DNA of 64,000 bases from positions 3,348,001 through 3,412,000 of the forward strand of contig NZ_CP033929.1 of the NCBI RefSeq assembly GCF_003815915.1, read 5' to 3'. The stretch comes from Chryseobacterium indoltheticum. GTDB lineage: Bacteria > Bacteroidota > Bacteroidia > Flavobacteriales > Weeksellaceae. The translations under genes and the position numbers were made by a program. This document shows, piece after piece, positions 1 to 64,000 of this stretch; the stretch's first letter is position 1, and every line of letters starts with the position of its first letter. The notes under the pieces were generated by a model that saw only the letters and a list, made by a program, of their open reading frames with translations, did not search any database and was not told the DNA's origin.

Positions 1-2
1 AA

Positions 3-1145
3 ATAAATTCAAGGAAAGATTTTGAAATTTTAATGGCGAAATTTGCTTCAAAATTAAAGGATAGTCACGCTTTCAGTTTTTACAAACAATTGAATTATAA
101 AAAAGATATTTTTCATGGCAATTATCTTGCGCCATTTGATTTTCAGATTGTTGATGATCATATTCTAGTTACGCATCTCATTTTTCCGGAAATCTGCTCC
201 AAAGCTCAAATTAATATTGGAGATAAGATTACTTCAATTAACGGTAAAAGCATTCCCCAAATCATCAAAGAGAAAGGAGAATTACTATCTACCTCGAATA
301 ATGAAAAACTGGTATATGTTCTTTCAAAATATGAAAATAACCTGATCTGGCCCGACGATCTTTCACAAAAGAGTATAGAAGTAAAATCTGGCAAGAGCAA
401 CAAGAGATTTTCTACAAAAATTGATATGGTTGACATTTCCAATAAAGAAAAATACGACTTCATTGTTACTTATTTACAGGATAAAATACAGAAAAGAGAA
501 AACCGTAAAATTGTTCATGACGATGTTGCCTACTTTAAAATCAATCATACGTACCAGTTTATTAATAAGGTATCCAATGACAAGATGGATGCGGTTATGG
601 ATAGTATTTTAGTTGATGCTTCAAAGAAAAAAGCGATTGTTTTTGATATGAGAGCTTACCCTGATTGGGGTGGTTTTGTGAATTATTATATCTACAAATA
701 TTTCTCTCCTGTCGAAAATTATTTTTATAAATATTATGCTCCAAATCTTAAAAACATAGGCACGTTTTTTTATTTGGAAGATCGAGCTCATTATTTTCCA
801 GAGATTAAAGACAAAAAAACATATCAATATCAGGGGAAAGTATTTATTCTTGTAAACCCCGAATCTCAAAGCGCAAGCGAATGGTATACCATGAGTCTTC
901 AGAATATTTTCCCGCAATCCTTAACGATTGGCCAGCAAAGTGCCGGTGCAGACGGAGACCTCGTTAAAGTAAATTTACCCGGTGATTATCTTCTGGAATT
1001 TACAGGAAACGGAATTTTTTATCCTGATAATTCTCAAACCCAACAAACCGGAATCAGAATCAATGAATTGATTAAATATAAAGATCAGGACTTCTTAGAT
1101 AAAAAAGATTTGGAATTTGAGAGGGTTTTAAAAGAGTTAAAATAA
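3..1145 (+). CDS. S41-family peptidase, 5' end outside window
   Basis: The reading frame is open to the left edge, so the first ATG at 33 is probably internal and the true start lies outside the window. The residues around it (FEILMAKFASKLKDSHA) resemble the N-terminal helical region of C-terminal-processing (S41) peptidases, which often carries a LKDSHA-like motif. A PDZ-like stretch follows (INIGDKITSINGKS, about residues 63-80 counted from the ATG). The catalytic core comes next, with the SQSASEW serine motif at about residues 278-284 and GQQSAGADGD shortly after. Known members cleave exported proteins or act as tail-specific proteases; the substrate here cannot be told. The family call is fairly sure, the role is not. 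Confidence 0.75.
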   Translation: MNSRKDFEILMAKFASKLKDSHAFSFYKQLNYKKDIFHGNYLAPFDFQIVDDHILVTHLIFPEICSKAQINIGDKITSINGKSIPQIIKEKGELLSTSNNEKLVYVLSKYENNLIWPDDLSQKSIEVKSGKSNKRFSTKIDMVDISNKEKYDFIVTYLQDKIQKRENRKIVHDDVAYFKINHTYQFINKVSNDKMDAVMDSILVDASKKKAIVFDMRAYPDWGGFVNYYIYKYFSPVENYFYKYYAPNLKNIGTFFYLEDRAHYFPEIKDKKTYQYQGKVFILVNPESQSASEWYTMSLQNIFPQSLTIGQQSAGADGDLVKVNLPGDYLLEFTGNGIFYPDNSQTQQTGIRINELIKYKDQDFLDKKDLEFERVLKELK

Positions 1146-1260
1146 TAACTGTTGTGTTTCATATCTACAATTTAACATAATTTTAAAATTTCTTCATCTT
1201 CTTTAGCATCAATTTTGCTACCACAGAAAGGCAGAATTACGCCTCTCAACCTATTGAATT

Positions 1261-1974
1261 ATGAAGAAAATGCTTTTTACGAGTGCTTTGGCAGTGCTTA
1301 CTTTATGGTCTTGTAATAAGAAAAACGAAGATCCGGCTGTTTCTAAGGAAACAGTAAATGCAAATACAGCTGAGCATGACTATTCATCAGAAGCGATTTC
1401 AGACACAGGGTACAACATCAGCAAAATCCCTGTTACCGATAAATTCAATGGAGTTTTTCCTTATTTTAAACTTCCTGAAGGATATACTTTCACCGACCCA
1501 AATTCTTATCAGGGAAACGGACAAACCAAAGATTTTGATAAAGAATATTTCTACGATCACGGCTCATATACGGTAATGGAAGGCAAAACTTACAAAGCCG
1601 AGATCAGAATTTCAACAGAATTTAAAGACAAGAAATTTTCTCCGCTTGAAATTCAGAAAAGTTTTGACGAGCTGATTAAAAATCTTGGTGGCGTAAAAAT
1701 AAATACAGGCGAACCTTTACGTGACGGCGAAGAAGAACGTATAAAAAAGACAGATCCTGAAGCTTACAATTTGGGCTACATGCATTCTTGTAATAACTGG
1801 AAGAACGTAAACACCTACATTATACGAACTGCTGAGAAAACTGTTTTTGTACAATATAATCTTGGGAAAGAACAAACCAGCATCACCATTTTGGAAGCTA
1901 AACCTTTTGAAAATAAAATGTCGATTGTAGGCGAGAAACCAAAAGTAGATTCTGGAGACTCAAAGAAAAAATAA
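1261..1974 (+). CDS. Putative lipoprotein of unknown function
   Basis: A 237-residue protein with a clear lipoprotein signal: a short basic start (MKKMLF), a hydrophobic stretch, and the lipobox LWSC with the acylated cysteine near residue 18. The mature part is hydrophilic and charged and ends in a lysine-rich tail. I recognise no domain. It stands alone, 115 bases after the peptidase, and is followed by a strong terminator shared with the convergent Fur-family gene. Expected location is the outer or inner membrane facing the periplasm. Confidence 0.75.
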   Translation: MKKMLFTSALAVLTLWSCNKKNEDPAVSKETVNANTAEHDYSSEAISDTGYNISKIPVTDKFNGVFPYFKLPEGYTFTDPNSYQGNGQTKDFDKEYFYDHGSYTVMEGKTYKAEIRISTEFKDKKFSPLEIQKSFDELIKNLGGVKINTGEPLRDGEEERIKKTDPEAYNLGYMHSCNNWKNVNTYIIRTAEKTVFVQYNLGKEQTSITILEAKPFENKMSIVGEKPKVDSGDSKKK

Positions 1975-1996
1975 CTCTGTAAAATAATTTATAAAG

Positions 1997-2025
1997 AACC
2001 TCTGTAAATTTTGCAGAGGTTTTTT
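1997..2025. terminator. Bidirectional rho-independent terminator
   Basis: Eight-base stem AACCTCTG/CAGAGGTT (1997-2004 and 2014-2021) followed by a T run on the plus strand and preceded by an A-rich stretch that serves the minus strand. It sits between the ends of two convergent genes and overlaps the last codon of the Fur-family gene. Confidence 0.8.
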
Positions 2026-2398
2026 ATGCACAATCCTTACAAATTCCGGTTAAAATACAGTTTACACTTTCAACTAAATAGCCTTTTTCTAACGTAAACT
2101 GAACTTCATTTGGCAGACATTCTATCGTTTCGCATTTTGTGCATCGAAAATGAAAATGATGATCTGCCATTTTTTTTTCGTCACATTTGATGCAGACCGC
2201 AAAATACTGTTTACCGTCTTCTGCAACAATTCTATGGAGAACGCCATCTTCACAGAACCGATTGAGAACACGGTAAATTGTTGCTCTGTCGATATCAATC
2301 TCAACTTTTTTCATGATAGCTTCCTGACTCATCGCTTTTCGAGAGCCTGCTAGAACATTCAAAACTGCCTCTTTTGTTGGGGTACTTCTTCTTATCAT
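2024..2398 (-). CDS. Fur-family transcriptional regulator (Fur/PerR/Zur type)
   Basis: A 124-residue metalloregulator. The winged-helix region contains RATIYRVLNRF, the recognition helix typical of the family, followed by a metal-binding half with HHFHFRCTKC and a second C-x2-C (CKDC) at the very end, matching structural zinc sites of Fur/PerR proteins. The open frame extends to a TTG at 2422, but the ATG at 2398 gives the usual N-terminus (MIRRSTPTKEAVL) and is preferred. It is divergent from a thioredoxin-reductase-like gene with 98 bases between them. That pairing suggests peroxide or metal-linked redox control, but which metal or signal it senses cannot be decided from sequence. Confidence 0.88.
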   Translation of the reverse strand: MIRRSTPTKEAVLNVLAGSRKAMSQEAIMKKVEIDIDRATIYRVLNRFCEDGVLHRIVAEDGKQYFAVCIKCDEKKMADHHFHFRCTKCETIECLPNEVQFTLEKGYLVESVNCILTGICKDCA

Positions 2399-2416
2399 TT
2401 TATTAATGCGATTGTG

Positions 2417-2446
2417 TTGCAATAATAAAAATTTATTCTAACTTTG
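2417..2446 (+). promoter_or_regulatory. Bacteroidota-type promoter for the thioredoxin-reductase-like gene
   Basis: TTG at 2417-2419, a 19-base spacer and TAACTTTG at 2439-2446 match the -33/-7 consensus TTG-N19-TAnnTTTG. The predicted start of transcription is near 2453, 44 bases before the ATG. The spacer holds an A/T-rich near-palindrome (AATAATAAAAATTTATT, about 2421-2437) that could be the operator of the divergent Fur-family regulator. Confidence 0.55.
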
Positions 2447-2496
2447 CCAAACTTTCAAGTTAAAACATTTTCATTAATTTTTATAAATCAGAAATT

Positions 2497-3402
2497 ATGA
2501 GCAACACAGAATACGAAGTAATCATCATCGGAGGAAGTTATTCCGGGCTTTCAGCAGCAATGGCTTTAGGTAGATCATTAAGAAAAACTTTAGTAATAGA
2601 CAGCGGAAAGCCCTGTAATGAACAAACTCCACATTCTCATAATTTCCTGACACAGGATGGAAAATCACCTAAAGAAATCGCAGAAAGTGCGCAAAAGCAA
2701 GTAAGTGAATATGAGACGGTTCATTTTCACAAAGGAAAAGCAACTGATGCCAAAAAATCTGAAAACGGTTTTGAAATCACTATAGAAAAAGGAGAAAAAT
2801 TTCATTCAAAGAAATTGATTATTGCAACGGGACTTGTAGATGAGGTTCCTGACATCAAAGGTTTTAAAGAATCTTGGGGAATTTCTTTAATTCATTGCCC
2901 GTATTGTCACGGATATGAATATAAAGGCAAGAAAACAGGAATTATTGCCAATAATGATAAAGCGGTTCATATTTCTTCGCTTGTGAAAAACCTAACCGAA
3001 GATATTACAATCCTAACACAAGGAAAAGCCAACTTTACAGAAGAACAAATGGAAAAACTGAAACGAAACAATATTCAAATTATTGAACATGAAATTTCTG
3101 AATTGAAGCACGATAACGGAATCGTTGAAAGCATTATTTTTTCAGATCAAACAGAAATGAAATTCGAAGCAGTTTACGGAGCCTTTCCTTTTCATCAGCA
3201 TTCTGAGATTCCGAAAAATTTAGCTTGTGAATTTACAGAATTTGGTCATATAAAAACAGATCAGTTTCAGAAAACCAACATTCCGGGAGTTTTTGTGTGT
3301 GGCGACAATTCTTCAATGATGCGTTCGGTGTCTAGCGCAGTGATGACAGGAAATGTAGCCGGAGCAATGGTGAATATGGAATTGGTGACGGATTGTTTTT
3401 AG
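2497..3402 (+). CDS. Thioredoxin-reductase-like FAD/NAD(P) oxidoreductase
   Basis: A 301-residue flavoprotein. The N-terminal dinucleotide fold reads IIIGGSYSGLSAAMALGRS (FAD site). A CPYCHGYE motif near residue 132 places a C-x2-C pair where thioredoxin reductases carry their redox disulfide. The C-terminal FAD motif is GVFVCGDNSS. Proteins of this subtype are common in Bacteroidota and actinobacteria, and their electron acceptor is often unknown, so reduction of thioredoxin is not assured. Its location, divergent from a Fur/PerR-type regulator with a promoter between them, fits an oxidative-stress or redox role. The length is normal for the family. Confidence 0.85.
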   Translation: MSNTEYEVIIIGGSYSGLSAAMALGRSLRKTLVIDSGKPCNEQTPHSHNFLTQDGKSPKEIAESAQKQVSEYETVHFHKGKATDAKKSENGFEITIEKGEKFHSKKLIIATGLVDEVPDIKGFKESWGISLIHCPYCHGYEYKGKKTGIIANNDKAVHISSLVKNLTEDITILTQGKANFTEEQMEKLKRNNIQIIEHEISELKHDNGIVESIIFSDQTEMKFEAVYGAFPFHQHSEIPKNLACEFTEFGHIKTDQFQKTNIPGVFVCGDNSSMMRSVSSAVMTGNVAGAMVNMELVTDCF

Positions 3403-3456
3403 AAAAATATAGATTATTGAATCAATTTTGTAGATTTGATGGATATATCAATACAA

Positions 3457-4305
3457 ATGAATAAGATCTTCATAATTCTATTTTTCGTTATTGCTTCAAA
3501 AATTAGTGCACAAAATCAAAGATTCATTTATGAATATAAATACATTCCCGATTCTACAAAAGTTGACAGTATTTTAACAGAAAATATGCGTCTCACTATT
3601 TTTAAAGATCATTCTGAATTTCTGAGCGAAATGAAAGCGAAAAGAGATTCTGCAATTCTAAAATCATCACAGAAAGGTAATAGAGAAATCGGGACTGATC
3701 TTTCTTCAGGAAATATACGTTCGATGGTTTGGAAAAACAAAAATAATCTAAAAAATTATTCAACAGAATTCATTGGAATGGAATCTTACAAAGTAATCGA
3801 TGAAACAGATTTAAATTGGGAATTAATCGATGAAACGAAAAAAATTCAGAATTACAATTGCCAGAAAGCAATGTTAAAATTTGGCGACAGAGAATGGACG
3901 GCTTGGTTTACAACAGAATTGCCATTTCAGGACGGTCCGCATTTATTCAGGAAACTTCCGGGTTTAATTGTGGCTATTGAAGATTCTAGAAAGCATCACT
4001 CTTTTCAGCTTATCGCCAATTATAAAACCAATGAGGGAACTTCCGTTATCAAACCGTTTCATTTATTGAAAGACTATGAAGTAAACAGGAAGCAGTTTAA
4101 TAAAAAATGGAATGACTTCAGGAAAAACCCGATTAGTTCAAATGAACAGTTTTTATTAATGAATCCACAGATTATTAGTTTTAAATCCTATGACGAAAAC
4201 GGGAATGAAATAGATGCAAATAATTTTAAAAGGGCAGGAATAGAAAAGGCAAGAAAAAATTTAGTAAAAAATAATAATTTTCTTGATCTTGCCTTGTACA
4301 AATAA
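3457..4305 (+). CDS. GLPGLI-family secreted protein
   Basis: The motif KLPGLIVAIED near residue 170 is the signature of the GLPGLI family, a Bacteroidota group of exported proteins of unknown role that often sit next to TonB receptors. The ATG at 3457 gives a clean Sec signal peptide (MNKIFIILFFVIASKISAQ), so I prefer it over the in-frame ATG at 3439. The mature protein is about 260 residues, beta-rich in appearance, with no membrane segment after the signal. No TonB receptor gene is adjacent here, which is mildly unusual for the family. Confidence 0.82.
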   Translation: MNKIFIILFFVIASKISAQNQRFIYEYKYIPDSTKVDSILTENMRLTIFKDHSEFLSEMKAKRDSAILKSSQKGNREIGTDLSSGNIRSMVWKNKNNLKNYSTEFIGMESYKVIDETDLNWELIDETKKIQNYNCQKAMLKFGDREWTAWFTTELPFQDGPHLFRKLPGLIVAIEDSRKHHSFQLIANYKTNEGTSVIKPFHLLKDYEVNRKQFNKKWNDFRKNPISSNEQFLLMNPQIISFKSYDENGNEIDANNFKRAGIEKARKNLVKNNNFLDLALYK

Positions 4306-4358
4306 TTAATATTTTCCAAAACTAAAATTACTTATCTTTAAGTTCAACATTCAGAAAC

Positions 4359-5726
4359 ATGATGAATAAAGATCTTTGGGAAAAAATTGAGCTGTTTGAT
4401 TTTGATCATCCACCAAGTGAATATGATTTTACATTGCGGTTGGCTCATGAAAATTATTGGACTCAAAATTTTACAAAACAGGCGATTTTAGAATACAAAA
4501 AATTCATGTATCTGGCTGCAGTTTCAGACATGATGGTTTCACCTTCAGAAATTGTAGATACGGTTTGGCATCAACATCTTATTTTCACCAAATCTTATTC
4601 AGAATTTTGTACGATTTTAGAAAAACAAATTCAGCATATTCCTTCCACACACAATAAGGAAGATTTTCAAAAATTTAAACTCGCCAAAGAACGTACGGCA
4701 AAACTGTATGAAACTCATTTTGGAAAACAACCTGAAAGTATTTGGGATCACGCAAATCCGTATGAAAGTCTGAACCTGAAAAAATCGAACTTTAAACTGA
4801 GAACTTCATTAATTGTAGGAATAATTGCATTCATCGTTCTAAGTTTTCCACTTTATTTTTTATTGAAACCGTTGTATTTCAACATTAAAAATCCTGATTT
4901 TATTTTTTTATTTTTAGGATTAATCATAATTTCTTTCGTGGTATTGGAATGGTATAACCGAAGAAAGTTTGCACAAGCAATCCGTTTATTCGATAAAGAC
5001 TCTTTTGTATTTGATCTTCAGCCTTATGAATTAATTTATCTTAAAGACCGAAATATTTCTTCTGTAGTCAACGGAACCGTAAATGAATTGATTGATAATG
5101 GTTCGATAAAAATAAATGAAGATCAAACGATTAGCACTAACAAATTAACGTTCATACAATCACGAGAACATCAACAGGTTATTGATTTATTAAAAGATCT
5201 TGGAAAAACCTCTTATCCCATTTTTTTAATTCAGTTGATTACAAAACCTGCGTTTTCAAACATCATTAAATCGATGGATGAGGTTAAAAAATATTTTATC
5301 CGGTCAAAGGTTTTTTCCAATTTATTCGTTCTGAATTTTATCGTTTTTCTATCATTAATCATGTTTGGATTTCTAAGAATTGTCACTGGAATTTTACGCG
5401 ACAAACCCGTTTTGCTCATAAGTTTTGCTGTAGTTATTCTCATTTTTATGATGATAGGATACTTACTTAAATTAACCAATTCATTTACTTCTAAAATTCT
5501 ACCCGACTTATACAAAACCGCTATATTGCCGAAAAAAAACACCAACAACGATTGGCAATGGAGCTATTTTCTTATGGGAACGGCAGTTTTAACAACGTCT
5601 TTTGTACCTTTAACTGCCAAATCAACTTATGACGGTTCAGGTGGTGGTTGCGGAACCTCATCATCATCAGATTCATCTTGTGGCGGTAGCTCGTGCAGCA
5701 GTTGCGGAGGTTGTGGTGGAGATTAA
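4359..5726 (+). CDS. TIGR04222-like membrane protein with Gly/Ser/Cys-rich tail
   Basis: A 455-residue protein in three parts. Residues 1-130 form a soluble region containing VDTVWHQHLIFTKSY, a His-rich motif also seen in glycine-rich-domain (DUF1399-like) proteins. The middle has hydrophobic segments near residues 150-190, 322-345, 350-370 and 398-418. The last 30 residues are almost only Gly, Ser and Cys, ending CGGCGGD. This architecture matches the TIGR04222 membrane-protein family, whose function is unknown. The tail could bind metal or form disulfides if it is outside the cytoplasm. It lies 17 bases before a lipoprotein gene and is probably cotranscribed with it. Confidence 0.7.
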   Translation: MMNKDLWEKIELFDFDHPPSEYDFTLRLAHENYWTQNFTKQAILEYKKFMYLAAVSDMMVSPSEIVDTVWHQHLIFTKSYSEFCTILEKQIQHIPSTHNKEDFQKFKLAKERTAKLYETHFGKQPESIWDHANPYESLNLKKSNFKLRTSLIVGIIAFIVLSFPLYFLLKPLYFNIKNPDFIFLFLGLIIISFVVLEWYNRRKFAQAIRLFDKDSFVFDLQPYELIYLKDRNISSVVNGTVNELIDNGSIKINEDQTISTNKLTFIQSREHQQVIDLLKDLGKTSYPIFLIQLITKPAFSNIIKSMDEVKKYFIRSKVFSNLFVLNFIVFLSLIMFGFLRIVTGILRDKPVLLISFAVVILIFMMIGYLLKLTNSFTSKILPDLYKTAILPKKNTNNDWQWSYFLMGTAVLTTSFVPLTAKSTYDGSGGGCGTSSSSDSSCGGSSCSSCGGCGGD

Positions 5727-5743
5727 TTTAATTTTTAATATAT

Positions 5744-6304
5744 ATGAAAAAGACACTTTCACTTTGCTGTATAGCTTTATCATTATTAATTTTTTCCTGT
5801 AAATCGGAGAATAAGGAAATCGAACAACAAATAACAGATACGGAACAAATCACTCAACCGAAAACTGAAAAACCGGCCGACAAAAAGGAAATTCAGGAAA
5901 TCTATTTATCAGAATACAGCAAACTTACACCGATTGAACTGAAAGAATCTAAAAGTAAAAACGTATTCAAAAAATACGGAACAGAATTTAGCGGAAACTG
6001 TTATGCATGTGATTTAGCAATATTTAAACTCAACAAGAAAAATTTTGATATTGTAAATGTTTGTGATGATAATGATTTTCAAAGATTCGAAGACTTTAAA
6101 TATGAAAAATCTGGCAATATCTTGAAAATCACAACCTCAGAAACAACTTTTATCTTTACTAAAGTTGAAAACGAACCTATTTATCAACTGACATTTGAAG
6201 GTAAAAAACCTGACTTTAAAAATAAAAGAATTTCAGAATTCTACGCTCCTGAAACATTGATTGAAAAATTTGAAGAACATGATTGTGGAGATTTCCAAGG
6301 GTGA
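5744..6304 (+). CDS. Putative lipoprotein of unknown function
   Basis: A 186-residue protein with a lipoprotein signal (MKKTLSLCCIALSLLIFSC; acylated Cys near residue 19) followed by a charged linker rich in Glu, Lys and Gln. The C-terminal half contains GNCYACDLAIFKLN and a pattern of beta strands, with two cysteines five positions apart region-wise that could pair in the periplasm. No family recognised. It follows the TIGR04222-like gene by 17 bases and precedes the Crp/Fnr-type gene by 5 bases, so the three may share a transcript. Confidence 0.7.
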   Translation: MKKTLSLCCIALSLLIFSCKSENKEIEQQITDTEQITQPKTEKPADKKEIQEIYLSEYSKLTPIELKESKSKNVFKKYGTEFSGNCYACDLAIFKLNKKNFDIVNVCDDNDFQRFEDFKYEKSGNILKITTSETTFIFTKVENEPIYQLTFEGKKPDFKNKRISEFYAPETLIEKFEEHDCGDFQG

Positions 6305-6309
6305 AAAAC

Positions 6310-6879
6310 ATGAATCAAATTCTTAAAACCCATATCCGGAAAACAGTTGATCTTCAAGAAATAGAATTGGAAAAAGCCTGTTCTTTTTTTGAAGAACAAC
6401 GTTTCAAAAAACGTGAAATGATCATTAATGCGAATGATCAGGTAAACCATGTGTATTTCATTGTTTCCGGGCTTTTGAAACTTCTTTATACCGACAGTGA
6501 TGCAAAAGAGCACATTATTTCATTTTCTATGGAAGATTGGTGGGAAAGTGATTATGCTGCATTTTATACCCAAACTAAAGCAACTCAATCATTACAATGC
6601 CTGGAAGACACTGTAGTTTTAAAACTTTCATTTGATAATTATCAACAAATGTTGACTGAAGTTCCTAAAATGACCGATTTCTTCCTGAAAAAAGCTATTG
6701 GAGGACATATTACCAGCCAAAGAAGAATACTTTCACTAATGACGATGAGTGCAAAGGAACGCTACGAACAGTTTCTGAAATACTACCCTTCCCTTTTGCA
6801 GAGAATACCAAAAATAGTCTTAGCTTCTTATCTTGGGGTTTCACGCGAAACACTGAGCCGCTTTTTTGAGTCAAAATAA
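6310..6879 (+). CDS. Crp/Fnr-family transcriptional regulator
   Basis: A 189-residue regulator with an N-terminal cyclic-nucleotide-binding-like barrel (VNHVYFIVSGLLKLLYTDSDAKEH) and a C-terminal helix-turn-helix with LASYLGVSRETLSRFF, the recognition helix of Crp/Fnr proteins. There is no cysteine cluster of the Fnr type and the cyclic-nucleotide pocket is degenerate, as in most Bacteroidota members, so the ligand is unknown. The frame is open to a TTG at 6283 and a GTG at 6301; the ATG at 6310 is preferred. A perfect Crp-type palindrome starts three bases after its stop and lies in front of the RidA-family gene, its likely target. Confidence 0.88.
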   Translation: MNQILKTHIRKTVDLQEIELEKACSFFEEQRFKKREMIINANDQVNHVYFIVSGLLKLLYTDSDAKEHIISFSMEDWWESDYAAFYTQTKATQSLQCLEDTVVLKLSFDNYQQMLTEVPKMTDFFLKKAIGGHITSQRRILSLMTMSAKERYEQFLKYYPSLLQRIPKIVLASYLGVSRETLSRFFESK

Positions 6880-6881
6880 AC

Positions 6882-6897
6882 TGTGACACACGTCACA
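6882..6897. promoter_or_regulatory. Crp/Fnr-type operator TGTGA-N6-TCACA
   Basis: TGTGACACACGTCACA is an exact match to the symmetrical Crp consensus. A -7-like box GAACTTTG (6920-6927, one mismatch to TAnnTTTG) places the predicted transcription start near 6931, so the palindrome is centred about 41-42 bases upstream, the class II activation position known from Escherichia coli Crp. The adjacent Crp/Fnr gene is the obvious candidate regulator. Confidence 0.65.
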
Positions 6898-6955
6898 CAA
6901 TAACATTCTCTGATCTACCGAACTTTGTTCCATTGTTTAACTAAAATATTTCAAC

Positions 6956-7345
6956 ATGGAAAAAAGAATCATTAACCCGTGGGCATGGCAGAACGACAGA
7001 AACTATGCACAAGCTGTGGAAGTTAAAAATGTTCAAAGCACGCTTTATGTTTCGGGGCAAACTGCGATCGACGACAACGGAATTACAAGCGATGCCGACA
7101 TGAGAACGCAGATAAGTAAGACATTCGAAAATCTTGAAAAAGTAATTCGACAGGCAGATTTTGAACTTAAAAACATTGTTCGTCTCAATGTTTATACGAC
7201 AGACCACCCCGCCTTTTTTGAAAATTTTGATATCTGGCAAAGCTGGATTACAAAACATAGCATTCAGCAAGCAAGTAATGTTATTGAAGTAAAAACATTA
7301 TTTGAAACGTTGAAAGTGGAAATGGAGGCTACTGTTGTAAAATAA
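6956..7345 (+). CDS. RidA/YjgF-family protein
   Basis: A 129-residue member of the RidA (YjgF/YER057c/UK114) family. The N-terminal segment LYVSGQTAIDDNG and the later NIVRLNVYTTD strand-helix pattern are typical. RidA itself deaminates reactive imines and enamines made by PLP enzymes. The conserved active-site Arg of true RidA lies in a motif near residue 105; here that region reads QASNVIEVKTLF, which lacks an Arg, so this is likely a Rid-like paralogue of other or unknown activity. It is preceded by a Crp-type site and is probably controlled by the adjacent Crp/Fnr regulator. Confidence 0.82.
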   Translation: MEKRIINPWAWQNDRNYAQAVEVKNVQSTLYVSGQTAIDDNGITSDADMRTQISKTFENLEKVIRQADFELKNIVRLNVYTTDHPAFFENFDIWQSWITKHSIQQASNVIEVKTLFETLKVEMEATVVK

Positions 7346-7377
7346 TTTTCTTAAAAAAAGAGATTCTAACGCATCGT

Positions 7378-7498
7378 CAGTTCGAATAGCGAAGCGTATC
7401 AAGAACTTTTATCTTAAACACTTATTAAATTAATTCCAAGAATAAGTTTTGGCTAAAGCCATATTTGAAATCTTAATTATGATCGGGCTAAAGCCCGA
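7378..7498. repeat. Intergenic palindromic elements
   Basis: Three short symmetrical elements lie in the gap between the RidA gene and a lipoprotein gene: AGTTC...GAACT (7379-7407), TGGCTAAAGCCA (7450-7461) and TCGGGCTAAAGCCCGA (7483-7498). The last two share the core GGCTAAAGCC. Similar GC-richer palindromes are scattered through flavobacterial genomes as intergenic repeats; whether these are multicopy needs a genome search. Confidence 0.5.
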
Positions 7499-7595
7499 CC
7501 CTATTGATAAAAATCTATTCTCAGTTGATTAAAATGGTTTCCCGTAATTTAATGTATTAAAATGTATTTACTTTTGATAACAATTAATAAATAAT

Positions 7596-8099
7596 ATGAA
7601 TCAATTAACTCATCTATTAACCTACGCTTTGATTTTATCTTCTTTGAGTTGCAACAAAAAGCAAGAAACAGACGAAATCCCAAACGCTGATTCAGTTAAG
7701 ATAATCAAACCTCAACAAGAAAAAACAACCACTAATCTTATGGATAAAAATCTCATTAAAAAAATTGACTCTAAACAAGAAATAAGAAATGATGGCGATT
7801 ACAATCAAATGACTCTTTTTGAGGTTAAAGAAGATATCAGTTTAGAGCAAATAAAAAGTTATTGTTCATCTGTTAAACCTAATTACAACAATGGATACTT
7901 TCAGATTCTTGTATTTTTCAAAAAACCGAATAGTGCAAGATTCCCAGATAATCCTTTAACTGCATTGCATAATGATGAGAAGGATTCAAAAAATATAAAA
8001 GCTGTTTATACAATCAATAATATAAACGGTTATAGTAAACTTGATTATTATGAGAATAATAGTTTTGAAAGTTTAGCTCAATCAATTGAAATTCAGTAA
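7596..8099 (+). CDS. Putative lipoprotein of unknown function
   Basis: A 167-residue protein with a hydrophobic leader and lipobox LSSLSC (Cys near residue 19) followed by NKKQETDE. The mature part is about 148 residues, mixed alpha/beta, with no domain I recognise. A TACTTTTG box at 7569-7576, 20 bases before the ATG, is a possible -7 element. The gene is single, and a strong hairpin follows at 8176. Confidence 0.68.
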   Translation: MNQLTHLLTYALILSSLSCNKKQETDEIPNADSVKIIKPQQEKTTTNLMDKNLIKKIDSKQEIRNDGDYNQMTLFEVKEDISLEQIKSYCSSVKPNYNNGYFQILVFFKKPNSARFPDNPLTALHNDEKDSKNIKAVYTINNINGYSKLDYYENNSFESLAQSIEIQ

Positions 8100-8175
8100 T
8101 TTTTATTTTTTTTAATCTAAAAACTTGTAATGATAAACTCTACTGGGAAAAATCATGCATTCAATACGAAATAAA

Positions 8176-8202
8176 AACAGCGCGCTCTTCGAGCGCGCTG
8201 TT
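8176..8202. terminator. Strong hairpin terminator, mainly for mdh
   Basis: A perfect 12-base stem AACAGCGCGCTC/GAGCGCGCTGTT with a three-base loop. On the minus strand it is followed by a T-rich run, so it ends mdh transcription 20 bases after the stop codon; it may also stop the lipoprotein transcript from the other side. Confidence 0.85.
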
Positions 8203-8221
8203 CATTTATATAAAGTTTAAA

Positions 8222-9148
8222 TTAAAACTTCAAATCACCATTTACTTCTCTTACCGCTTGTGCAGCTTCAGCAAATTTAGCTTTCTCTTCTTCAGTTAAA
8301 GTAATGTTTACGATGCTTTCGACACCGTTTTTCCCGATAATTGCAGGAACACCTAAACAGATATCGCTTTCGCCATATTCTCCGTCAAGCATTAATGAAC
8401 ATGGGATCATTTTCTTTTGGTCACAAGCGATTGCCTGAACCATTACAGAAACTGCCGCACCTGGAGCATACCAAGCTGAAGTACCTAATAATTTAGTTAA
8501 TGTAGCACCACCAACTTTAGTTTCTTCAATTACATATTTTTGTTTTGCTTCGTCAAGGAAGTCAGTTACAGGAACTCCGTTTCTTGTCGCTTTGCTCAAT
8601 AAAGGAAGCATTCCTGTATCACTGTGAGCAGCGATTACCATACCGTCAACATCAGAGATTGGAGCTTCTAAAGCTTCAGCCAATCTGTATTTGAATCTTG
8701 CAGAATCTAAAGCACCACCCATACCGATGATTTTGTGCTTAGGAAGACCTGAAGTTTTGTGTACCAAATAAGCCATAGTATCCATTGGGTTAGAAACCAC
8801 GATGATGATTACTTCAGGAGAATTTTTCACTAAGTTTTCAGTAACTTCTTTTACGATTCCCGCATTGATACCGATTAATTCTTCTCTGGTCATTCCCGGC
8901 TTTCTTGGGATACCAGAAGTGATTACTGCTACATGAGAACCTGCTGTTTTGCTGTAATCTCCTGTTGTACCGGTAATTTTTGTATCAAATCCGTTCAAAG
9001 ATGCAGTCTGCATCAAGTCCATTGCTTTTCCTTCAGCAAAACCTTCTTTGATATCTACTAAAACTACTTCTGAACAGAAGTCTTTCATTGCGATGTATTC
9101 TGCACAACTTGCACCTACAGCGCCTGCACCTACTACAGTTACTTTCAT
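8222..9148 (-). CDS. mdh: Malate dehydrogenase
   Basis: A 308-residue NAD-dependent malate dehydrogenase of the lactate-dehydrogenase-like group, oxidising malate to oxaloacetate in the citric acid cycle. The nucleotide fold starts at VTVVGAGAVGAS, the active-site loop is SGIPRKPGMTREEL (substrate-binding arginines), IIIVVSNPMDTM follows, and the catalytic His lies in VIAAHSDTGMLPL. The length is normal. It is transcribed alone from a good promoter 90 bases upstream and ends at a strong hairpin. Confidence 0.96.
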   Translation of the reverse strand: MKVTVVGAGAVGASCAEYIAMKDFCSEVVLVDIKEGFAEGKAMDLMQTASLNGFDTKITGTTGDYSKTAGSHVAVITSGIPRKPGMTREELIGINAGIVKEVTENLVKNSPEVIIIVVSNPMDTMAYLVHKTSGLPKHKIIGMGGALDSARFKYRLAEALEAPISDVDGMVIAAHSDTGMLPLLSKATRNGVPVTDFLDEAKQKYVIEETKVGGATLTKLLGTSAWYAPGAAVSVMVQAIACDQKKMIPCSLMLDGEYGESDICLGVPAIIGKNGVESIVNITLTEEEKAKFAEAAQAVREVNGDLKF

Positions 9149-9244
9149 AATATATTGATTTATTGTTTTTAATTGGCATTATGGAACTTTACAGTTTCAT
9201 AATACTTTTTTATTATTTATTTTGTTAGTTTAATTTTTGCTTCC

Positions 9245-9275
9245 CAAATGTACAAATTCCCGAAAAATTGAGCAA
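9245..9275 (-). promoter_or_regulatory. Promoter of mdh
   Basis: On the minus strand TTG (9275-9273), a 20-base spacer and TACATTTG (9252-9245) match the Bacteroidota consensus. The predicted start near 9238 gives a leader of about 90 bases before the mdh ATG. Confidence 0.6.
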
Positions 9276-9290
9276 TCTTTCGGGAATTTT
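9254..9290 (-). terminator. Terminator after the heme oxygenase operon
   Basis: A 12-base stem AAATTCCCGAAA/TTTCGGGAATTT (9254-9265 and 9278-9289), about 20 bases after the heme oxygenase stop. The downstream T tract on the minus strand is short, and the hairpin overlaps the mdh promoter spacer. Confidence 0.65.
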
Positions 9291-9308
9291 AATTATTATT
9301 TAAGAAAA

Positions 9309-9860
9309 TTAATTAACGTTTAGTAAAAACGTATATAATTTTTTGGCTCCGGATAGTACGTCGCTGTAGTTTTCTTCGGTAACTTCAGTATCCAGAACTT
9401 CTTTAAAGTTTTTCCACATTGGACCTGTATTTTCCTGATAGCATCCGAAAAAGTTGAAAGTTACATCATCAAAACCTTCAGTTTTAGAAAGTTGTTTTGC
9501 AATCACATTTCCACCCAAAGTAGATCCTTCAATTACATACATTGCTCCTAAAGCTTCATGCTCATTTGCCAATTCAAAATCATGAGAAGCAGTTTGGTTT
9601 TCTAAAGCTAAGCTTGCTAAATCTCTTTCAATTAATGGAAGTTTTACCCTTTTGTTTAACTGAAGTTTTTCTGAAAAGTTTTCACAAAGATTATTGAATA
9701 TTTTGTCTTCGCTGTGAAGAAGCATCAAATAATTGGTATTGATAATTTTTTTATAATCTTCTAAGCTGAAAGTTTTATTAAAAATTTTCTCAGAATTAAA
9801 AAGCTTTTCAGCTGCATCGTGATACTCCGCTGTATTTTTTTTTAGATATTCAGATACCAT
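9309..9860 (-). CDS. bphO: Biliverdin-producing heme oxygenase
   Basis: A 183-residue heme oxygenase that opens heme to biliverdin, iron and CO. The proximal heme-ligand His is in AEYHDAAEK near residue 14, and the distal helix reads GAMYVIEGSTLGGNVIAKQL, typical of the BphO branch. The gene begins 9 bases after the stop of the bacteriophytochrome kinase gene, so the two form an operon. The logical role is to supply the biliverdin chromophore to that photoreceptor. Use in iron scavenging is possible but there is no heme-uptake gene nearby. Confidence 0.93.
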   Translation of the reverse strand: MVSEYLKKNTAEYHDAAEKLFNSEKIFNKTFSLEDYKKIINTNYLMLLHSEDKIFNNLCENFSEKLQLNKRVKLPLIERDLASLALENQTASHDFELANEHEALGAMYVIEGSTLGGNVIAKQLSKTEGFDDVTFNFFGCYQENTGPMWKNFKEVLDTEVTEENYSDVLSGAKKLYTFLLNVN

Positions 9861-9869
9861 ATTTTTGTT

Positions 9870-12077
9870 TTAAAGTTTCACAAATTTAGGTTTTTGAAAC
9901 GTTAAAATAAAGCAAGTACCATCTTTAGTGCTTTCATAATCTACATTTCCGCCGAGCCTGTTCATTATCCTGTGAACGATCGAAAGGCCTACTCCATTTC
10001 CTTTAAACTTTTTGGCATTATCCATACGGTTGAAAATTTTGAACATTTTATGTTTATTTTCTTCCGGAATTCCGATGCCGTTGTCTTTTATACGATAGAT
10101 AATTTTATCGCCGGCTTCGGTACCTTCTATTTCGATAATAGGCTGTTCCTGATCCGATGAATATTTTACGGCATTATTGATTATATTCAAAAATACCTGA
10201 TGTAACATTGTTTTATCGGCCAGAACTTCCGGACATTCTTTAATTACCACCATACTTTTACGGCTGTCGTACATAATCTTTGCATTTTCCGTAATTTTCT
10301 GAATGGTCTGATTGGTTTCGATGGTCTCAAGCTTTATTTCGCTGTGTTTTGCGCGGCTCAGCTGAAGCACATTCTGCATCATCTCTGCCATATTATCGAT
10401 CTCACCAATGATAGATTTTATTTTATTTTTATCTTTCTCATCTATATCTCCCAAGCTGTTGAGCAGCATCTGCGCATTGAGTTTCATCACAGTAAGCGGA
10501 GTTCCCAAATCGTGTGAAATGGTGTACGAAAAACTGTCTAGTTCTTCATTCACTTTTTTCAGCTGATCATTTAGCTTTTTTATGGTAATATACTGTTTGT
10601 GAGAAGTTTCAAAAATAAGATCCCGAATAAGATGTACAGCAATTTGGTTTTTGGAACTCCATCTTTTTGATTTTCCTTTTATATTTTCAATAAAAACCTT
10701 AAAAGATTCTCTTGGCGAAACCGTTGTCATCTCTTCCCCGTTTTTTGAGAAAGTATTAACCTTTTTTTCGGGATTTCCTGCCCAGCTGATATGTTCATCA
10801 AACTCTTTTCTGAACCAGATTAAAATCTCTTTTTTACTTCTTTCAATAAAATATATAATAATTCCTGCTGCATCAGAATTCAGCCCCAGCTCTTTGCCGT
10901 AATCTTTCAGAAAACGATTGCTTATAAAGACATTATCTGAGGTATTTTCATAGGCCCATCCTACAATTTTATTGATGATTTCCCGATCTGGGGTAGCTCC
11001 GTCGGTTACAATATCATTGTCTGAAATAATTGCCAATCCGTCAGCTTTTGGCATAAGTCTAAGCTGCGATTTATTAAAATCCAAAGAATCGAATAAAGTA
11101 CCGTATTCCAAAAATTCAGATTTTAGAGCAGATAATCTTTCGTTCAGATCTATTCTATATTCTAATTCTTTTTTAGATTTAAAAGACGAATAAGCGTTAG
11201 ATGCCAAAACAGTGAAAATGCCTGCCTGCACACGATCTTCGAGATCGATATGTTTCGGTTCAGAATTTTGGCAGGTCACCAATCCCCACAATTGATCATC
11301 AATGATAATCGAAATGCTGAAACTTGATGAAGCTCCTGAATTTTTGATGTATTGCCCATGTATAGGCGACATTGCTCTGCAAGCTGCAAAGGTAAGATCT
11401 ATATTTCTTTCTTCGCGACTGAGAATACGAACAGGCTCGGTATGAACATTAGAAAATATTCTTTTTCTTTTCTTTTTGTAGAGTTCACGGGCTTGTCTCG
11501 GAATGTCGTGTTCGGGATAATGAAGTCCTAAATAGCTTTCCAGATGACTGTTTGTTTTTTCTGAAATTACTTTTCCGGAACCGTCATTCATAAATTTATA
11601 GACCATGATCCGGTCATAATTTATAATATTAAAAATAGTATTGAGGAGTTGATCCCAAATCCCCTGTTCGTTATCAATGATATAAAAATTATCATATTTA
11701 TTGGTAATACGCTTAAGAGGGTTTTCAATAACCGCCTCAAACTCCAGAAAAATATAATCATTTGCTCTGAAAACCGAAAAGTGATATTGTTTGTCGTTGA
11801 TTACAATTTTGTCGAAATAAGTTTCATTTTCTCTTTTTGAAAGAAATCCTGCATCTTTAAAAATATCAGAATCGATCACGGTTTTAAAAACCTCAGGAAA
11901 CTGCGAAAGCTTTTTTCCAAAAAGATCTTCACTGCGTTCTACTTTGAAAACATCTGCGATATTTTCGCTGAAGAAGGTAATGGTAAGGGAAGTTGTCTCG
12001 ATGCCAATTAAATATCCAAAACTTTGTATATAGCCAGGAATATGAATGGGCTCATCATGACATTCAACAAAATTCAT
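9870..12077 (-). CDS. bphP: Bacteriophytochrome sensor histidine kinase
   Basis: A 735-residue red/far-red photoreceptor kinase. Order: PAS (1-120) with the biliverdin-attachment Cys6 before EPIHIPGYIQSFG; GAF (about 130-300) with YPEHDIPRQARELY (Asp191, the chromophore-contacting DIP motif) and AACRAMSPIHGQYI; PHY (about 310-480); a HisKA domain with ISHDLGTPLT (phospho-acceptor His522); then an ATPase domain with NIINNAVKYS and DNGIGIPEENK. The heme oxygenase gene that makes its chromophore follows in the same operon. No response regulator is fused or adjacent; a stand-alone receiver at 19469 is a conceivable partner but that is speculation. It probably acts as a soluble dimer. Confidence 0.96.
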   Translation of the reverse strand: MNFVECHDEPIHIPGYIQSFGYLIGIETTSLTITFFSENIADVFKVERSEDLFGKKLSQFPEVFKTVIDSDIFKDAGFLSKRENETYFDKIVINDKQYHFSVFRANDYIFLEFEAVIENPLKRITNKYDNFYIIDNEQGIWDQLLNTIFNIINYDRIMVYKFMNDGSGKVISEKTNSHLESYLGLHYPEHDIPRQARELYKKKRKRIFSNVHTEPVRILSREERNIDLTFAACRAMSPIHGQYIKNSGASSSFSISIIIDDQLWGLVTCQNSEPKHIDLEDRVQAGIFTVLASNAYSSFKSKKELEYRIDLNERLSALKSEFLEYGTLFDSLDFNKSQLRLMPKADGLAIISDNDIVTDGATPDREIINKIVGWAYENTSDNVFISNRFLKDYGKELGLNSDAAGIIIYFIERSKKEILIWFRKEFDEHISWAGNPEKKVNTFSKNGEEMTTVSPRESFKVFIENIKGKSKRWSSKNQIAVHLIRDLIFETSHKQYITIKKLNDQLKKVNEELDSFSYTISHDLGTPLTVMKLNAQMLLNSLGDIDEKDKNKIKSIIGEIDNMAEMMQNVLQLSRAKHSEIKLETIETNQTIQKITENAKIMYDSRKSMVVIKECPEVLADKTMLHQVFLNIINNAVKYSSDQEQPIIEIEGTEAGDKIIYRIKDNGIGIPEENKHKMFKIFNRMDNAKKFKGNGVGLSIVHRIMNRLGGNVDYESTKDGTCFILTFQKPKFVKL

Positions 12078-12094
12078 AATATGCTAATAAAGAT

Positions 12095-12102
12095 CAAAGA
12101 TA
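12095..12102 (-). promoter_or_regulatory. Possible -7 box of the bphP-bphO operon
   Basis: TATCTTTG on the minus strand matches TAnnTTTG and lies 18 bases before the bphP ATG. No clear -33 TTG is seen at the expected distance, so support is moderate. Confidence 0.4.
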
Positions 12103-12600
12103 ACTAAATAATATCCTATATAACATTCGTGTGGTATGTAAGGTTAAACTTCTCCTTAATAATTAACAAGAATTATGATTTATTAAAATAAAAATAGAAT
12201 TTAATTAATTAAAATCTAATCATAACTCATAATTATTAGCAAATTTATTAACATTACAAAAATAATTTATAATATATATCATTTATTTCACCTCTTTTAC
12301 TTCTGCCTTAGACCATTGGTTTTCAAGAGATAAACATGTTTTTATCTTAAGGAATCGAGCATATTAATCTGTGAAATATTCTTTCAGACAATCTAAATTT
12401 TTTATCGGAACAATTGTCGGAGATTGTATATCATTTGTGGGTTTTAACGGAAGAGGTTTATTTTAATATCATTATTGATGTTTGATGTTCAATAATTCCG
12501 TAGCGAATTTCCGGTTCAAAAAAAATCCATTGTTTTTACAGGACGGCAAAGTTGGTCCCGAATTTTTCATTAACTATTCGAAATTTATCTTAAGTGATCT
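12103..12600. other. Intergenic stretch with no gene seen
   Basis: About 500 AT-rich bases upstream of bphP and downstream of the nucleoid-associated protein gene. I see no credible ORF, terminator or RNA. A short palindromic patch, CGGAACAATTGTCGG-like, near 12406 is not convincing as a site. Confidence 0.5.
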
Positions 12601-13614
12601 CTATACTTCTTTATCAAAATAAAGCATATAAAATTTCCCTTTCTCATCCTGCCCTTGCTCAAGCATTTTTCGATCTCCATGAATGTAGATGTGAAAATTT
12701 TTATCTAATTTAATTATACTTTTGAAATGTCGCTGCGTCTTTTTCACCGCCGCTTCACTGATCGGGAATTCTTCAGCAATATTGATCTGCATTTCCTGTT
12801 CGTAATCGGTTTTATAATTGTTAAAACTTTCGATTACATGCTCGTCTTTCAGTACTTCAGCAGCAAACTCATCCAGCTTAAATTCTTCTTTCTCCTTGAA
12901 AAAATTAATAGACTGGTTCAAAAAGTCAGCCTGATCTGCTCTTGAAACTTCAAATTCCTGAGGAAGCTGTTTTGTGATATAGTCTTTGTAAACCATTAAA
13001 GCTTCCTGCGTGTGGAAATACTCATCATCACGCTGTTTTACCTTTAAAAAATCTTCAAACCAGTAATACATATCTCCGTTTTTGTTGTTATCAACCACGG
13101 AAAGTACATATCCACTTTCTTTATTGTTATTGTAAATTAAAGCGGCTTTATCAATTTTAGACAAACTGATTCCCTGATCTTTTTCAATCTCAAAAGTTTC
13201 ATTTTTGGGGAATATTTTTAAGAAAGAATCTCTTTTTTCGGTTTTAAAGATTCCGATTTTGTCTACTCTTTCCTCGCTTTCTCTTTCGTCTTCAAAGAAA
13301 ACAATAAACAATTCTCCGCCCTGAACTCTTGGATTTTCTGCAGCTTCGAAAAGATGCTTAGCAATATTCTCTGCCTCCCAAAGAAACTTGGCTTTATCAT
13401 CAAAAATCTCAGACACGGAACTGAAAACCGGATTGTTTACCAAATAAGAATCGCTGTAGAATTGGTAGGTTTCTTCAGTTTTAAAAGAGCCTAAAAAATA
13501 ATTCTCCAGCAGCTCTACCGTACCTTCATCGAGCTGAAGCTCTTCCTGTGAAAGTATAAGTGATTCTCCGTTGATTTTATTTCCGACTCTGTGGACTACT
13601 ATTTTTGTAAACAT
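12601..13614 (-). CDS. Nucleoid-associated protein, NdpA/YejK family
   Basis: A 337-residue protein of the 37-kDa nucleoid-associated family (NdpA/YejK). Features are the N-terminal KIVVHRVGNKINGE segment, an acidic middle and a C-terminal FHIYIHGDRKML motif, all in the expected order and at the usual length. Members bind the nucleoid; a precise role is not established. It stands alone, with a 484-base gap upstream and a 520-base gap downstream. Confidence 0.85.
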   Translation of the reverse strand: MFTKIVVHRVGNKINGESLILSQEELQLDEGTVELLENYFLGSFKTEETYQFYSDSYLVNNPVFSSVSEIFDDKAKFLWEAENIAKHLFEAAENPRVQGGELFIVFFEDERESEERVDKIGIFKTEKRDSFLKIFPKNETFEIEKDQGISLSKIDKAALIYNNNKESGYVLSVVDNNKNGDMYYWFEDFLKVKQRDDEYFHTQEALMVYKDYITKQLPQEFEVSRADQADFLNQSINFFKEKEEFKLDEFAAEVLKDEHVIESFNNYKTDYEQEMQINIAEEFPISEAAVKKTQRHFKSIIKLDKNFHIYIHGDRKMLEQGQDEKGKFYMLYFDKEV

Positions 13615-14098
13615 CTCTGATTTTTATGGACTGCAAATATATTTATTCTGAAAATTAAAACGGAATAAATCTCTCTTTTCTTTAATTCCGAAAAATAAAA
13701 TTACGACTCGTTATGCTATGACATTTGACTTCATCGAATATTCGATTTCATTTAGCAAAGAAATACAAAAACATAAATGATCAGTCAATTGAAGATATAT
13801 GCAAAATACAGTATGGGTAAATTATATAAAAATTTAAAATAAATTTCAGCATCGTCATTTAAATGATTCATTACAAAACAATAAAAACCAATCTCAATTA
13901 ATTACATTAAAAATCAACTCGTTACATTTTTAATCACTAAACAAAGAAATAAAAAGCACATGAAACAGGCATTAGTAAATGATTTGTTAACAGATAAACA
14001 TTAAAATAAAATTCATACAAAAAGCAATTTTTTAATATTACACAGAAGAAATTGGTACAGTTTTGGCTAATACAAGAATGTTTTGAAAAATATTTAAA
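13615..14098. other. AT-rich divergent intergenic stretch, no gene seen
   Basis: This gap separates two divergent genes (13614 leftward, 14099 rightward), so it must hold both promoters, but I find no clear TTG/TAnnTTTG pair. It is very AT-rich with long A and T tracts and no convincing ORF or hairpin. Confidence 0.5.
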
Positions 14099-14497
14099 AT
14101 GAAGAATATTGAGAAGAAAGTAATTAATGAAGATGGAGCAATTGAGCATTTAAAAGTATTCTATCCTACATTACAACAAGAAATAGTGCAACTTTCAGCA
14201 CAGAATAATTTTGCAGGAGCAATTCAGGCAACTATTAATCACATGAAAAACCTTTTGCAGGAATCGAAGATTAATATTGTAAACCACAACATCAAAATGA
14301 TGGGCTGGCTATATGTAAACGGAACACAAACTGTAAAACAGATTATTGAGAATCTTTTCGTAAGATCTTTCACAAGCTTTAAAAAACAAACCGACACCCA
14401 TCAATGGAATATATTATATCAATATATGCCGGTAAGCTTTCAAAGAATTTATGTAAAGCAGGTAAAAATGGATGAAATCCTATTCAAGAGACACTAA
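14099..14497 (+). CDS. Small protein of unknown function
   Basis: A 132-residue, predicted all-helical cytoplasmic protein with no signal peptide or membrane segment. The segment LKVFYPTLQQEIVQLS followed by AGAIQATINHMKNLL suggests a helical bundle. The C-terminal part has the aromatic-rich YQYMPVSFQRIYVKQ. I do not recognise the family. The gene is single and ends before a good terminator. Confidence 0.65.
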   Translation: MKNIEKKVINEDGAIEHLKVFYPTLQQEIVQLSAQNNFAGAIQATINHMKNLLQESKINIVNHNIKMMGWLYVNGTQTVKQIIENLFVRSFTSFKKQTDTHQWNILYQYMPVSFQRIYVKQVKMDEILFKRH

Positions 14498-14516
14498 ATC
14501 ATATCATATATCACGA

Positions 14517-14547
14517 AAAATCCCGGGGCACATTGCTTCGGGATTTT
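14517..14547. terminator. Bidirectional terminator
   Basis: Nine-base stem AAAATCCCG/CGGGATTTT (14517-14525 and 14539-14547), with a T run on each strand. It serves both the small plus-strand gene and the convergent SusCD operon. Confidence 0.8.
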
Positions 14548-14624
14548 CTATTTTTATGAAATTGATGCTGATGATATCCATATTCAAAAAAGCTTACGAA
14601 TATCATCAACTTATATTATACCTT

Positions 14625-16163
14625 TTAAGGATTCTGATCATATCCTGCAACCTGAATCTGAGACAAAGGAATCTGATACAGATAATCGTTGGTAGTAATG
14701 GTAAAATTATAATTAAGCTGTGCTGCAGCTTGATTGATAACCGATACTCCGGCATTCCAGCGTACCAAATCATGCCAATAAACACCCTCCCCGGCGAACT
14801 CTACTCTTCTCTCTTTGCGAAGCGCAGTTGTAAAATCGTTAGCTGATATCGATGTGGAAACCCCAGCAAGGCCTGCTCTCTGGCGAATTCTGTTTAAATA
14901 CGGAACTGCTGCCGCTGTATTTCCCTGACTATTTAAAATCTCAGCATACATCAACAGAACGTCTGCATAACGTATAATCGGGAAGTTGATCGGCCAGTCA
15001 TAACGATTGGTCAAAACAATTCCTTTTTCACGGAATTTTACGAAAAATTTAGCCTGATCCGGCTGTCCGTTTTGTGCGATGAAGCTTGTTTTAATTGTTA
15101 GCGGAAGTCTTAAATCTCCTGGTTCATACGTGTCAATTAATGATTGCGAAACACCCAATTCCGCAGAACTGAATAAACTTCCTTGTGGATTATAAAAAGG
15201 ATCTGCCACTCCGAAATTAGGCGAAACATAACTCGGCAAGTACGAACCTTGTGACAAACCGCCGCTGATGTGTTGAATTTCGAAAATATGATACTTATTG
15301 TCATTAGCACTTTTAAATAAATCTGCATAATTCGGAGCAAATGTAACAAACTGACCTTCTCCCTGAATCACTGTAAATAAATGATCTTTCGCTTTTGCTA
15401 CATACGCACCGTTATTGAGCGGATAACCGGAACCTGTAAGATAAATTCTCCCTAACATTGCATGAGCCGCCGATTTTGTTATTCTTCCTTTATTAGCCGC
15501 ATCGTAGACATTTTTTAGACCTCCAATAGATGATTCAATTTCTGAAGTAATGAAATTATAAAGCGTTGCCAAATCTGTTCTTGGAATGGTAGCCGCCTCT
15601 TCCGGGCTCACCGGATGATCTATTAAAGGAACTTTCCCAAAACTGCGCATCAGCTCAAAATAAGCATACGCTCTCAGAAAACGAGCTTCAGAACGATATT
15701 GTTCTTTTGTTGCAGGATCTGCAAAAGGCACGGCATCTATTCTTGATAAAAGCATGTTGGCATACGAAATCTGTTGATAGGCATCTTCCCAAAGGACTTC
15801 CATCTCTTCTGTGGAAGAAGTATCCTGAAAACGGTTGATGGCGTAGTAATCTCTATTTCCGTTTTGAGAAATTGCATTAAAGTTATTAGAACGGACTTCT
15901 GATGCCAATAAATAAAAATTAACATCATACCCGCCTCTTGATGAAGCATTAATCATTGCAGAATATACTCCCGACAATGCCTGCTGAATTTGTAATTCTG
16001 TGGTGTAAAAAGAGTTTTGGGTAATATTATTTTCCGGCTCGAGCCTTAAATCATCTTCACAGCTAACCGTACCTAATGCTAAGGCTCCAAAAATTAAGGC
16101 TTTACCTAAAGTTCTGACGTTAAATTGTAGAAAGGGTATATTTTTTTTATAAGTAATTTTCAT
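14625..16163 (-). CDS. SusD/RagB-family nutrient-binding outer-membrane lipoprotein
   Basis: A 512-residue surface lipoprotein. The signal ends in a lipobox (LGTVSC, Cys near residue 35), followed by the typical SusD start EDDLRLEPENNITQNSFYTT. Tetratricopeptide-like helices carry AYFELMRSFGKVPLID, and the C-terminal end has RYADVLLMYAEILN and LRKERRVEFAGEGVYWHDLVRW, hallmarks of the SusD/RagB family. It lids the SusC channel and binds glycan or peptide ligands. It follows the SusC gene by 11 bases. No glycosidase, sulfatase or peptidase gene is next to it, so the nutrient cannot be inferred. Confidence 0.95.
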   Translation of the reverse strand: MKITYKKNIPFLQFNVRTLGKALIFGALALGTVSCEDDLRLEPENNITQNSFYTTELQIQQALSGVYSAMINASSRGGYDVNFYLLASEVRSNNFNAISQNGNRDYYAINRFQDTSSTEEMEVLWEDAYQQISYANMLLSRIDAVPFADPATKEQYRSEARFLRAYAYFELMRSFGKVPLIDHPVSPEEAATIPRTDLATLYNFITSEIESSIGGLKNVYDAANKGRITKSAAHAMLGRIYLTGSGYPLNNGAYVAKAKDHLFTVIQGEGQFVTFAPNYADLFKSANDNKYHIFEIQHISGGLSQGSYLPSYVSPNFGVADPFYNPQGSLFSSAELGVSQSLIDTYEPGDLRLPLTIKTSFIAQNGQPDQAKFFVKFREKGIVLTNRYDWPINFPIIRYADVLLMYAEILNSQGNTAAAVPYLNRIRQRAGLAGVSTSISANDFTTALRKERRVEFAGEGVYWHDLVRWNAGVSVINQAAAQLNYNFTITTNDYLYQIPLSQIQVAGYDQNP

Positions 16164-16174
16164 TTTTTTTAAAT

Positions 16175-19087
16175 TTAGAAGTTAAAGTTTAAGCCCATCA
16201 TAAATACTTTCGCATTGGGATATGCTCCGTAATCGGTACCGTCTGACTGTACAGATTCTGGGTTGTAGCCACCATAATAATGATCTTTTCTCCAGACATT
16301 TTCTAAACTGACATAAACTCTAAGGTTAGAAATTTTTAATTTTTGGGCTAATTCCTCCTCAAAATTATATCCTAACGTAACGTTCTTTAATTGGATGTAA
16401 GTGGCATCATATAACCATCTTGTATCCAAAAGGCTTCCTGTAGTACCATCTAATCTTGGTGTTTTTCCGTCTCCCGGATCTGCATCAGAACGCCAACGAT
16501 TGGCCCAGTTCCCCATCACGTTTGTCGTAGTTCCCATTCCTGTACGATCGATTGCACGCCCAAGTAATGCATAACTATATCCTCCTTTCTGGCCTTGAAA
16601 AAACACAGAAAGATCAAAGTTTTTGTAAGAAAACGTATTGGTAAAACCCCAATAATAATCAGGAGTAGGGCTTCCGATGATATGACGGTCATTTTCGTCA
16701 ATTTTTCCATCCCCATTAAAATCTTTGTATTTAACATCTCCGGCAATAGCACCATTTGTTTTTGCCACACCTGTATTATTGATATCTGCTGTTGACAAAA
16801 CACCAATCGCTTCGTACAAATAAAATGAATTAAGCTCTTCGCCTACTTTAATAATATTGGTACTGCTGCTAAAACCCGTATATATAGGTGCATTGTCGCT
16901 TCCTAACTGCAAAACTTTATTATTATTGAATGCAATATTTGCCGAAGTGTTCCATTTGAATGCTCCCGTTAAATTTTTTGTGCTAAGATCGAATTCTAAA
17001 CCTTTATTCTGAACTGAGCCTACATTCTTCCACATGATATTATAACCGGTTACGTATGGAATTGGTTGCTGCAAAAGAAGATCATTAGTTTTTTTGATGT
17101 AATAATCTGCCGTAAAATCTATCCTGTTGAATAGTCCTAATTCAAAACCAAAATCTGAAGACTGTGTTTTCTCCCAGGTCAGATTAGGATTTCGAATCGT
17201 ACTTGGCACTAAACCGTTTGACAAGCCTCCGCCAAATGAATAATTACCTCCGGCTAATGTTCCAAAAGCCCGGTAATCTCCAATGTTATTATTCCCGTTT
17301 TCGCCCCAGCTGTATCTTAGTTTTAAGTTGCTCAGCCAGGATTTATCTTTAAGAAATTCTTCTTCATCCATTTTCCAAGCTCCACCAAATGCTGCGAAAG
17401 TTCCGTAAAGATTATCCCAACCAAATCTGGAAGAACCATCTCTACGTATACTTGCAAATAGCATATATTTCTTTTGGTAATCATAATTTACACGACCAAA
17501 TAATGAAATCAGCATTTGTTCTGACGCCGTATATTCTGAATTTAATACTGATGCAGACTGAGTGAAATTAAACGTTTTCAAATCATCATTAGCAAAACCT
17601 TTATTACGGTTGTATTGCGAAGTTATTCTGTAATTTTCTGCACTATACCCGGCAAGAGCGGCGATACTATGACTTCCGAAGGTCTTTTTATAATTTAATA
17701 AAGCTTCACCTAAATACCGGTTATAATTAACCGTTCTTCTGCTCGCTATACTTACCTGTCCCGGAATATTTGTAACTAAATTGAAGGTTGGTATGTAACC
17801 GGTATTGATGTTATAGTTATTAGTAGCACCTCCCGAAATTTTGAAATTTAATCCCGGTAAAATATCATAAGACATGTACATGCTAGACAATAACCTGAAT
17901 TCATTGGTATCATTTGTTGTGTTTTCTAAAGTTCCAATCGGGCTTACTGTAGAACCCGCCCATCTGTATCTTGTATTTTTCCAGAAATTGGTATAAAGAC
18001 CAGCTGATAATTCTGCTACTGGAACCATAGAAAGCATTTTGTGAGCTTCATTGTCTTTTCCGTCTACCGCAGCGCCGTAACTTTGAGAATAACTTGGTCG
18101 CAAGGTAATTCCGGCTTTCCATTTATCCGAAATATTTACATCAATAACTGCACTCAAATTAAATCTGTTAAAACCTGTATTTAGCGCCATACCTTCCTGA
18201 TCAAAATACGCAGCCGAGATTGCATATTTTACATTCTGGCTTCCCCCTCTCACCGATAACTGATAATTCTGAATGGCGGCCGGGCGATAAAACGCATCCT
18301 GCCAGTCGATATTTGCTACTTGATTGGTTCCCCATCTTGGATCGACCATATAGGTGATATTTGCCAGATTATAATCAGTAGTATTTGCCAGATTAAAATA
18401 ATTTGCTCTCACTGCATAGCTGTCAGAAGCTGAATTCCCCGGAGATAAAGCAACCCATCTTTTATTAATAGATTCGGTTGCATAGTCAATCCATTCTGCG
18501 CTGTTCATGATGTCAAGCTTTTTCTCGATGGTTTGAACACCATAATACTGAGAAAATGAGAATGATGGTTTTCCTGAAACTCCTTTTTTAGTTGTTACAA
18601 TAACAATCCCATTAGAACCTCGTGATCCGTACATTGCTGTTGATGCAGCATCCTTTAGTACTTCAATCGATTGCACATCATCCGGAGAAACATTCGCCAT
18701 ATCCTCTACTACCATTCCATCAACTACATAAAGAGGAGAATTGCTTGCTGCGATAGAAGCTGAACCACGCACTCGGATTTCTAAAGGTTCTCCCGGTTTT
18801 CCTGAAGTAGCACGGGTTTTAACACCCGCAATCTGACCCGTTAATGCCTGATCAACTCGTGCGATAGGACGATCTTTGAAACTCGCTGTACTCACCTTTC
18901 CGACAGATCCGGTGACCTCTCCTTTTTTTTGTGTACCGTAAGCGATAACGACTACTTCCTCAATATCCTTCGTTTTATTACTGGATTTTGTACTATCCGA
19001 GGCCTTACCCGTGGTTTCTTTTTCCTGTGCGAAGATAAAACTTGTGGTACTTAGTAAAATACCAAGAGTTATTATAGATTTCTTCAT
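16175..19087 (-). CDS. SusC/RagA-family TonB-linked outer-membrane transporter
   Basis: A 970-residue TonB-dependent transporter. After the signal peptide (cleavage after FIFAQ), a short linker leads straight to a TonB-box-like EEVVVIAYGTQKKGEVTGSV and then the plug with PLYVVDGM and IEVLKDAASTAMYGSRGSNGIVIVTTKKG, a SusC signature. The beta-barrel runs to the C-terminal NAKVFMMGLNFNF. The usual N-terminal carboxypeptidase-regulatory-like domain is absent, making it shorter than the common 1,000-1,100 residues. It is the first gene of an operon with susD. Confidence 0.95.
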   Translation of the reverse strand: MKKSIITLGILLSTTSFIFAQEKETTGKASDSTKSSNKTKDIEEVVVIAYGTQKKGEVTGSVGKVSTASFKDRPIARVDQALTGQIAGVKTRATSGKPGEPLEIRVRGSASIAASNSPLYVVDGMVVEDMANVSPDDVQSIEVLKDAASTAMYGSRGSNGIVIVTTKKGVSGKPSFSFSQYYGVQTIEKKLDIMNSAEWIDYATESINKRWVALSPGNSASDSYAVRANYFNLANTTDYNLANITYMVDPRWGTNQVANIDWQDAFYRPAAIQNYQLSVRGGSQNVKYAISAAYFDQEGMALNTGFNRFNLSAVIDVNISDKWKAGITLRPSYSQSYGAAVDGKDNEAHKMLSMVPVAELSAGLYTNFWKNTRYRWAGSTVSPIGTLENTTNDTNEFRLLSSMYMSYDILPGLNFKISGGATNNYNINTGYIPTFNLVTNIPGQVSIASRRTVNYNRYLGEALLNYKKTFGSHSIAALAGYSAENYRITSQYNRNKGFANDDLKTFNFTQSASVLNSEYTASEQMLISLFGRVNYDYQKKYMLFASIRRDGSSRFGWDNLYGTFAAFGGAWKMDEEEFLKDKSWLSNLKLRYSWGENGNNNIGDYRAFGTLAGGNYSFGGGLSNGLVPSTIRNPNLTWEKTQSSDFGFELGLFNRIDFTADYYIKKTNDLLLQQPIPYVTGYNIMWKNVGSVQNKGLEFDLSTKNLTGAFKWNTSANIAFNNNKVLQLGSDNAPIYTGFSSSTNIIKVGEELNSFYLYEAIGVLSTADINNTGVAKTNGAIAGDVKYKDFNGDGKIDENDRHIIGSPTPDYYWGFTNTFSYKNFDLSVFFQGQKGGYSYALLGRAIDRTGMGTTTNVMGNWANRWRSDADPGDGKTPRLDGTTGSLLDTRWLYDATYIQLKNVTLGYNFEEELAQKLKISNLRVYVSLENVWRKDHYYGGYNPESVQSDGTDYGAYPNAKVFMMGLNFNF

Positions 19088-19468
19088 TTTGTGGCTGGTG
19101 ATTAATAATTATTACTTTTATACTTTCATTTAAATTAAACATGAGAAAAGTTAAATCTGAAAGACATGATATTTCTCATATTTTTATTTTTATAAAAGTA
19201 TACTTATCGAAAATTTCAGCTATCCTGCTGTTACCTGCCCAAATCTCATCTTATAGAAATACACACAAACCACTCATTATCAACAACCTTATTTAATTAA
19301 AAAAAATTCAGGAATAGAAAAAATTAAAAACAATTACTCAAATAAAGAAATATTTTAAGCGTATGCTCAACAATTTCATCTACATAAACTTTGAATTCTC
19401 ATTCTATATTATGATAAATTATTTTAGCGAGATCTCAATGTTGGCTTTGTTTTTGCCAAGCAAGATGT
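19088..19468. other. Divergent promoter region of SusC operon and receiver gene
   Basis: No ORF is credible here. A small inverted repeat, TTGGC...GCCAA (19441-19459), lies in the leader just before the receiver ATG and could affect its translation or be an operator. No clear -33/-7 pair was found for either gene. Confidence 0.45.
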
Positions 19469-19825
19469 ATGAAAACAATTTTTATCGTAGAAGATGAGAC
19501 AGGCATCAGAGATGCATTACAATTGCTCCTGTCATTCGAAAATTATGACGTACGTTCATTTGCTACTGTTGATGCCTTCAACAATAGAGATCAATCGGTT
19601 GTTCCGGATGTTTTTATATTGGATGTAAGATTACCTGATGGTTCGGGTACCGATCTTTGCAATCAAATAAAAGAAGATGAAGCTACTTCAAAAATTCCGG
19701 TAATGATTATCAGTGCTCATGCAAAAGCTGAAAATGTAATCAATGCATGCAATGCTGATGAATTTATTTCTAAACCGTTTGACATCGATGATGTTCTTGT
19801 AAAAATTGAAAAACTAACTGCATAA
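19469..19825 (+). CDS. Stand-alone response-regulator receiver protein (CheY-like)
   Basis: A 118-residue single receiver domain with no output domain. The acidic pair is VEDE (residues 7-9), the phospho-acceptor Asp lies in FILDVRLPDGSG (about residue 52), the switch residue is the Ser in VMIISAHA, and the invariant Lys is in ISKPFD. It stands alone, with its own terminator. Stand-alone receivers usually act in phosphorelays or by protein contact. Its kinase is unknown; the orphan bacteriophytochrome kinase 7 kb away is one possibility without direct support. Confidence 0.92.
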   Translation: MKTIFIVEDETGIRDALQLLLSFENYDVRSFATVDAFNNRDQSVVPDVFILDVRLPDGSGTDLCNQIKEDEATSKIPVMIISAHAKAENVINACNADEFISKPFDIDDVLVKIEKLTA

Positions 19826-19851
19826 TATTTTAAAAACTATACTTTAAATAA

Positions 19852-19886
19852 AACACTCTGAAGCATCTGTTTCAGAGTGTTTTTTA
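19852..19886 (+). terminator. Rho-independent terminator after the receiver gene
   Basis: Eleven-base stem AACACTCTGAA/TTCAGAGTGTT (19852-19862, 19871-19881) followed by a T run. Confidence 0.88.
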
Positions 19887-19966
19887 TTTAGAGTGAAAAA
19901 TTTGAAATAGCTGCGTTATTTTTGAGAATATAGACAATATTTTCATTCAAAATCAATATTTTTCAA

Positions 19967-19974
19967 TACTTTTG
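19967..19974 (+). promoter_or_regulatory. -7 box of the thiamine operon
   Basis: TACTTTTG matches TAnnTTTG. The predicted start of transcription, about 19979-19981, falls at the first bases of the TPP riboswitch P1 stem, which supports the assignment. A clear -33 TTG is not seen. Confidence 0.55.
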
Positions 19975-19976
19975 TG

Positions 19977-20059
19977 TTGCGCTTTAGGGGTATTCTGAAA
20001 AGAATTGAGAGAGTCCCTTTGAACCTGATACGGCTTACACCGACGTAGGGAAAAGCAAT
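19977..20059 (+). promoter_or_regulatory. TPP riboswitch (THI element)
   Basis: The aptamer contains the diagnostic core: AGGGGT, then a CTGA/TTGAGAGAG region, then CCCTTTGAACCTGAT, a short variable hairpin, and CGACGTAGGGAA. The P1 stem pairs TTGCGCTTT (19977-19985) with AAAAGCAAT (20051-20059). It lies 70 bases before thiM and so controls the thiamine salvage operon, turning expression down when thiamine pyrophosphate is plentiful. I do not see a clear terminator in the expression platform, so control may be at translation. Confidence 0.93.
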
Positions 20060-20129
20060 ATGTCATCATCCAGATTTTGACTGTTGTTCCGGATTTTATC
20101 CTAAAGCTTTTATTGATAAAAATATTAGA

Positions 20130-20927
20130 ATGGAAAACAATCTTTGGAACAGCATCCTTCACGTACGAAATACTTCTCCCCTTGTTCACAGTATCACCAA
20201 TTATGTTGTGATGAACAACACTGCAAATGCGCTTTTGGCAATTGGCGCATCACCAATAATGGCTCATGCAAAATCTGAAGTAGAAGAAATGGTAAATATT
20301 TCTCACTCATTGGTCATTAATATTGGTACGCTTGATGAATATTGGGAAGAAGCAATGCTTTTGGCCGCAACAAAAGCTAATGAATTAAACAAACCTTGGA
20401 TATTAGATCCTGTTGGAGCCGGAGCAACATCTTACCGTGATTCGGTTTTAAGCAAGATACTTTATTTAAATCCAACTGTAATCAGAGGAAATGCTTCTGA
20501 AATTATTGCCCTTTCAAAAGCCAGTAAAACGATTACAAAAGGAGTCGACAGCACTGCCAAAAGTAATGAAGCTGTAGAAGCTGCCAAAACATTGGTCAAA
20601 AATCACAAATCAATAGTTTGTATTTCAGGTGAAACCGATATTATCATGAGTGATAATCAAGAAATCCATTTAAAAAACGGCCATCCAATGATGACCAAAG
20701 TTACCGGATTAGGTTGTACTGCAACTGCGCTGATTGGTTCTTTTATCGGAGTTATTGATAACAAAACCGAAGCAGTCGTTGCAGCAATGAGTTTATTAGG
20801 AATAGTTGGAGAAATAGCAGCTAAACAAGGTGCCGGTCCCGGAAGTTTACAGCTCAATATCATTGATAAACTGTACAATATTACAGAAGATGAGTTTTAT
20901 AATCATTTAAAAATGGTAAAACAATGA
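20130..20927 (+). CDS. thiM: Hydroxyethylthiazole kinase
   Basis: A 265-residue ThiM that phosphorylates 4-methyl-5-(2-hydroxyethyl)thiazole in thiamine salvage. Typical motifs are SITNYVVMNNTANALLAIGASP near the start, ILDPVGAGATSYRD and the C-terminal VTGLGCTATALIGSF, where the Cys-containing anion hole lies. It is the first gene of the operon behind the TPP riboswitch and overlaps thiE by 4 bases (ATGA), implying translational coupling. Confidence 0.95.
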   Translation: MENNLWNSILHVRNTSPLVHSITNYVVMNNTANALLAIGASPIMAHAKSEVEEMVNISHSLVINIGTLDEYWEEAMLLAATKANELNKPWILDPVGAGATSYRDSVLSKILYLNPTVIRGNASEIIALSKASKTITKGVDSTAKSNEAVEAAKTLVKNHKSIVCISGETDIIMSDNQEIHLKNGHPMMTKVTGLGCTATALIGSFIGVIDNKTEAVVAAMSLLGIVGEIAAKQGAGPGSLQLNIIDKLYNITEDEFYNHLKMVKQ

Positions 20928-21562
20928 TCTTGAAACCATCATTTCCTTATCAGTTGTATTTGGTTATTTCAGAGAAAGATTGTTTAGGAAAAAACTTTCT
21001 TGAAGTTGCAGAAAAATCGATTCTAGGTGGTGTTGATATTATTCAGCTGCGTGAAAAAAATACCTCAACAGAAGATTTTCTTCGAAAAGCATTTGCATTA
21101 AAAGAGATTACCGATAAATATAATATTCCGCTTATTATTAATGATCATTTTGAGGTTACTGAAAAAATTGGTTCGGCAGGAATTCATGTCGGGAATAATG
21201 ATAGATCTCCATCAAGTCTCAGAAATGAATTGTTTTTTAAAGATAAAATAATTGGATATTCAATTGAATATTTAAGCCAACTTGAAAATGTAAACACAGA
21301 ATTGTCAGATTATCTTGGCATCAGTCCCATATTCAGCACCGACACCAAAAAAGACACCGTGACAGAATGGGGATTGGAAGGTTTAAAAAAAATAAGATCC
21401 CTTACAGAAAAACCACTTGTTGCCATCGGAAATATCAATTCGTCAAACGCAGCTTCCATTATAAAAGCAGGAGCAGATGCATTAGCTGTTGTATCTGCGA
21501 TTTGCAGTGCCCAAAATCCTGAAAAAGCAGCGTACGAAATTAAAAATGAAATATTGAAATGA
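20924..21562 (+). CDS. thiE: Thiamine phosphate synthase
   Basis: A 212-residue TIM-barrel enzyme joining HMP pyrophosphate to thiazole phosphate. Motifs: DIIQLREKNTSTEDF (pyrophosphate-binding Arg), IPLIINDHFEV, AGIHVGNNDR, and PLVAIGNINSSNA near the phosphate-binding end. In E. coli-type enzymes the third motif reads GVHLGQxD; the local variation IHVGNND is conservative. It overlaps thiM and thiD by 4 bases each. Confidence 0.94.
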   Translation: MILKPSFPYQLYLVISEKDCLGKNFLEVAEKSILGGVDIIQLREKNTSTEDFLRKAFALKEITDKYNIPLIINDHFEVTEKIGSAGIHVGNNDRSPSSLRNELFFKDKIIGYSIEYLSQLENVNTELSDYLGISPIFSTDTKKDTVTEWGLEGLKKIRSLTEKPLVAIGNINSSNAASIIKAGADALAVVSAICSAQNPEKAAYEIKNEILK

Positions 21563-22392
21563 AAAAATATACTTATCCTACCGTTCTTACGATTGCAGGT
21601 TTTGACGGCAGTGGCGGCGCAGGAATACAGGCAGATATCAAAACATTTTCAGCTTTGGGATGTTATGCAACATCTGTGCTTACCGCACTTCCGGTTCAAA
21701 ATACAATGGGCGTAAGAAAAATATATCCTGTTTCTATGGAAGCTGTTGCAGATCAAATAGAAACTGTACTCGACGACATTTTCCCTGATGCCATAAAAAT
21801 TGGAATGGTGCATAATTCTCAATTGGTTGAAACCATTGTGAAAACTTTAAGTAAATATCCAAAAATCCCCATTGTATTTGACCCTGTTATGGTTGCTACC
21901 AGTGGACATCGATTGATTGAAGAGGAAACCATTCAAACTATCGTTGAACAATTATTTCCCATCGCAGAAATTATTACCCCCAATATGGATGAAGCTTCAA
22001 TATTGGCACAAATGGAAGTGAAAACTTTAGAAGATATGCAGATTGCCGGTGAAAAAATTTTAAGATCAGGCTGCAAAAACATCCTTCTCAAAGGTGGTCA
22101 TCAGGAATTTCCCACCGTCACTTCGTTATTTTTTGAAGAAAATGGTAAACAATCTACTTTTGAAACCATAAAATTTGAAACAAATAACACTCACGGTTCC
22201 GGCTGTACTCTTTCTTCGGCAATTGCTGCTTTTATAGCACGAGGTGAAGATTTATTTAATTCGGTTGAATTAGCGCAGGAATATGTTTTTGAAGCTATTA
22301 AAAACGGAAAAGATGTTGTCATCGGAAAAGGAAATGGTCCTCTTAATCACTTTTTTAATCCTCATAAAATAATTAAAAATGAATTGGTCTGA
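21559..22392 (+). CDS. thiD: Hydroxymethylpyrimidine/phosphomethylpyrimidine kinase
   Basis: A 277-residue ribokinase-fold enzyme making HMP pyrophosphate in two steps. It starts with TIAGFDGSGGAGIQADIKTFSALGCYATSVLTALPVQNT-type sequence in the expected place (residues 10-50), has VFDPVMVATSG and the GSGC catalytic motif (HGSGCTLSSAIAAF) near residue 213. FDGSGGAG replaces the more usual SDSSGGAG, a small change seen in some Bacteroidota. It overlaps tenA by 14 bases. Confidence 0.94.
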   Translation: MKKYTYPTVLTIAGFDGSGGAGIQADIKTFSALGCYATSVLTALPVQNTMGVRKIYPVSMEAVADQIETVLDDIFPDAIKIGMVHNSQLVETIVKTLSKYPKIPIVFDPVMVATSGHRLIEEETIQTIVEQLFPIAEIITPNMDEASILAQMEVKTLEDMQIAGEKILRSGCKNILLKGGHQEFPTVTSLFFEENGKQSTFETIKFETNNTHGSGCTLSSAIAAFIARGEDLFNSVELAQEYVFEAIKNGKDVVIGKGNGPLNHFFNPHKIIKNELV

Positions 22393-23029
22393 ATTAACCT
22401 GGAAAAAAACTGAAGAACGGTATCAAGCTATTCTTACCATGCCTTTTGTTGCCCAATTGGCAGATGGAAGTCTTCCCAAAGAAAAATTTCAGTTTTATAT
22501 GGCGCAGGATTCTTTATATCTCGAACATTTCGGAAGAGCATTGGCATTGATTGCAGCAAGAGCACATGATATTAGCAACACCTTACAATATCTGAAATAT
22601 GCAGAAAACGCAATTATAGTCGAAAACGCACTTCATGAATCTTATTTTAAAGATTTTGGCTTAAAAGATAAAGGTACAATGCAGCCTGTCTGTCATCATT
22701 ATGTACATTTTCTTAAGAGTACCGCTGCGCTCGATTCTGTTGAAATAGCTATGGCAGCAGTATTGCCCTGTTTTTGGATTTATAAAAAAGTAGGTGACCA
22801 CATTTACAATACCATAAAGTCTGAAAATAATCCTTACCAAAAATGGATTGAAACGTATGGCGGTGAAGAATTTGCAGATGCAGTGCAACAGGCGATTAAC
22901 ATATGTGATGAGGTGGCGGCTTCTACAACTCCTGCCATTAGAGAAAAAATGACAGAAGCGTTTTTAACCTCATCCAGAATGGAATATTATTTTTGGGAAG
23001 CTGCTTATGATAATAAAACCTGGATTTAA
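22379..23029 (+). CDS. tenA: TenA-family aminopyrimidine aminohydrolase (thiaminase II)
   Basis: A 216-residue TenA. Active-site residues are present: Asp44 in YMAQDSLYL, the catalytic Cys131 in AAVLPCFWIY, and Glu in SSRMEYYFWEAAY near the end. TenA converts aminomethyl-pyrimidine breakdown products of thiamine to HMP, which the upstream ThiD then phosphorylates. No thiC, thiS, thiG or thiH is in this operon, so the cluster as seen is for salvage. Confidence 0.93.
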   Translation: MNWSELTWKKTEERYQAILTMPFVAQLADGSLPKEKFQFYMAQDSLYLEHFGRALALIAARAHDISNTLQYLKYAENAIIVENALHESYFKDFGLKDKGTMQPVCHHYVHFLKSTAALDSVEIAMAAVLPCFWIYKKVGDHIYNTIKSENNPYQKWIETYGGEEFADAVQQAINICDEVAASTTPAIREKMTEAFLTSSRMEYYFWEAAYDNKTWI

Positions 23030-23095
23030 ATAAGGGGATAAAGATTTCTGCATTAACTGTGAAAAAGCTGCTTATTGATTTTAAAATATTTTTAT

Positions 23096-23233
23096 TTACC
23101 ACAAAAGCATCAAAAGAAATGATTGAAAAAAGAGAAATTCAAAAGCTTGCAAAACTAAGCATGATTAACATCTATTTTGTAAACTTTTGATTGCCTAAAA
23201 CAATCTATCATCTTTTGTTTCTTTTGAGGTTAA
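23096..23233. repeat. Long imperfect inverted repeat in intergenic space
   Basis: About 28 bases at 23096-23125 (ACCACAAAAGCATCAAAAG...) are imperfectly repeated in inverted form at 23201-23233, enclosing about 75 bases. Similar ACCACAAAAG-type intergenic repeats occur in Chryseobacterium relatives. It could be a small non-autonomous element or a structured RNA. The rest of the 380-base gap (23030-23408) shows nothing else. Confidence 0.4.
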
Positions 23234-23408
23234 AATTATTATATATAAAAAATAATTTACTCAGATTTACAGCGTTTACAAATAAATAAAAGCTTGGTTT
23301 CAACCATTCTTATTATTCATAAAAATTTGGAAATATGAATGTGGTATCTATTGGCAATTCATTTATATTTACAGCACAAAAAAATATAATCCAAAAGAAA
23401 TCTGATGA

Positions 23409-24527
23409 ATGGATAATTTATTAAATATTGTAACGGGCATCTCGCTGTTCATTTCATTTTTTTTGGCGTTTTTTATGCTCATCGTTAAAACAAAGCACAA
23501 AATCAGCAACCGTCTCTTTGCTTTTTTTCTAATTATTTCCGCTGTCGATATTAGCGAACCATTTATTAGCCAAATTTCAGAAGGCCCTTCAAATCTGGGA
23601 ATGTTCAGAACCACATTGGCTTTTTTGCAAATTCCGATTTTTTACCTTTATGTTTTATCGGTTTGCTATTCCGATTTTAAACTGAAACCCAAATATCTCA
23701 TTCATTTACTGCCATTTTTGGTTTCAAATATTGCTCTTATTCCCCGTTTTTATAGTGTAGATGTTGCTTCGAAACTCGATTTCATCATCAATCGCCAAAA
23801 TATGATTGAGTTGCAGTTAACTCATTGGTTGTTTCATATTCAGGTTGTGGTTTATTTTACGGCAGTTTTTCTATTGTTGAGAAGAGCAAAAAAACTTTAT
23901 CTGGAGAATAATTCAGGAGGAAATCTTAATTCTTATCAATGGTTGTTTCAGCTTACCGGGGTTTTGGCAGCTCTTTATGTGATTGTTATTTTCAAAAACA
24001 TTTTCAAATTTTCCGATTATCCCTACATTTCTGATTGGATTAAGATAGGAATTCTCATGCTACAGCCTTTTATCACTTGCTGGTACTTGTATAAAGCACT
24101 CAATAATCCTGGGCTATTCAGAAATATTGATTCAAAATTGAAACTCGTTTCCGATTTTCCTTTGGAAGAAAAAACAATAAAACCGGAAATATTAAATGAA
24201 GATTTATTGAAGCTTAAAAAATACATGACTGATGAAAAACCTTTTCTTAATCCGGATTTAAAGATTCAGGATATTTCAAAAGAAATCAATGTTCCTGTTC
24301 GCGAATTATCCGTTTTAATTAATCATCAATTGGGGCAGCATTTTTATGATTTTGTGAATACGTACCGAATTGAAAATGCAATGCAAATTCTGAAAGATTC
24401 ATCAAAATCGAAGGTTACCATTCTTGAAATCTTATATGAAGTTGGTTTTAACTCGAAATCTTCTTTTAATACAGCTTTTAAAAAACAAACCGGAAACACG
24501 CCAACTTCTTATCGTAAAGCATTATAA
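23409..24527 (+). CDS. Membrane-anchored AraC-family transcriptional regulator
   Basis: A 372-residue protein. Residues 1-235 hold about seven hydrophobic segments (for example ISLFISFFLAFFMLIV, IPIFYLYVLSVCY and VVVYFTAVFLLL). Residues 270-372 are an AraC DNA-binding domain with IQDISKEINVPVRELSVLIN and the second helix-turn-helix ILYEVGFNSKSSFNTAFKKQTGNTPTSY. Proteins of this layout are frequent in Flavobacteriia and probably sense a signal at the membrane. The next gene, a secreted serine hydrolase 153 bases downstream on the same strand, is a candidate target. Confidence 0.88.
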   Translation: MDNLLNIVTGISLFISFFLAFFMLIVKTKHKISNRLFAFFLIISAVDISEPFISQISEGPSNLGMFRTTLAFLQIPIFYLYVLSVCYSDFKLKPKYLIHLLPFLVSNIALIPRFYSVDVASKLDFIINRQNMIELQLTHWLFHIQVVVYFTAVFLLLRRAKKLYLENNSGGNLNSYQWLFQLTGVLAALYVIVIFKNIFKFSDYPYISDWIKIGILMLQPFITCWYLYKALNNPGLFRNIDSKLKLVSDFPLEEKTIKPEILNEDLLKLKKYMTDEKPFLNPDLKIQDISKEINVPVRELSVLINHQLGQHFYDFVNTYRIENAMQILKDSSKSKVTILEILYEVGFNSKSSFNTAFKKQTGNTPTSYRKAL

Positions 24528-24680
24528 AACAGAAGTTTGTAATTACTCGTACTTTCTAATTTATTACTCTTACCCATTTTTCTCTCGAACTAGGGTCGAA
24601 TACATTTATTCGGTCGCATAAGATTCTGCTCTTGCACATCTTTGTATCGAAATATTTATCAAACCTTAAATAACGATACA

Positions 24681-26138
24681 ATGAAAACAATTTCTTACAT
24701 CAGCTTTTTTCTATTATTCTTTGCAAGCTTTCAGGTTTTTGCTCAGAAAAAAGATTACAGTTTTCTTACCGACAGTTTGAAAATTGAAGGACAGTTAGAA
24801 AAGTACAAACTTCCCGGATTTAGCGTGGTCGTTTTTGAAAACTATAAGATTGTTTACTCTAAACAATTTGGTCAGAAGTCGGCAAGTTCTCCAGAAAAGA
24901 TAGACGAAAATACAGCATTTTCTACGGCTTCTATTTCCAAACCAATCACTGCGCTTCTTTGTTTTATTTTAGAAGAAAAAGGTTTAATTAATCTAAATGA
25001 ACCGATTGACAAATCTTTGAAAAGATGGCATTTACCAAAAAGTAAATTCACAGAAAACAATGCTCCGACTTGGAAACAATTTCTGAATCATACCTCAGGA
25101 ACTACCCAAAGTGGTTTCGAAGACCATTATGAAGGCGAAAAAATCCCAACGATAAAAGAAAGTCTTTTAGGAAAAATCCCGAGATACGATAAGGAAATTG
25201 AGTTTACTTTTGAGCCGGGAACCAATTGGCAATACAGCGGTGGTGGTTACACAATCATTCAAATGGCATTGGAAGATACTTTCAATAAACCGATTGCAGA
25301 GCTTGCAAAAGAATACATCTTTTCTCCGCTTGGATTAAAAAATACAACAATGATTCAACCAAATGAAAAAGGATTTCTAAAAAATGTTGCATCAGTTCAC
25401 GACAAAGACGGGAAAGTGATAAAAACAGGTTTGCCAATTACGCCACAAGTTGGAGCATCAGGATTATGGTCTACCCCAACTGATTTAGCTAAAATAGCTA
25501 TCGAAATGCAAAATGCTTTGCGCAATAAAAACAACAAAGTAATTTCTAACAATGTAGCCAAAAAAGTAACGGCAGTAACCGCTTTAAAAAACGCAGTTGG
25601 CGGATGGAGCTACGGATGGCAAAAATCTTTTGGATACAATAATTATGATTGGTTTACCTGTAATGGTTCAAATACCGGAGTTGGCGGAACCATGATGGGT
25701 ACCATGAAAGACGGAAATGGTTTTGCATTTCTTGCCAATGGTGAAAAACCGAATCGTTTTCCTGTGATGGGAGCAACACAAAAAACAATCTTATCTGTAA
25801 TGAATTGGGAAGGAAAAACAATGAATGAAAAAACTCAGGAAATCCCTGCAAGTCTAAAAAAGCAACTTATTGGGACGTATGATGATTTTCTTTTCGCACA
25901 AGGAATGGAAACCAAAATAATCGAAAAAAACAACCGTCTTTATGTAGAGTCAGAACTTTTAGACCATTTTAAAGGAAAAAATGATAATGAACTGGTTTAT
26001 CTAAAAAATGGATTATTCAAAATTACAGATTATCCTAACCTTTTAAAATTCGATTTTAAAGATGGAAAAGCAAGTTTTGTTACTCTAAAAAGAGATGATT
26101 TGACTGCGACAGTTTCAATGGCCGCTAAAGCAAAATAA
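24681..26138 (+). CDS. Secreted serine hydrolase, class C beta-lactamase fold
   Basis: A 485-residue exported enzyme. The ATG at 24681 gives a clean signal peptide (MKTISYISFFLLFFASFQVFAQ); the frame is open 13 codons further upstream but without a signal-like N-terminus. The S-x-x-K nucleophile motif is SISK in FSTASISKPITALL, the catalytic Tyr motif is YSGGGYT, and LNHTSGTT is the common HTSG motif of the family. Relatives include esterases, D-aminopeptidases and AmpC beta-lactamases; an extra 100-residue C-terminal domain argues against a plain beta-lactamase. Substrate unknown. Confidence 0.88.
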   Translation: MKTISYISFFLLFFASFQVFAQKKDYSFLTDSLKIEGQLEKYKLPGFSVVVFENYKIVYSKQFGQKSASSPEKIDENTAFSTASISKPITALLCFILEEKGLINLNEPIDKSLKRWHLPKSKFTENNAPTWKQFLNHTSGTTQSGFEDHYEGEKIPTIKESLLGKIPRYDKEIEFTFEPGTNWQYSGGGYTIIQMALEDTFNKPIAELAKEYIFSPLGLKNTTMIQPNEKGFLKNVASVHDKDGKVIKTGLPITPQVGASGLWSTPTDLAKIAIEMQNALRNKNNKVISNNVAKKVTAVTALKNAVGGWSYGWQKSFGYNNYDWFTCNGSNTGVGGTMMGTMKDGNGFAFLANGEKPNRFPVMGATQKTILSVMNWEGKTMNEKTQEIPASLKKQLIGTYDDFLFAQGMETKIIEKNNRLYVESELLDHFKGKNDNELVYLKNGLFKITDYPNLLKFDFKDGKASFVTLKRDDLTATVSMAAKAK

Positions 26139-26154
26139 CCTTTAATAGAAATAA

Positions 26155-26190
26155 AAAAGCGGGTGTTTAGAATGATAAGCATCCGCTTTT
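26155..26190. terminator. Terminator between convergent genes
   Basis: AAAAGCGGGTG (26155-26165) pairs imperfectly with GCATCCGCTTTT (26179-26190), with T/A tracts on both sides. It lies between the serine hydrolase and the convergent cholesterol oxidase gene. Confidence 0.7.
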
Positions 26191-26231
26191 AGTTATAAAT
26201 ATTTTCTAAATATTGAAACGATAATTAAACC

Positions 26232-27812
26232 TTATGAAAAATCTTCAGAAATAATATGCTCTATACAATATTCTGCCAATGCCGTAATCGTTAAAAACGG
26301 ATTAACACCAATCGTTCCGGGAATTAATGATCCATCAATGATATAAAGATTTTCAGATCCTCTAAGTCTGCCTTTCATATCTGTTGCTTTTCCCAATGTA
26401 GCACCACCCAATGGATGGTAACAAATATCAGCTCCGAATCCGTTATTAAAAAGCAAGTGCGCTCTTGTTCCTCCGTTTGCTTTATTCATTTTTTTAATAA
26501 AATATTCTGCATTTTTTCTGGCAAGAGCTACGTTATCTGCAGACCATTTTAAATCTATTTTTCTAGAAACCGGATTAAAGAACACAGACCCTTTTTGGGG
26601 CACCGGATTGATCATTAAATAAAGTGAAGTTGCTACATCCATTCCCATTGGAAGCGGTGCAATTTCCGAAAAAAACGGGTGTTCCTTATCATCCCAATTA
26701 TCAATTCCACCAACGGGAATTGTAGAATGGTTTACGCCAGTTCCACCGGAAAATGTTTTGACAAAATTTCTACCGGTCATGAAATTTCCATTATTGCCCC
26801 AGTTTTGTCCTACTTCAGAATTTAGGGTTAATTTATTATCATTTGATGATTTTAAAAGCAATTCTAAAGTTCCCATTGTACCGGCGCATAAAAATAGTTT
26901 TTTACAAACAATTTTCTTTTTTGCAACCGTCTCACCAAGAGTATTTGTCTGGATAACTTCTAAAATGTAGGTATTATCTGAACCTTTTGCTATACTTTCA
27001 ACTTTATGCAGATCATGAATATGAACTTTACCTGTTTCCTGAGCTTTTTTAAGATAGGTTTTGTCTAAAGATTTTTTACCGTAATTGTTCCCGTAAATCA
27101 CTTCACCAGCCAAAGCCGAACGGGGAACTTTATTTTCATATTCATCTTCCATATATTTAAAATCATAAACATTCGGAACACGAACGGTTTTAAATCCTGC
27201 TTTATGAGCTTCTTGTTCACCGACTTTATTGAATTTATAAAAACTGCAGTTTTCTAGAAAATTTTCATCTGCAGAATTAACTTCCAGCTCTTTTTCAGCC
27301 AATGGAAAATATTTTTTATAAAACTCTTCAGTATTCAGTTCTGGAAATACTTCGCCGAAATAATCTTTCTTGGGCAAGACGGCCATTCCTCCGTTAACAA
27401 GAGATCCGCCTCCAACTCCTCTTCCCATCCAGATTTTGATGTTGCTAAAATCCCATCGATCAAGCGTTCCTGTATATTTTTTGGTATTGAAAATATTAAA
27501 AAATGGGGCAATTGTTTTAGTTCTCAGCCAAGCTGCAGATTTTCCGGGACTAATCATAGGAGAAAATTTTTCGCCAGACTTTTCCCAATTAAGACCCATT
27601 TCAAGAATTGTTACTTCATGTCCGGATTCTGCCAAACGCAAAGCAGCAACAGCTCCACCGTAACCGGAGCCAATAATAACATTTTCAATTTCTAAATTTT
27701 CTGTTTCGAATTTAGCTTCGTTTTCTTTTCCAAATAAAACTGATGGAAAGCTTGAGAAGTACAATGCTCCAACTCCTAAAAGTGAATGTCTGAGAAATTC
27801 TTTACGGTTCAT
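26232..27812 (-). CDS. choA: Cholesterol oxidase-like GMC-family flavoenzyme
   Basis: A 526-residue protein aligning closely, by memory, with class I (non-covalent FAD) cholesterol oxidases of Streptomyces and Brevibacterium. The FAD motif is IIGSGYGGAVAALRLAESG, followed by GRGVGGGSLVNGGMAV, VPNVYDFKYM, SEVGQNWGNNGNFMTGR, and CYHPLGGATLGKATD. The known active-site trio is kept: Glu383 (SEIAPLP), His466 (CYHPLGG) and Asn504 (GVNPFLTI). The reaction would be oxidation and isomerisation of a 3-beta-hydroxysteroid. The N-terminus MNRKEFLRHSLLG resembles a Tat signal with RK instead of RR, consistent with export of a folded flavoprotein. Another sterol is possible as the natural substrate. Confidence 0.9.
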   Translation of the reverse strand: MNRKEFLRHSLLGVGALYFSSFPSVLFGKENEAKFETENLEIENVIIGSGYGGAVAALRLAESGHEVTILEMGLNWEKSGEKFSPMISPGKSAAWLRTKTIAPFFNIFNTKKYTGTLDRWDFSNIKIWMGRGVGGGSLVNGGMAVLPKKDYFGEVFPELNTEEFYKKYFPLAEKELEVNSADENFLENCSFYKFNKVGEQEAHKAGFKTVRVPNVYDFKYMEDEYENKVPRSALAGEVIYGNNYGKKSLDKTYLKKAQETGKVHIHDLHKVESIAKGSDNTYILEVIQTNTLGETVAKKKIVCKKLFLCAGTMGTLELLLKSSNDNKLTLNSEVGQNWGNNGNFMTGRNFVKTFSGGTGVNHSTIPVGGIDNWDDKEHPFFSEIAPLPMGMDVATSLYLMINPVPQKGSVFFNPVSRKIDLKWSADNVALARKNAEYFIKKMNKANGGTRAHLLFNNGFGADICYHPLGGATLGKATDMKGRLRGSENLYIIDGSLIPGTIGVNPFLTITALAEYCIEHIISEDFS

Positions 27813-27947
27813 AAAATGGTCTTTTGATTTATCATAATGCTAAAAGGAAGTTGGTTGTATCTTCAGCCATTACTTCTTTTTGCAAAATCAAGACCACTCC
27901 GGGAAATTACTTATGTACACTTCATATTTTAGTATTTAAGACATAAA

Positions 27948-27980
27948 AAAACCGCTTTAGAAAATATCTAAAGCAGTTTA
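27948..27980. terminator. Hairpin, terminator-like
   Basis: AAACCGCTTTAGA/TCTAAAGCAGTTT form a 13-base stem with one mismatch, with an A run before it. It lies upstream of the cholesterol oxidase gene and does not follow any intact gene on either strand, so it is perhaps left over from a lost neighbour. Confidence 0.5.
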
Positions 27981-28303
27981 TAATATGTAGCGATTATTGC
28001 TAATCAATAATTACTTGACTTCTTCAAAAATAACTATATATGAATATCAAATAGTTATAATTTTATGGTACAAATTTGATACTGATTAATATGTATATTT
28101 ATTGCTGAAAATATGTAATCCACTAATAATCATAACTTTTTATATTTTAATCGATTTTATTAAGGAATCATTGATATAATCTAAAGTTTCAAATGGTATT
28201 GAAGCGTCAGTTCCATCTACTTTTTTGGTCTTAAGCTAAGAAAGTTCGTTATATTCATCCTGAGCCAGAATCTCTTCCGTATTGTTGTTTACTTATGTTA
28301 TGA

Positions 28304-28470
28304 GTCAGCAAAGTTTTGGATGCAAGAATTTTTAATAATTTGATTGAAGTTCGAGAAAGAACTTCGGAATGGATAAAACATTACAACAATCAGAGACTGC
28401 ACGAAAGTTACAGAATCTTTCATCAATGCAGTATTTGTTGAAAAGGAAAACTCATCAGCGCAGAATGCCT
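28304..28470 (+). pseudogene. Decayed C-terminal fragment of an IS3-type transposase
   Basis: Translating from 28304 gives VLDARIFNNLIEVRERTSEW and then IKHYNNQRLHES, the characteristic C-terminal end of IS3-family DDE transposases (region just after the last catalytic Glu, ending YNxxRPHxSL). At about 28417 the match jumps one frame to LQNLSSMQYLLKRK, so there is a frameshift. Nothing of the N-terminal half or of orfA is present. It lies in a 1,020-base gap (27813-28835) that otherwise holds only two hairpins and a possible cassette-boundary repeat. Confidence 0.65.
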
Positions 28471-28570
28471 TTTCTGAGTTTTCTCCTTTCCAAAAAAATT
28501 CCTCAACATCAAAAAACATAATGAAATATTTTATAGTTTTACAATACAAACTGAGGGTGTAATTCTGTCC

Positions 28571-28581
28571 AACGTTCGGGG
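28571..28581 (-). repeat. Cassette-boundary-like end (copy F)
   Basis: On the minus strand CCCCGAACGTT ends an intergenic stretch that follows the small secreted-protein gene at 28836. It shares the final CCGAACGTT-like bases with the intergenic repeats at 44551, 59580 and 60463. The stretch between it and the gene contains two short hairpins (TACAC...GTGTA near 28803-28825, and CTACAC...GTGTAAG near 28588-28610). Confidence 0.35.
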
Positions 28582-28835
28582 AGACTTACACTACCATAAT
28601 CGTGTAGCGCCTTCCACATTGTTGGACTTAAGAAATTTTTAGTTACTCTAAAACTTCCGTCATTTTTACCGAGTTAATAAACCAAGGTACTATATTCCGT
28701 CCATCAGTACGATGTCTCTTCAAAATTGGAGTATTGTTCTAACCAATTTATCCTTTTTTAAAAAAAGGCTCAGATTATAAAAATCTAAACCCTAACTTTT
28801 AACTTACACACCTCGTGGGATAGTGTAGCTTTTTA

Positions 28836-29270
28836 TTATTTATTAATTAAACATTCTTTTGATTTTACATTGTTGTTTATAAATAAGCCACACATATTTA
28901 AACATTCCTCGTAAAATGTCTTTTTCATCCTATTGCTCCAAACAAGTTTGTCATCAGCATATTCAACAATTATATCTTTCTTTGGCAGAAAACTATTATT
29001 AGGATTATGTGGTCTGTATCTTAATTTAAATATATATTCACCATTTTTTTTGATTTTCATTTTCTTCAATAAATAGTTATCACATGTCTTAGAAATAATG
29101 AAAACACCTTTGTTTTTTTTCATACCTATGTCTATTATATAAAATGATTTTGTTGAATCTATTTTAACAACTTTAGATTTAATATCCACGATTGTTTCTT
29201 GAGCTTTAGTTTGGCTCGTTATAATTATTATATAAATAATAGCGATGTTAAAAAATTTCTGTATTTGCAT
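28836..29270 (-). CDS. Small secreted protein, possible partner of the orphan Rhs tip
   Basis: A 144-residue protein with a Sec signal peptide (hydrophobic IAIIYIIIITSQTKAQ, cleavage after AQ). The mature part is Lys-rich and beta-like, with three cysteines (CDNYLL, ECLNMC and one near the end). Its ATG directly abuts the stop codon of the orphan toxin-tip ORF, so the two are translationally linked. Genes in that position in Rhs loci are usually immunity genes, which is my inference; I recognise no immunity family. Confidence 0.6.
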   Translation of the reverse strand: MQIQKFFNIAIIYIIIITSQTKAQETIVDIKSKVVKIDSTKSFYIIDIGMKKNKGVFIISKTCDNYLLKKMKIKKNGEYIFKLRYRPHNPNNSFLPKKDIIVEYADDKLVWSNRMKKTFYEECLNMCGLFINNNVKSKECLINK

Positions 29271-29882
29271 TTATTTCTTTTTATCAGCTTCAAATTTACC
29301 TGTTGATATCTCTTTGCCAGTTTTTCTATCTTTAATAAAATACTCTTGTGTCTCTACCGTTTTTCCATTTGCATGTATCCTGCGTCTTTCAAGCCTACCA
29401 CCAACAGCATCAAGGTCTTTGTAGTTTTTGTCTAAGGCTTTTGCACCTTTATGAGCAGCATCATAACCTTTAGCCCTGTTTTGGGGTGATGTTGCAGCTG
29501 GACTACCAGGACTATTTAAAACACCTATAATAGTTTCTAATAATTCATGTTTTATAGTGGCACCGTCAGTATTTCCTGATAATTCATCAACTTTTTCAGT
29601 AACCATAGGGTTTACTACGTTGGTACTCAATAATCTTCCATCATCCAACATTCTACTTCCCTCGTATGCGCCACCCTGATATTCGATTCCAGAATCCGTC
29701 AAATAATCACCATCTGATCTTAATTCTGAAATATTACATGAGTCATTTGATGCATCTAATATCATTTGAGATGCTTTACTTAGCTTAACTCCTTCTACCG
29801 CTTTTTCTGTGACTTTACCCGATAAATGATTCATTGACAATTTTAGTTGTCCATCCGTTGAGCCTCTTAATTGAGCTAACAC
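29271..29882 (-). CDS. Orphan Rhs C-terminal tip (putative toxin domain)
   Basis: A 203-residue open frame beginning at a GTG. Just upstream, in another frame, lies a piece of Rhs core, so this is a displaced C-terminal tip cut off from its core by a one-base frameshift. It has no signal peptide of its own. It contains IKHELLETIIGVLNS, a possible metal-binding HE-x2-E helix, and a basic C-terminal third (GGRLERRRIHANGK). I cannot name a toxin family. Without an Rhs carrier it is probably not delivered; it may be kept as a donor for tip exchange with the intact Rhs gene upstream. Confidence 0.6.
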   Translation of the reverse strand: MLAQLRGSTDGQLKLSMNHLSGKVTEKAVEGVKLSKASQMILDASNDSCNISELRSDGDYLTDSGIEYQGGAYEGSRMLDDGRLLSTNVVNPMVTEKVDELSGNTDGATIKHELLETIIGVLNSPGSPAATSPQNRAKGYDAAHKGAKALDKNYKDLDAVGGRLERRRIHANGKTVETQEYFIKDRKTGKEISTGKFEADKKK

Positions 29883-29898
29883 TTGATCCCTGTAATTA

Positions 29899-30063
29899 CC
29901 CGTAATAAACTATGTCAGTTGGAGCCATTCCATCTGAATCAATAAACCTCACAGGATTATCAAACGAATAAGCATACGGCGACCAACTTGGGAACTTTTC
30001 TGCCAGTGGATCCACACCATACCAAAAGCTCCATTTGGGATTATTATAGAAAAACTGTGTTGC
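29899..30063 (-). pseudogene. Truncated Rhs core remnant
   Basis: In this frame the sequence reads [20 protein letters not shown] then [20 protein letters not shown] and [12 protein letters not shown] followed by a stop. It matches the Rhs-associated core of the intact gene at 31440-31570 ([18 protein letters not shown]...). Removing one G near 29899-29901 would join it in frame to the orphan tip ([13 protein letters not shown]). The upstream edge reads TQFF immediately before YNNPKWS, where the intact gene has about 50 residues between TTQFF and YYNPKWS, so an internal deletion is likely. Confidence 0.75.
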
Positions 30064-30104
30064 CTAAGATTGGGATATGATTTTACTACCATAGAGCCTA
30101 TTTA

Positions 30105-30135
30105 TAAAACTCCCACACGATACAATCGTGCGGGA
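30105..30135 (-). terminator. Terminator of the Rhs operon
   Basis: TCCCACACGAT/ATCGTGCGGGA (30111-30121, 30125-30135), an 11-base stem with one mismatch and a three-base loop. On the minus strand it is followed by TTTTAT, about 125 bases after the lipoprotein stop. Confidence 0.65.
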
Positions 30136-30259
30136 ATAGTGGGGTTAAGCTTCTCAAATTAATAATTATAATTTGTTTAGTTTTTCTGATAGATTAAAAA
30201 TATACAAGACATTAAAATAGTTTAAAAAATCCGCCTCAGTTGTGAGACGAATTATTTAC

Positions 30260-30778
30260 CTAATATTCTATTTTATAAAAATCCTTATTATTTTTTAATG
30301 TATCAGTACTCAAATTGAGTTCAATTTTTAAGCGCTTAATATTCTTCCGTTCTTTAATAAAATAAACATCATTCCTTAAAATTAACTGATCATTTCTTAA
30401 ATGTAATAAATAAAATTCATTTGTAAGAGTATCTATTTTATTGATTATAAATCTGTTATTTTTATAATCAACTTTTCCTGAAACTTTATTATTAATAAAG
30501 ATGTTTTTCTCATTAAAAGAAATAATCTTATTTTCCACATTTTTTTCATAAACGACAGTCCCGTTGATTTGATCGTATACTTTATATTTTCTTAATTTCC
30601 ATTTGTTGGATTGTAGTATTTCAGATTGCCTACTAGTAACAGCCCCCCTTAATCCCAAGTTTTCTTTTTTCTCAATATTATTGGTTGTTTCTTCTTTTTT
30701 ACAACCAATAATACCGAGTAAAATACTACAAATTGATAAAAGCCTAATCAGGTTTGCGAATTTTTTGATGATCTTCAT
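30260..30778 (-). CDS. Lipoprotein, candidate immunity protein for the Rhs toxin
   Basis: A 172-residue lipoprotein: signal with lipobox LLGIIGC (Cys near residue 26), then a charged linker and a beta-rich domain (WKLRKYKVYDQINGTVVYEK resembles a lipocalin-like start). Its start lies inside the 3' end of the giant Rhs gene (35-base overlap), so the two are translationally coupled. The position and periplasmic location fit an immunity protein against a toxin tip acting on the cell wall or in the periplasm. The immunity role is inference from context. Confidence 0.65.
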   Translation of the reverse strand: MKIIKKFANLIRLLSICSILLGIIGCKKEETTNNIEKKENLGLRGAVTSRQSEILQSNKWKLRKYKVYDQINGTVVYEKNVENKIISFNEKNIFINNKVSGKVDYKNNRFIINKIDTLTNEFYLLHLRNDQLILRNDVYFIKERKNIKRLKIELNLSTDTLKNNKDFYKIEY

Positions 30779-33700
30779 TTGTTACTTTTTTTATTGTTCC
30801 TACGGGGTTTCTATTTTTATTCATTATTAAATCCTTGGAATTAGATTTAGGACGAAAAAGTATAGCGTTCGAAGTAGATCCTTGCTCGGCTGCCCAAGAA
30901 GTATTTTCATATAATACTTCTGGAAGAGTTCCTTCAAAAACTTCATTAGTCCCTTGTTTAGACTGCCATAATAAACCCTTTTTGCTTTGACCTGTTGCTT
31001 CAATAATATGCCCATCCCATAATAGCAGATCACCCTTTTTATAATTTGTTCCTTTTGATGGGGTTCCCATATAGGCATATCCATCTGCTGTAAGGAAATC
31101 AGCAATTTCTCTAGTAGTTGCATTAATAAAATATAATCCACCAGTAAGAACCCATCCATAACAATTAGATTTATAGCTTTGTTGAGATGAGGCGTCAAGA
31201 GATTTTATAGCCTGCCATGTTTGTGGACCATAATTACCGTTTTGATCTTGAATTAAGTCATTAAGTAAAGCATATTGAGGATTTATAACATATAAACAAT
31301 TTTTCCTATCATTAGCCATCATATAACCACTTTGACCTCTAAAATTAATTGTACCATCACCATTATCATAGTCAATCATTTTGTTAGACCATGTAATTTG
31401 AACATTTAGATTAGCCCATCTATAAGGTGGAGAAGGGGCACGCCCATCTGGATCAATCAATGTTATTGGATTATCAAAAGTATAATTATACGGGGACCAG
31501 CTTGGCATCTTTTCCGCCAGCGGGTCTACACCATGCCAAATACTCCATTTAGGATTATAATATCTCGCTCCGTAATAATAAAATCCTGTTTCCTGATCAA
31601 GTTCTTTAGCATTAAACTTATAAGGGTTATCATAAACACCTGTCATCTGTTCTGCCATAGTTTCACCAAATGGTAAATTTAAGAAAAACTGGGTGGTTTC
31701 ACCATATTCATCAGTAACATAATTTGCAGTTCCCAAATGATCACCATGAAGATAATATAATCTTGATTGACCATTTTTCGAGACTAAATTTTCTAATTCA
31801 ACTGAAATTTCACCCTCTATACCCGCTTTTTTCAGATAGGATTTAAAGTCTACTTCAGCATCTTCCGATTTATCTTCTGTTTTTGTAGCAGTTCCTCTTA
31901 CAGAACTATTCAAAAAGATATCAGTTCCATCAACAATTCTGCTTGCAAACCTTGTTGACCCTTCAAAATAGTGTTTGGTATATCTTCCGTCAGATGAAAC
32001 TACTATTTGCGGACTCGAATATATTTTATAGTCATTAAGACTTAATGAACCTGGATTGATCAAGACTCCATTTTGATATAGTTGCGAGCCGGCAGATAAA
32101 TTATACTTTATGGTTCTCTCTCCCCCGTCATCGTAGGTGTAGTATTGATAAACCCCTGCATGATCATTATAAAATGCTCTCATTCTGTCCATCTCATCCC
32201 AATACATCATTTTGGAACCATTCATGTCATATTCTTCAATAGTATTTCCATTATAGTCATATTTGAATATGGTATTAAAACCTGTATTACTATCTGTAAT
32301 ACTTACCACCTTATGATTATCATATTCGTAATCATTTTCATATGAATTAACTGGATTGGTTACTAAATCCTGTATATGTTTTTGCCCTTTGTGGATGATA
32401 CCTCCAGACTCATTGTAATGCATTTGGAGATCCACAGTTGAATTACTTACTGAGTAAGGTGACCAACCCGGCTCCGGTGGAGTAGTTTCGTCCCTAAAGG
32501 TCTTTATTCTAAATTCACCTTTAGTCCCCGCAAGCCTTCCCAACTCATCATATTGATAATCAAACCAATATCCACCACCCATCTGATTTGATGAAACGTC
32601 AGCAAAATTTTCTAATCTTCTTATATTTCCGACACCATCATAACTATACTGATTTGCAAGTAGTCCTTGTGGTGAAGGGCTTATTGTAGATAAGGTATGT
32701 CCTGCCAATCTTCTGCTGCTATAATAATATGAAAATTCAGATTTTGTGCTATTACCATAAAAAATATTCGTTCTCTGTTCATATTCATCATATTTGACAT
32801 TTGAGATATATTCATATCCGCTCTCGTTAATTATCTTTTTTAAATTCCCACCAAAATCATATTGATAATTTAATATTTCACCATCAGGATAGGTCAGCTG
32901 CTTAATTCGGTTCCAGCTATCATATTTATAAGCTGTATTGAAATACATTGGCTGGATATAATTTCCATATACCGTTCTATTTTCATTGATAACTTCGCCA
33001 AGAATACCATATTCATAGGTTGTATAGCCGGTTGCATCGGATTTATAAATTAATTTTCCAGTATTATTTCCTGTTCCCACATCACCATACACATATTGCA
33101 CATTATTAGGATTTGAACCATTTGGAAGATTTGGAAAATGAATATTGATTAATCTGTTAATATTATAATTGTACGAAATAAATTGTCCTCCGGTATAATC
33201 GGAACTATTGGTTATATTATCTGTATATTTTTTTGTAAGATTTCCGGCAGGATCATAAGTAAAAGTTGTATTTCCTCTATCAGGATGTGATACAGAAAGT
33301 GTTCTTCCACCCATATCATAAGTATAAGAGGTCACATAGCCCTGAGGATCAGTTGAGCTTAAAAGCTCTCCTGTGGTATCATATTCAAAACTTGTTGTAA
33401 GAGGCTGATTATTGACATAATTTATACTTTTGATAGTTTTTCCCTCAGCATTTGAAAATGACTCGTTATTTTGACTGACTGAAGGAATAGTTGTTTTAGT
33501 TTTAAATAAACCATTCTCAATATCATATTCGATATTTACGTCCACATTATCCTCATCAGTCGATTTTATGATTCGATCTTTAAGATCGTATTGCGTCGAA
33601 CTGAAATAAGGTTGCTGACTGGATAATACCAAGTAGTTATTGGGATTTTGCAGATTGAATGGCGCAGTCGTTTTATTCTCGGAACTTGGGTGGAATTGTT

Positions 33701-36700
33701 TCACCGCTCTGCCAAAGAGATCATAATTTGTAATTCCCGATATTGACATCCTTTCAACTCCCACATGCTCAATATCCTTCTTAACCTGAACTACTCTACC
33801 AAGACCGTCAGAAAAAGCAATTGTTTCTACCGGATTTTCAGGATCTTCCTCATTGTAGTGCTTCGTATTAACTCTATAAACATTTATATTGGAGCCTGGG
33901 GTTTTTTGAATAATATTATATTCATATAGTATGGTGTATTTTCCAAAATGATTTGTGGGGGGAAGGCTCGCTTCCCTTGGGCCTAGCACTATACGTAATC
34001 TCCCATTATCATCATACATATATTCTGTAGTATTTCCTCCAATATCAGTAATTTTTGTTGGAACATCAAATCTTGAGTTATACTCTGCTGTTGAAGTTTC
34101 ATAGAATGCATTGGTAGTCTTAATAATATATTTATTATATATATTATCATATTCGTAATCAAGTTTATACCTAGAATAAGTATCATTGTAAGGATATTGA
34201 ATACGGGTAAGGTTACCATAATTATTGTAGGTCAAGTCAGTCACTGCAAACTGAGAACTATTCACTTTGACTTTAATCTGATTTATATCACCATTAGCAT
34301 TTACAGAAGTTTCTCTATGTCTTAATGCAGAACCTCCCGGAGAAGATCCAGCATAAACATCAATGGATTGTGGCACTGAAATCATATTGTTACTTAGACC
34401 TTGATGGTATGAAATTTCAGAGTTATAAGTTAATGTCGGACTTGAATACATATGATTTTTCAAAAGACCTATTGCATTATAAGTCATAACTTTCGAATTT
34501 TCAATAATTCCATTGTTTTCATACTGAGAGTTGGTCACTTTGGCTGGTAAAATCCTAGCCATACGCCTTCCTTCTCTACCACCGGAATCAAAGGCTTCGA
34601 AATCATTTGGATCAGTTGCGACAAGTTGTGTTATTCCCGTATTAAATTTGTATAGTTTATATTCATTCTTCACCTTTGAAAGAATAGCGTTAGAACCAGA
34701 GTATTGTTCAGACGTTTTAAGAAGTCCTGCAGTATGGAAGCTTTTATTATAAAACATATCTACATTTTTTCTATATAAAGTATTTCCTTCACTAAATTCA
34801 TGGGTTTCTACTTTTTCAAAACCTAAAAATTCTCTTTCTCTTCTATCATATTTGCCACTTTCATAATGAAATGTTGTGATAATATCTTTATCAACAGTTG
34901 ACTGTGTATAAGTAGGAGAAAAAACATCAGGATTCAATATTTTAACTTCTCCTAAAACTAATCTAGCATTTGGATCATTATAATCAGGGGTTGTGTATTT
35001 ATAATCAATTTCAAAGCTTTGCTTAGAAACATTATTTGTAACACTTTTAAGTTTGTTGGTTTTTCCGATACGTGAATAATTCACGATGATGTCATTTCCT
35101 TCGTATCTTATAAGATCATTGTATCCGTCGCCGTTCATATCCCGTAATCCCTTTTTTACTTCTGAGATAGTCATTCCAATATTTGCTGACGCATCTACCC
35201 CCACCTTTATGTATAGGTTAAACAAAAAGAAGAAAGGAAAAATAGGAATTGGACCAATTGGTAAATAAATGTGACCTCCGATATTAGCATACCCACTTAA
35301 ATCTTGACGTTCTTCAGTAAAGTTTATATTCTGATTAGACTGTTTTTTTAAATTTACAGGATCTGAAAATTTGTTCCCAAGATTATAACTTACACTCAGC
35401 TCTGATGAACTCACAGAAAGAAGATCGATTAATCCATCACCGTTTACGTCTTCAAATGTTTTTTCTGAAGTACTTGAAGATTTTGATGACCCAACTCCAA
35501 TTTCAAGTCCGAAGTTTGATCCTAACGCTGCTAAAGTATTTATCAAACTGGACAGGGAGGTTCCAAATGACATCCCCGTAGAGCCAACAGGCACTGATGA
35601 ATAGGTACTTGAATTATAAAAATTTGTTGCTGGTAACATTCCTGTACCATAATTTAAACTAGTGGTAAAGCCAGAGGCCGAAGCATTAGAAATTCTATCG
35701 ATTAATCCGTCACCGTTGATATCCATCCAATATGCCTTTCCATAATCTTTTGAATCAAAATTATATGACGAATTAACCCCAACTGCCGGAGACCAGGCAC
35801 TTGAGTTATCTGCTTGTGCGGTAGTTCCTCTGCCAAGTCCTGTTTTAGCATTGGATCCAGTTGTTTTAAATGCCTTCACATTAAAATTTGCACCTAATGT
35901 AATTGCATTCTGATAATTGTCAGAAATTGATACATAATCTCCAATAAATGCTGCCTGTGGCGCTTTATGCCCACCAGTAGGTTCTGTTAATTGAACTCTT
36001 TCTTTGCTAAAAAAGTCTGGATAGCCGTCACCGTTTAAATCATTAAAATCTTGTAGTAAAATACTACCTTGAGGATCAACAAGAGATGATTCAGAATATC
36101 CCATACTTGCTCCAACACCTATATTGCCTGAAGCTCCTCCACTGTAAGACTTAGTTTTTGAATTACTTAAATAAATTTTATCTACAGCTTTCATTGTTGT
36201 CATTTCAGAATCTGGTCCTACGTTGCTAAGATCTTCTGAATTTGCAGGATCGAAATCAAGAGGTAGATTCGTAAACACTCCTGTAGAAAATTCATCATCT
36301 TTAAAAGCATCCGCTGAGGAATATTGTTCCGGTCCTGCACCTTTCCATTTTTCAGTCTGTCCAACTTTATAGGTTGTCAGAGGAAAAAGACTCTCTGACA
36401 TTACCATCGTAGAGTTTTGTGCTACACAAGCCTGGATTTGATCGGGATCAGTAAGATGATTACAGTTTGCGGTATTAATATTAATTATTGGAGGTGCATA
36501 TTTTACCAAAACACCATATTCATCACATTGCGAATCTAAAACACATTTACTGTCATAAATATCTCTGTGGAGAAATTGACCCCAGTTTTTATAAATTTTG
36601 GATATGGGGTTCATGTCTTCAGAATGAATGGATGTTTCAGGAACTGTGGTCAGTAATACATCGTTATCATAATATACATTAAAGGCTTTCTGCAAAAAAA

Positions 36701-39700
36701 ATGATGTTAATTTATTATAAGCTTCCCTATCGTAAGCATTTTCCAAAAAGACCTGAATTGAAAGTTCGTGTCCCCTCGGAATAAAAAAAGAAGATAAGTC
36801 ATCTGTGTATACTGGAACTCCATTGATGCCCGAAATAGTTTGGTTTGTTTCCAAATTCATTTCATACAAAGACGTAACACCATTATTATGCACAATAAAA
36901 ACTTTTCGTTTACCGAGAACTTGACCCGCTTTTTTTATTACATAAGTAAAAGTACAGTCAGGGAAATTGTTAAATTGAGACAACGGAATGTTCTTATTGA
37001 TTTGAACAGTATATGTTTTTGTTCCTGGTGGAAAATTATTAGTGTAATTAGATAAACTAATTTTAGGTTTATGATCCGTTATGTAGGTAGAATTATATTT
37101 TGGAACCAGATTTAATAAATAATTATTTCCTCCGGTCAGATAATTAACAGTAATATTATTGAGACCTGTATTTTTGTAAGCTATGTGAGAAGTACTCTCA
37201 ACCAGGAACAACAATACTGATGGGTCTGAAATATTTGCATTTAAAGTAAATGCAGGTATCGTCAAAGTTGTTTGTAAATTTCCATACGTTTGAGAAAACA
37301 ACTGAGTAGTTTGATTAGTGATAAGATTTTGAACAAGAACACGAATTTTAACCTGATCATTTAATCTATTGAAAATAATCTGAGGTACATTTACTACTAT
37401 ACTTCCATAATGATCTAACTTTACACCAGACTCATAATTATTCAATAAGAAATTTGTAGAATAGCTTCCGTTATTGATATTAAAGCCGTCTACATCTGTG
37501 ATTGTTGAATTAAGTAAATCATTGCCGGACGCATCCACATAAAATATCTCTGGATTTGAAAACACTTTATAATTCTCATCTTGATTCTGATGAAGTTTTA
37601 TGAATACTTTTTCTCCAGATCTGATATAAAGCATATTAGAGCTGTTATATCCTAAGTGGTTACTTGAATTAAGAGGTGGCATGGCCTGTATCTGAGAGAA
37701 GTAATCATTATACCTGCGAATGTTAATCGATTGAGGCGACATACCTGCTAGTATTTTTGTTAAATAAATCCTTACAGGTTGAGAGTAAGTATATTGGCCA
37801 GAAGGTATTTCGACTGAATAAACAGCATTAGCTCCATTCACGTTTTCAATTGAAATTTCATCACGAAACCGTATATAACCGTCACGCGGAGCAACCCAAA
37901 CCTTAACAACGTCATCTTTTGGTAAAACATCTTGAGCAACAGGCTCAACTGGCTTTGCCTTTATAACCATATTTTCTGTAGACTCACTAAACTTGGTAAA
38001 AGTTGGAATGCCATTATCAATTCTGTTAAACCACACGTTTTTTCCATCAACTACATCCATAATACCATCAGAATTTGCATCAATCAGATAAGTTGTTGTT
38101 GTACTTTTATTAGTAGTCTTAATATTTGAGGTATTTGCAAATATACTCCAGTTTAGAAAGCTTATTGAACCTCCAAAATCTTTACCTCTACTTTTTGATT
38201 TAGTCTCTGTATAAGCAAAATTACTTTGTAAATTTTTTATCTTTTTTTCAAATCCAAAACTACCTAAGATACCTGTGCTAGATAATTTTCCTGGTCTAAG
38301 GTACAATCCATTATTCTTTTTATACAAGATATCAGGAATTCCATCACCATCAAAATCTACAAGTTGCTGTGCGCCCCTGGCTTTTGCGTGAGAACTACTT
38401 GTTAGGGGAGAATACAATATAATATTACCATATGGATTTTGGGTGAAAGTTAAAAAATCCAGCATGATGCTTAATCGAAAAGCAGACCCTTCTTCTTTAG
38501 TGTAGGTTGTATTAATTTTGGCAGGATTATGACCAGGTGGAAGTTCAAACAGAGAAGAATCCGGTTGAAATGTAGTAACACTTGTATCAGGACCAAATAA
38601 AGGTAAAGGATTTCCTGCATTGCTAACCTCATTGTGATATTCAAGATCAAAGGTATTGAAATAGTGTTCTTGCTCTGCTACCCAAAATCTTGTTAATAAG
38701 CTTTTGTTGAACTCTCCATCTTTGTACCAAAACCTATATGATTTAAAATATTGTGTAGGTGAAAAACCCAAATTATCATAAATTTTTATAACATCTAATC
38801 TATGAGGAGTTATTTGCTTAGCTCCTTGTTTTGCATTAATCAGTAAATCTTTTCTTAAAATTGATGCTTCCTTCTCAAAAACAATTGAATAACCACCATC
38901 ATTCCCATCCTTTCCTGTATAATAAATAGAATGGATGTTAAAAATACGTCCTCCTGCGAGATTTGAATTTTCAGTTGACTGCGCACCTAAAGAACTGTTA
39001 TCATAGTAGTATTTTATATTATTACGATATGTGTCTTCTACTTTATAAATGCCCCATTTAATAATCTGACCTGAAACGGCACGAAGAACAGATTGCTGAT
39101 CAATAGCAGATTCATCACCGCCATAGTATGATTTTATACCATTTATAGAGGTTACAACCCATCTATAATCTGAAGGAGTGGTTCCATACCTCTCAATTTT
39201 ACTGAAATCGTGCCCCTTGCGTAAATAGAAAGATTTGTATCCAGTGGAATTTCTTGGCTGCATGGCCGTTGATATTCCATTTGCATTAATATTATGTCTT
39301 TGCGGTAAATAGTTGTCTTCATAAACTAACATCTGACCGTCCAACGAGTACAATTCCGATTCACCGGTAGAATCAAATGAAGGAGCGCCCCATCTTGTGT
39401 CTAAATCTATAGATGAAATACCACTGATATCCCAGCCTTCTCCCATCCAGCCATTTCCAGTACTACTATTGTAAGTAATTGATAAATTGGGCTGCAAACC
39501 ATTACGTCCTGAGGGAATTACAATAGGATATGACATTGCTGCATCACCGTTCTGACTTGCACTTGGAGGTGAAACAAAATGCATTGCTGCAGTAGGATCG
39601 CCTGCCTTGATACCACTCATACTTGTTGGGGAAGAAGCGTTTGTTTGCGGTGATTCAGGGACAGAAATTACTCCATTTATAAAATCTCCATCACCATTAC

Positions 39701-41021
39701 TTTCAAAAGTAACCATTTTATTTTGTTCGTCAACAATTGTAGATGGCTCCATCTTCCATTGTTTTCTTTCATAGTCAAAAGAGAAAATCTTAATTTCTTT
39801 TGGAGATGTAAGACCTAATTTCTTTTCGTCATATGGAATGCTAATTTTTAATTTTTTTGTAAGCTGTCCTGATTTTAACGAAATTCTGTATGCGGAATTG
39901 TTTGATGTAACGTTTTTAAGACCATTAGAAACAGCAGGGAAATCTTTTTCTCTTAGTTTTAATAAGTCTACAGAAGCTGTCTCTGTGCTTTCTTTGTCAA
40001 CTTTAAGATTCAAGTCCTCATAATTAAGATCAAGTTCCTGATCTTTGGAAAGATCCACTGATTTATAATTATAAATATTATTGTTGACTATTTTAAATGA
40101 CTTGATATCATTGGGAATCTTAACATACTCTCTGCTTCCTTCTCTTATAATAACGAAATTACCTGATTTTTTATCTATTTCATTTATTTTAAATACCTTT
40201 TCAAACTCCCCATTTTTAGAAGTAATATCCGTGTTATTGATTGAAAGTGAATTTTTACTGAAGCCTTTGACATAAAGAACATCTCCAGACAAAAGAGAAG
40301 TGATACCAAAATCTTTTATTTCAGATTTACTTTTTTCAAATACAATTTTCAGATTTTTAATCTTGTACTTAATACCTGATGAAGGAGAAGTAAAAAGTAT
40401 GGTGTTAAGCCCTTCTTTTAATAACGATGGATTTAGCTCTTCTTTCTGATGACTCCATTCTGAAGATGGCACAATAATTTCTCCACCGATTGATTGATGA
40501 TGATTAACTGAACGTGAAACTGATTGATGATAAGCTAAACCAAAAAGTTCATATTCTAAAAAGACATGTAGTCCATCGTAAGGAACTTTTGGAATATTAA
40601 TGCTGAAGAAATTATCTCTAATACGGTCTTCCTCATTATCAGAAAATACGCCAATAGTACCTTCCTTTTCAACAGCAGAAAAATTTATAATATTTTCAGA
40701 TATCGTTTTTTCTGAAATACTGTGATTTATTTTTTCAGATTTAAAATTCCCCGTACTTAAAGTTTTTTTTTCACTGACATTATTTACAGGAAAGGAATTG
40801 CGTCTATCAGTATTAAATAATTGAGACAATAGTTTGAAATCAGATTTCTCAGATAAGATTCCATTATTTTTATGATTAGTTCTACTCCATGATTTCTTCC
40901 ATTCTCTTACCTTGTCCCTGTCTTCTTTTGTAAAACTCGCAAAAACAAACATAACAAAAAAAAAGCTCGCTAATAAAGCCGACTTCTTACTAAAAGGAAG
41001 TTTATTTAATTTTATTTTCAT
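30744..41021 (-). CDS. Giant SpvB/TcB-like Rhs polymorphic toxin
   Basis: A 3,425-residue protein. Layout: Sec signal (FFFVMFVFASFT); a unique region to about residue 470; an SpvB domain (about 477-550, PIVIPSGRNGLQPNLSITYN and GWMGEGWDISG); six D-x-N/D-x-DG-x2-D calcium-type FG-GAP repeats near residues 889, 979, 1659, 1765, 1856 and 1960; YD/Rhs repeats (about 2330-3100); the Rhs-associated core (about 3107-3190, ending LIDPDGRAP); then a variable tip of 230 residues. The tip has SNCYGWVL (Cys3287) and GDLLLWDGHIIEATG (His3338), a pattern like NlpC/P60 or CHAP cysteine peptidases/amidases. The Rhs shell would encapsulate the tip until delivery. It starts 9 bases after the T9SS-sorted gene and overlaps the lipoprotein gene. 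Confidence 0.93.
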   Translation of the reverse strand: MKIKLNKLPFSKKSALLASFFFVMFVFASFTKEDRDKVREWKKSWSRTNHKNNGILSEKSDFKLLSQLFNTDRRNSFPVNNVSEKKTLSTGNFKSEKINHSISEKTISENIINFSAVEKEGTIGVFSDNEEDRIRDNFFSINIPKVPYDGLHVFLEYELFGLAYHQSVSRSVNHHQSIGGEIIVPSSEWSHQKEELNPSLLKEGLNTILFTSPSSGIKYKIKNLKIVFEKSKSEIKDFGITSLLSGDVLYVKGFSKNSLSINNTDITSKNGEFEKVFKINEIDKKSGNFVIIREGSREYVKIPNDIKSFKIVNNNIYNYKSVDLSKDQELDLNYEDLNLKVDKESTETASVDLLKLREKDFPAVSNGLKNVTSNNSAYRISLKSGQLTKKLKISIPYDEKKLGLTSPKEIKIFSFDYERKQWKMEPSTIVDEQNKMVTFESNGDGDFINGVISVPESPQTNASSPTSMSGIKAGDPTAAMHFVSPPSASQNGDAAMSYPIVIPSGRNGLQPNLSITYNSSTGNGWMGEGWDISGISSIDLDTRWGAPSFDSTGESELYSLDGQMLVYEDNYLPQRHNINANGISTAMQPRNSTGYKSFYLRKGHDFSKIERYGTTPSDYRWVVTSINGIKSYYGGDESAIDQQSVLRAVSGQIIKWGIYKVEDTYRNNIKYYYDNSSLGAQSTENSNLAGGRIFNIHSIYYTGKDGNDGGYSIVFEKEASILRKDLLINAKQGAKQITPHRLDVIKIYDNLGFSPTQYFKSYRFWYKDGEFNKSLLTRFWVAEQEHYFNTFDLEYHNEVSNAGNPLPLFGPDTSVTTFQPDSSLFELPPGHNPAKINTTYTKEEGSAFRLSIMLDFLTFTQNPYGNIILYSPLTSSSHAKARGAQQLVDFDGDGIPDILYKKNNGLYLRPGKLSSTGILGSFGFEKKIKNLQSNFAYTETKSKSRGKDFGGSISFLNWSIFANTSNIKTTNKSTTTTYLIDANSDGIMDVVDGKNVWFNRIDNGIPTFTKFSESTENMVIKAKPVEPVAQDVLPKDDVVKVWVAPRDGYIRFRDEISIENVNGANAVYSVEIPSGQYTYSQPVRIYLTKILAGMSPQSINIRRYNDYFSQIQAMPPLNSSNHLGYNSSNMLYIRSGEKVFIKLHQNQDENYKVFSNPEIFYVDASGNDLLNSTITDVDGFNINNGSYSTNFLLNNYESGVKLDHYGSIVVNVPQIIFNRLNDQVKIRVLVQNLITNQTTQLFSQTYGNLQTTLTIPAFTLNANISDPSVLLFLVESTSHIAYKNTGLNNITVNYLTGGNNYLLNLVPKYNSTYITDHKPKISLSNYTNNFPPGTKTYTVQINKNIPLSQFNNFPDCTFTYVIKKAGQVLGKRKVFIVHNNGVTSLYEMNLETNQTISGINGVPVYTDDLSSFFIPRGHELSIQVFLENAYDREAYNKLTSFFLQKAFNVYYDNDVLLTTVPETSIHSEDMNPISKIYKNWGQFLHRDIYDSKCVLDSQCDEYGVLVKYAPPIININTANCNHLTDPDQIQACVAQNSTMVMSESLFPLTTYKVGQTEKWKGAGPEQYSSADAFKDDEFSTGVFTNLPLDFDPANSEDLSNVGPDSEMTTMKAVDKIYLSNSKTKSYSGGASGNIGVGASMGYSESSLVDPQGSILLQDFNDLNGDGYPDFFSKERVQLTEPTGGHKAPQAAFIGDYVSISDNYQNAITLGANFNVKAFKTTGSNAKTGLGRGTTAQADNSSAWSPAVGVNSSYNFDSKDYGKAYWMDINGDGLIDRISNASASGFTTSLNYGTGMLPATNFYNSSTYSSVPVGSTGMSFGTSLSSLINTLAALGSNFGLEIGVGSSKSSSTSEKTFEDVNGDGLIDLLSVSSSELSVSYNLGNKFSDPVNLKKQSNQNINFTEERQDLSGYANIGGHIYLPIGPIPIFPFFFLFNLYIKVGVDASANIGMTISEVKKGLRDMNGDGYNDLIRYEGNDIIVNYSRIGKTNKLKSVTNNVSKQSFEIDYKYTTPDYNDPNARLVLGEVKILNPDVFSPTYTQSTVDKDIITTFHYESGKYDRREREFLGFEKVETHEFSEGNTLYRKNVDMFYNKSFHTAGLLKTSEQYSGSNAILSKVKNEYKLYKFNTGITQLVATDPNDFEAFDSGGREGRRMARILPAKVTNSQYENNGIIENSKVMTYNAIGLLKNHMYSSPTLTYNSEISYHQGLSNNMISVPQSIDVYAGSSPGGSALRHRETSVNANGDINQIKVKVNSSQFAVTDLTYNNYGNLTRIQYPYNDTYSRYKLDYEYDNIYNKYIIKTTNAFYETSTAEYNSRFDVPTKITDIGGNTTEYMYDDNGRLRIVLGPREASLPPTNHFGKYTILYEYNIIQKTPGSNINVYRVNTKHYNEEDPENPVETIAFSDGLGRVVQVKKDIEHVGVERMSISGITNYDLFGRAVKQFHPSSENKTTAPFNLQNPNNYLVLSSQQPYFSSTQYDLKDRIIKSTDEDNVDVNIEYDIENGLFKTKTTIPSVSQNNESFSNAEGKTIKSINYVNNQPLTTSFEYDTTGELLSSTDPQGYVTSYTYDMGGRTLSVSHPDRGNTTFTYDPAGNLTKKYTDNITNSSDYTGGQFISYNYNINRLINIHFPNLPNGSNPNNVQYVYGDVGTGNNTGKLIYKSDATGYTTYEYGILGEVINENRTVYGNYIQPMYFNTAYKYDSWNRIKQLTYPDGEILNYQYDFGGNLKKIINESGYEYISNVKYDEYEQRTNIFYGNSTKSEFSYYYSSRRLAGHTLSTISPSPQGLLANQYSYDGVGNIRRLENFADVSSNQMGGGYWFDYQYDELGRLAGTKGEFRIKTFRDETTPPEPGWSPYSVSNSTVDLQMHYNESGGIIHKGQKHIQDLVTNPVNSYENDYEYDNHKVVSITDSNTGFNTIFKYDYNGNTIEEYDMNGSKMMYWDEMDRMRAFYNDHAGVYQYYTYDDGGERTIKYNLSAGSQLYQNGVLINPGSLSLNDYKIYSSPQIVVSSDGRYTKHYFEGSTRFASRIVDGTDIFLNSSVRGTATKTEDKSEDAEVDFKSYLKKAGIEGEISVELENLVSKNGQSRLYYLHGDHLGTANYVTDEYGETTQFFLNLPFGETMAEQMTGVYDNPYKFNAKELDQETGFYYYGARYYNPKWSIWHGVDPLAEKMPSWSPYNYTFDNPITLIDPDGRAPSPPYRWANLNVQITWSNKMIDYDNGDGTINFRGQSGYMMANDRKNCLYVINPQYALLNDLIQDQNGNYGPQTWQAIKSLDASSQQSYKSNCYGWVLTGGLYFINATTREIADFLTADGYAYMGTPSKGTNYKKGDLLLWDGHIIEATGQSKKGLLWQSKQGTNEVFEGTLPEVLYENTSWAAEQGSTSNAILFRPKSNSKDLIMNKNRNPVGTIKKVTNEDHQKIRKPD

Positions 41022-41030
41022 GATTATGGC

Positions 41031-42413
41031 TTAGTTGACAATTAATTTAAACGTTTTAATCACTTTTCCGTCTTTTGTAAGAGTGACCAGATATGAACTT
41101 TCAGTTGTGAGTGAATTGGAATAAGATCTTGCTTTATGATCGATTTTTTCCAACTTTACAAGTCTTCCTCCACCATCATAAATTGATATATTTAAGTTCT
41201 CCATAGGTGGGAATTTTACGTTAAATTGGGCTCCTTTTTTTACAGGATTAGGATAAAGAACTATTTGCTCCAAATCAAGAGAAATCTGATCCATTGTAAT
41301 TTCGGAACCTTCAGATATTTGTAAATCATCTTTTGTATCAGAGCGTAGTGGTGTTACTGCAAAAGTAAATCTGTTAAACAAATCAGAATCGTGCTCATCA
41401 ATAAAGTTTACTTTAGAAAAAGTAACATAATTATCATCTGTTACGCCTTGTATCTTATTTGCTACACCATTTTCACTTTTTAAAATCATCCAATATACCA
41501 AGGGTAAGTTATCAGGATTGATTGTTTTCTTATCAATTCTTACTTTATAATCTTTTTTTGAAATGGTTGAGCCAATGAAATTAATTTCCCAGTTTCTTTC
41601 AAGAACATCAAAATTTCCATCTTTTTTAAGAGACATTTTTTTGTCATCATCAGACCATATAACAAAATTATTATGATCGAATACGCTGGTATTTTCAACA
41701 TTAAGATTTTTAATATCAGTTTTACCGATGCTTAAAAATTGGTCTTCCTGATTACAAGACTGTTTTTGGTAAAGTTCATTTCCATCGTCCCTTCCCAAAC
41801 CGGTAGGTCTGTTTTTAAACTCTTTATGTTTTTCGGGATCCCAAATAATTTTTCCGTCACTGCCATAATATTTTCCCTTTTCCAGCGATATCCCATATTT
41901 GATAGATAAATACGAATGTATCTTATTAATATCCAATGGCTTTGATTTTCTAGGTATAAATATGAGCTCATAAAGATTACGGTCTTCAAAAGAAATCTGT
42001 AAACTGTCACTTTTTCCTTTTTCCCTTTCTGCATTACTGTTTAAGGTGAAAATACTAGGTTTTCTTTTGATTTTAAAAACTTTTTTACTGTTTTTTACTT
42101 TATAGGTATCATTGCTTAAAGAACTCTTTCCTTCTTCTCTTTCCCATATTTTTTCGTTCTCTTTTGAGGTATGGATAAGACTTAATGTATGGCTTTTGTT
42201 TTTACTATGTTTAATATACTTTTTGAAAAGTCGGTTTTTAATTCCAGGATGGAAGTTGACCAGATTTTCTTCGCGCATGTTACCAGCTTCACGAAGCGAT
42301 GGTGTCGATTTCTCCCAAATTTGAGTATCAGATCCGACAAGTTGTGAGAAAACATTCGATGAACACATAAGGATGAGTATCAACGTCGTTTTTAGACATA
42401 AAAGTTTTGACAT
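41031..42413 (-). CDS. Secreted protein with T9SS type A sorting domain, in Rhs operon
   Basis: A 460-residue exported protein: signal peptide (cleavage after VFSQ), a low-complexity charged region (residues 30-150), a domain with IHSYLSIKYGISLEKGKYYG and TGLGRDDGNELYQKQS (a beta-sandwich type often seen in large flavobacterial surface proteins, DUF8202-like), and a C-terminal type A sorting domain (LYPNPVKKGAQFNVKF to FKLIVN). It would be exported by Sec and then by the type IX system to the cell surface. It is the first gene of the Rhs operon and may help display or export the giant protein, which itself lacks a sorting domain. That partnership is inference. Confidence 0.83.
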   Translation of the reverse strand: MSKLLCLKTTLILILMCSSNVFSQLVGSDTQIWEKSTPSLREAGNMREENLVNFHPGIKNRLFKKYIKHSKNKSHTLSLIHTSKENEKIWEREEGKSSLSNDTYKVKNSKKVFKIKRKPSIFTLNSNAEREKGKSDSLQISFEDRNLYELIFIPRKSKPLDINKIHSYLSIKYGISLEKGKYYGSDGKIIWDPEKHKEFKNRPTGLGRDDGNELYQKQSCNQEDQFLSIGKTDIKNLNVENTSVFDHNNFVIWSDDDKKMSLKKDGNFDVLERNWEINFIGSTISKKDYKVRIDKKTINPDNLPLVYWMILKSENGVANKIQGVTDDNYVTFSKVNFIDEHDSDLFNRFTFAVTPLRSDTKDDLQISEGSEITMDQISLDLEQIVLYPNPVKKGAQFNVKFPPMENLNISIYDGGGRLVKLEKIDHKARSYSNSLTTESSYLVTLTKDGKVIKTFKLIVN

Positions 42414-42985
42414 AATAATTATTATGTATTAATATTATTTATAGGAGATATTTTTAGTAAAATGAGGAGAATTCCCGAAATTTATGGAACGATTTCATGT
42501 TTTAGTTTCATATTATGGTGATTAGTTTTAGTGTCGTAAAAGTAATAAAATAATGATATTAAAGTAAAAAAAATATTAAAATATGTTAAATATCATTTTT
42601 TAGGTAATTATCGTGTGAATATAATAGCCTAAAGCGTCAAAACTCGACGTTTTTTAATACGTTGTATAATTAAACACTCCTATTAAGATCTCGCAGATAA
42701 ATTTTATATGCTCCTGAACTCCTTCGATTTTTACAGGTTTTCATTCCAACCCCACTCTTCCCGAACTCATTATAAATACCTAATCAGCAGGCTAAGCACA
42801 AAATGAACAATATGTTTTTTTTTTAATAAAAGTTGTTCCAATTGATATCAATTTTTTTTTGTTGGTACTTGATTTCTCCGTTCTTAAGAATGTAATAGTT
42901 TTAAGAATGTAAAGGCTGAGTTGATGAAAGTAAGTGGGATAATCAGATTGGAAATCATTTTTTTGTTTTAAAACGGTGGTATTTT
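42414..42985. other. Upstream region of the Rhs operon, no gene seen
   Basis: About 570 AT-rich bases. It must contain the promoter of the Rhs operon but no TTG/TAnnTTTG pair is evident. A weak hairpin with T tail (CGTC...GACG, 42635-42655) and a 12-base direct repeat TTAAGAATGTAA near 42893 and 42910 are visible. No credible ORF. Confidence 0.45.
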
Positions 42986-43017
42986 AAGATTTTAAAAGAT
43001 GTTAATTTTAAAATCTT
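42986..43017. terminator. A/T-only hairpin with T tail
   Basis: A perfect 12-base stem AAGATTTTAAAA/TTTTAAAATCTT (42986-42997, 43006-43017) followed by ATTTTTTC. It could be a terminator, although no gene precedes it on the plus strand; it may mark the edge of the recombinase island. Confidence 0.4.
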
Positions 43018-43102
43018 ATTTTTTCAATAAACTTTCTCAAAATCTCGTATCAGTAGACGAAGTTTCATAAATTTACAATGTATGAGTTTAATGTAACAAA
43101 TT

Positions 43103-43709
43103 ATGAAAATAGGATATGCCCGGGTTTCAACCAAAGATCAAAATTTAGATTTACAAATTGAAGCTTTAGAAAAAGCAGGCTGCAAAAGATTTATCAGGAG
43201 AAAATTTCCGGTACAACAAAAAACCGTCCGGAGCTCGATAAGATAATTGAACAGTTTGGGGAAGGTGACGAACTTTATGTGTGGTGATTAGACAGATTGG
43301 GTAGAAATTTGAAAAATATTATTGATCTTGTCTTAAGTTTCAGTGATAAAGGGATTATAATAAAAGGTCTTGTAGATGGTGTAGATACTTCAACGATTAA
43401 TGGTCGTCTGTTTTTAAACCTTATGGCATCCCTTGCCGACTACGAAAGGGAGTTGATATGAGAAAGAACCTATTTCAGGATTGCAATCTAAAAGAGCAAG
43501 AGGTGAGAACTAGCGGAAGACCGAAGGGATACACTGCAGAAACACTTTCAAAGCCAATCCTTCTGCGTTCAATTTATAAAGATCCAACAATGCGTCCGGA
43601 AGATATTTATAAACCATTTGGATTGACTGGGGCTACATTTTATCGATATGCCAAGATTCTTGATAATCATACGGATGAAGAAATAAAGAAGATGGGAATT
43701 AAGAAATAG
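43103..43709 (+). pseudogene. Serine recombinase (resolvase/invertase), multiply broken
   Basis: Conceptual translation across frames gives a Pin/Hin-type small serine recombinase. MKIGYARVSTKDQNLDLQ holds the catalytic Ser; then come ISGTTKNRPELDKIIEQFG, LDRLGRNLKNIIDLV and SLADYERELI, and a C-terminal helix-turn-helix (GLTGATFYRYAKIL). Lesions seen: a frameshift near 43190, TGA at the position of an Arg before LDRLGR, TGA after ERELI, and further frameshifts around 43475-43510. The longest intact piece (43458-43709) is only the DNA-binding end. It is certainly non-functional. A closely related fragment lies at 44972. Confidence 0.85.
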
Positions 43710-43972
43710 AATCATCTTATTCAAAAAAAAATTACCTTCAGTTAACACAAGAAATGGAATTTGTAATTTATTTTTTAATTTATGGTAACCCACAATTGTT
43801 AACAGATTATAATAATTATCTTTGATTACTTCATATAAACTGAAAAAAGATAAAAGCATGTATTTTATCGCATATCCAATCGAATTTGGATAGATATGCG
43901 CTATAATACAGCGGTTATATACAAGTTGTGCGTCATTTAAAAAAACCGCTGAACAAATTAAATATCAAAATA

Positions 43973-44431
43973 ATGTTAAAAAAATGGTTGAAATTCTTTA
44001 AACAAAATAATATCAAGATTAAACTTGATGTCATTAAAGAAGCCATAATTGATTATCGAAGTGACGGAAAAGAATTGATGCGAAAACTTGCAGAAAAATA
44101 CGGACTTGATATTGAAAATGAAAAAGATTACGAAAAGTTAATCACAAAAAATAACGAAGAAATACCCAGAAATGGAGAACTTTCGAAACGCTGGAATTAC
44201 GCTTTTCACGGTTGTGAATGTGGGTTTTACAATAAAAAGAATAAACAACAAGTAGAAGTTGTATTAAGCAATCAACCTGAATTTGGACACATTGATTCTT
44301 GGTTTCTTTTATCTTATATGGAAACAACTGAGAAATACAAAAAAGAAATAGAAGGGATTAATTGGCAACAACTTGAACCTTTAATTGAAAAATTATATAA
44401 AACTGGTGAAATTGAATCTATAGATGAATAA
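43973..44431 (+). CDS. Small protein of unknown function, possibly DUF6896-like
   Basis: A 152-residue cytoplasmic protein; the ATG at 43973 is chosen over an in-frame GTG at 43928. The C-terminal half (RWNYAFHGCECGFYNKKNKQ, then PEFGHIDSWFLLSYMETT) resembles DUF6896-type proteins that occur in toxin-immunity neighbourhoods, but this is from memory. It is the only intact gene between two dead serine recombinases, and is followed by a large imperfect palindromic repeat ending in AACGTT. It may be an orphan immunity gene. Confidence 0.6.
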   Translation: MLKKWLKFFKQNNIKIKLDVIKEAIIDYRSDGKELMRKLAEKYGLDIENEKDYEKLITKNNEEIPRNGELSKRWNYAFHGCECGFYNKKNKQQVEVVLSNQPEFGHIDSWFLLSYMETTEKYKKEIEGINWQQLEPLIEKLYKTGEIESIDE

Positions 44432-44454
44432 AAAAACGAACGCACAACAGGCGT

Positions 44455-44569
44455 TTGGCAAGATTGCGGATTTTGTAGTAAATTCACGTTTACATTTCGC
44501 AAGAAATTTTGTCTTTAACAGAAAATAATCGGTTCCGAAGTTCGCAACCTCGCCAAGCACCGGAACGTT
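44455..44569 (+). repeat. Cassette-boundary repeat, copy A
   Basis: A 115-base element starting 23 bases after a stop codon. Its ends are imperfect inverted repeats: TTGGCAAGATTGCGG (44455-44469) against CGCAACCTCGCCAAG (44543-44557). The 3' end is CGCCAAGCACCGGAACGTT (44551-44569). The end is shared with copies B and C, and GCGGATTTTG near the start recurs in copy C. Confidence 0.6.
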
Positions 44570-44581
44570 CTAGATAAAATT

Positions 44582-44973
44582 AAATCTCAAAAAACGATCA
44601 ACTAAGTATGAACAATTATAATGGTCAATTTGAACACAATTTTTTTGTTGTAATTGAAGCAGATAATCATGATACCTGTCTAAAATTTGCATCATATATT
44701 AAAAAGCAATAGAACCTTGGTTTTTACAAACGGAGAATATCACGGAGCATAAATCAGCTCGAAAAGGAGATGTATTGAGACGAGATATATCAGTGAAGCA
44801 TACTGCATTTGCTAATGATATTATTATCTTCAATGAAATGCTCCGTACACTAATATGGAATTATAATTTATATTTTAATGTAAAAATAAATATTGATGAC
44901 AGGGGTACGTTACCCAAGGATAGTAGAAAAGCAATCAAAAAAATTAATTGATATTAAAATCTCAAAAAACGAT
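44582..44973 (+). repeat. 17-base direct repeats flanking a decayed ORF
   Basis: AAATCTCAAAAAACGAT occurs at 44582-44598 and again at 44957-44973. The first copy precedes the decayed ORF at 44608; the second fuses directly to the recombinase fragment at the codon for MASLAEYE. The arrangement suggests duplication or insertion through these repeats. Confidence 0.6.
44608..44951 (+). pseudogene. Frameshifted small gene of unknown function
   Basis: The frame starting at 44608 (MNNYNGQFEHNFFVVIEADN...) stops after IKKQ; a later piece reads TNGEYHGA in one frame and continues KSARKGDVLRRDISVKHTAF in the next, ending in KAIKKIN and a stop at 44951. The pieces look like one original protein of about 110 residues with at least two lesions. 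I do not recognise it. It begins 39 bases after the end of repeat copy A. Confidence 0.5.
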
Positions 44974-45298
44974 GGCTTCCTTGGCAGAGTATGAGAGGGA
45001 GCTAATAAGAGAAAAAACTAATGCAGGCTTGCAGTGTGCGAGAGCGAGAGGAAGAACAGGAAGAAGACCAAAGGGTTATACTGCGGAGACAATATCCAAA
45101 CTATTAATTTTGCGCTCCATTTACAAATATCCCCCAAAACGTCTGGAAGATATTTATAAGCCATTCGGACTCACCAGAGCAACATTTTATCGGTATGCCA
45201 AAATACTGGATCATTATACAGATCAAGAAATAAAAAATATGGGAATTAAAATTATTACTTTTAAAATATTTAATTTAAGAAATGTTTACTATTTGTAA
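44972..45298 (+). pseudogene. C-terminal half of a serine recombinase
   Basis: Open frame with MASLAEYERELIREKTNAGL, a GRTGRRPKGYTAET linker and the helix-turn-helix GLTRATFYRYAKIL. This equals the last 100 or so residues of a Pin/Hin-type recombinase. The whole catalytic domain is missing: homology to the copy at 43103 begins exactly at the ATG after the second 17-base direct repeat. The C-terminus runs on into unrelated sequence (IITFKIFNLRNVYYL), so the original stop is also lost. Confidence 0.8.
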
Positions 45299-45376
45299 CA
45301 TTTTTCGCATTCAGATTTTATTTATTTGTTATTTTTACAGTCAATATAAATAAAAAAGCCTGAAACAGTAAATGAT

Positions 45377-45952
45377 ATGAGTGACTTTCTAATAGGTATT
45401 GGAAAAAGACTAAAAGATATTCGAAAGAAAAACAATCTTACTATCAACGATCTTGCTACTAGAGCAAGTGTCAGCAATGGTTTGGTTTCCAGAATTGAGA
45501 ATGGCAGAACAATTCCCTCATTGCCGGTTTTGCTTGAATTAATCCAGTCTCTTGACATTGATGCCAGTTATTTTTTTGAAGGTGTTGAAAAAAAATCCAA
45601 TGCAAAATTTATTTTTGTACCTAAAGAAAATCAGCAGGTTATAGAAAAAGAAGTGGAAGCTGAAGGTTTTAAATATATGCATATTTTTAGTAAAAGCCTT
45701 CATTCATTAGGGTTTGAAGCAGTATTACTCACCTTGCAACCCAACTCCAAAAGAGATAAAGTAATTACGGATGCCTGGGAATTTAAGTACATTCTTAAAG
45801 GTAAAGTGAAATATATTATTGACAATGAGGAAATTGAACTGCAAGAAGGTGATTCACTTTATTTCAATGGAAAATTGCCACACGTTCCGGTCAGCATTTC
45901 CAATGAAGATTGTATGATGCTTGTGCTCTATTTTTACTCAGATAAAAGCTAA
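45377..45952 (+). CDS. XRE-cupin transcriptional regulator
   Basis: A 191-residue regulator with an N-terminal XRE helix-turn-helix (GKRLKDIRKKNNLTINDLAT, VSNGLVSRIENGRTIPSL) and a C-terminal cupin barrel (EFKYILKGKVKYIIDNEEIE, LQEGDSLYFNGKLPHVPVS). Members bind small metabolites in the cupin and usually control a neighbouring catabolic or transport operon. The next genes on the same strand are a TonB receptor and the putative phosphonate genes, which start 338 bases downstream after a terminator, so it is the likely local regulator. That link is inference. Confidence 0.9.
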   Translation: MSDFLIGIGKRLKDIRKKNNLTINDLATRASVSNGLVSRIENGRTIPSLPVLLELIQSLDIDASYFFEGVEKKSNAKFIFVPKENQQVIEKEVEAEGFKYMHIFSKSLHSLGFEAVLLTLQPNSKRDKVITDAWEFKYILKGKVKYIIDNEEIELQEGDSLYFNGKLPHVPVSISNEDCMMLVLYFYSDKS

Positions 45953-46062
45953 AAAAATCATATAGTTTTCTATTATTTTAAGAAAAAAGTTTACAAATAG
46001 TAAAATTCAGCCTTTCATATATTTAAGACTGTTCACATAAATTCCATATCCAAAGATCAAAC

Positions 46063-46094
46063 AAAATGAACTGCTTACAGGCAGTTCATTTTTT
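46063..46094 (+). terminator. Terminator after the XRE-cupin gene
   Basis: Twelve-base stem AAAATGAACTGC/GCAGTTCATTTT (46063-46074, 46081-46092) with a six-base loop and T tail. It separates the regulator from the TonB receptor operon, which begins at 46291. Confidence 0.85.
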
Positions 46095-46290
46095 ATCTAT
46101 TCAAATAACTCCCTAATTTACAGTATTCTAAACCGTTTAAGCATTGGAATTTCAATATAATCAAAATCATAATTTCGTAAGATTGAGTTAACAATCATTC
46201 ATTATTTATTAAATATAAATTAATATCTAAAATTTACATATATTAAAATTATTGAGTTGTTTTGCAATAGAAATTTAATATATGTAAACA

Positions 46291-49116
46291 ATGGGAGCAA
46301 TTATAAAAAAATCTTTATTTCCTCTTTTTGCCTGCTGTACGATATTCGTATCGGCACAAAAACAAATCGTCACGGGAACAGTTTCAGATAATAACCAGCC
46401 ACTTCCCGGTGCGACCGTTAAGATCAATGGCAGTTCAAAAATTGTCATTACGGATGTAGACGGAAAATTCTCTGTCAGTGATCTTAAACCTGGCCATTAC
46501 GATCTGCAATTTACATACATTGGCTATGAAGCTCAAAATATAACGGTTGATCTGATCTCAGATCAGTCACTGGATTTGGGAATTATTTCGATGTTTCAGA
46601 AACAGAAAAATATTGATGAAGTTGTAGTAATTGGTTCTTTGAAAAACAGTGAAGCCCGTGCACTGAATATGCAGAAAAATGCCATCAATATTTCAAATGT
46701 CATTGCTTCAGATGGTATAGGAAAGCTACCGGACAGAAATGCAGCAGAAACTGTACAGAGAGTTCAGGGTGTTTCCATCGAGCGTGATCAGGGAGAGGGA
46801 AGATTTGTTTCTCTAAGAGGACTTCCGCCATTTTGGGCTTCCACAACCATTAATGGAAACAGACTTCCGACCGCAGAAGAAGAAACCACTTCAAGAGCTA
46901 CCGCATTCGATTTTTTCCCTACTGAATTGATTTCTTATGTACACGTGAATAAATCGTTCACTCCTGATATGGAAGCAGACGGAATTGGCGGCGGTGTTAA
47001 TTTTATCACCAAAACTCCTCCGATGAAAACCGAGTTCAGAGGAACTCTAGGAACAGGTTACAATGCAAAATCTGATAAAGGAGTTTATAATCTTGGATTG
47101 CTTTACGGAGGAAGAACAAAAGATAAAAAATTCGGATATCTTGTAAATTTTTCGCACTTCATTAGAAACTGGTCAACAGATAATTTTGAAGCAAGAAGAA
47201 GTGGTGACGAAGGAGTCTTCAGAATGGAACTTCGTGATTACAATGGGGTAAGAAAAACTACCGGAGCCAATGCTGCTTTAGAATATGTATTATCTCCGAA
47301 AAGCACATTATACCTGAAAGGAATGTACGGAACTCTTTCTGATGACGAAACTCATTATAAACATAGAGTAAGGTTTGATAAATTCAGTGCTGCCAACAAT
47401 ACGGCAAGAGTTGAACTTCAGAATATTCATAATTTGCTGATCACTGAACTGACATCGGTTTCCTTGGGTGGAGTCCATCAGCTTAATAAAAGCAAAATCG
47501 ACTGGGATATTTCCCACTATAACAACCTTTTCAAATATGGAAATATTCCGGATAAGCAGAATAATTCTTATTATGTGATCAAATACACTCAAAGCGGTGT
47601 AGGTATCAATCCGGATTATATTTCAGATAAAGGAAATGGCCCAAGAGCTTATTGGAAGGCAGATGGCGGAAAACTAGATTTAAAAGATCCAGATGCCTTA
47701 TTTGGTTTTTACAGCAACCCTAATTTTAAGATGGATGCTTCTCAGATGAGGTTTACAGATTTGGAGTTTTATAAAGTGTACGTTCAGGAAAAAGATAAAA
47801 TCGTAGCTGGTTTCAACCACGAAATAAATGTCTCAGATCAACTAACGTTAAAATACGGATTAAAATACCGTGATAAGGAACGTAACGCCCGCTTCTCTGA
47901 TATTTTTTATAACTGGTCAAACGGAACCGCACCATTATTATCAGATTTCGGTCAGCATATCACAACTCAACCCGGTGCCACGAAGTATTTGAGCGAAATG
48001 AATGCAAATATCGGAAACACTTTTGGCTCGGTACTTTCAACAGGCGGGATGGATCAGTTCTGGTTTCAGAATCAGGGAAATTTAGCCATCAACAAAACAG
48101 ATTCTGAAGCGCTTGAATATAATAAGGCATTAGGAAGAAATTTTGATGTTTTTGAAAAACATGCCGATGCGTATGGCATGGTAACGTATAAAATTAATGA
48201 CAAAATAACGATTTTAGGAGGATTGAGATTATCGAATACCCATACCAAAGTAAAAGGTTACAATGTTGTTGACGATGTATTGACACCTGTAGAAAATGTC
48301 AAAAACTATCTTGCGGTTTTGCCAATGTTGCATTTAAAATACATGATCAACGACAAGACCAATCTACGATTTGCAGCGACACGTACTTTTTCAAGACCCA
48401 ATTTCGGGGATCTTACTCCGGGTGGAACATACATTGAAGCAGATAATGAGTTTAAAGGCGGAAATCCAAACCTGAACCCCACCTACTCTATCAATCTGGA
48501 TTTAATGGGAGAATATTATTTCTCTAATGTCGGGATTTTAAGCGGTGGCGTTTTCTATAAATCAATTACAGACCCAATTTTCCAGGATTCTTTCATTGGA
48601 AATTATAATGGAATTAATGGTGTACAGTTCAGTGCTCCCAACAACGGAAAAGCGGCGTGGCTAGGCGGAATCGAACTGGGAATAAACAGAAGATTTGACT
48701 TTTTGCCGGGATTTCTTCAATATTTCGGAACACAGCTGAATGCAACTTTCATGACTTCTGAAATGGAAAAACCCAGCGGAAGAATGGTGAAACTCCCCTA
48801 CCAGGCGAAAGAACTGTATAATATCCAGTTGTTCTTCGAGAAAAAAGGATTTAATGCTAGATTGGCTTACAATCACAAAGGAAAATTTGCAGTAGAATAC
48901 GCCGAAGAAGATCTTTACGATTCTTATTATGGGAAATACAGTAATCTTGACTTCGGAACTTCTTACCAAATCAATAAAAACATCACCGTTTTTGCAGATG
49001 TAAACAACATTCTGAACAAACCTTTGATTTATCATTTTGGAAAAGATGAGCAAAGACCTGAACAGGTGGAATATTACGGTGTAAGAGGAAACATTGGGTT
49101 AAAGCTTAATTTCTAA
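46291..49116 (+). CDS. TonB-dependent outer-membrane receptor
   Basis: A 941-residue receptor. After a signal peptide (cleavage after VSAQ), residues 25-110 are a carboxypeptidase-regulatory-like domain (VTGTVSDNNQPLPGATVKIN, VDGKFSVSDLKPGHYDL). The plug follows with NIDEVVVIGS as TonB box, GKLPDRNAAETVQRVQGVSI and DGIGGGVNFITKTPP. A 22-strand-type barrel ends VRGNIGLKLNF. It is a CirA/TIGR01782-like receptor, not SusC, and no SusD follows. It is separated by only 4 bases from the MFS gene, making it the first gene of an operon with phosphonate-type enzymes; its ligand may be a phosphonate-containing compound. Confidence 0.93.
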   Translation: MGAIIKKSLFPLFACCTIFVSAQKQIVTGTVSDNNQPLPGATVKINGSSKIVITDVDGKFSVSDLKPGHYDLQFTYIGYEAQNITVDLISDQSLDLGIISMFQKQKNIDEVVVIGSLKNSEARALNMQKNAINISNVIASDGIGKLPDRNAAETVQRVQGVSIERDQGEGRFVSLRGLPPFWASTTINGNRLPTAEEETTSRATAFDFFPTELISYVHVNKSFTPDMEADGIGGGVNFITKTPPMKTEFRGTLGTGYNAKSDKGVYNLGLLYGGRTKDKKFGYLVNFSHFIRNWSTDNFEARRSGDEGVFRMELRDYNGVRKTTGANAALEYVLSPKSTLYLKGMYGTLSDDETHYKHRVRFDKFSAANNTARVELQNIHNLLITELTSVSLGGVHQLNKSKIDWDISHYNNLFKYGNIPDKQNNSYYVIKYTQSGVGINPDYISDKGNGPRAYWKADGGKLDLKDPDALFGFYSNPNFKMDASQMRFTDLEFYKVYVQEKDKIVAGFNHEINVSDQLTLKYGLKYRDKERNARFSDIFYNWSNGTAPLLSDFGQHITTQPGATKYLSEMNANIGNTFGSVLSTGGMDQFWFQNQGNLAINKTDSEALEYNKALGRNFDVFEKHADAYGMVTYKINDKITILGGLRLSNTHTKVKGYNVVDDVLTPVENVKNYLAVLPMLHLKYMINDKTNLRFAATRTFSRPNFGDLTPGGTYIEADNEFKGGNPNLNPTYSINLDLMGEYYFSNVGILSGGVFYKSITDPIFQDSFIGNYNGINGVQFSAPNNGKAAWLGGIELGINRRFDFLPGFLQYFGTQLNATFMTSEMEKPSGRMVKLPYQAKELYNIQLFFEKKGFNARLAYNHKGKFAVEYAEEDLYDSYYGKYSNLDFGTSYQINKNITVFADVNNILNKPLIYHFGKDEQRPEQVEYYGVRGNIGLKLNF

Positions 49117-49120
49117 AACT

Positions 49121-50437
49121 ATGATGACTTCTCCATCAAAAAACAATACACTGAGTGTAACTCTGAAAGCGGCCATCGCTGCTTTCGGAGTCTACTTCTG
49201 CATGTATGCGTTCAGAAAACCTTTTGCAGTGGCTTCATTCAGTAATTTGGAATTTTTTGGTTTTGATTATAAAATTCTGATCATCATCGCACAGGCAATT
49301 GGTTATTTTATCTCAAAATTTATCGGAATTAAATTTATTTCAGAACTGAAACCTCAGAAAAGAATTCTTTTTCTTTTAATTTTTATCGGAGTTGCCGAGC
49401 TTGCTTTGTTGGGCTTTGCAGTCGTTCCTGCTCCTTACAATATTTTGTTCATGTTTATCAACGGAATACCTTTGGGAATGATATGGGGAATAGTTTTCTC
49501 CTATATTGAAGGAAGAAAAACTACAGAAATTATCGGGTTATTTCTTTGTTCAAGTTTTGTTGTTTCTTCAGGAGTAGTAAAATCTGCCGGAAAATTTTTG
49601 ATGGACCGTTTCGGAATTTCGGAATTCTGGATGCCGTTTGCGACAGGTTTAGTTTTTATAATTCCACTGATTATTTTTGCCGTTTTATTGAATAAAATTC
49701 CAGCTCCGAATGAAGAAGATATCACTCTGAAAAAAGAAAGAAAAGCTTTGAGTGAGGAAGAAAGAATGTCTTTGGTGAAAAAGTTTTTCCTTCCTTTGAT
49801 CAGCATCACGATACTTTATATTTGCCTGACTGTTTTAAGGGATTTTCGGGATAATTTCAGCCGTGAAATCTGGGATGAGATGAGCAGTTCTGCAGACAGT
49901 TCAGTTTTCACTTTGACCGAAGTTCCGATTTCGATTATGGTTTTACTGATTCTCAGTTTTATGGTTAAAGTCAAAAACAACAGAAAAGCCTTTGCATATT
50001 ATCACTACATTCTTTTTGGTGGGATTATTTTGGTGGCGCTTTCCACCATTTTATTTCAAAGCAATATTATTTCTACTTTTTTATGGATGACGATTTCAGG
50101 TTTTGGAATGTACCTCTGTTATATTCCATTTAACGGAATTTATTTTGACCGAATGATTGCTGCTTTTAAGATTAAAGGAAATGTTGGGTTTTTCATCTAT
50201 TTCGTAGACGCGTTTGGATATTTGGGAAGCGTTTCGGTACTGTTCCTGAAAAACTTAGGTTCTCAAGACCGATCATGGCTTCACTTTTATATCAATCTCA
50301 ATTATATCATTGCAGCTACAGTTTTAATTTTTTCAGTTATTGCTTTTTTAGCATTTCAAAAAAAGTCAAGGTCAAAATCAATTACAAAGGATGAAGAAAA
50401 ATCACAGGCAATCCGTTTTGATGCTTTTAAAATTTAA
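49121..50437 (+). CDS. MFS-type transporter, DUF5690 family
   Basis: A 438-residue inner-membrane protein with about 12 hydrophobic segments. The N-terminal AAFGVYFCMYAFRKPFAVASF resembles the start of organophosphate/glycerol-phosphate (GlpT/UhpC-like) carriers and the Bacteroidota DUF5690 family. It follows the TonB receptor by 4 bases and precedes the FAD oxidoreductase by 11. The simplest reading is that it moves the periplasmic product of the receptor system into the cytoplasm. Its substrate is inferred from context only. Confidence 0.82.
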   Translation: MMTSPSKNNTLSVTLKAAIAAFGVYFCMYAFRKPFAVASFSNLEFFGFDYKILIIIAQAIGYFISKFIGIKFISELKPQKRILFLLIFIGVAELALLGFAVVPAPYNILFMFINGIPLGMIWGIVFSYIEGRKTTEIIGLFLCSSFVVSSGVVKSAGKFLMDRFGISEFWMPFATGLVFIIPLIIFAVLLNKIPAPNEEDITLKKERKALSEEERMSLVKKFFLPLISITILYICLTVLRDFRDNFSREIWDEMSSSADSSVFTLTEVPISIMVLLILSFMVKVKNNRKAFAYYHYILFGGIILVALSTILFQSNIISTFLWMTISGFGMYLCYIPFNGIYFDRMIAAFKIKGNVGFFIYFVDAFGYLGSVSVLFLKNLGSQDRSWLHFYINLNYIIAATVLIFSVIAFLAFQKKSRSKSITKDEEKSQAIRFDAFKI

Positions 50438-50448
50438 AAATAATACAT

Positions 50449-51603
50449 ATGAATACTCAATATGACTTAATCGTTGTAGGTGGTGGGATCTTAGGAACAT
50501 TCCACGCTTACCACGCATTACAGAAAAACCTGAAGGTGGCAATTCTGGAAAGGAATTCAGTTCCACAAGGTGCTACCGTAAGAAATTTCGGACAAGTCGT
50601 GCCATCCGGAATGGATATTAAATGGCAGAATTTCGGAAAGGAAAGTTTAATCATTTATAAACATTTACAGTCTAAAGCCGATCTTACTGTAAGACAGAAC
50701 GGTTCGGTGTATATCGCTTCTAATGAAGAAGAATTGCAACTGATTGAAGAACTGGCTCAAATCAACAAAAAAAATGATTACGAATCGGTAATTCTTTCAA
50801 AAAGCGAATGTATTCAAAAGTTCGACGGACTCAGATCTGATTACTGCAAAGGCGGATTGTTCTTTCCGCAGGAGATTTCAGTCGATTCCAGTGAGATGAT
50901 TATAAAGCTTCATCAATATCTGAAAAGTCAGGAAGGTCTTGATATTTTCTACAATGCAACAGTTGTAGAAACAGCCGAAAACAATTCCCATTGTACCGTT
51001 GTAACCGCAGAAGGAAAGAAATTGAATACCTCAAAGATCATTATCTGTGGAGGACACGAGTTTAAAACTTTGTATCCCGAAGTTTTTAATGAAAGTGATC
51101 TCGAAGTCAGCAAACTGCAGATGCTTCAGACCAAACCACAGGGAATTTATTCGCTGCCGGGAAATATTCTTACCGGACTTTCCATCAGAAGATATGAATC
51201 ATTTAATGAATGTGAATCTTTTGCTAAAATAAAAAGTAGGGAAGATAAAAATTCATTCGAAAAGAAATTCGGAATTCATATTTTATTCAAACAGGCTTTG
51301 GATGGTTCAGTTATCATTGGCGATTCACACGAGTATGCCGATGCAAAAAATGCTGATGATCTTGGTTATGATTTAAATATGGAGATCGACGAATTTATGA
51401 TTAATGAAGCTAAAAAAATAATCGATTTGCCGACCTACGAAATAAAAAGAAGATGGTTCGGAGTTTATTCTCAGTGCAAAACAAAAGATATTTTCGAGCA
51501 CAATGTTTCGCCCAACATTCATATTGTGACGGGAATCGGTGGAAAAGGAATGACCGGAAGCGGCGGTTATTCAAAATTTAATATCAATACAATTTTTTCT
51601 TAA
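50449..51603 (+). CDS. FAD-dependent oxidoreductase, TIGR03364 type
   Basis: A 384-residue DAO-fold flavoenzyme: N-terminal LIVVGGGILGTFHAYHAL FAD motif, VRNFGQVVPSGMD, RRWFGVYSQC and the C-terminal GIGGKGMTGSGGYSKFN. This pattern is that of TIGR03364, a group associated with phosphonate genes; related enzymes have been reported to oxidise aminoethylphosphonate-like amines to phosphonoacetaldehyde (from memory). The next gene, 3 bases away, encodes a phosphonatase-like hydrolase that could use that product. Confidence 0.85.
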   Translation: MNTQYDLIVVGGGILGTFHAYHALQKNLKVAILERNSVPQGATVRNFGQVVPSGMDIKWQNFGKESLIIYKHLQSKADLTVRQNGSVYIASNEEELQLIEELAQINKKNDYESVILSKSECIQKFDGLRSDYCKGGLFFPQEISVDSSEMIIKLHQYLKSQEGLDIFYNATVVETAENNSHCTVVTAEGKKLNTSKIIICGGHEFKTLYPEVFNESDLEVSKLQMLQTKPQGIYSLPGNILTGLSIRRYESFNECESFAKIKSREDKNSFEKKFGIHILFKQALDGSVIIGDSHEYADAKNADDLGYDLNMEIDEFMINEAKKIIDLPTYEIKRRWFGVYSQCKTKDIFEHNVSPNIHIVTGIGGKGMTGSGGYSKFNINTIFS

Positions 51604-51606
51604 AAA

Positions 51607-52275
51607 ATGAACATACAATTATTAGTTCTGGATATGGCCGGAACAACGATCGATGAAGATAATGTGGTGTATAAAACGCTTACAAAAGCAGTTAATGACT
51701 ATGGCTACGATGTTACTTTAAACAAAGTTTTGGAAATATGTGCCGGAATGGAAAAAGCAGAAGCGATTAAAAACTTACTTGAAAATATCGGTGGAAATAC
51801 GGATGATACTGAGGCCATATTCGAAAACTTTTCAGATGAATTGGCTGTTGCTTATAATGATCTCAACGTAAAACCTATCGATGGGGTTGAAGAATTTTTG
51901 CTGAAAGTAAAATCTAAAGGGAAAAAAGTGGTTTTAAACACAGGATATACTCAGAAAATTGCACAACAATTACTTTCAAAACTCAACTGGAAGATTGATG
52001 TGCACTACGATGCCTTAATAACTGCAGATGACGTTTCTGAAAGCAGGCCAAATCCTGAAATGATTATTCTTGCAATGAAAAAATTCGGAATTACGGATCC
52101 GAAAGATGTCCTGAAAGCAGGAGATTCTACTATTGATATTCAGGAAGGAAAAAATGCGGGCTGCGGAATGACTATTGCAGTCCTGAGCGGTGCACAATCC
52201 AGAGAACAACTTAAAAAAGCATTGCCCGATCATATTTTAAATAACCTTTCGGAGGCTGAACATATTCTTTTTTAA
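51607..52275 (+). CDS. Phosphonatase-like HAD hydrolase, TIGR03351 type
   Basis: A 222-residue HAD-superfamily enzyme. The nucleophile Asp9 lies in LVLDMAGTTID, the closest match to PhnX (DxAGTxxD). Lys50 in AGMEKAEAIK aligns with the Schiff-base Lys of phosphonoacetaldehyde hydrolase (G-x2-K spacing kept). Motif II is VLNTGYT and motif IV is KAGDSTIDIQEGKNAG. Expected reaction: cleavage of the C-P bond of phosphonoacetaldehyde or a close relative to give an aldehyde and phosphate. No PhnW transaminase is nearby; the upstream FAD enzyme could replace it. Confidence 0.88.
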   Translation: MNIQLLVLDMAGTTIDEDNVVYKTLTKAVNDYGYDVTLNKVLEICAGMEKAEAIKNLLENIGGNTDDTEAIFENFSDELAVAYNDLNVKPIDGVEEFLLKVKSKGKKVVLNTGYTQKIAQQLLSKLNWKIDVHYDALITADDVSESRPNPEMIILAMKKFGITDPKDVLKAGDSTIDIQEGKNAGCGMTIAVLSGAQSREQLKKALPDHILNNLSEAEHILF

Positions 52276-52285
52276 TTACTTCAAA

Positions 52286-52322
52286 AAAACTGATTACAGA
52301 AGGAATTCTGTAGTCAGTTTTA
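52286..52322 (+). terminator. Internal hairpin between hydrolase and phosphodiesterase genes
   Basis: AAAACTGATTACAGAA (52286-52301) pairs with TTCTGTAGTCAGTTTT (52306-52321), 16 base pairs with one mismatch and a 4-base loop, followed by a weak T/A tail. It would terminate or attenuate transcription before the last gene, 37 bases downstream. Confidence 0.7.
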
Positions 52323-52358
52323 ACTCAATTTCAAAATTAAATCTTTAAAATAGTTATT

Positions 52359-54212
52359 ATGAAAACAAAACTTCTTTCTCTATTGGTCATAACCAGCGCA
52401 TTGATGAGTGCTCAGACCAAAAAAGTCCTTTTTATAGGGATTGACGGATGCAGGCCAGATGTGATGATGTCATCCAATACCCCTAACATCAAGGCATTAT
52501 TGCCGACATCAATTTACTCTTTAGATGCCATTACCCTGGCTCCGACATGGAGTGGAAACGGCTGGAGTACGATGCTTTCAGGAGTATTCCATAATAAACA
52601 TAATGTACAGGACAACAATTTTACGGCTCCCAATTTTACAGCTTATCCCGATTTTCTTTCAAGGATTGAAACCTACAATTCAAATTTAAAAACCATCTCC
52701 CTGGCACACTGGGCGCCCATCAACAATACTATTATTCAGAATGCAGATGTAAAAACCAACTTCTCAACTGATCTTGCAGTTAAAAATGCAGCGGTTAATG
52801 CCCTGCAAAATGATAATCCTGATGTGCTTTTTGTAGATTTTGATGATGTGGATCATGCAGGCCATTCGTACGGCTTTTCTTCGGCTGTACCTCAATATGT
52901 CAATTCCATTCAAACCACGGATACATACATAGGTGAAATCCTGACGGCAATGAAAAACAGAAGTACGTACAACAACGAAAACTGGTTGGTAGTATTTACC
53001 ACCGATCATGGGGCTACAGATACTGCCCACGGTGGAGCCAACCTTTCGGAGAGAGATATTTTTTCCATTTACTCCAATCCATCATTTACGTCTCAGCAAA
53101 TCACCAAAACTCAAAGTCAGAATACTCCAACCTATAACCGTCTGAATTTTCCTGCAGGAACGTTTGCAAAACCTATAGTTCAAACGGCCTTTAATTTCGG
53201 AACCAATCAGGACTTTACGATAGAATTTTGGGTGAAGCCAAATGCCAATTACAGCAGTGATCCAGTATTGATTGGTAATAAAAATTGGAACAGTGGAACT
53301 AACAAAGGCTTTGTCATTTCAGGATATTCGGGGCAGACCTTTAAAATGAATATTGGTGACGGAAGTAACAGATTGGATTTAATTGGTGGAAAACTTGTGA
53401 CGAATCAGTGGAAACATATCGCTGTAACATTCGACAGAGATGGTCTGGCAACAATGTATGACGACGGAGTCCCCGTAACTGTTGGGAAAATGAATACCAT
53501 AGGTGACATCACTTCAAATTTACCGCTGACCATTAATCAGGATGGAACCAATACATATGGTGTTAATCTCGCTGCCTCATACAAGGACGTAAGAATTTGG
53601 AATGCTAAACTATCGAATGAAACAATTGTTCAGTGGGCAAATCAGGATGTTACAAGTTCGCATCCTTTTTACTCTAATCTTTTAGCCAATTATAAAATGA
53701 CTGAGGCATCAGGAAATACCTTAACAGATTCGGGACCATTGGGCAATAATGCAACGATTACCGGTTCTCCGACAAGAGATCTTCAGACCTCAGAAACATT
53801 TACCATTCAGAATTATCTGAACACACCTAGGCAAACCGACCACTTTCCTACAGTACTCAACTGGCTTTGTATCCCGGTACTGACTGCCTGGGGAATTGAC
53901 GGAACCAACAGAATCCCGACGTGTGATCTTGGAAGCTTAGCCGTAAATGAAGCAGTAAAAAGCAATTCAGATATTAAAATTTATCCTAATCCTGCTAAGA
54001 ACGAGGTAACGGTGAAATTTAAATCAACTGAAAATAAAATCAATCTGCAGATTATTGATTTTTCAGGTAAGACTTTTTTAAATAAAGATGTACAGTCATC
54101 CACAGGTGATTACAATGAAAAACTAAACATTTCAGCTCTTCCCAATGCGACCTATTTTATTGTCGTGAAAGAAGGTACTAAAAGGACACAGAAAACATTG
54201 ATCAAAAACTAA
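52359..54212 (+). CDS. Secreted type I phosphodiesterase with LamG domain and T9SS sorting domain
   Basis: A 617-residue exported enzyme. After a signal peptide (cleavage after LMSAQ), residues 22-250 and about 480-530 form an alkaline-phosphatase-superfamily phosphodiesterase domain: LFIGIDGCRPDVM, the Thr nucleophile region LAPTWSGNGWSTML, VDFDDVDHAGHSYG and TTDHGATDTAHGG carry the metal ligands. A LamG/concanavalin-like domain (about 270-450, QDFTIEFWVKPNANYSSDPV) is inserted. The C-terminus is a type A T9SS domain (IKIYPNPAKNEVTVKF). It would act on the surface, releasing phosphate or phosphonate esters that the receptor imports. Confidence 0.87.
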   Translation: MKTKLLSLLVITSALMSAQTKKVLFIGIDGCRPDVMMSSNTPNIKALLPTSIYSLDAITLAPTWSGNGWSTMLSGVFHNKHNVQDNNFTAPNFTAYPDFLSRIETYNSNLKTISLAHWAPINNTIIQNADVKTNFSTDLAVKNAAVNALQNDNPDVLFVDFDDVDHAGHSYGFSSAVPQYVNSIQTTDTYIGEILTAMKNRSTYNNENWLVVFTTDHGATDTAHGGANLSERDIFSIYSNPSFTSQQITKTQSQNTPTYNRLNFPAGTFAKPIVQTAFNFGTNQDFTIEFWVKPNANYSSDPVLIGNKNWNSGTNKGFVISGYSGQTFKMNIGDGSNRLDLIGGKLVTNQWKHIAVTFDRDGLATMYDDGVPVTVGKMNTIGDITSNLPLTINQDGTNTYGVNLAASYKDVRIWNAKLSNETIVQWANQDVTSSHPFYSNLLANYKMTEASGNTLTDSGPLGNNATITGSPTRDLQTSETFTIQNYLNTPRQTDHFPTVLNWLCIPVLTAWGIDGTNRIPTCDLGSLAVNEAVKSNSDIKIYPNPAKNEVTVKFKSTENKINLQIIDFSGKTFLNKDVQSSTGDYNEKLNISALPNATYFIVVKEGTKRTQKTLIKN

Positions 54213-54235
54213 TAGTTAGAACAGTTAATTTTTGG

Positions 54236-54270
54236 AGTACAGACTGATTTTTTGGTCTGTACTTTTTTTT
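54236..54270 (+). terminator. Terminator of the phosphonate-type operon
   Basis: Nine-base stem AGTACAGAC/GTCTGTACT (54236-54244, 54255-54263) followed by a run of eight T. Confidence 0.9.
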
Positions 54271-54522
54271 ACCAAAAAAAAATATAATTTGAATGTTGAT
54301 CCGTTTCCATTGTAATTTTGAACTTCAACATTTTTTTTTGGCCTTTTTAATGATCAATTTAGTCTCAAAGAACGATAAGAAAATGATTTGTAAACTAGTT
54401 GTAAATGTAATGTTTAGTACAATCAAAAAATTGCTTTTTTGCAAAAATATCTTCAACATATTAATCAATATTAGAGAAATGTCTTTAATATTTCACATTA
54501 ATTCAAACACCACAAGGACTAC

Positions 54523-54557
54523 TGACAGACTGTTGTCACAAAGTCAGCGTATTTTTG
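54523..54557 (+). promoter_or_regulatory. Palindrome and -7 box before the VOC gene
   Basis: TGACA-N6-TGTCA (54523-54538) is a perfect dyad. TATTTTTG (54550-54557) matches TAnnTTTG and lies 19 bases before the VOC-family ATG. The dyad would cover the -33 region, the position of a repressor site. Confidence 0.4.
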
Positions 54558-54576
54558 TTTCAGAAAATTAAGCATT

Positions 54577-54987
54577 ATGAATTTAGTATCTATCAGAATA
54601 ATTACTGTCAATGTGGAGGCTTTAATAAAATTTTATGAACACATCACAAAATTGACTATTAAACGCTTTACTCCTGACTTTGCAGAATTACAGACGAAAA
54701 CAGCTACTTTGGCTATTGCAAGTATTAATACACTTCAGTTTTTCGGTGGTGAAAGTGTAGCTCAGGCAGCTAAAAACCGGACAGCAATTATTGAATTTAT
54801 GGTTGAGGATGTAGAAAAAGAATATAATAGACTAGCACCTTTTTTAGAACCATATATTGTACAAAGGCCGACGATAATGCCGTGGGGAAATAATTCTTTC
54901 TTATTTAGAGATCCTGACGGAAATCTGGTCAATTTATTTACTCCAACTACATTGAAAGCAATTAAGAAATTTGAGCCTACAAATTAA
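54577..54987 (+). CDS. VOC-family (glyoxalase/bleomycin-resistance fold) protein
   Basis: A 136-residue protein with two beta-alpha-beta-beta-beta repeats: VSIRIITVNVEALIKFYEHI near the start and FLFRDPDGNLVNLFTP near the end, the latter being the classic VOC motif with the metal-ligand Glu position occupied by Asn/Leu here (NLVNLF instead of N-x-x-E-x). The first metal ligand, normally a His at the start, is also absent (VSIRI), so it may not be a metalloenzyme. Substrate unknown. Single gene with its own promoter and terminator. Confidence 0.85.
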   Translation: MNLVSIRIITVNVEALIKFYEHITKLTIKRFTPDFAELQTKTATLAIASINTLQFFGGESVAQAAKNRTAIIEFMVEDVEKEYNRLAPFLEPYIVQRPTIMPWGNNSFLFRDPDGNLVNLFTPTTLKAIKKFEPTN

Positions 54988-55007
54988 AATCACTGTGATA
55001 ATAAGCG

Positions 55008-55040
55008 AAAACACCAATAGTTAATTATCGGTGCTTTTTA
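55008..55040 (+). terminator. Terminator after the VOC gene
   Basis: CACCAATA (55012-55019) pairs with TATCGGTG (55026-55033) with one mismatch, extended by A/T pairs and followed by a T run. Confidence 0.7.
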
Positions 55041-55375
55041 AGTTTTTAATGCAATCTTTTTTTGAGATTTTTTGCTGTTGTTAGGGTTTACAAAGCACAT
55101 CAAACATTCGGCAATTTAATTTAATAAAATCCAAATAAGTTTTTGCTCATTTTTTAAGATAATATTTTATGCTGAGTGTGTGAACTTATGGGTCTTAAGA
55201 TCCACTAGCACAAAACATTTCAGGTAATAGTTATAAAATACAAGATCTATATATAAATCTTAAGCATCTGTCAATGTTTCTTGGAAGTGTCCTTAGTATT
55301 TCAATTTCCTTCAATAGAATTTAAATAAGGTCTTTGATTTTTCGTACTTAATATTATTGATCTGTATTCGTCATT
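55041..55375. other. Intergenic stretch with nothing recognised
   Basis: AT-rich stretch between the VOC gene and the end of a minus-strand membrane protein gene. A GGGTCTTAAGATCC near-palindrome near 55191 is the only visible structure. Confidence 0.4.
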
Positions 55376-55759
55376 TTAATGGCTGCAATTTTTTTTAATT
55401 TTACTTCCAATCAGAACAAAAGGGATAATCCCTGTAAGCAACAATGCCCAGAACCATAAGGGATGAATAATGCTTATCCACAACCATATTACGATCAACA
55501 GGATGCTGATTGCCGTTATATACTGCTCTCTTTTTTCCCCGCCAAATAATGATATTACCATACCTCCTGCAATACAATTAAGATAAACGCATACTAATTT
55601 GGTGATAAGCTGAATGATATCATAAGAAGTCCATGTAAGCCGATTAAACAGCTGCATAGAAGCGGGAAAGAAAATGCCCTGTATTTTAGCAAATACTGAA
55701 CTTAAAAGACCAATGGTTCCAAATCCAAAAATGATGGAAAATATTTTTTTGAAGTTCAT
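55376..55759 (-). CDS. Small integral membrane protein of unknown function
   Basis: A 127-residue protein with about four membrane segments (IFSIIFGFGTIGLLSSVF, a middle segment near residues 50-70, ITAISILLIVIWLWI and WFWALLLTGIIPFVLI). The ATG at 55759 is preferred over the adjacent GTG at 55762. It starts 3 bases after the stop of the FAD monooxygenase and so is its operon partner, probably under the same AraC control. No family recognised. Confidence 0.7.
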   Translation of the reverse strand: MNFKKIFSIIFGFGTIGLLSSVFAKIQGIFFPASMQLFNRLTWTSYDIIQLITKLVCVYLNCIAGGMVISLFGGEKREQYITAISILLIVIWLWISIIHPLWFWALLLTGIIPFVLIGSKIKKNCSH

Positions 55760-55762
55760 CAC

Positions 55763-56935
55763 TTAACTGATTTTAAAATTCAATTGATCTTCGGTGAGTA
55801 TGATCGGATCAGTCATAATCTTTTTAAGTTCGATGTCAGAAGCCGCCCTGAAAGTATTGATAAACTGATGAAGCTGCTGCTCATCGGCAGGGATAAAAGA
55901 GGTAGCATTATTTCTCGCATTACTTTGGAATTTGTGGATAATCGGTTGCATCAATCCATTATAATTGTTGAAGGCGGATCTTAAATCATCAGGTGTTTTG
56001 TTGATAAAATGAGACAATGCCTTAGCTCCATAGATTGAAAGTGATGCCCCCATTCCTGAAAGTGCGGTGGGACAATAGCCTGCATCACCAAGCAAAACCA
56101 TATTTCCATTGACTAAGTCAGGTGCGTCTACCATTCCCATCTTATCGATGAACATCATGCCTTCTTCAGCAAAACGATTGAGCAGATCCGTTACTTCGAT
56201 GCCATAATGACCGAAAGAGCGGTATAACAGTTCCGCCGGTCTTTCCTTCATCGTTGCGAGATCACCTTTATGGTGGATATAACATTGGATAGCAATTTCA
56301 TTATTAGCAATCGGATAAATAGAGAGCATCTTATTCACATCGATATAAATTTTAAAATCACCCACATTACAGGAATGTTCAATTTGCAGTCTTCCACCCA
56401 TATAAAGTGTATTGAAATCTACTATTCGAGCATTCGTGAAGTAACGTTCCCGTGTTGAAGAACGTAAACCCTCAGAAATAATAATGATATCAGCTTCCAT
56501 TTCGCGTCCGTCAGATAATACCACCTCTGTTCTCTCGCCTATTGAAGTAAGTTTGGAAATCGTTGTGTTGAAAAATACATTTATCTGACCTTTTAAACAA
56601 TCATATAACACATTATGAAGTTGACCACGGGAAATCAGTACGGAACGTTCAATATTCTCGTTCATCTTTTCATAGCTGATATGTTGAATAACCTGCCCGT
56701 CTTTTTCTAAAAAGCTTACAAACTCGGATGGAGAAGATACTGCCTGCAGTTCTGCAGTCAAACCGAGTTCCTCCATGATCCTGACGCCAAAGCTCTTAAG
56801 TGATATCAGGAAACCTGACTTCGCAAAGGAAGAAGCCCTGTCAATTACGGTAACCTGATGTCCTTGTGTTGACAGCAATTTTGCTGCAGTCAATCCTGCA
56901 ATTCCTCCGCCTGATATTAATATATTTTTTCTCAT
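55763..56935 (-). CDS. FAD-dependent monooxygenase (PHBH/TetX fold)
   Basis: A 390-residue class A flavin monooxygenase. Motifs in order: GGGIAGLTAAKLLSTQG (ADP of FAD), LRSSTRERYF (DG-like motif), and VLLGDAGYCPTALSGMGASLSI (GD motif that binds the FAD ribityl chain). Relatives hydroxylate aromatic compounds or inactivate tetracyclines (TetX); sequence alone does not settle which. It is divergent from an AraC-family regulator with a repeat operator between them, suggesting an inducible detoxification or catabolic enzyme. Confidence 0.88.
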   Translation of the reverse strand: MRKNILISGGGIAGLTAAKLLSTQGHQVTVIDRASSFAKSGFLISLKSFGVRIMEELGLTAELQAVSSPSEFVSFLEKDGQVIQHISYEKMNENIERSVLISRGQLHNVLYDCLKGQINVFFNTTISKLTSIGERTEVVLSDGREMEADIIIISEGLRSSTRERYFTNARIVDFNTLYMGGRLQIEHSCNVGDFKIYIDVNKMLSIYPIANNEIAIQCYIHHKGDLATMKERPAELLYRSFGHYGIEVTDLLNRFAEEGMMFIDKMGMVDAPDLVNGNMVLLGDAGYCPTALSGMGASLSIYGAKALSHFINKTPDDLRSAFNNYNGLMQPIIHKFQSNARNNATSFIPADEQQLHQFINTFRAASDIELKKIMTDPIILTEDQLNFKIS

Positions 56936-56961
56936 TTCTAAAAAATTTTAAATTCTTATTG

Positions 56962-56969
56962 CAAAATTA
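56962..56969 (-). promoter_or_regulatory. -7 box of the monooxygenase operon
   Basis: TAATTTTG on the minus strand matches TAnnTTTG, 26 bases before the monooxygenase ATG. The AraC-type repeats begin about 18 bases further upstream, where an activator would sit. Confidence 0.5.
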
Positions 56970-56986
56970 GCTTTACATTTAAGGAT

Positions 56987-57018
56987 AAAATAGTCCAATT
57001 TATAATAAAAATAGTCCA
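56987..57018. promoter_or_regulatory. Direct-repeat operator in the AraC/monooxygenase divergent region
   Basis: AAAATAGTCCA occurs at 56987-56997 and 57008-57018, a perfect 11-base direct repeat with a 21-base period (two helical turns), ending 4 bases before the AraC-family ATG. Direct repeats with this spacing are typical binding sites of AraC-family dimers. The second copy would also block the regulator's own translation-start region, suggesting autoregulation. Confidence 0.7.
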
Positions 57019-57022
57019 TAAA

Positions 57023-57997
57023 ATGAGCTCAACAAACAACGAGAAGCAAATGCTTGATTTGGCAGAGAAATTAGGAATGCCAGCATCTGATTTTAGTGCC
57101 ACTATGCATCTCTTGAGGCTCAACGAGATTCATATCGTTGATATGCTCCCTGAAATGCTGCTGATGATCAGGTCTGTGATTGCAGAGGAGACATTTATAT
57201 ACAAAAGAAAACCTGTTAATACTGTAACGAAAGGCCTGCTTTTTTCTTTCCAGAACATCTTTAATCATTCCTCGAATAATCATACATATCAATATTCTGA
57301 AAAATCCCTCCAGGCAAGACCACATATTCGTGTAACGCCATTGCATCTGGAAAGCGAAGTAGTATTTCCAAAAGGGCTTACCATTACCCAGATTACGATA
57401 CTGATCGAATTCGATTTTCTTAAAAGTTTCATTGGCAAAGATCAAGAGACATTCCGTTATCTGTTCGATGATGAAAAAACATTTTTGATTGAAGAATTTA
57501 TGTCGCCGGAGATGGCTGATCTTGTTACTGAGATTGCCGGAACTCCGGTATCCGGTATACTTTCCGAAGCTTACTACAAATTAAGAGCACTGGAGCTGTT
57601 ATACCTGCTTTTTAAAAACCTTTCCAAGCGACAATATGTCCAATATCAAAGCCTTCGTGGTGATGAAATAGCAGCTCTTTACCGTGTAAGGGATGCGATT
57701 TCATTTTCTCTTGACGATCCTTTGACACAAGACGAACTGGTAAAAATAAGTGGTATGAATGTGCTAAAGCTCAGAAAGCTTTTCAAACAAATTTTTGGGA
57801 AAGGTATCTACGAATACTGCCAATACCTAAGAATGAAGGAAGCAGCAAGATTGATGCAGGAAAAACATCTTTCAGTTTCTGAAGCCGGATATCAGTTAGG
57901 CTTTACTAATTTGAGTTATTTCGGAAGGTTGTTTGAGCAGCATTTTGGAATGAAACCTAAGAAATGGAGCGCTCAGCATGGACTGAAAGGCAAATAA
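57023..57997 (+). CDS. AraC-family transcriptional regulator
   Basis: A 324-residue cytoplasmic regulator. The N-terminal 210 residues form a sensor domain without recognisable motifs. The C-terminal 110 residues hold the two helix-turn-helix units of AraC/XylS proteins (TQDELVKISGMNVLKLRKLF and VSEAGYQLGFTNLSYFGRLF, ending FGMKPKKW). The layout resembles PchR/YbtA-type regulators. It is transcribed divergently from the FAD monooxygenase with 87 bases between them, which contain its probable operator. Confidence 0.9.
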   Translation: MSSTNNEKQMLDLAEKLGMPASDFSATMHLLRLNEIHIVDMLPEMLLMIRSVIAEETFIYKRKPVNTVTKGLLFSFQNIFNHSSNNHTYQYSEKSLQARPHIRVTPLHLESEVVFPKGLTITQITILIEFDFLKSFIGKDQETFRYLFDDEKTFLIEEFMSPEMADLVTEIAGTPVSGILSEAYYKLRALELLYLLFKNLSKRQYVQYQSLRGDEIAALYRVRDAISFSLDDPLTQDELVKISGMNVLKLRKLFKQIFGKGIYEYCQYLRMKEAARLMQEKHLSVSEAGYQLGFTNLSYFGRLFEQHFGMKPKKWSAQHGLKGK

Positions 57998-58066
57998 GTA
58001 CATTTCTAATAATCGTTTTCTGAGACCAATTACTTATATCATTGCACCTAAAGCGAAAAGGTGATT

Positions 58067-59230
58067 TCATATTTTTCCTTTTAGCACTGAATGTATTGAG
58101 TGTAGCGACAGTTTGCTGTGATCCAAGTTCCAGAATGGATCATTATTGTTTATGACAAAAAAGGTTTTACCAAATATATCAAATTCTCTTACATAACAGT
58201 AAAATAAAAGTTTGGAAATTGTAATAGCAGTTTTTTTGCCCTTATAGTTCAAAATTGTGTACAGAGACTGATGAGTTCCGTCAATATGTACAAATTGGGC
58301 TAAGATTTGTTCTTTTAGAAAGATTCTTCTACCTGCTACTGTCCATCCCTCCGTCCTTTTAACCCTCCCTTTATCAGATATCAAGAACCTTTCATCAAAA
58401 CCAGGAATAGGCTTCCATCCTTCATCCGGCAGATCCTGTAAAGACATATTCATACATGCAGGAGGTTTTTTATGGTCAACACTTGGTTTTCCCAGTTTTT
58501 TCCAAAGAGAAACATTCAACACATCAGGTTTACTATCACCTTGGCCACTCACTTTAAAATCTGCTTTCTCGGGAATATAGGATTGCAGAAACCAACGGAA
58601 TCCACCAGCTGTCAAAAATTCTTTATGGATAACATCCATGATAGATTCAGCACTTTGTCCTATTTGTTTGGCAGCTTCATAAATACTGTCAAATGAAGAA
58701 ACCAGTTTACCTTCTACTGTGTATTGATTAACCGGTTGCTGATAGATAACATGGCGGTTTCTTGCTCTATTGCCTGTGAATATTCTTAAGCGTCTTTCAC
58801 TTGCTGAAACCTTTAATAAATTACAGGAATGAACATGAAGTCCGTTACCGTTCTTTGAGATAATTGCAATGCGCCGGTCATTCAAATCAAACCTTTCGTT
58901 AAAATGATAATATACCAGACGGGCTACTGATTTTCTATATTTTTTACCTTCCAGGGATAAGGTACAATGAACATTATAGCTATTGCTTTTAAGATAAGCA
59001 TTTGATTGCTTCACAAAAATTAGTTTCATTATTAACTCCGGCAGCTTCCAATCGTGTCCTGTTGGAAGAGAAACAAAACGTTCTCTGCTCTTTAACCGCC
59101 CATAGTTTGAAATGGCATAATTTTCAAAACCTTCGATCAGTTTCCATTCTTCATTTTGAAGATTTCTCAAAGAAGTGCTGTACAGGACTTCTTTTACATA
59201 CTCATCTTCAAATTCTTCGGGAAGTCTCAT
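58067..59230 (-). CDS. NUMOD4/NUMOD1 protein with degenerate HNH halves
   Basis: A 387-residue protein built as NUMOD4 (EEWKLIEGFENYAISNYGRL, about residues 27-50), an HNH-like segment (about 100-145), NUMOD1 (QYTVEGKLVSSFDSIYEAAK, about 168-215), a second NUMOD4 (EGWKPIPGFDERFLISDKGR, about 272-296) and a second HNH-like segment to the end. In homing-type endonucleases the HNH segment carries D-H before a G-N; here the first reads IISKNGNG and the second FVINNNDP, so both catalytic His positions are lost. It is probably a DNA-binding protein rather than a nuclease. Single gene at the edge of the accessory island. Confidence 0.78.
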   Translation of the reverse strand: MRLPEEFEDEYVKEVLYSTSLRNLQNEEWKLIEGFENYAISNYGRLKSRERFVSLPTGHDWKLPELIMKLIFVKQSNAYLKSNSYNVHCTLSLEGKKYRKSVARLVYYHFNERFDLNDRRIAIISKNGNGLHVHSCNLLKVSASERRLRIFTGNRARNRHVIYQQPVNQYTVEGKLVSSFDSIYEAAKQIGQSAESIMDVIHKEFLTAGGFRWFLQSYIPEKADFKVSGQGDSKPDVLNVSLWKKLGKPSVDHKKPPACMNMSLQDLPDEGWKPIPGFDERFLISDKGRVKRTEGWTVAGRRIFLKEQILAQFVHIDGTHQSLYTILNYKGKKTAITISKLLFYCYVREFDIFGKTFFVINNNDPFWNLDHSKLSLHSIHSVLKGKI

Positions 59231-59356
59231 ACCTGTCTACAAAAAATAGATTATACTTTTCAGCTAACTGACCGTTACAAAAATATAAAAACTTTCTACT
59301 TAGATCTATACTCAGCTAAAATGATGTTAAATTGCTTATTCTAAAACAATATCGTA

Positions 59357-59524
59357 TTATAATATTTTCTCATCTTTAAAGTAATCATTGATGTTAAGTG
59401 TGTGTTTTTTTCTTTGTTCAAAGAATATTTTATTTTTGATTTCAACCGGCAAAGGCAATTCTCCTCGACCAATTATCTTCGGATCAGTACTCGTATTTAT
59501 CTCACAATAATTCTTCTGTTTCAT
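59357..59524 (-). CDS. Very small orphan ORF
   Basis: A 55-residue open frame starting MKQKNYCEINTSTDPKIIG and ending NINDYFKDEKIL. Composition is protein-like, and the frame starts 56 bases after the AACGTT end of repeat copy B, the same arrangement as other genes of this island. It could be the C-terminal remnant of a larger protein. No family recognised. Confidence 0.4.
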   Translation of the reverse strand: MKQKNYCEINTSTDPKIIGRGELPLPVEIKNKIFFEQRKKHTLNINDYFKDEKIL

Positions 59525-59579
59525 TCATTCCTTGGTTTACTACCGTTAAGATGCGTTTTTTGAAACTTAGTCTTAGTTT

Positions 59580-59665
59580 AACGTTTCGGGCTTGGCGATG
59601 GCGGGCAGATCGATCTACCGAAGCTCAAAACTTGGATTGATGACTTTCCGCCTACTATTTCAAAC
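59580..59665 (-). repeat. Cassette-boundary repeat, copy B
   Basis: On the minus strand this follows the SUKH-like gene by a few bases, contains GGCGG...CCGCC inverted parts (about 59651-59647 and 59605-59600), and ends CGCCAAGCCCGAAACGTT (59597-59580). That end matches copies A and C. Confidence 0.55.
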
Positions 59666-59671
59666 CCCTTA

Positions 59672-60346
59672 TTACCTGCATGTTATTTTCTTCGTAATAA
59701 GGTCTAATGTTATATTCGTTTTTTCACAATCGCCTCCACCATCAGAATGAAATACCCATAAGGAATTGTTGTCCCGACTGTCAATAAATAATATTCGTGT
59801 ATTCTCGTAGCCAATCGCCAAACAATATGAAAGTTCAGTCAGACTAAACTGTTGTTCTTTTGTCGTTTGCGGTTTTTCTTCAATTATTTCCTCTAAGGAG
59901 CTTGCAAAACCTTTAAGTTGTCTAATTGTCAAATATGATTTTCCGTCCACATTTATTTTTTCACAAAGTTCGTTTAAGTTATAAAGGTAAAAGTCATCTT
60001 CGTCTGCAAAAATTGATATTACAGAATTAAAGTTGTTACCTGTCAAATAGTCAAAATAATCAGTCGGTATTTCAATTTTTGCTTTTGCAAGAATAGCCGT
60101 TAATTGTTTGATTGTTTTCTTCTTTTTCTCCACTACAATCTTCGGTTCTGAAAAACCAAATCCGTCAGCTTTCCATTGAACTGTGTCAAACTGAAATTGT
60201 CTTTCGCATTTTGGGCAATGCAGAAACATAAAAGTCATCCTTTTTTCTGCCGCTGATTTTAAAAATTCAAAGTCATTCTTTTCCATTTCTAAAGGGTCAA
60301 AGTTTTTTCCGCAGTCCCAAGGATAAGGGCAAATAATTTCTTTCAT
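59672..60346 (-). CDS. SUKH (SMI1/KNR4)-like protein with N-terminal zinc ribbon
   Basis: A 224-residue protein. The N-terminus has paired cysteines (CPYPWDC and CPKCERQF), likely a zinc ribbon. From about residue 80 the sequence follows a SUKH/SMI1-KNR4 pattern: IEIPTDYFDYLTGNN, DDFYLYNLNELCEKI, SYCLAIGYENTRILFIDSRD and SLWVFHSDGGGDCEK. SUKH proteins are the commonest immunity family of bacterial polymorphic toxins. No toxin gene is next to it, so it may be an orphan immunity gene. It is flanked by repeat copies C and B. Confidence 0.72.
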   Translation of the reverse strand: MKEIICPYPWDCGKNFDPLEMEKNDFEFLKSAAEKRMTFMFLHCPKCERQFQFDTVQWKADGFGFSEPKIVVEKKKKTIKQLTAILAKAKIEIPTDYFDYLTGNNFNSVISIFADEDDFYLYNLNELCEKINVDGKSYLTIRQLKGFASSLEEIIEEKPQTTKEQQFSLTELSYCLAIGYENTRILFIDSRDNNSLWVFHSDGGGDCEKTNITLDLITKKITCR

Positions 60347-60379
60347 TCTGTCTGTATGATGATTGTGTTAAATAGCAGG

Positions 60380-60387
60380 CAAATGTA
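60380..60387 (-). promoter_or_regulatory. -7 box of the SUKH-like gene
   Basis: TACATTTG on the minus strand matches TAnnTTTG, 34 bases before the ATG. It lies between the AACGTT end of repeat copy C and the gene, so this unit seems to carry its own promoter. Confidence 0.45.
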
Positions 60388-60462
60388 TACATCTATTTTC
60401 AGTCACATGACCTAATCAAAGATAAAAAATCATTTTCTAGGATTTAATTTTCACCTATGGAT

Positions 60463-60598
60463 AACGTTCCGGGTCTTTGCGATGGTGAGGAAATCGAAGC
60501 ACAAATCTTCAATTTTGCAAAAAAATTCAATAAAGAACTGCATTAAACTTTGCGGCGTCGCCACCTATTGCAAAATCCGCATTGTGAGATTTGCATTT
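60463..60598 (-). repeat. Cassette-boundary repeat, copy C
   Basis: On the minus strand it begins right after the stop of the secreted-protein gene, contains GCGGATTTTG (as copy A does), and ends CGCAAAGACCCGGAACGTT (60481-60463), matching copies A and B. Confidence 0.55.
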
Positions 60599-61378
60599 TC
60601 AAAAATTTCTGGGTTCCACGTTTTTGAAATCGAAAGGAATTAATGTAATCGAATTTTCATTTTCAATCATCAATTCGATTGTTATTTCTTGCTTTTCACT
60701 CGGAGTCATATCTCTTTTCAACTTTATAAGTTTGTAACCAATTCCTGTTTTTTCATCGACCAACGTTAGTATGTTATAACCAGGTTCAAGTTCTTCATTT
60801 ACCGCTACTACGAAATCTTGTTTTTTGTCAGCTTTATATGCATAAATTAAATCATAATTCTTAAAGTCAATTCTCTTGTACTCGTCTCTATCGTTGGTTC
60901 TATATTCATAGTTTGGAAATACCTTTTCCACAGTTGTAGAATCTACAATACTGAATAAAATGTTAGGATTTTTATTGGTGATACTTTTATCCATTAAATT
61001 AATATTTTTTTTCAAATTTTTGATTTTGCCCAAATTGAAATATGAATTTTTGTTTACTGATGGCTTGAAGTACTTTATCACACCTTTAACATTGAAATTT
61101 TTGTATTTTTTCTTCTTATCAACTTCATATCGTGCCAAGACATTAGCTCTTCTGTAAATACGATGAATGAAATTATCCGAAGGTCTTCGCCCCTCATTGT
61201 CTGTTACAATGAGCGTGTCAATTTTAATCAAGTGAAAATTACCATTTGGCTTATTTTCAACTTCTAAGCTTACCTGAATCACGTCAGACATTTTCAATAT
61301 ATCGTATAGCACTTTTTCTTGTGAATAAATTGATACGTGTACTACGGTCAAAAGTAAAAATGTAATTATTTTTCTCAT
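60599..61378 (-). CDS. Secreted protein of unknown function
   Basis: A 259-residue protein with a Sec signal peptide (ITFLLLTVVHVSIYSQ). The mature part is rich in Lys, Asn and aromatic residues, beta-like, with no cysteines and no sorting domain. No family recognised. TAAATTTG at 61440-61433 on the minus strand may be its -7 box. It is followed directly by repeat copy C. Confidence 0.65.
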   Translation of the reverse strand: MRKIITFLLLTVVHVSIYSQEKVLYDILKMSDVIQVSLEVENKPNGNFHLIKIDTLIVTDNEGRRPSDNFIHRIYRRANVLARYEVDKKKKYKNFNVKGVIKYFKPSVNKNSYFNLGKIKNLKKNINLMDKSITNKNPNILFSIVDSTTVEKVFPNYEYRTNDRDEYKRIDFKNYDLIYAYKADKKQDFVVAVNEELEPGYNILTLVDEKTGIGYKLIKLKRDMTPSEKQEITIELMIENENSITLIPFDFKNVEPRNF

Positions 61379-61625
61379 TTATTTTCTGTTTTTCTTTTTG
61401 AGAGATTATGGTTTTGTTCACGGAACAACTTTCAAATTTACGTATTGTAGAATCTGATTTATAGGTTATGTAATTTCCAAATTATTTTCAGCTTTTCTGA
61501 ATTCCTAAAATTCCTTGTTGTCAAATGTTTAGTATGTCAAAAGTTATATTTTGTAACAAGTAAAAATCGGACCGAATTAGTTTGTTTGTCTTTAAGTTTT
61601 GTTCTTAAAATATTGAAGTTCCATT

Positions 61626-61931
61626 TTAGTCGCCTATTATTTCAATCTCTAAATTTTGATGTGAAAAATATTTCAATAACGTCCTAAATTCCAAAATGTC
61701 AATTGTTTTTTGTTTGTCTGTGTTTAAATTTGTTTTCTCAATGTAATTGTCAATTATTTTCACAATCATTTTTTGATTTTCAATTGTTAATTTTACGTCG
61801 CCATACGGGTCAACATAAATGCCCGTCCAATTTTTATACTCCGTGAAGATTTCGTGAAGATTTTTATACTTTTTGTCGTCAAGGCCGAACAAATATTCTT
61901 TGTTGTCAGGTCTGTGAAAGTCTAATGCCAT
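61626..61931 (-). CDS. Small acidic protein, immunity-like context
   Basis: A 101-residue cytoplasmic protein (MALDFHRPDNKEYLFGLDDK...). It contains a predicted alpha/beta pattern with GIYVDPYGDVKLT in the middle. The start MALDFHRPDNKEYLFGL is of a type I associate with small orphan proteins in toxin-immunity islands, but I cannot name the family. It starts 22 bases after an AACGTT end (copy D). Confidence 0.6.
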   Translation of the reverse strand: MALDFHRPDNKEYLFGLDDKKYKNLHEIFTEYKNWTGIYVDPYGDVKLTIENQKMIVKIIDNYIEKTNLNTDKQKTIDILEFRTLLKYFSHQNLEIEIIGD

Positions 61932-61952
61932 AGGTTTGTTACAATTACCGCC

Positions 61953-62090
61953 AACGTTTTCTGGTCTTGTGTTCTGGCGGGTTTAGGAGCACAAGATTTT
62001 AATTTATTACTAAAGTTCATAAGAAGCACAAAAGAGGATGCTTGCACATCAGCCAGCCTAACAAAAAATGCGAGGCAGCAGTAGTTTTTA
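61953..62090 (-). repeat. Cassette-boundary repeat, divergent copy D
   Basis: On the minus strand the stretch before the 101-residue gene contains GTTAGGC (near 62067) and ends with CGCCAG...AAGACCAG and AACGTT (61958-61953). The AACGTT and the CGCC-x-AAG order follow copies A-C but with insertions, so membership is tentative. Confidence 0.35.
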
Positions 62091-62118
62091 TTCTATTCTA
62101 TCCATTTTTTATTTCTCG

Positions 62119-62232
62119 TTAAGTCTTACCTATTTTTCTTGTCTTCACTATTAAGTTGAAAGTTGTCTTAAGTGAAAGTTTCTTTTTGAATTTGTTAAGT
62201 TCGCTTATTTTTTCGTATTCAAATTCTTTGTC
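62119..62232 (-). pseudogene. C-terminal remnant of a lost gene
   Basis: A 37-residue open piece (DKEFEYEKISELNKFKKKLS, then LKTTFNLIVKTRKIGKT and a stop) preceded by an in-frame stop. It has protein-like composition but no start, and it lies just before repeat copy D, in the slot where a gene would be expected. Confidence 0.3.
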
Positions 62233-62443
62233 TTAAATGTTGTCTGATCTGAAGAAAATTCTGTCTTCGTGAAAAAAAAAAGCCCCCTTTTAAGAGTGAA
62301 TTTCGACACTAAAAAATTCTCGGAAGAAGGAAACAATTTGCAATTAGCAAACGACAACAAACTGTTATCGTACTGAAGACAGTAAGGAATCAGGAATTGC
62401 CCTAAAATATCAATTATATGACTGTTTGCTACGGTTCTAGTGA

Positions 62444-62587
62444 CAACGTTTGCAATTCGCTTATGTTGAGATCAATGGCGATCTAAAAGGTTTGTTTATC
62501 GGTATTTCGATGGAAAATAGATTGGTAGTTTTCAGGATAGATAAATATTCCGGAAAATGTTTGCTAAGATGGGTGAGCGAAGTTTAG
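62444..62587 (+). pseudogene. C-terminal remnant of a lost gene
   Basis: A 47-codon open piece without a proper start, ending YVEINGDLKGLFIGISMENR, LVVFRIDKYSGKCLLRWVSE and a stop. The composition is that of a real protein, perhaps a small immunity-type beta protein. Low confidence. Confidence 0.3.
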
Positions 62588-62612
62588 TATCTTTACAATC
62601 ATAATTAAAACA

Positions 62613-62933
62613 ATGACTTTAGATCAACATATAACTTTGACTTGCGAAAATGGTTTATTAGATAAAACAGAATTCGTAAAAGTTCAAGAGCAAATAAATG
62701 AAAAGAATTTCATGAACATGGAAGATTTCGATAGATTATTGCATATCGGGTTTCCAATTGATTTAGAATTGAAAAAACTAAAAGGTACTGAAGACCTTTC
62801 TGAAATTAAGCAGCTTGTTAAAGCTAAGAAAGTATCTGCAAGAAATTTTGTTGCCATAATTCTAAGTAATGTTTTCAATGATGGAATTCTAAAAATACAT
62901 CCTTTAAAGTCATTCAACGAAACAGAATCCTAA
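62613..62933 (+). CDS. Small helical protein of unknown function
   Basis: A 106-residue cytoplasmic, predicted helical protein (MTLDQHITLTCENGLLDKTE...). No signal, membrane segment or known motif; the middle has LLHIGFPIDLELKKLKG and the end ARNFVAIILSNVFNDGIL. No family recognised. It lies 25 bases after a gene remnant on the same strand and is followed by a hairpin-forming stretch. Confidence 0.55.
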   Translation: MTLDQHITLTCENGLLDKTEFVKVQEQINEKNFMNMEDFDRLLHIGFPIDLELKKLKGTEDLSEIKQLVKAKKVSARNFVAIILSNVFNDGILKIHPLKSFNETES

Positions 62934-62985
62934 GTTCAATACGGCTAAGAACGGAGTGCTAAATTGATAAGCCCAATCTGGCGGC

Positions 62986-63046
62986 GAACATGCTGTAGGA
63001 TTTGGAAGCACCACCGCCGACGGCCCCTTAGAATCTACAGGTGTTC
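62986..63046. repeat. Imperfect hairpin
   Basis: GAACATGCTGTAG (62986-62998) is inverted as CTACAGGTGTTC (63035-63046). A GGCGG (62980-62984 region) and CCGCC (63014-63018 region) pair lies near it. The surrounding stretch is GC-richer than the genes. Confidence 0.35.
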
Positions 63047-63300
63047 AGCATTTGGGACAATCCAGCGGAACTTTTTTAAATTCTTTTATGATACTTTCAT
63101 ATACTTTTAGTTCATTTTTAGTCCATTTTTCATGTGAAAAACCATTATCAAAAATATTCAATAATGTGATAACGTTCTAGAATATCATTAATAGATTCGA
63201 TAGGATTCTCGTTTTTTTTATTTTTAAAAAACTCATCAATCTTATTCATCATGTGATAGGATGCTAAATCTTCCTTTGAAAAAAAAATGACTCTATGCAT
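63045..63300 (-). pseudogene. Small gene broken by one base in a T run
   Basis: The frame from 63300 (MHRVIFFSKEDLASYHMMNK) reads to ILERYHIIEYF and stops. Removing one T from the T run that follows would continue DNGFSHEKWTKNELKVYESI to LDCPKC and a stop at 63045, giving about 85 residues. A single homopolymer change explains it; a sequencing error is also possible. No family recognised. Confidence 0.5.
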
Positions 63301-63401
63301 ATGTGATTAGGTAGTATTATATTTTTGTTCTTTTTTCACGACCAAAAAAAATTGAATTAAAATATTAAGTTGATTGGCTATATAACTATTGATTAAACGT
63401 T

Positions 63402-63961
63402 TTAAGACTTTATTATTTTATAAAATGTCGCTTTACTTCCAATATTAAAAGCTTTCATAATTTCCTCAATAGGAAGATTCTTACTTTCGTAGGATGTCTT
63501 TACTAAAGGGGCAATTTTTCTATATTTTTCAGTCATTCCTTTTGGCCTGCCTCCATTTTTCCCTCGAGCTCTTGCAGACTTAGACCTGCATTAGTCCTTT
63601 CGATTAAAACATTTCTTTCGTGTTCAGCCAAAACACAAAATATTTGAAAGATTAGTTTACCACTTGCAGAACTTGTATCTATATTTTCTGAAATAGATTT
63701 AAAGTGTATTCCTTTTTCATTTAGTTCTGTTACAAATTGAATTAACCCAACAGTCGTTCGTCCTATTCTATCTAGTCTCCAAACTGTCAAAGTATCTCCT
63801 TTTCGCATAAAATTTATTAGTTCGTTGAGTTATGGTTTCTCAGATTTAACACCGCTAACTTTGTCGACATAAATTTTTTCAATTCCAATATTTTTTAAAG
63901 CATCAGTTTGTAAATCTAAATTTTGTTCAAACTTGATCACTCTTGCATATCCAATTAACAT
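63402..63961 (-). pseudogene. Serine recombinase with lost catalytic serine, nonsense and frameshift
   Basis: A Pin/Hin-type recombinase can be followed over its whole length: MLIGYARVIKFEQNLDLQTD, VSGVKSEKP, stop, LNELINFMRKGDTLTVWRLD, RIGRTTVGLIQF, LAEHERNVLIERTNAGL, then after a frameshift KSARARGKNGGRPKGMTEKY to a C-terminal helix-turn-helix (GSKATFYKIIKS). Three lesions: the catalytic Ser of the YARVS motif is Ile (ATC); TAA interrupts after EKP near 63836-63834; and one extra base near 63585 shifts the frame. It is more divergent from the two remnants at 43103 and 44972 than they are from each other. Confidence 0.85.
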
Positions 63962-64000
63962 AATTACAGTTTACTCATTTATAACAAATATAGTGTAATT

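What the first reader, a model, noticed from the sequence alone, without database searches (positions are those of the whole stretch)
59357..62232. Gene-cassette-like array with a shared boundary sequence
Unrelated small genes in one orientation are separated by intergenic elements that end almost identically: CGCCAAGCACCGGAACGTT (44551), CGCCAAGCCCGAAACGTT (59597-59580) and CGCAAAGACCCGGAACGTT (60481-60463), with weaker relatives at 61953 and 28571. Each element follows a stop codon and each AACGTT is followed within 22-117 bases by a new ORF. Copy A has imperfect terminal inverted repeats like a folded recombination site. The unit gene-element-gene recalls integron cassettes, but the sites are not canonical attC and no integrase is here. 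The genes look like orphan immunity genes (SUKH-like, DUF6896-like).
Basis: partly seen in the sequence, partly recalled or inferred. Interest (0 to 1): 0.78.

Follow-up and report, generated by a model that had tools for sequence, protein, structure and literature searches.

The report
Hidden integron system of Bacteroidota bacteria
The repeated gene-end sequence is the recombination site of an integron-like gene-swapping system found across Bacteroidota; its integrase lacks the part that defines known integrons, and its sites also flank some antibiotic-resistance genes, which may explain how those genes move.

Summary
The shared boundary is real and marks an integron-like cassette system. 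A covariance model of the ~124-nt element recovers window copies A, B, C and D (not 28571) and finds elements in 58 of 98 genus and 109 of 296 order genomes, in same-strand arrays of up to 19 elements per 20 kb. Each cassette starts at GTT; its first ~15 nt are complementary to its own last ~15 nt (102 of 122 independent cassettes; 5.8% of cross pairs). Start position 11 is A in all 102, facing C in 88: a mismatch on the top strand, a G·T wobble on the bottom strand, which is the more stable strand in 97%. Many arrays lie beside a dedicated tyrosine recombinase and a fixed attI-like site carrying different first cassettes. Whole cassette units are duplicated or shared between families. The integrase is outside the IntI clade and lacks the IntI-specific insert. 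The window holds one solitary cassette (43925-44566) and a decayed array (59580-62072); the same genome has integrase, attI-like site and elements 178 kb away. lnu(H) and tet(X3) carry its cassette ends. No open paper that I found describes the system. New variant of a known kind.

The parts
43925..44566 (+). Cassette A: solitary, with matching ends (GTTGTGCGT... at the start, ...ACGCACAAC before the element)
   Evidence: Best start for the element's own end found at 43925, score 12, second best 9, shuffled ends reach it in 7 of 300. Folded circle junction -27.5 kcal/mol on the bottom strand, against -19.2 for the in-place junction and -12.5 +/- 2.7 for mononucleotide shuffles.
43928..44431 (+). 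Gene of cassette A, DUF6896; probable ATG at 43973, in frame
   Evidence: PF21837 E 3e-20; ORF.
44446..44569 (+). Element A (attC-like site, AAC...GTT)
   Evidence: R1 102.6 bits, E 1e-23 (part of the seed).
59580..59673 (-). Element B, decayed (left core AAC changed to AAT)
   Evidence: R1 43.3 bits, E 4e-8; sequence.
59672..60346 (-). ORF 224 aa, cassette-like gene between C and B
   Evidence: no Pfam match at E<=0.01; cassette ends do not match (score 1).
60463..60583 (-). Element C (left core AAC changed to AAT)
   Evidence: R1 79.8 bits, E 1e-17; sequence.
60599..61378 (-). ORF 259 aa; 73% identical to a gene downstream of the last element of the L050 cassette array
   Evidence: tblastn, L050:13599-14372; last L050 element 12697-12821.
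61626..61931 (-). ORF 101 aa directly downstream of element D
   Evidence: no Pfam match at E<=0.01.
61953..62072 (-). Element D, first of the decayed array
   Evidence: R1 35.3 bits, E 6e-6.

Best explanation
The elements are the recombination sites of an integron-like system native to Bacteroidota. A cassette runs from GTT through, as a rule, one gene to a ~124-nt element. SHOWN by sequence: in most cassettes the first ~15 nt pair with the last ~15 nt (R arm); inside the element a second arm pair (L) shows compensatory change; arrays are same-strand; many lie beside a dedicated tyrosine recombinase with a fixed attI-like site at which different first cassettes begin; and whole cassette units are duplicated or shared between genomes. 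INFERRED: the recombinase excises and inserts cassettes through the folded bottom strand, as IntI does with attC. Bottom-strand choice is helped by conserved top-strand A·C mismatches that become G·T wobbles below, and by a one-sided bulge. Because the R arm is formed by the cassette's own two ends, the complete site exists in the excised circle or in an incoming single strand with the gene looped out, so natural transformation is a likely route in. In the window, cassette A and the D-C-B remnant are integrase-less relics or outliers of this system.
For: Structure: RNAalifold finds the stem independently, with 12 of 15 pairs compensated; 91.4% of cells paired against 75.9% in shuffles, 14 of 20 pairs changed on both sides, 0 of 500 shuffles as high. 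Own-end complementarity: 102 of 122 independent cassettes, mean 7.69 against 1.60 +/- 0.14 in 5000 permutations; 40 of 53 in named loci of several orders; 50 of 74 in the first set, which includes seed loci. Start position 11 is A in 102 of 102. Bottom strand more stable in 97% of 102. attI-like site: 15 of 22 first-cassette starts found..ACGCAATGCGTAAATTTGGA(A/T)|GTT, with small variants, at 171-176 bp (5 loci) or 127 bp (4 loci) from the integrase. Unit: L186/L187 99.7% identical from 5 bases before its GTT to one base past the next GTT. Two families share a cassette, 90% over 876 of 881 bp. Integrase and at least 3 elements co-occur: genus 14 of 15 against 11 of 83, order 42 of 82 against 14 of 214. 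lnu(H): ends match at 14 of 15 positions, the mismatch being position 11. R-K-H-R-H-Y residues invariant or nearly so in 37 relatives (that these are catalytic is recalled).
Against: No recombination was observed. The window's own cassettes D-C and C-B fail the end-matching test (score 1 each), and the start of cassette A is only moderately significant (7 of 300). In the own genome's integron the first cassette's start is weakly supported by end matching alone (19 of 300) and the second's is not (89 of 300). Elsewhere 24 of 74 (the two window cassettes included), 20 of 122 and 13 of 53 cassettes fail. Several arrays have no integrase near; 44 of 214 order genomes without an integrase hit have at least one element, and 17 of 82 with one have none. 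Co-occurrence tests ignore shared ancestry, and the order scan scored only 11 candidate sites per genome. A few recombinase hits belong to an IS91-type transposon.
Confidence: 0.9

Rival explanations
1. It is an ordinary integron: a standard IntI with slightly odd attC sites, already covered by existing tools.
For: Same layout: integrase, attI-like site, same-strand cassettes, folded sites with an AAC/GTT core. NCBI names several relatives 'site-specific tyrosine recombinase/integron integrase'. The C-terminal tail ..SPLD is shared with IntI. PMC8618304 lists Bacteroidota among phyla with integrons (passage).
Against: TIGR02249 score 204, below its cut-off 265; the better match is the XerA-type family NF040815. 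The stretch that holds the IntI-specific insert is 64-65 residues in 14 of 14 IntI rows, 22-23 in the 23 recombinases of the main group and 30-43 in 5 IS91-type ones. The 14 IntI rows form a 100/100 clade without them. The phylum scan found IntI over the cut-off in 57 of 198 genomes, 56 of them outside this class and none in this order. The R arm is 15 nt and private to each cassette. R1 gives one weak match (E 0.06) on a 599-kb Vibrio replicon with a canonical integrase and none on an IntI1 plasmid; I did not check how many attC sites these hold.
Confidence: 0.06
2. Xer/dif-module mobility: genes flanked by dif-like sites moved by the housekeeping XerC/XerD.
For: The recombinase is XerA-like in sequence and fold.
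Against: A recombinase distinct from the two Xer-type proteins of the same genome that were in the tree sits beside the arrays. Sites are ~124 nt, folded and in direct orientation. pdif modules use 28-bp sites in alternating orientation (recalled).
Confidence: 0.03
3. Transposon-type mobility: IS91/ISCR-like elements carry genes with a hairpin end.
For: IS91-type transposases (PF04986) with their own tyrosine recombinase lie next to ~185-nt sites in L144 and L201, and a recombinase of the same kind in L058; ISCR2 flanks tet(X3) in print (PMC8635130 passages).
Against: I did not survey transposases systematically. But cassettes have private ends, whereas the arm beside these transposons is constant (GTTGAACTAAACC in 5 of 5), and different first cassettes begin at a fixed attI-like site.
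Confidence: 0.02
4. Non-mobile dispersed repeats acting as terminators or RNA elements at gene ends.
For: Hairpins lie just after stop codons (median 17 nt from stop to the end of AAC).
Against: Does not explain within-cassette matching of two ends hundreds of bases apart, the attI-like site, unit duplication or integrase linkage. No Rfam family matches at A, B, C or D.
Confidence: 0.01

Closest known systems
Integrons (IntI / attI / attC), including chromosomal integrons and CALINs
   Same: Integrase plus fixed insertion site, tandem same-strand, mostly single-gene cassettes, cassette ends AAC...GTT with paired arms, folded site with more stable bottom strand, integrase-less clusters.
   Different: Integrase lacks the IntI-specific insert and is outside the IntI clade; R arm 15 nt and private instead of a ~7-nt consensus GTTRRRY (recalled); invariant A at position 11, mostly A·C/G·T; ~124- or ~185-nt elements; integrase either divergent from or in line with the array.
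XerA-type tyrosine recombinases (NF040815; PDB 5hxy)
   Same: Sequence family over the cut-off; best fold match.
   Different: Linked to attI-like sites and cassette arrays; IntI-like SPLD tail.
pdif (Xer) modules
   Same: Discrete genes moved by Xer-type recombination (recalled).
   Different: Dedicated integrase, long folded direct-orientation sites.
Homology-independent resistance-gene uptake in Riemerella anatipestifer (PMC13148043)
   Same: The integrated unit has 27 bp of 5' UTR and 140 bp of 3' UTR, which the authors fold as attC-like. Matched cassettes here have a median 37 nt before the start codon (quartiles 27.5-57.5) and 17 nt from stop to the end of AAC (quartiles 14-26), so with the 118 nt from AAC to the next GTT about 135 nt.
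   Different: In what I read (section 11) no integrase or array is named; its sequence was not tested here.

Membership tests
Integron (strict) | Integrase with the IntI-specific additional domain | tested here: not met
   That stretch is 22-23 residues in 23 recombinases and 30-43 in 5 IS91-type ones, 64-65 in 14 IntI; gap against IntI4 2a3v. Definition from PMC9668308 passages.
Integron (strict) | Integrase inside the IntI clade / over the TIGR02249 cut-off | tested here: not met
   204 bits against 265 for the L050 integrase; IntI is a separate 100/100 clade.
Integron (strict) | attC core RYYYAAC/GTTRRRY (recalled) | tested here: not met
   GTT in 102 of 102 matched cassettes, position 4 is R in 101 of 102, but positions 5-7 are free.
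Integron | attC-like folding: R and L arm pairs, spacer asymmetry, variable terminal loop | tested here: met
Integron | Tandem same-orientation cassettes | tested here: met
   148 of 150 aligned matches on the array strand, the other two echoes of the palindrome; longest ORF forward in 142 of 152
Integron | attI beside the integrase | tested here: met
   conserved site with different first cassettes; start found in 15 of 22 arrays
Integron | Site-specific recombination of single-stranded attC | not testable with these tools
   needs experiments
CALIN-like cluster (window 59580-62072) | At least two sites under 4 kb apart without an integrase | tested here: met
   D, C, B; no PF00589 match inside the window; but the sites are not canonical attC
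XerA-type recombinase NF040815 | Score over the curated cut-off | tested here: met
   234.6 against 220 bits, L050 integrase

The most novel reading that the evidence does not exclude
Bacteroidota carry a second, deeply separate integron lineage that solved single-strand cassette recombination without the IntI-specific domain: the strand is chosen by G·T wobbles that are mismatches on the other strand, and the site is completed by the cassette's own two ends, so that linear single strands taken up by natural competence can be inserted directly. It is the source platform of mobile resistance genes such as lnu(H) and tet(X3).
Probability: 0.45. Interest if true: 0.93.

Novelty: new variant of a known kind. 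Interest (0 to 1): 0.86.

Why it matters
The integron surveys of which I saw passages report few in this group: IntegronFinder 2.0 had In0 earlier and one complete integron in Salinibacter within Bacteroidetes (PMC9024848), and the 11 published taxon attC models include no Bacteroidetes (PMC8352920). Here the elements are in 109 of 296 genomes of the order (Flavobacteriales, by its named relatives), and arrays occur in Pedobacter, Runella, Dyadobacter, Niabella and others. The system offers a testable mechanism for homology-independent resistance-gene uptake in Riemerella ('yet to be fully elucidated', PMC13148043), and for the 'xerD' beside tet(X3). It also lets one ask how a recombinase can use folded single strands without the domain called necessary (PMC9668308 passage).

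Tried and rejected
Rfam: only weak matches, none at A, B, C or D. The tyrosine-recombinase pieces just past the window end (C1:3413545-3414014, two frames) have no blastp match to the array integrase at 1e-15 (L062 was in the database) and no R1 match beside them; I read the stretch and did not follow it. The 28571 copy is not an element. The group of five recombinases placed near IntI in the tree with weak support (86/62) is IS91-linked where I looked, so I do not count it as integron integrase; the main group of 23 has 90/93, below the starred level. Leaving G067 out of the integrase-positive genomes changes the genus test from 15/16 against 10/82 to 14/15 against 11/83; leaving G179 and G190 out of the order test gives 40/80 against 16/216. 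Genus counts were read by hand, order counts; G090, with a broken partial integrase, counts as negative. In one search the scores of 9 for L144 and L058 lie inside the recombinase gene and were discounted. Rows dropped: weak, opposite-strand and duplicate (L062) matches, 16 of 100 matches (weak, cut, partial or opposite-strand), and one of its loci, L304, overlaps the set, 9 of 143 cassette ORFs, most of them duplicates. The AlphaFold model is medium (pLDDT 84, pTM 0.62); Foldseek ranks XerA first and IntI4 next, used only as support. Paper searches: open-licence PMC only.
Full report
Observation. In the genus the motif is in 23 of 98 genomes, the reversed control in 1, and one genome has five copies in a row on one strand.

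The element. 27 elements were aligned. RNAalifold found the stem by itself, with 12 of 15 pairs compensated; with the hand structure 91.4% of cells pair (shuffled 75.9%), and 14 of 20 pairs change on both sides. The covariance model R1 recovers window copies B, C and D, which were not in its seed, besides A, which was. It finds 58 of 98 genus genomes at E<=0.01 and 109 of 296 order genomes at E<=0.001, 44 of 90 genera (only 11 candidates scored per genome, so a lower bound). As a contrast, six whole plasmid-collection records were scanned at E<=1: three from Flavobacteriia gave 5, 6 and 8 matches, a 599-kb Vibrio replicon with a canonical integrase one weak match (E 0.06), an IntI1 plasmid none, and the tet(X3) plasmid one (E 0.23). 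How many canonical attC sites the Vibrio replicon holds was not checked.

Cassette logic. A cassette starts at the GTT that ends the previous element. In most, the first ~15 nt are the reverse complement of the cassette's own last ~15 nt (ending AAC). In the first set, which includes the seed loci, 50 of 74 cassettes score 5 or more, mean 6.2 against 1.97 permuted. In 20 further loci, 102 of 122, mean 7.69 against 1.60 +/- 0.14, no permutation of 5000 above 2.18, cross pairs 5.8%. In 28 named loci of several orders, 40 of 53. In the 102 matched cassettes positions 1-9 match in 98-100%, position 10 in 76%, positions 12-15 in 81-96%, and from 16 on 11-26%. Position 11 is A in 102 of 102 starts; the facing base is C in 88 and G in 12: mostly an A·C mismatch on the top strand and a G·T wobble on the bottom strand. 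Element pairs 15/120 and 18/117 often behave likewise (my reading), while pair 9/126 does the reverse (T·G on top). Folded as DNA, the cassette-circle junction is more stable on the bottom strand in 97% of 102, by 4.6 kcal/mol on average, and more stable than the in-place junction (-33.7 against -25.0).

Integrase and attI. A 274-aa tyrosine recombinase lies beside the L050 array. In the genus, relatives well above the housekeeping Xer level (over 150 bits) occur in 16 genomes, of which 15 have at least 3 elements, against 10 of 82 others; without the genome whose hits look IS91-type, 14 of 15 against 11 of 83. In the order, 42 of 82 against 14 of 214; genomes are not independent. The first-cassette start was located in 15 of 22 arrays: in five loci, the own genome included, it is 171-176 bp from the integrase, and in four others exactly 127 bp, each after ..ACGCAATGCGTAAATTTGGA(A/T) with small variants, and each followed by a different cassette. 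Of the 7 failures, 5 are sites beside recombinases of the IS91-linked group; the other two are L198 and L053. The integrase is divergent from the array in some loci and in line with it in others.

Relation to IntI. NCBIfam gives XerA-type NF040815 above its cut-off and integron integrase TIGR02249 below it. The stretch that holds the IntI-specific insert is 64-65 residues in 14 IntI rows, 22-23 in the 23 recombinases of the main group and 30-43 in the five IS91-linked ones. The tail SPLD (or SPMD/SPFD/SPLE) is shared with IntI. IntI is a separate clade with 100/100 support; the main group has 90/93, and the IS91-linked group joins IntI with weak support, 86/62. Canonical IntI passes its cut-off in 57 of 198 genomes of the phylum, 56 of them outside the class and none in this order.

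Mobility. Among 192 cassette bodies, one is 90% identical over 876 of 881 bp between two families, two are 100% identical between two arrays of one genome, and one pair in a single array (L186/L187) is 99.7% identical from 5 bases before its GTT to one base past the next GTT and not beyond. For the cross-family pair the homology runs from -24 to about 27 bases past the element. Contents are diverse: 134 proteins hit 139 Pfam families, none in more than 4 members, with restriction and abortive-infection genes. The longest ORF is forward in 142 of 152 matched cassettes.

The window. Cassette A (43925-44566) has matching ends (7 of 300 shuffled ends do as well) and folds well as a circle. D, C and B form a decayed cluster: B and C have AAT in place of AAC, and their cassettes fail the end test. 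The gene at 60599-61378 has a 73% relative downstream of the L050 array. The same genome has an integrase (C1:3590164-3590985), an attI-like site and two elements 178 kb past the window end; end matching alone supports its first cassette weakly (19 of 300) and its second not at all (89 of 300). Solitary cassettes with matching ends lie in L063 (1 of 300), after a related attI-like half and with no integrase match in that 18-kb stretch, and in L149 (0 of 300).

Resistance genes. In Empedobacter brevis lnu(H) lies between two elements (annotation), and the ends of that cassette match at 14 of 15 positions, the one mismatch being position 11, A against G. In an Acinetobacter plasmid a truncated relative of the integrase lies directly before tet(X3); the cassette ends around the gene match at 11 of 15, again with A against G at position 11, and the left half of an element follows (my reading; R1 only 15.7 bits, E 0.16). 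PMC8635130 (passages) describes this as xerD-tet(X3) with ISCR2. PMC13148043 (section 11 and passages) reports homology-independent uptake of a unit with 27 bp before and 140 bp after the gene in Riemerella; the lengths fit a cassette of this kind, but I did not test its sequence. V. cholerae recruits cassettes by natural transformation (PMC8191803 passages).

Distribution by name. A 22-base pattern with two two-fold positions stopped at 120 stretches; of the 80 listed, 79 are named as Bacteroidota taxa and one is a Chloroherpeton MAG. Searched for in print; none of the titles and abstract starts listed describes this system, but subscription papers and preprints were not searched.

Noticed in passing
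L144:5498-7533, L201:14266-16371 and 4574-6506; same recombinase type at L058:4352-5212: IS91-type transposons (PF04986) with their own tyrosine recombinase, next to ~185-nt sites that the cassette-site model also matches; their R arm is constant. A transposon may use or imitate the cassette site.
   Followed up: partly
   Followed up: partly
L180:4022-6077: tet(X3) in Acinetobacter looks like a truncated cassette next to a truncated integrase of this family.
   Followed up: partly
window 43350-43709, 44970-45298, 63533-63808: Partial serine-recombinase (resolvase-like) genes around the solitary cassette and near the window end; only 63533-63808 was tested (PF00239).
   Followed up: partly
window 58067-59230: NUMOD4/NUMOD1 protein (homing-endonuclease-associated motifs), 46% identical to one in L151.
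   Followed up: partly
attI-like sites, e.g. L050 around 2892: TAnnTTTG just before the GTT may be the -7 box of a Bacteroidota promoter (recalled), so attI may hold the cassette promoter.
   Followed up: no
window 30744-41021: A 3425-aa ORF upstream of the cassette region, not analysed; its size suggests a polymorphic toxin or Rhs-like protein (a guess).
   Followed up: no
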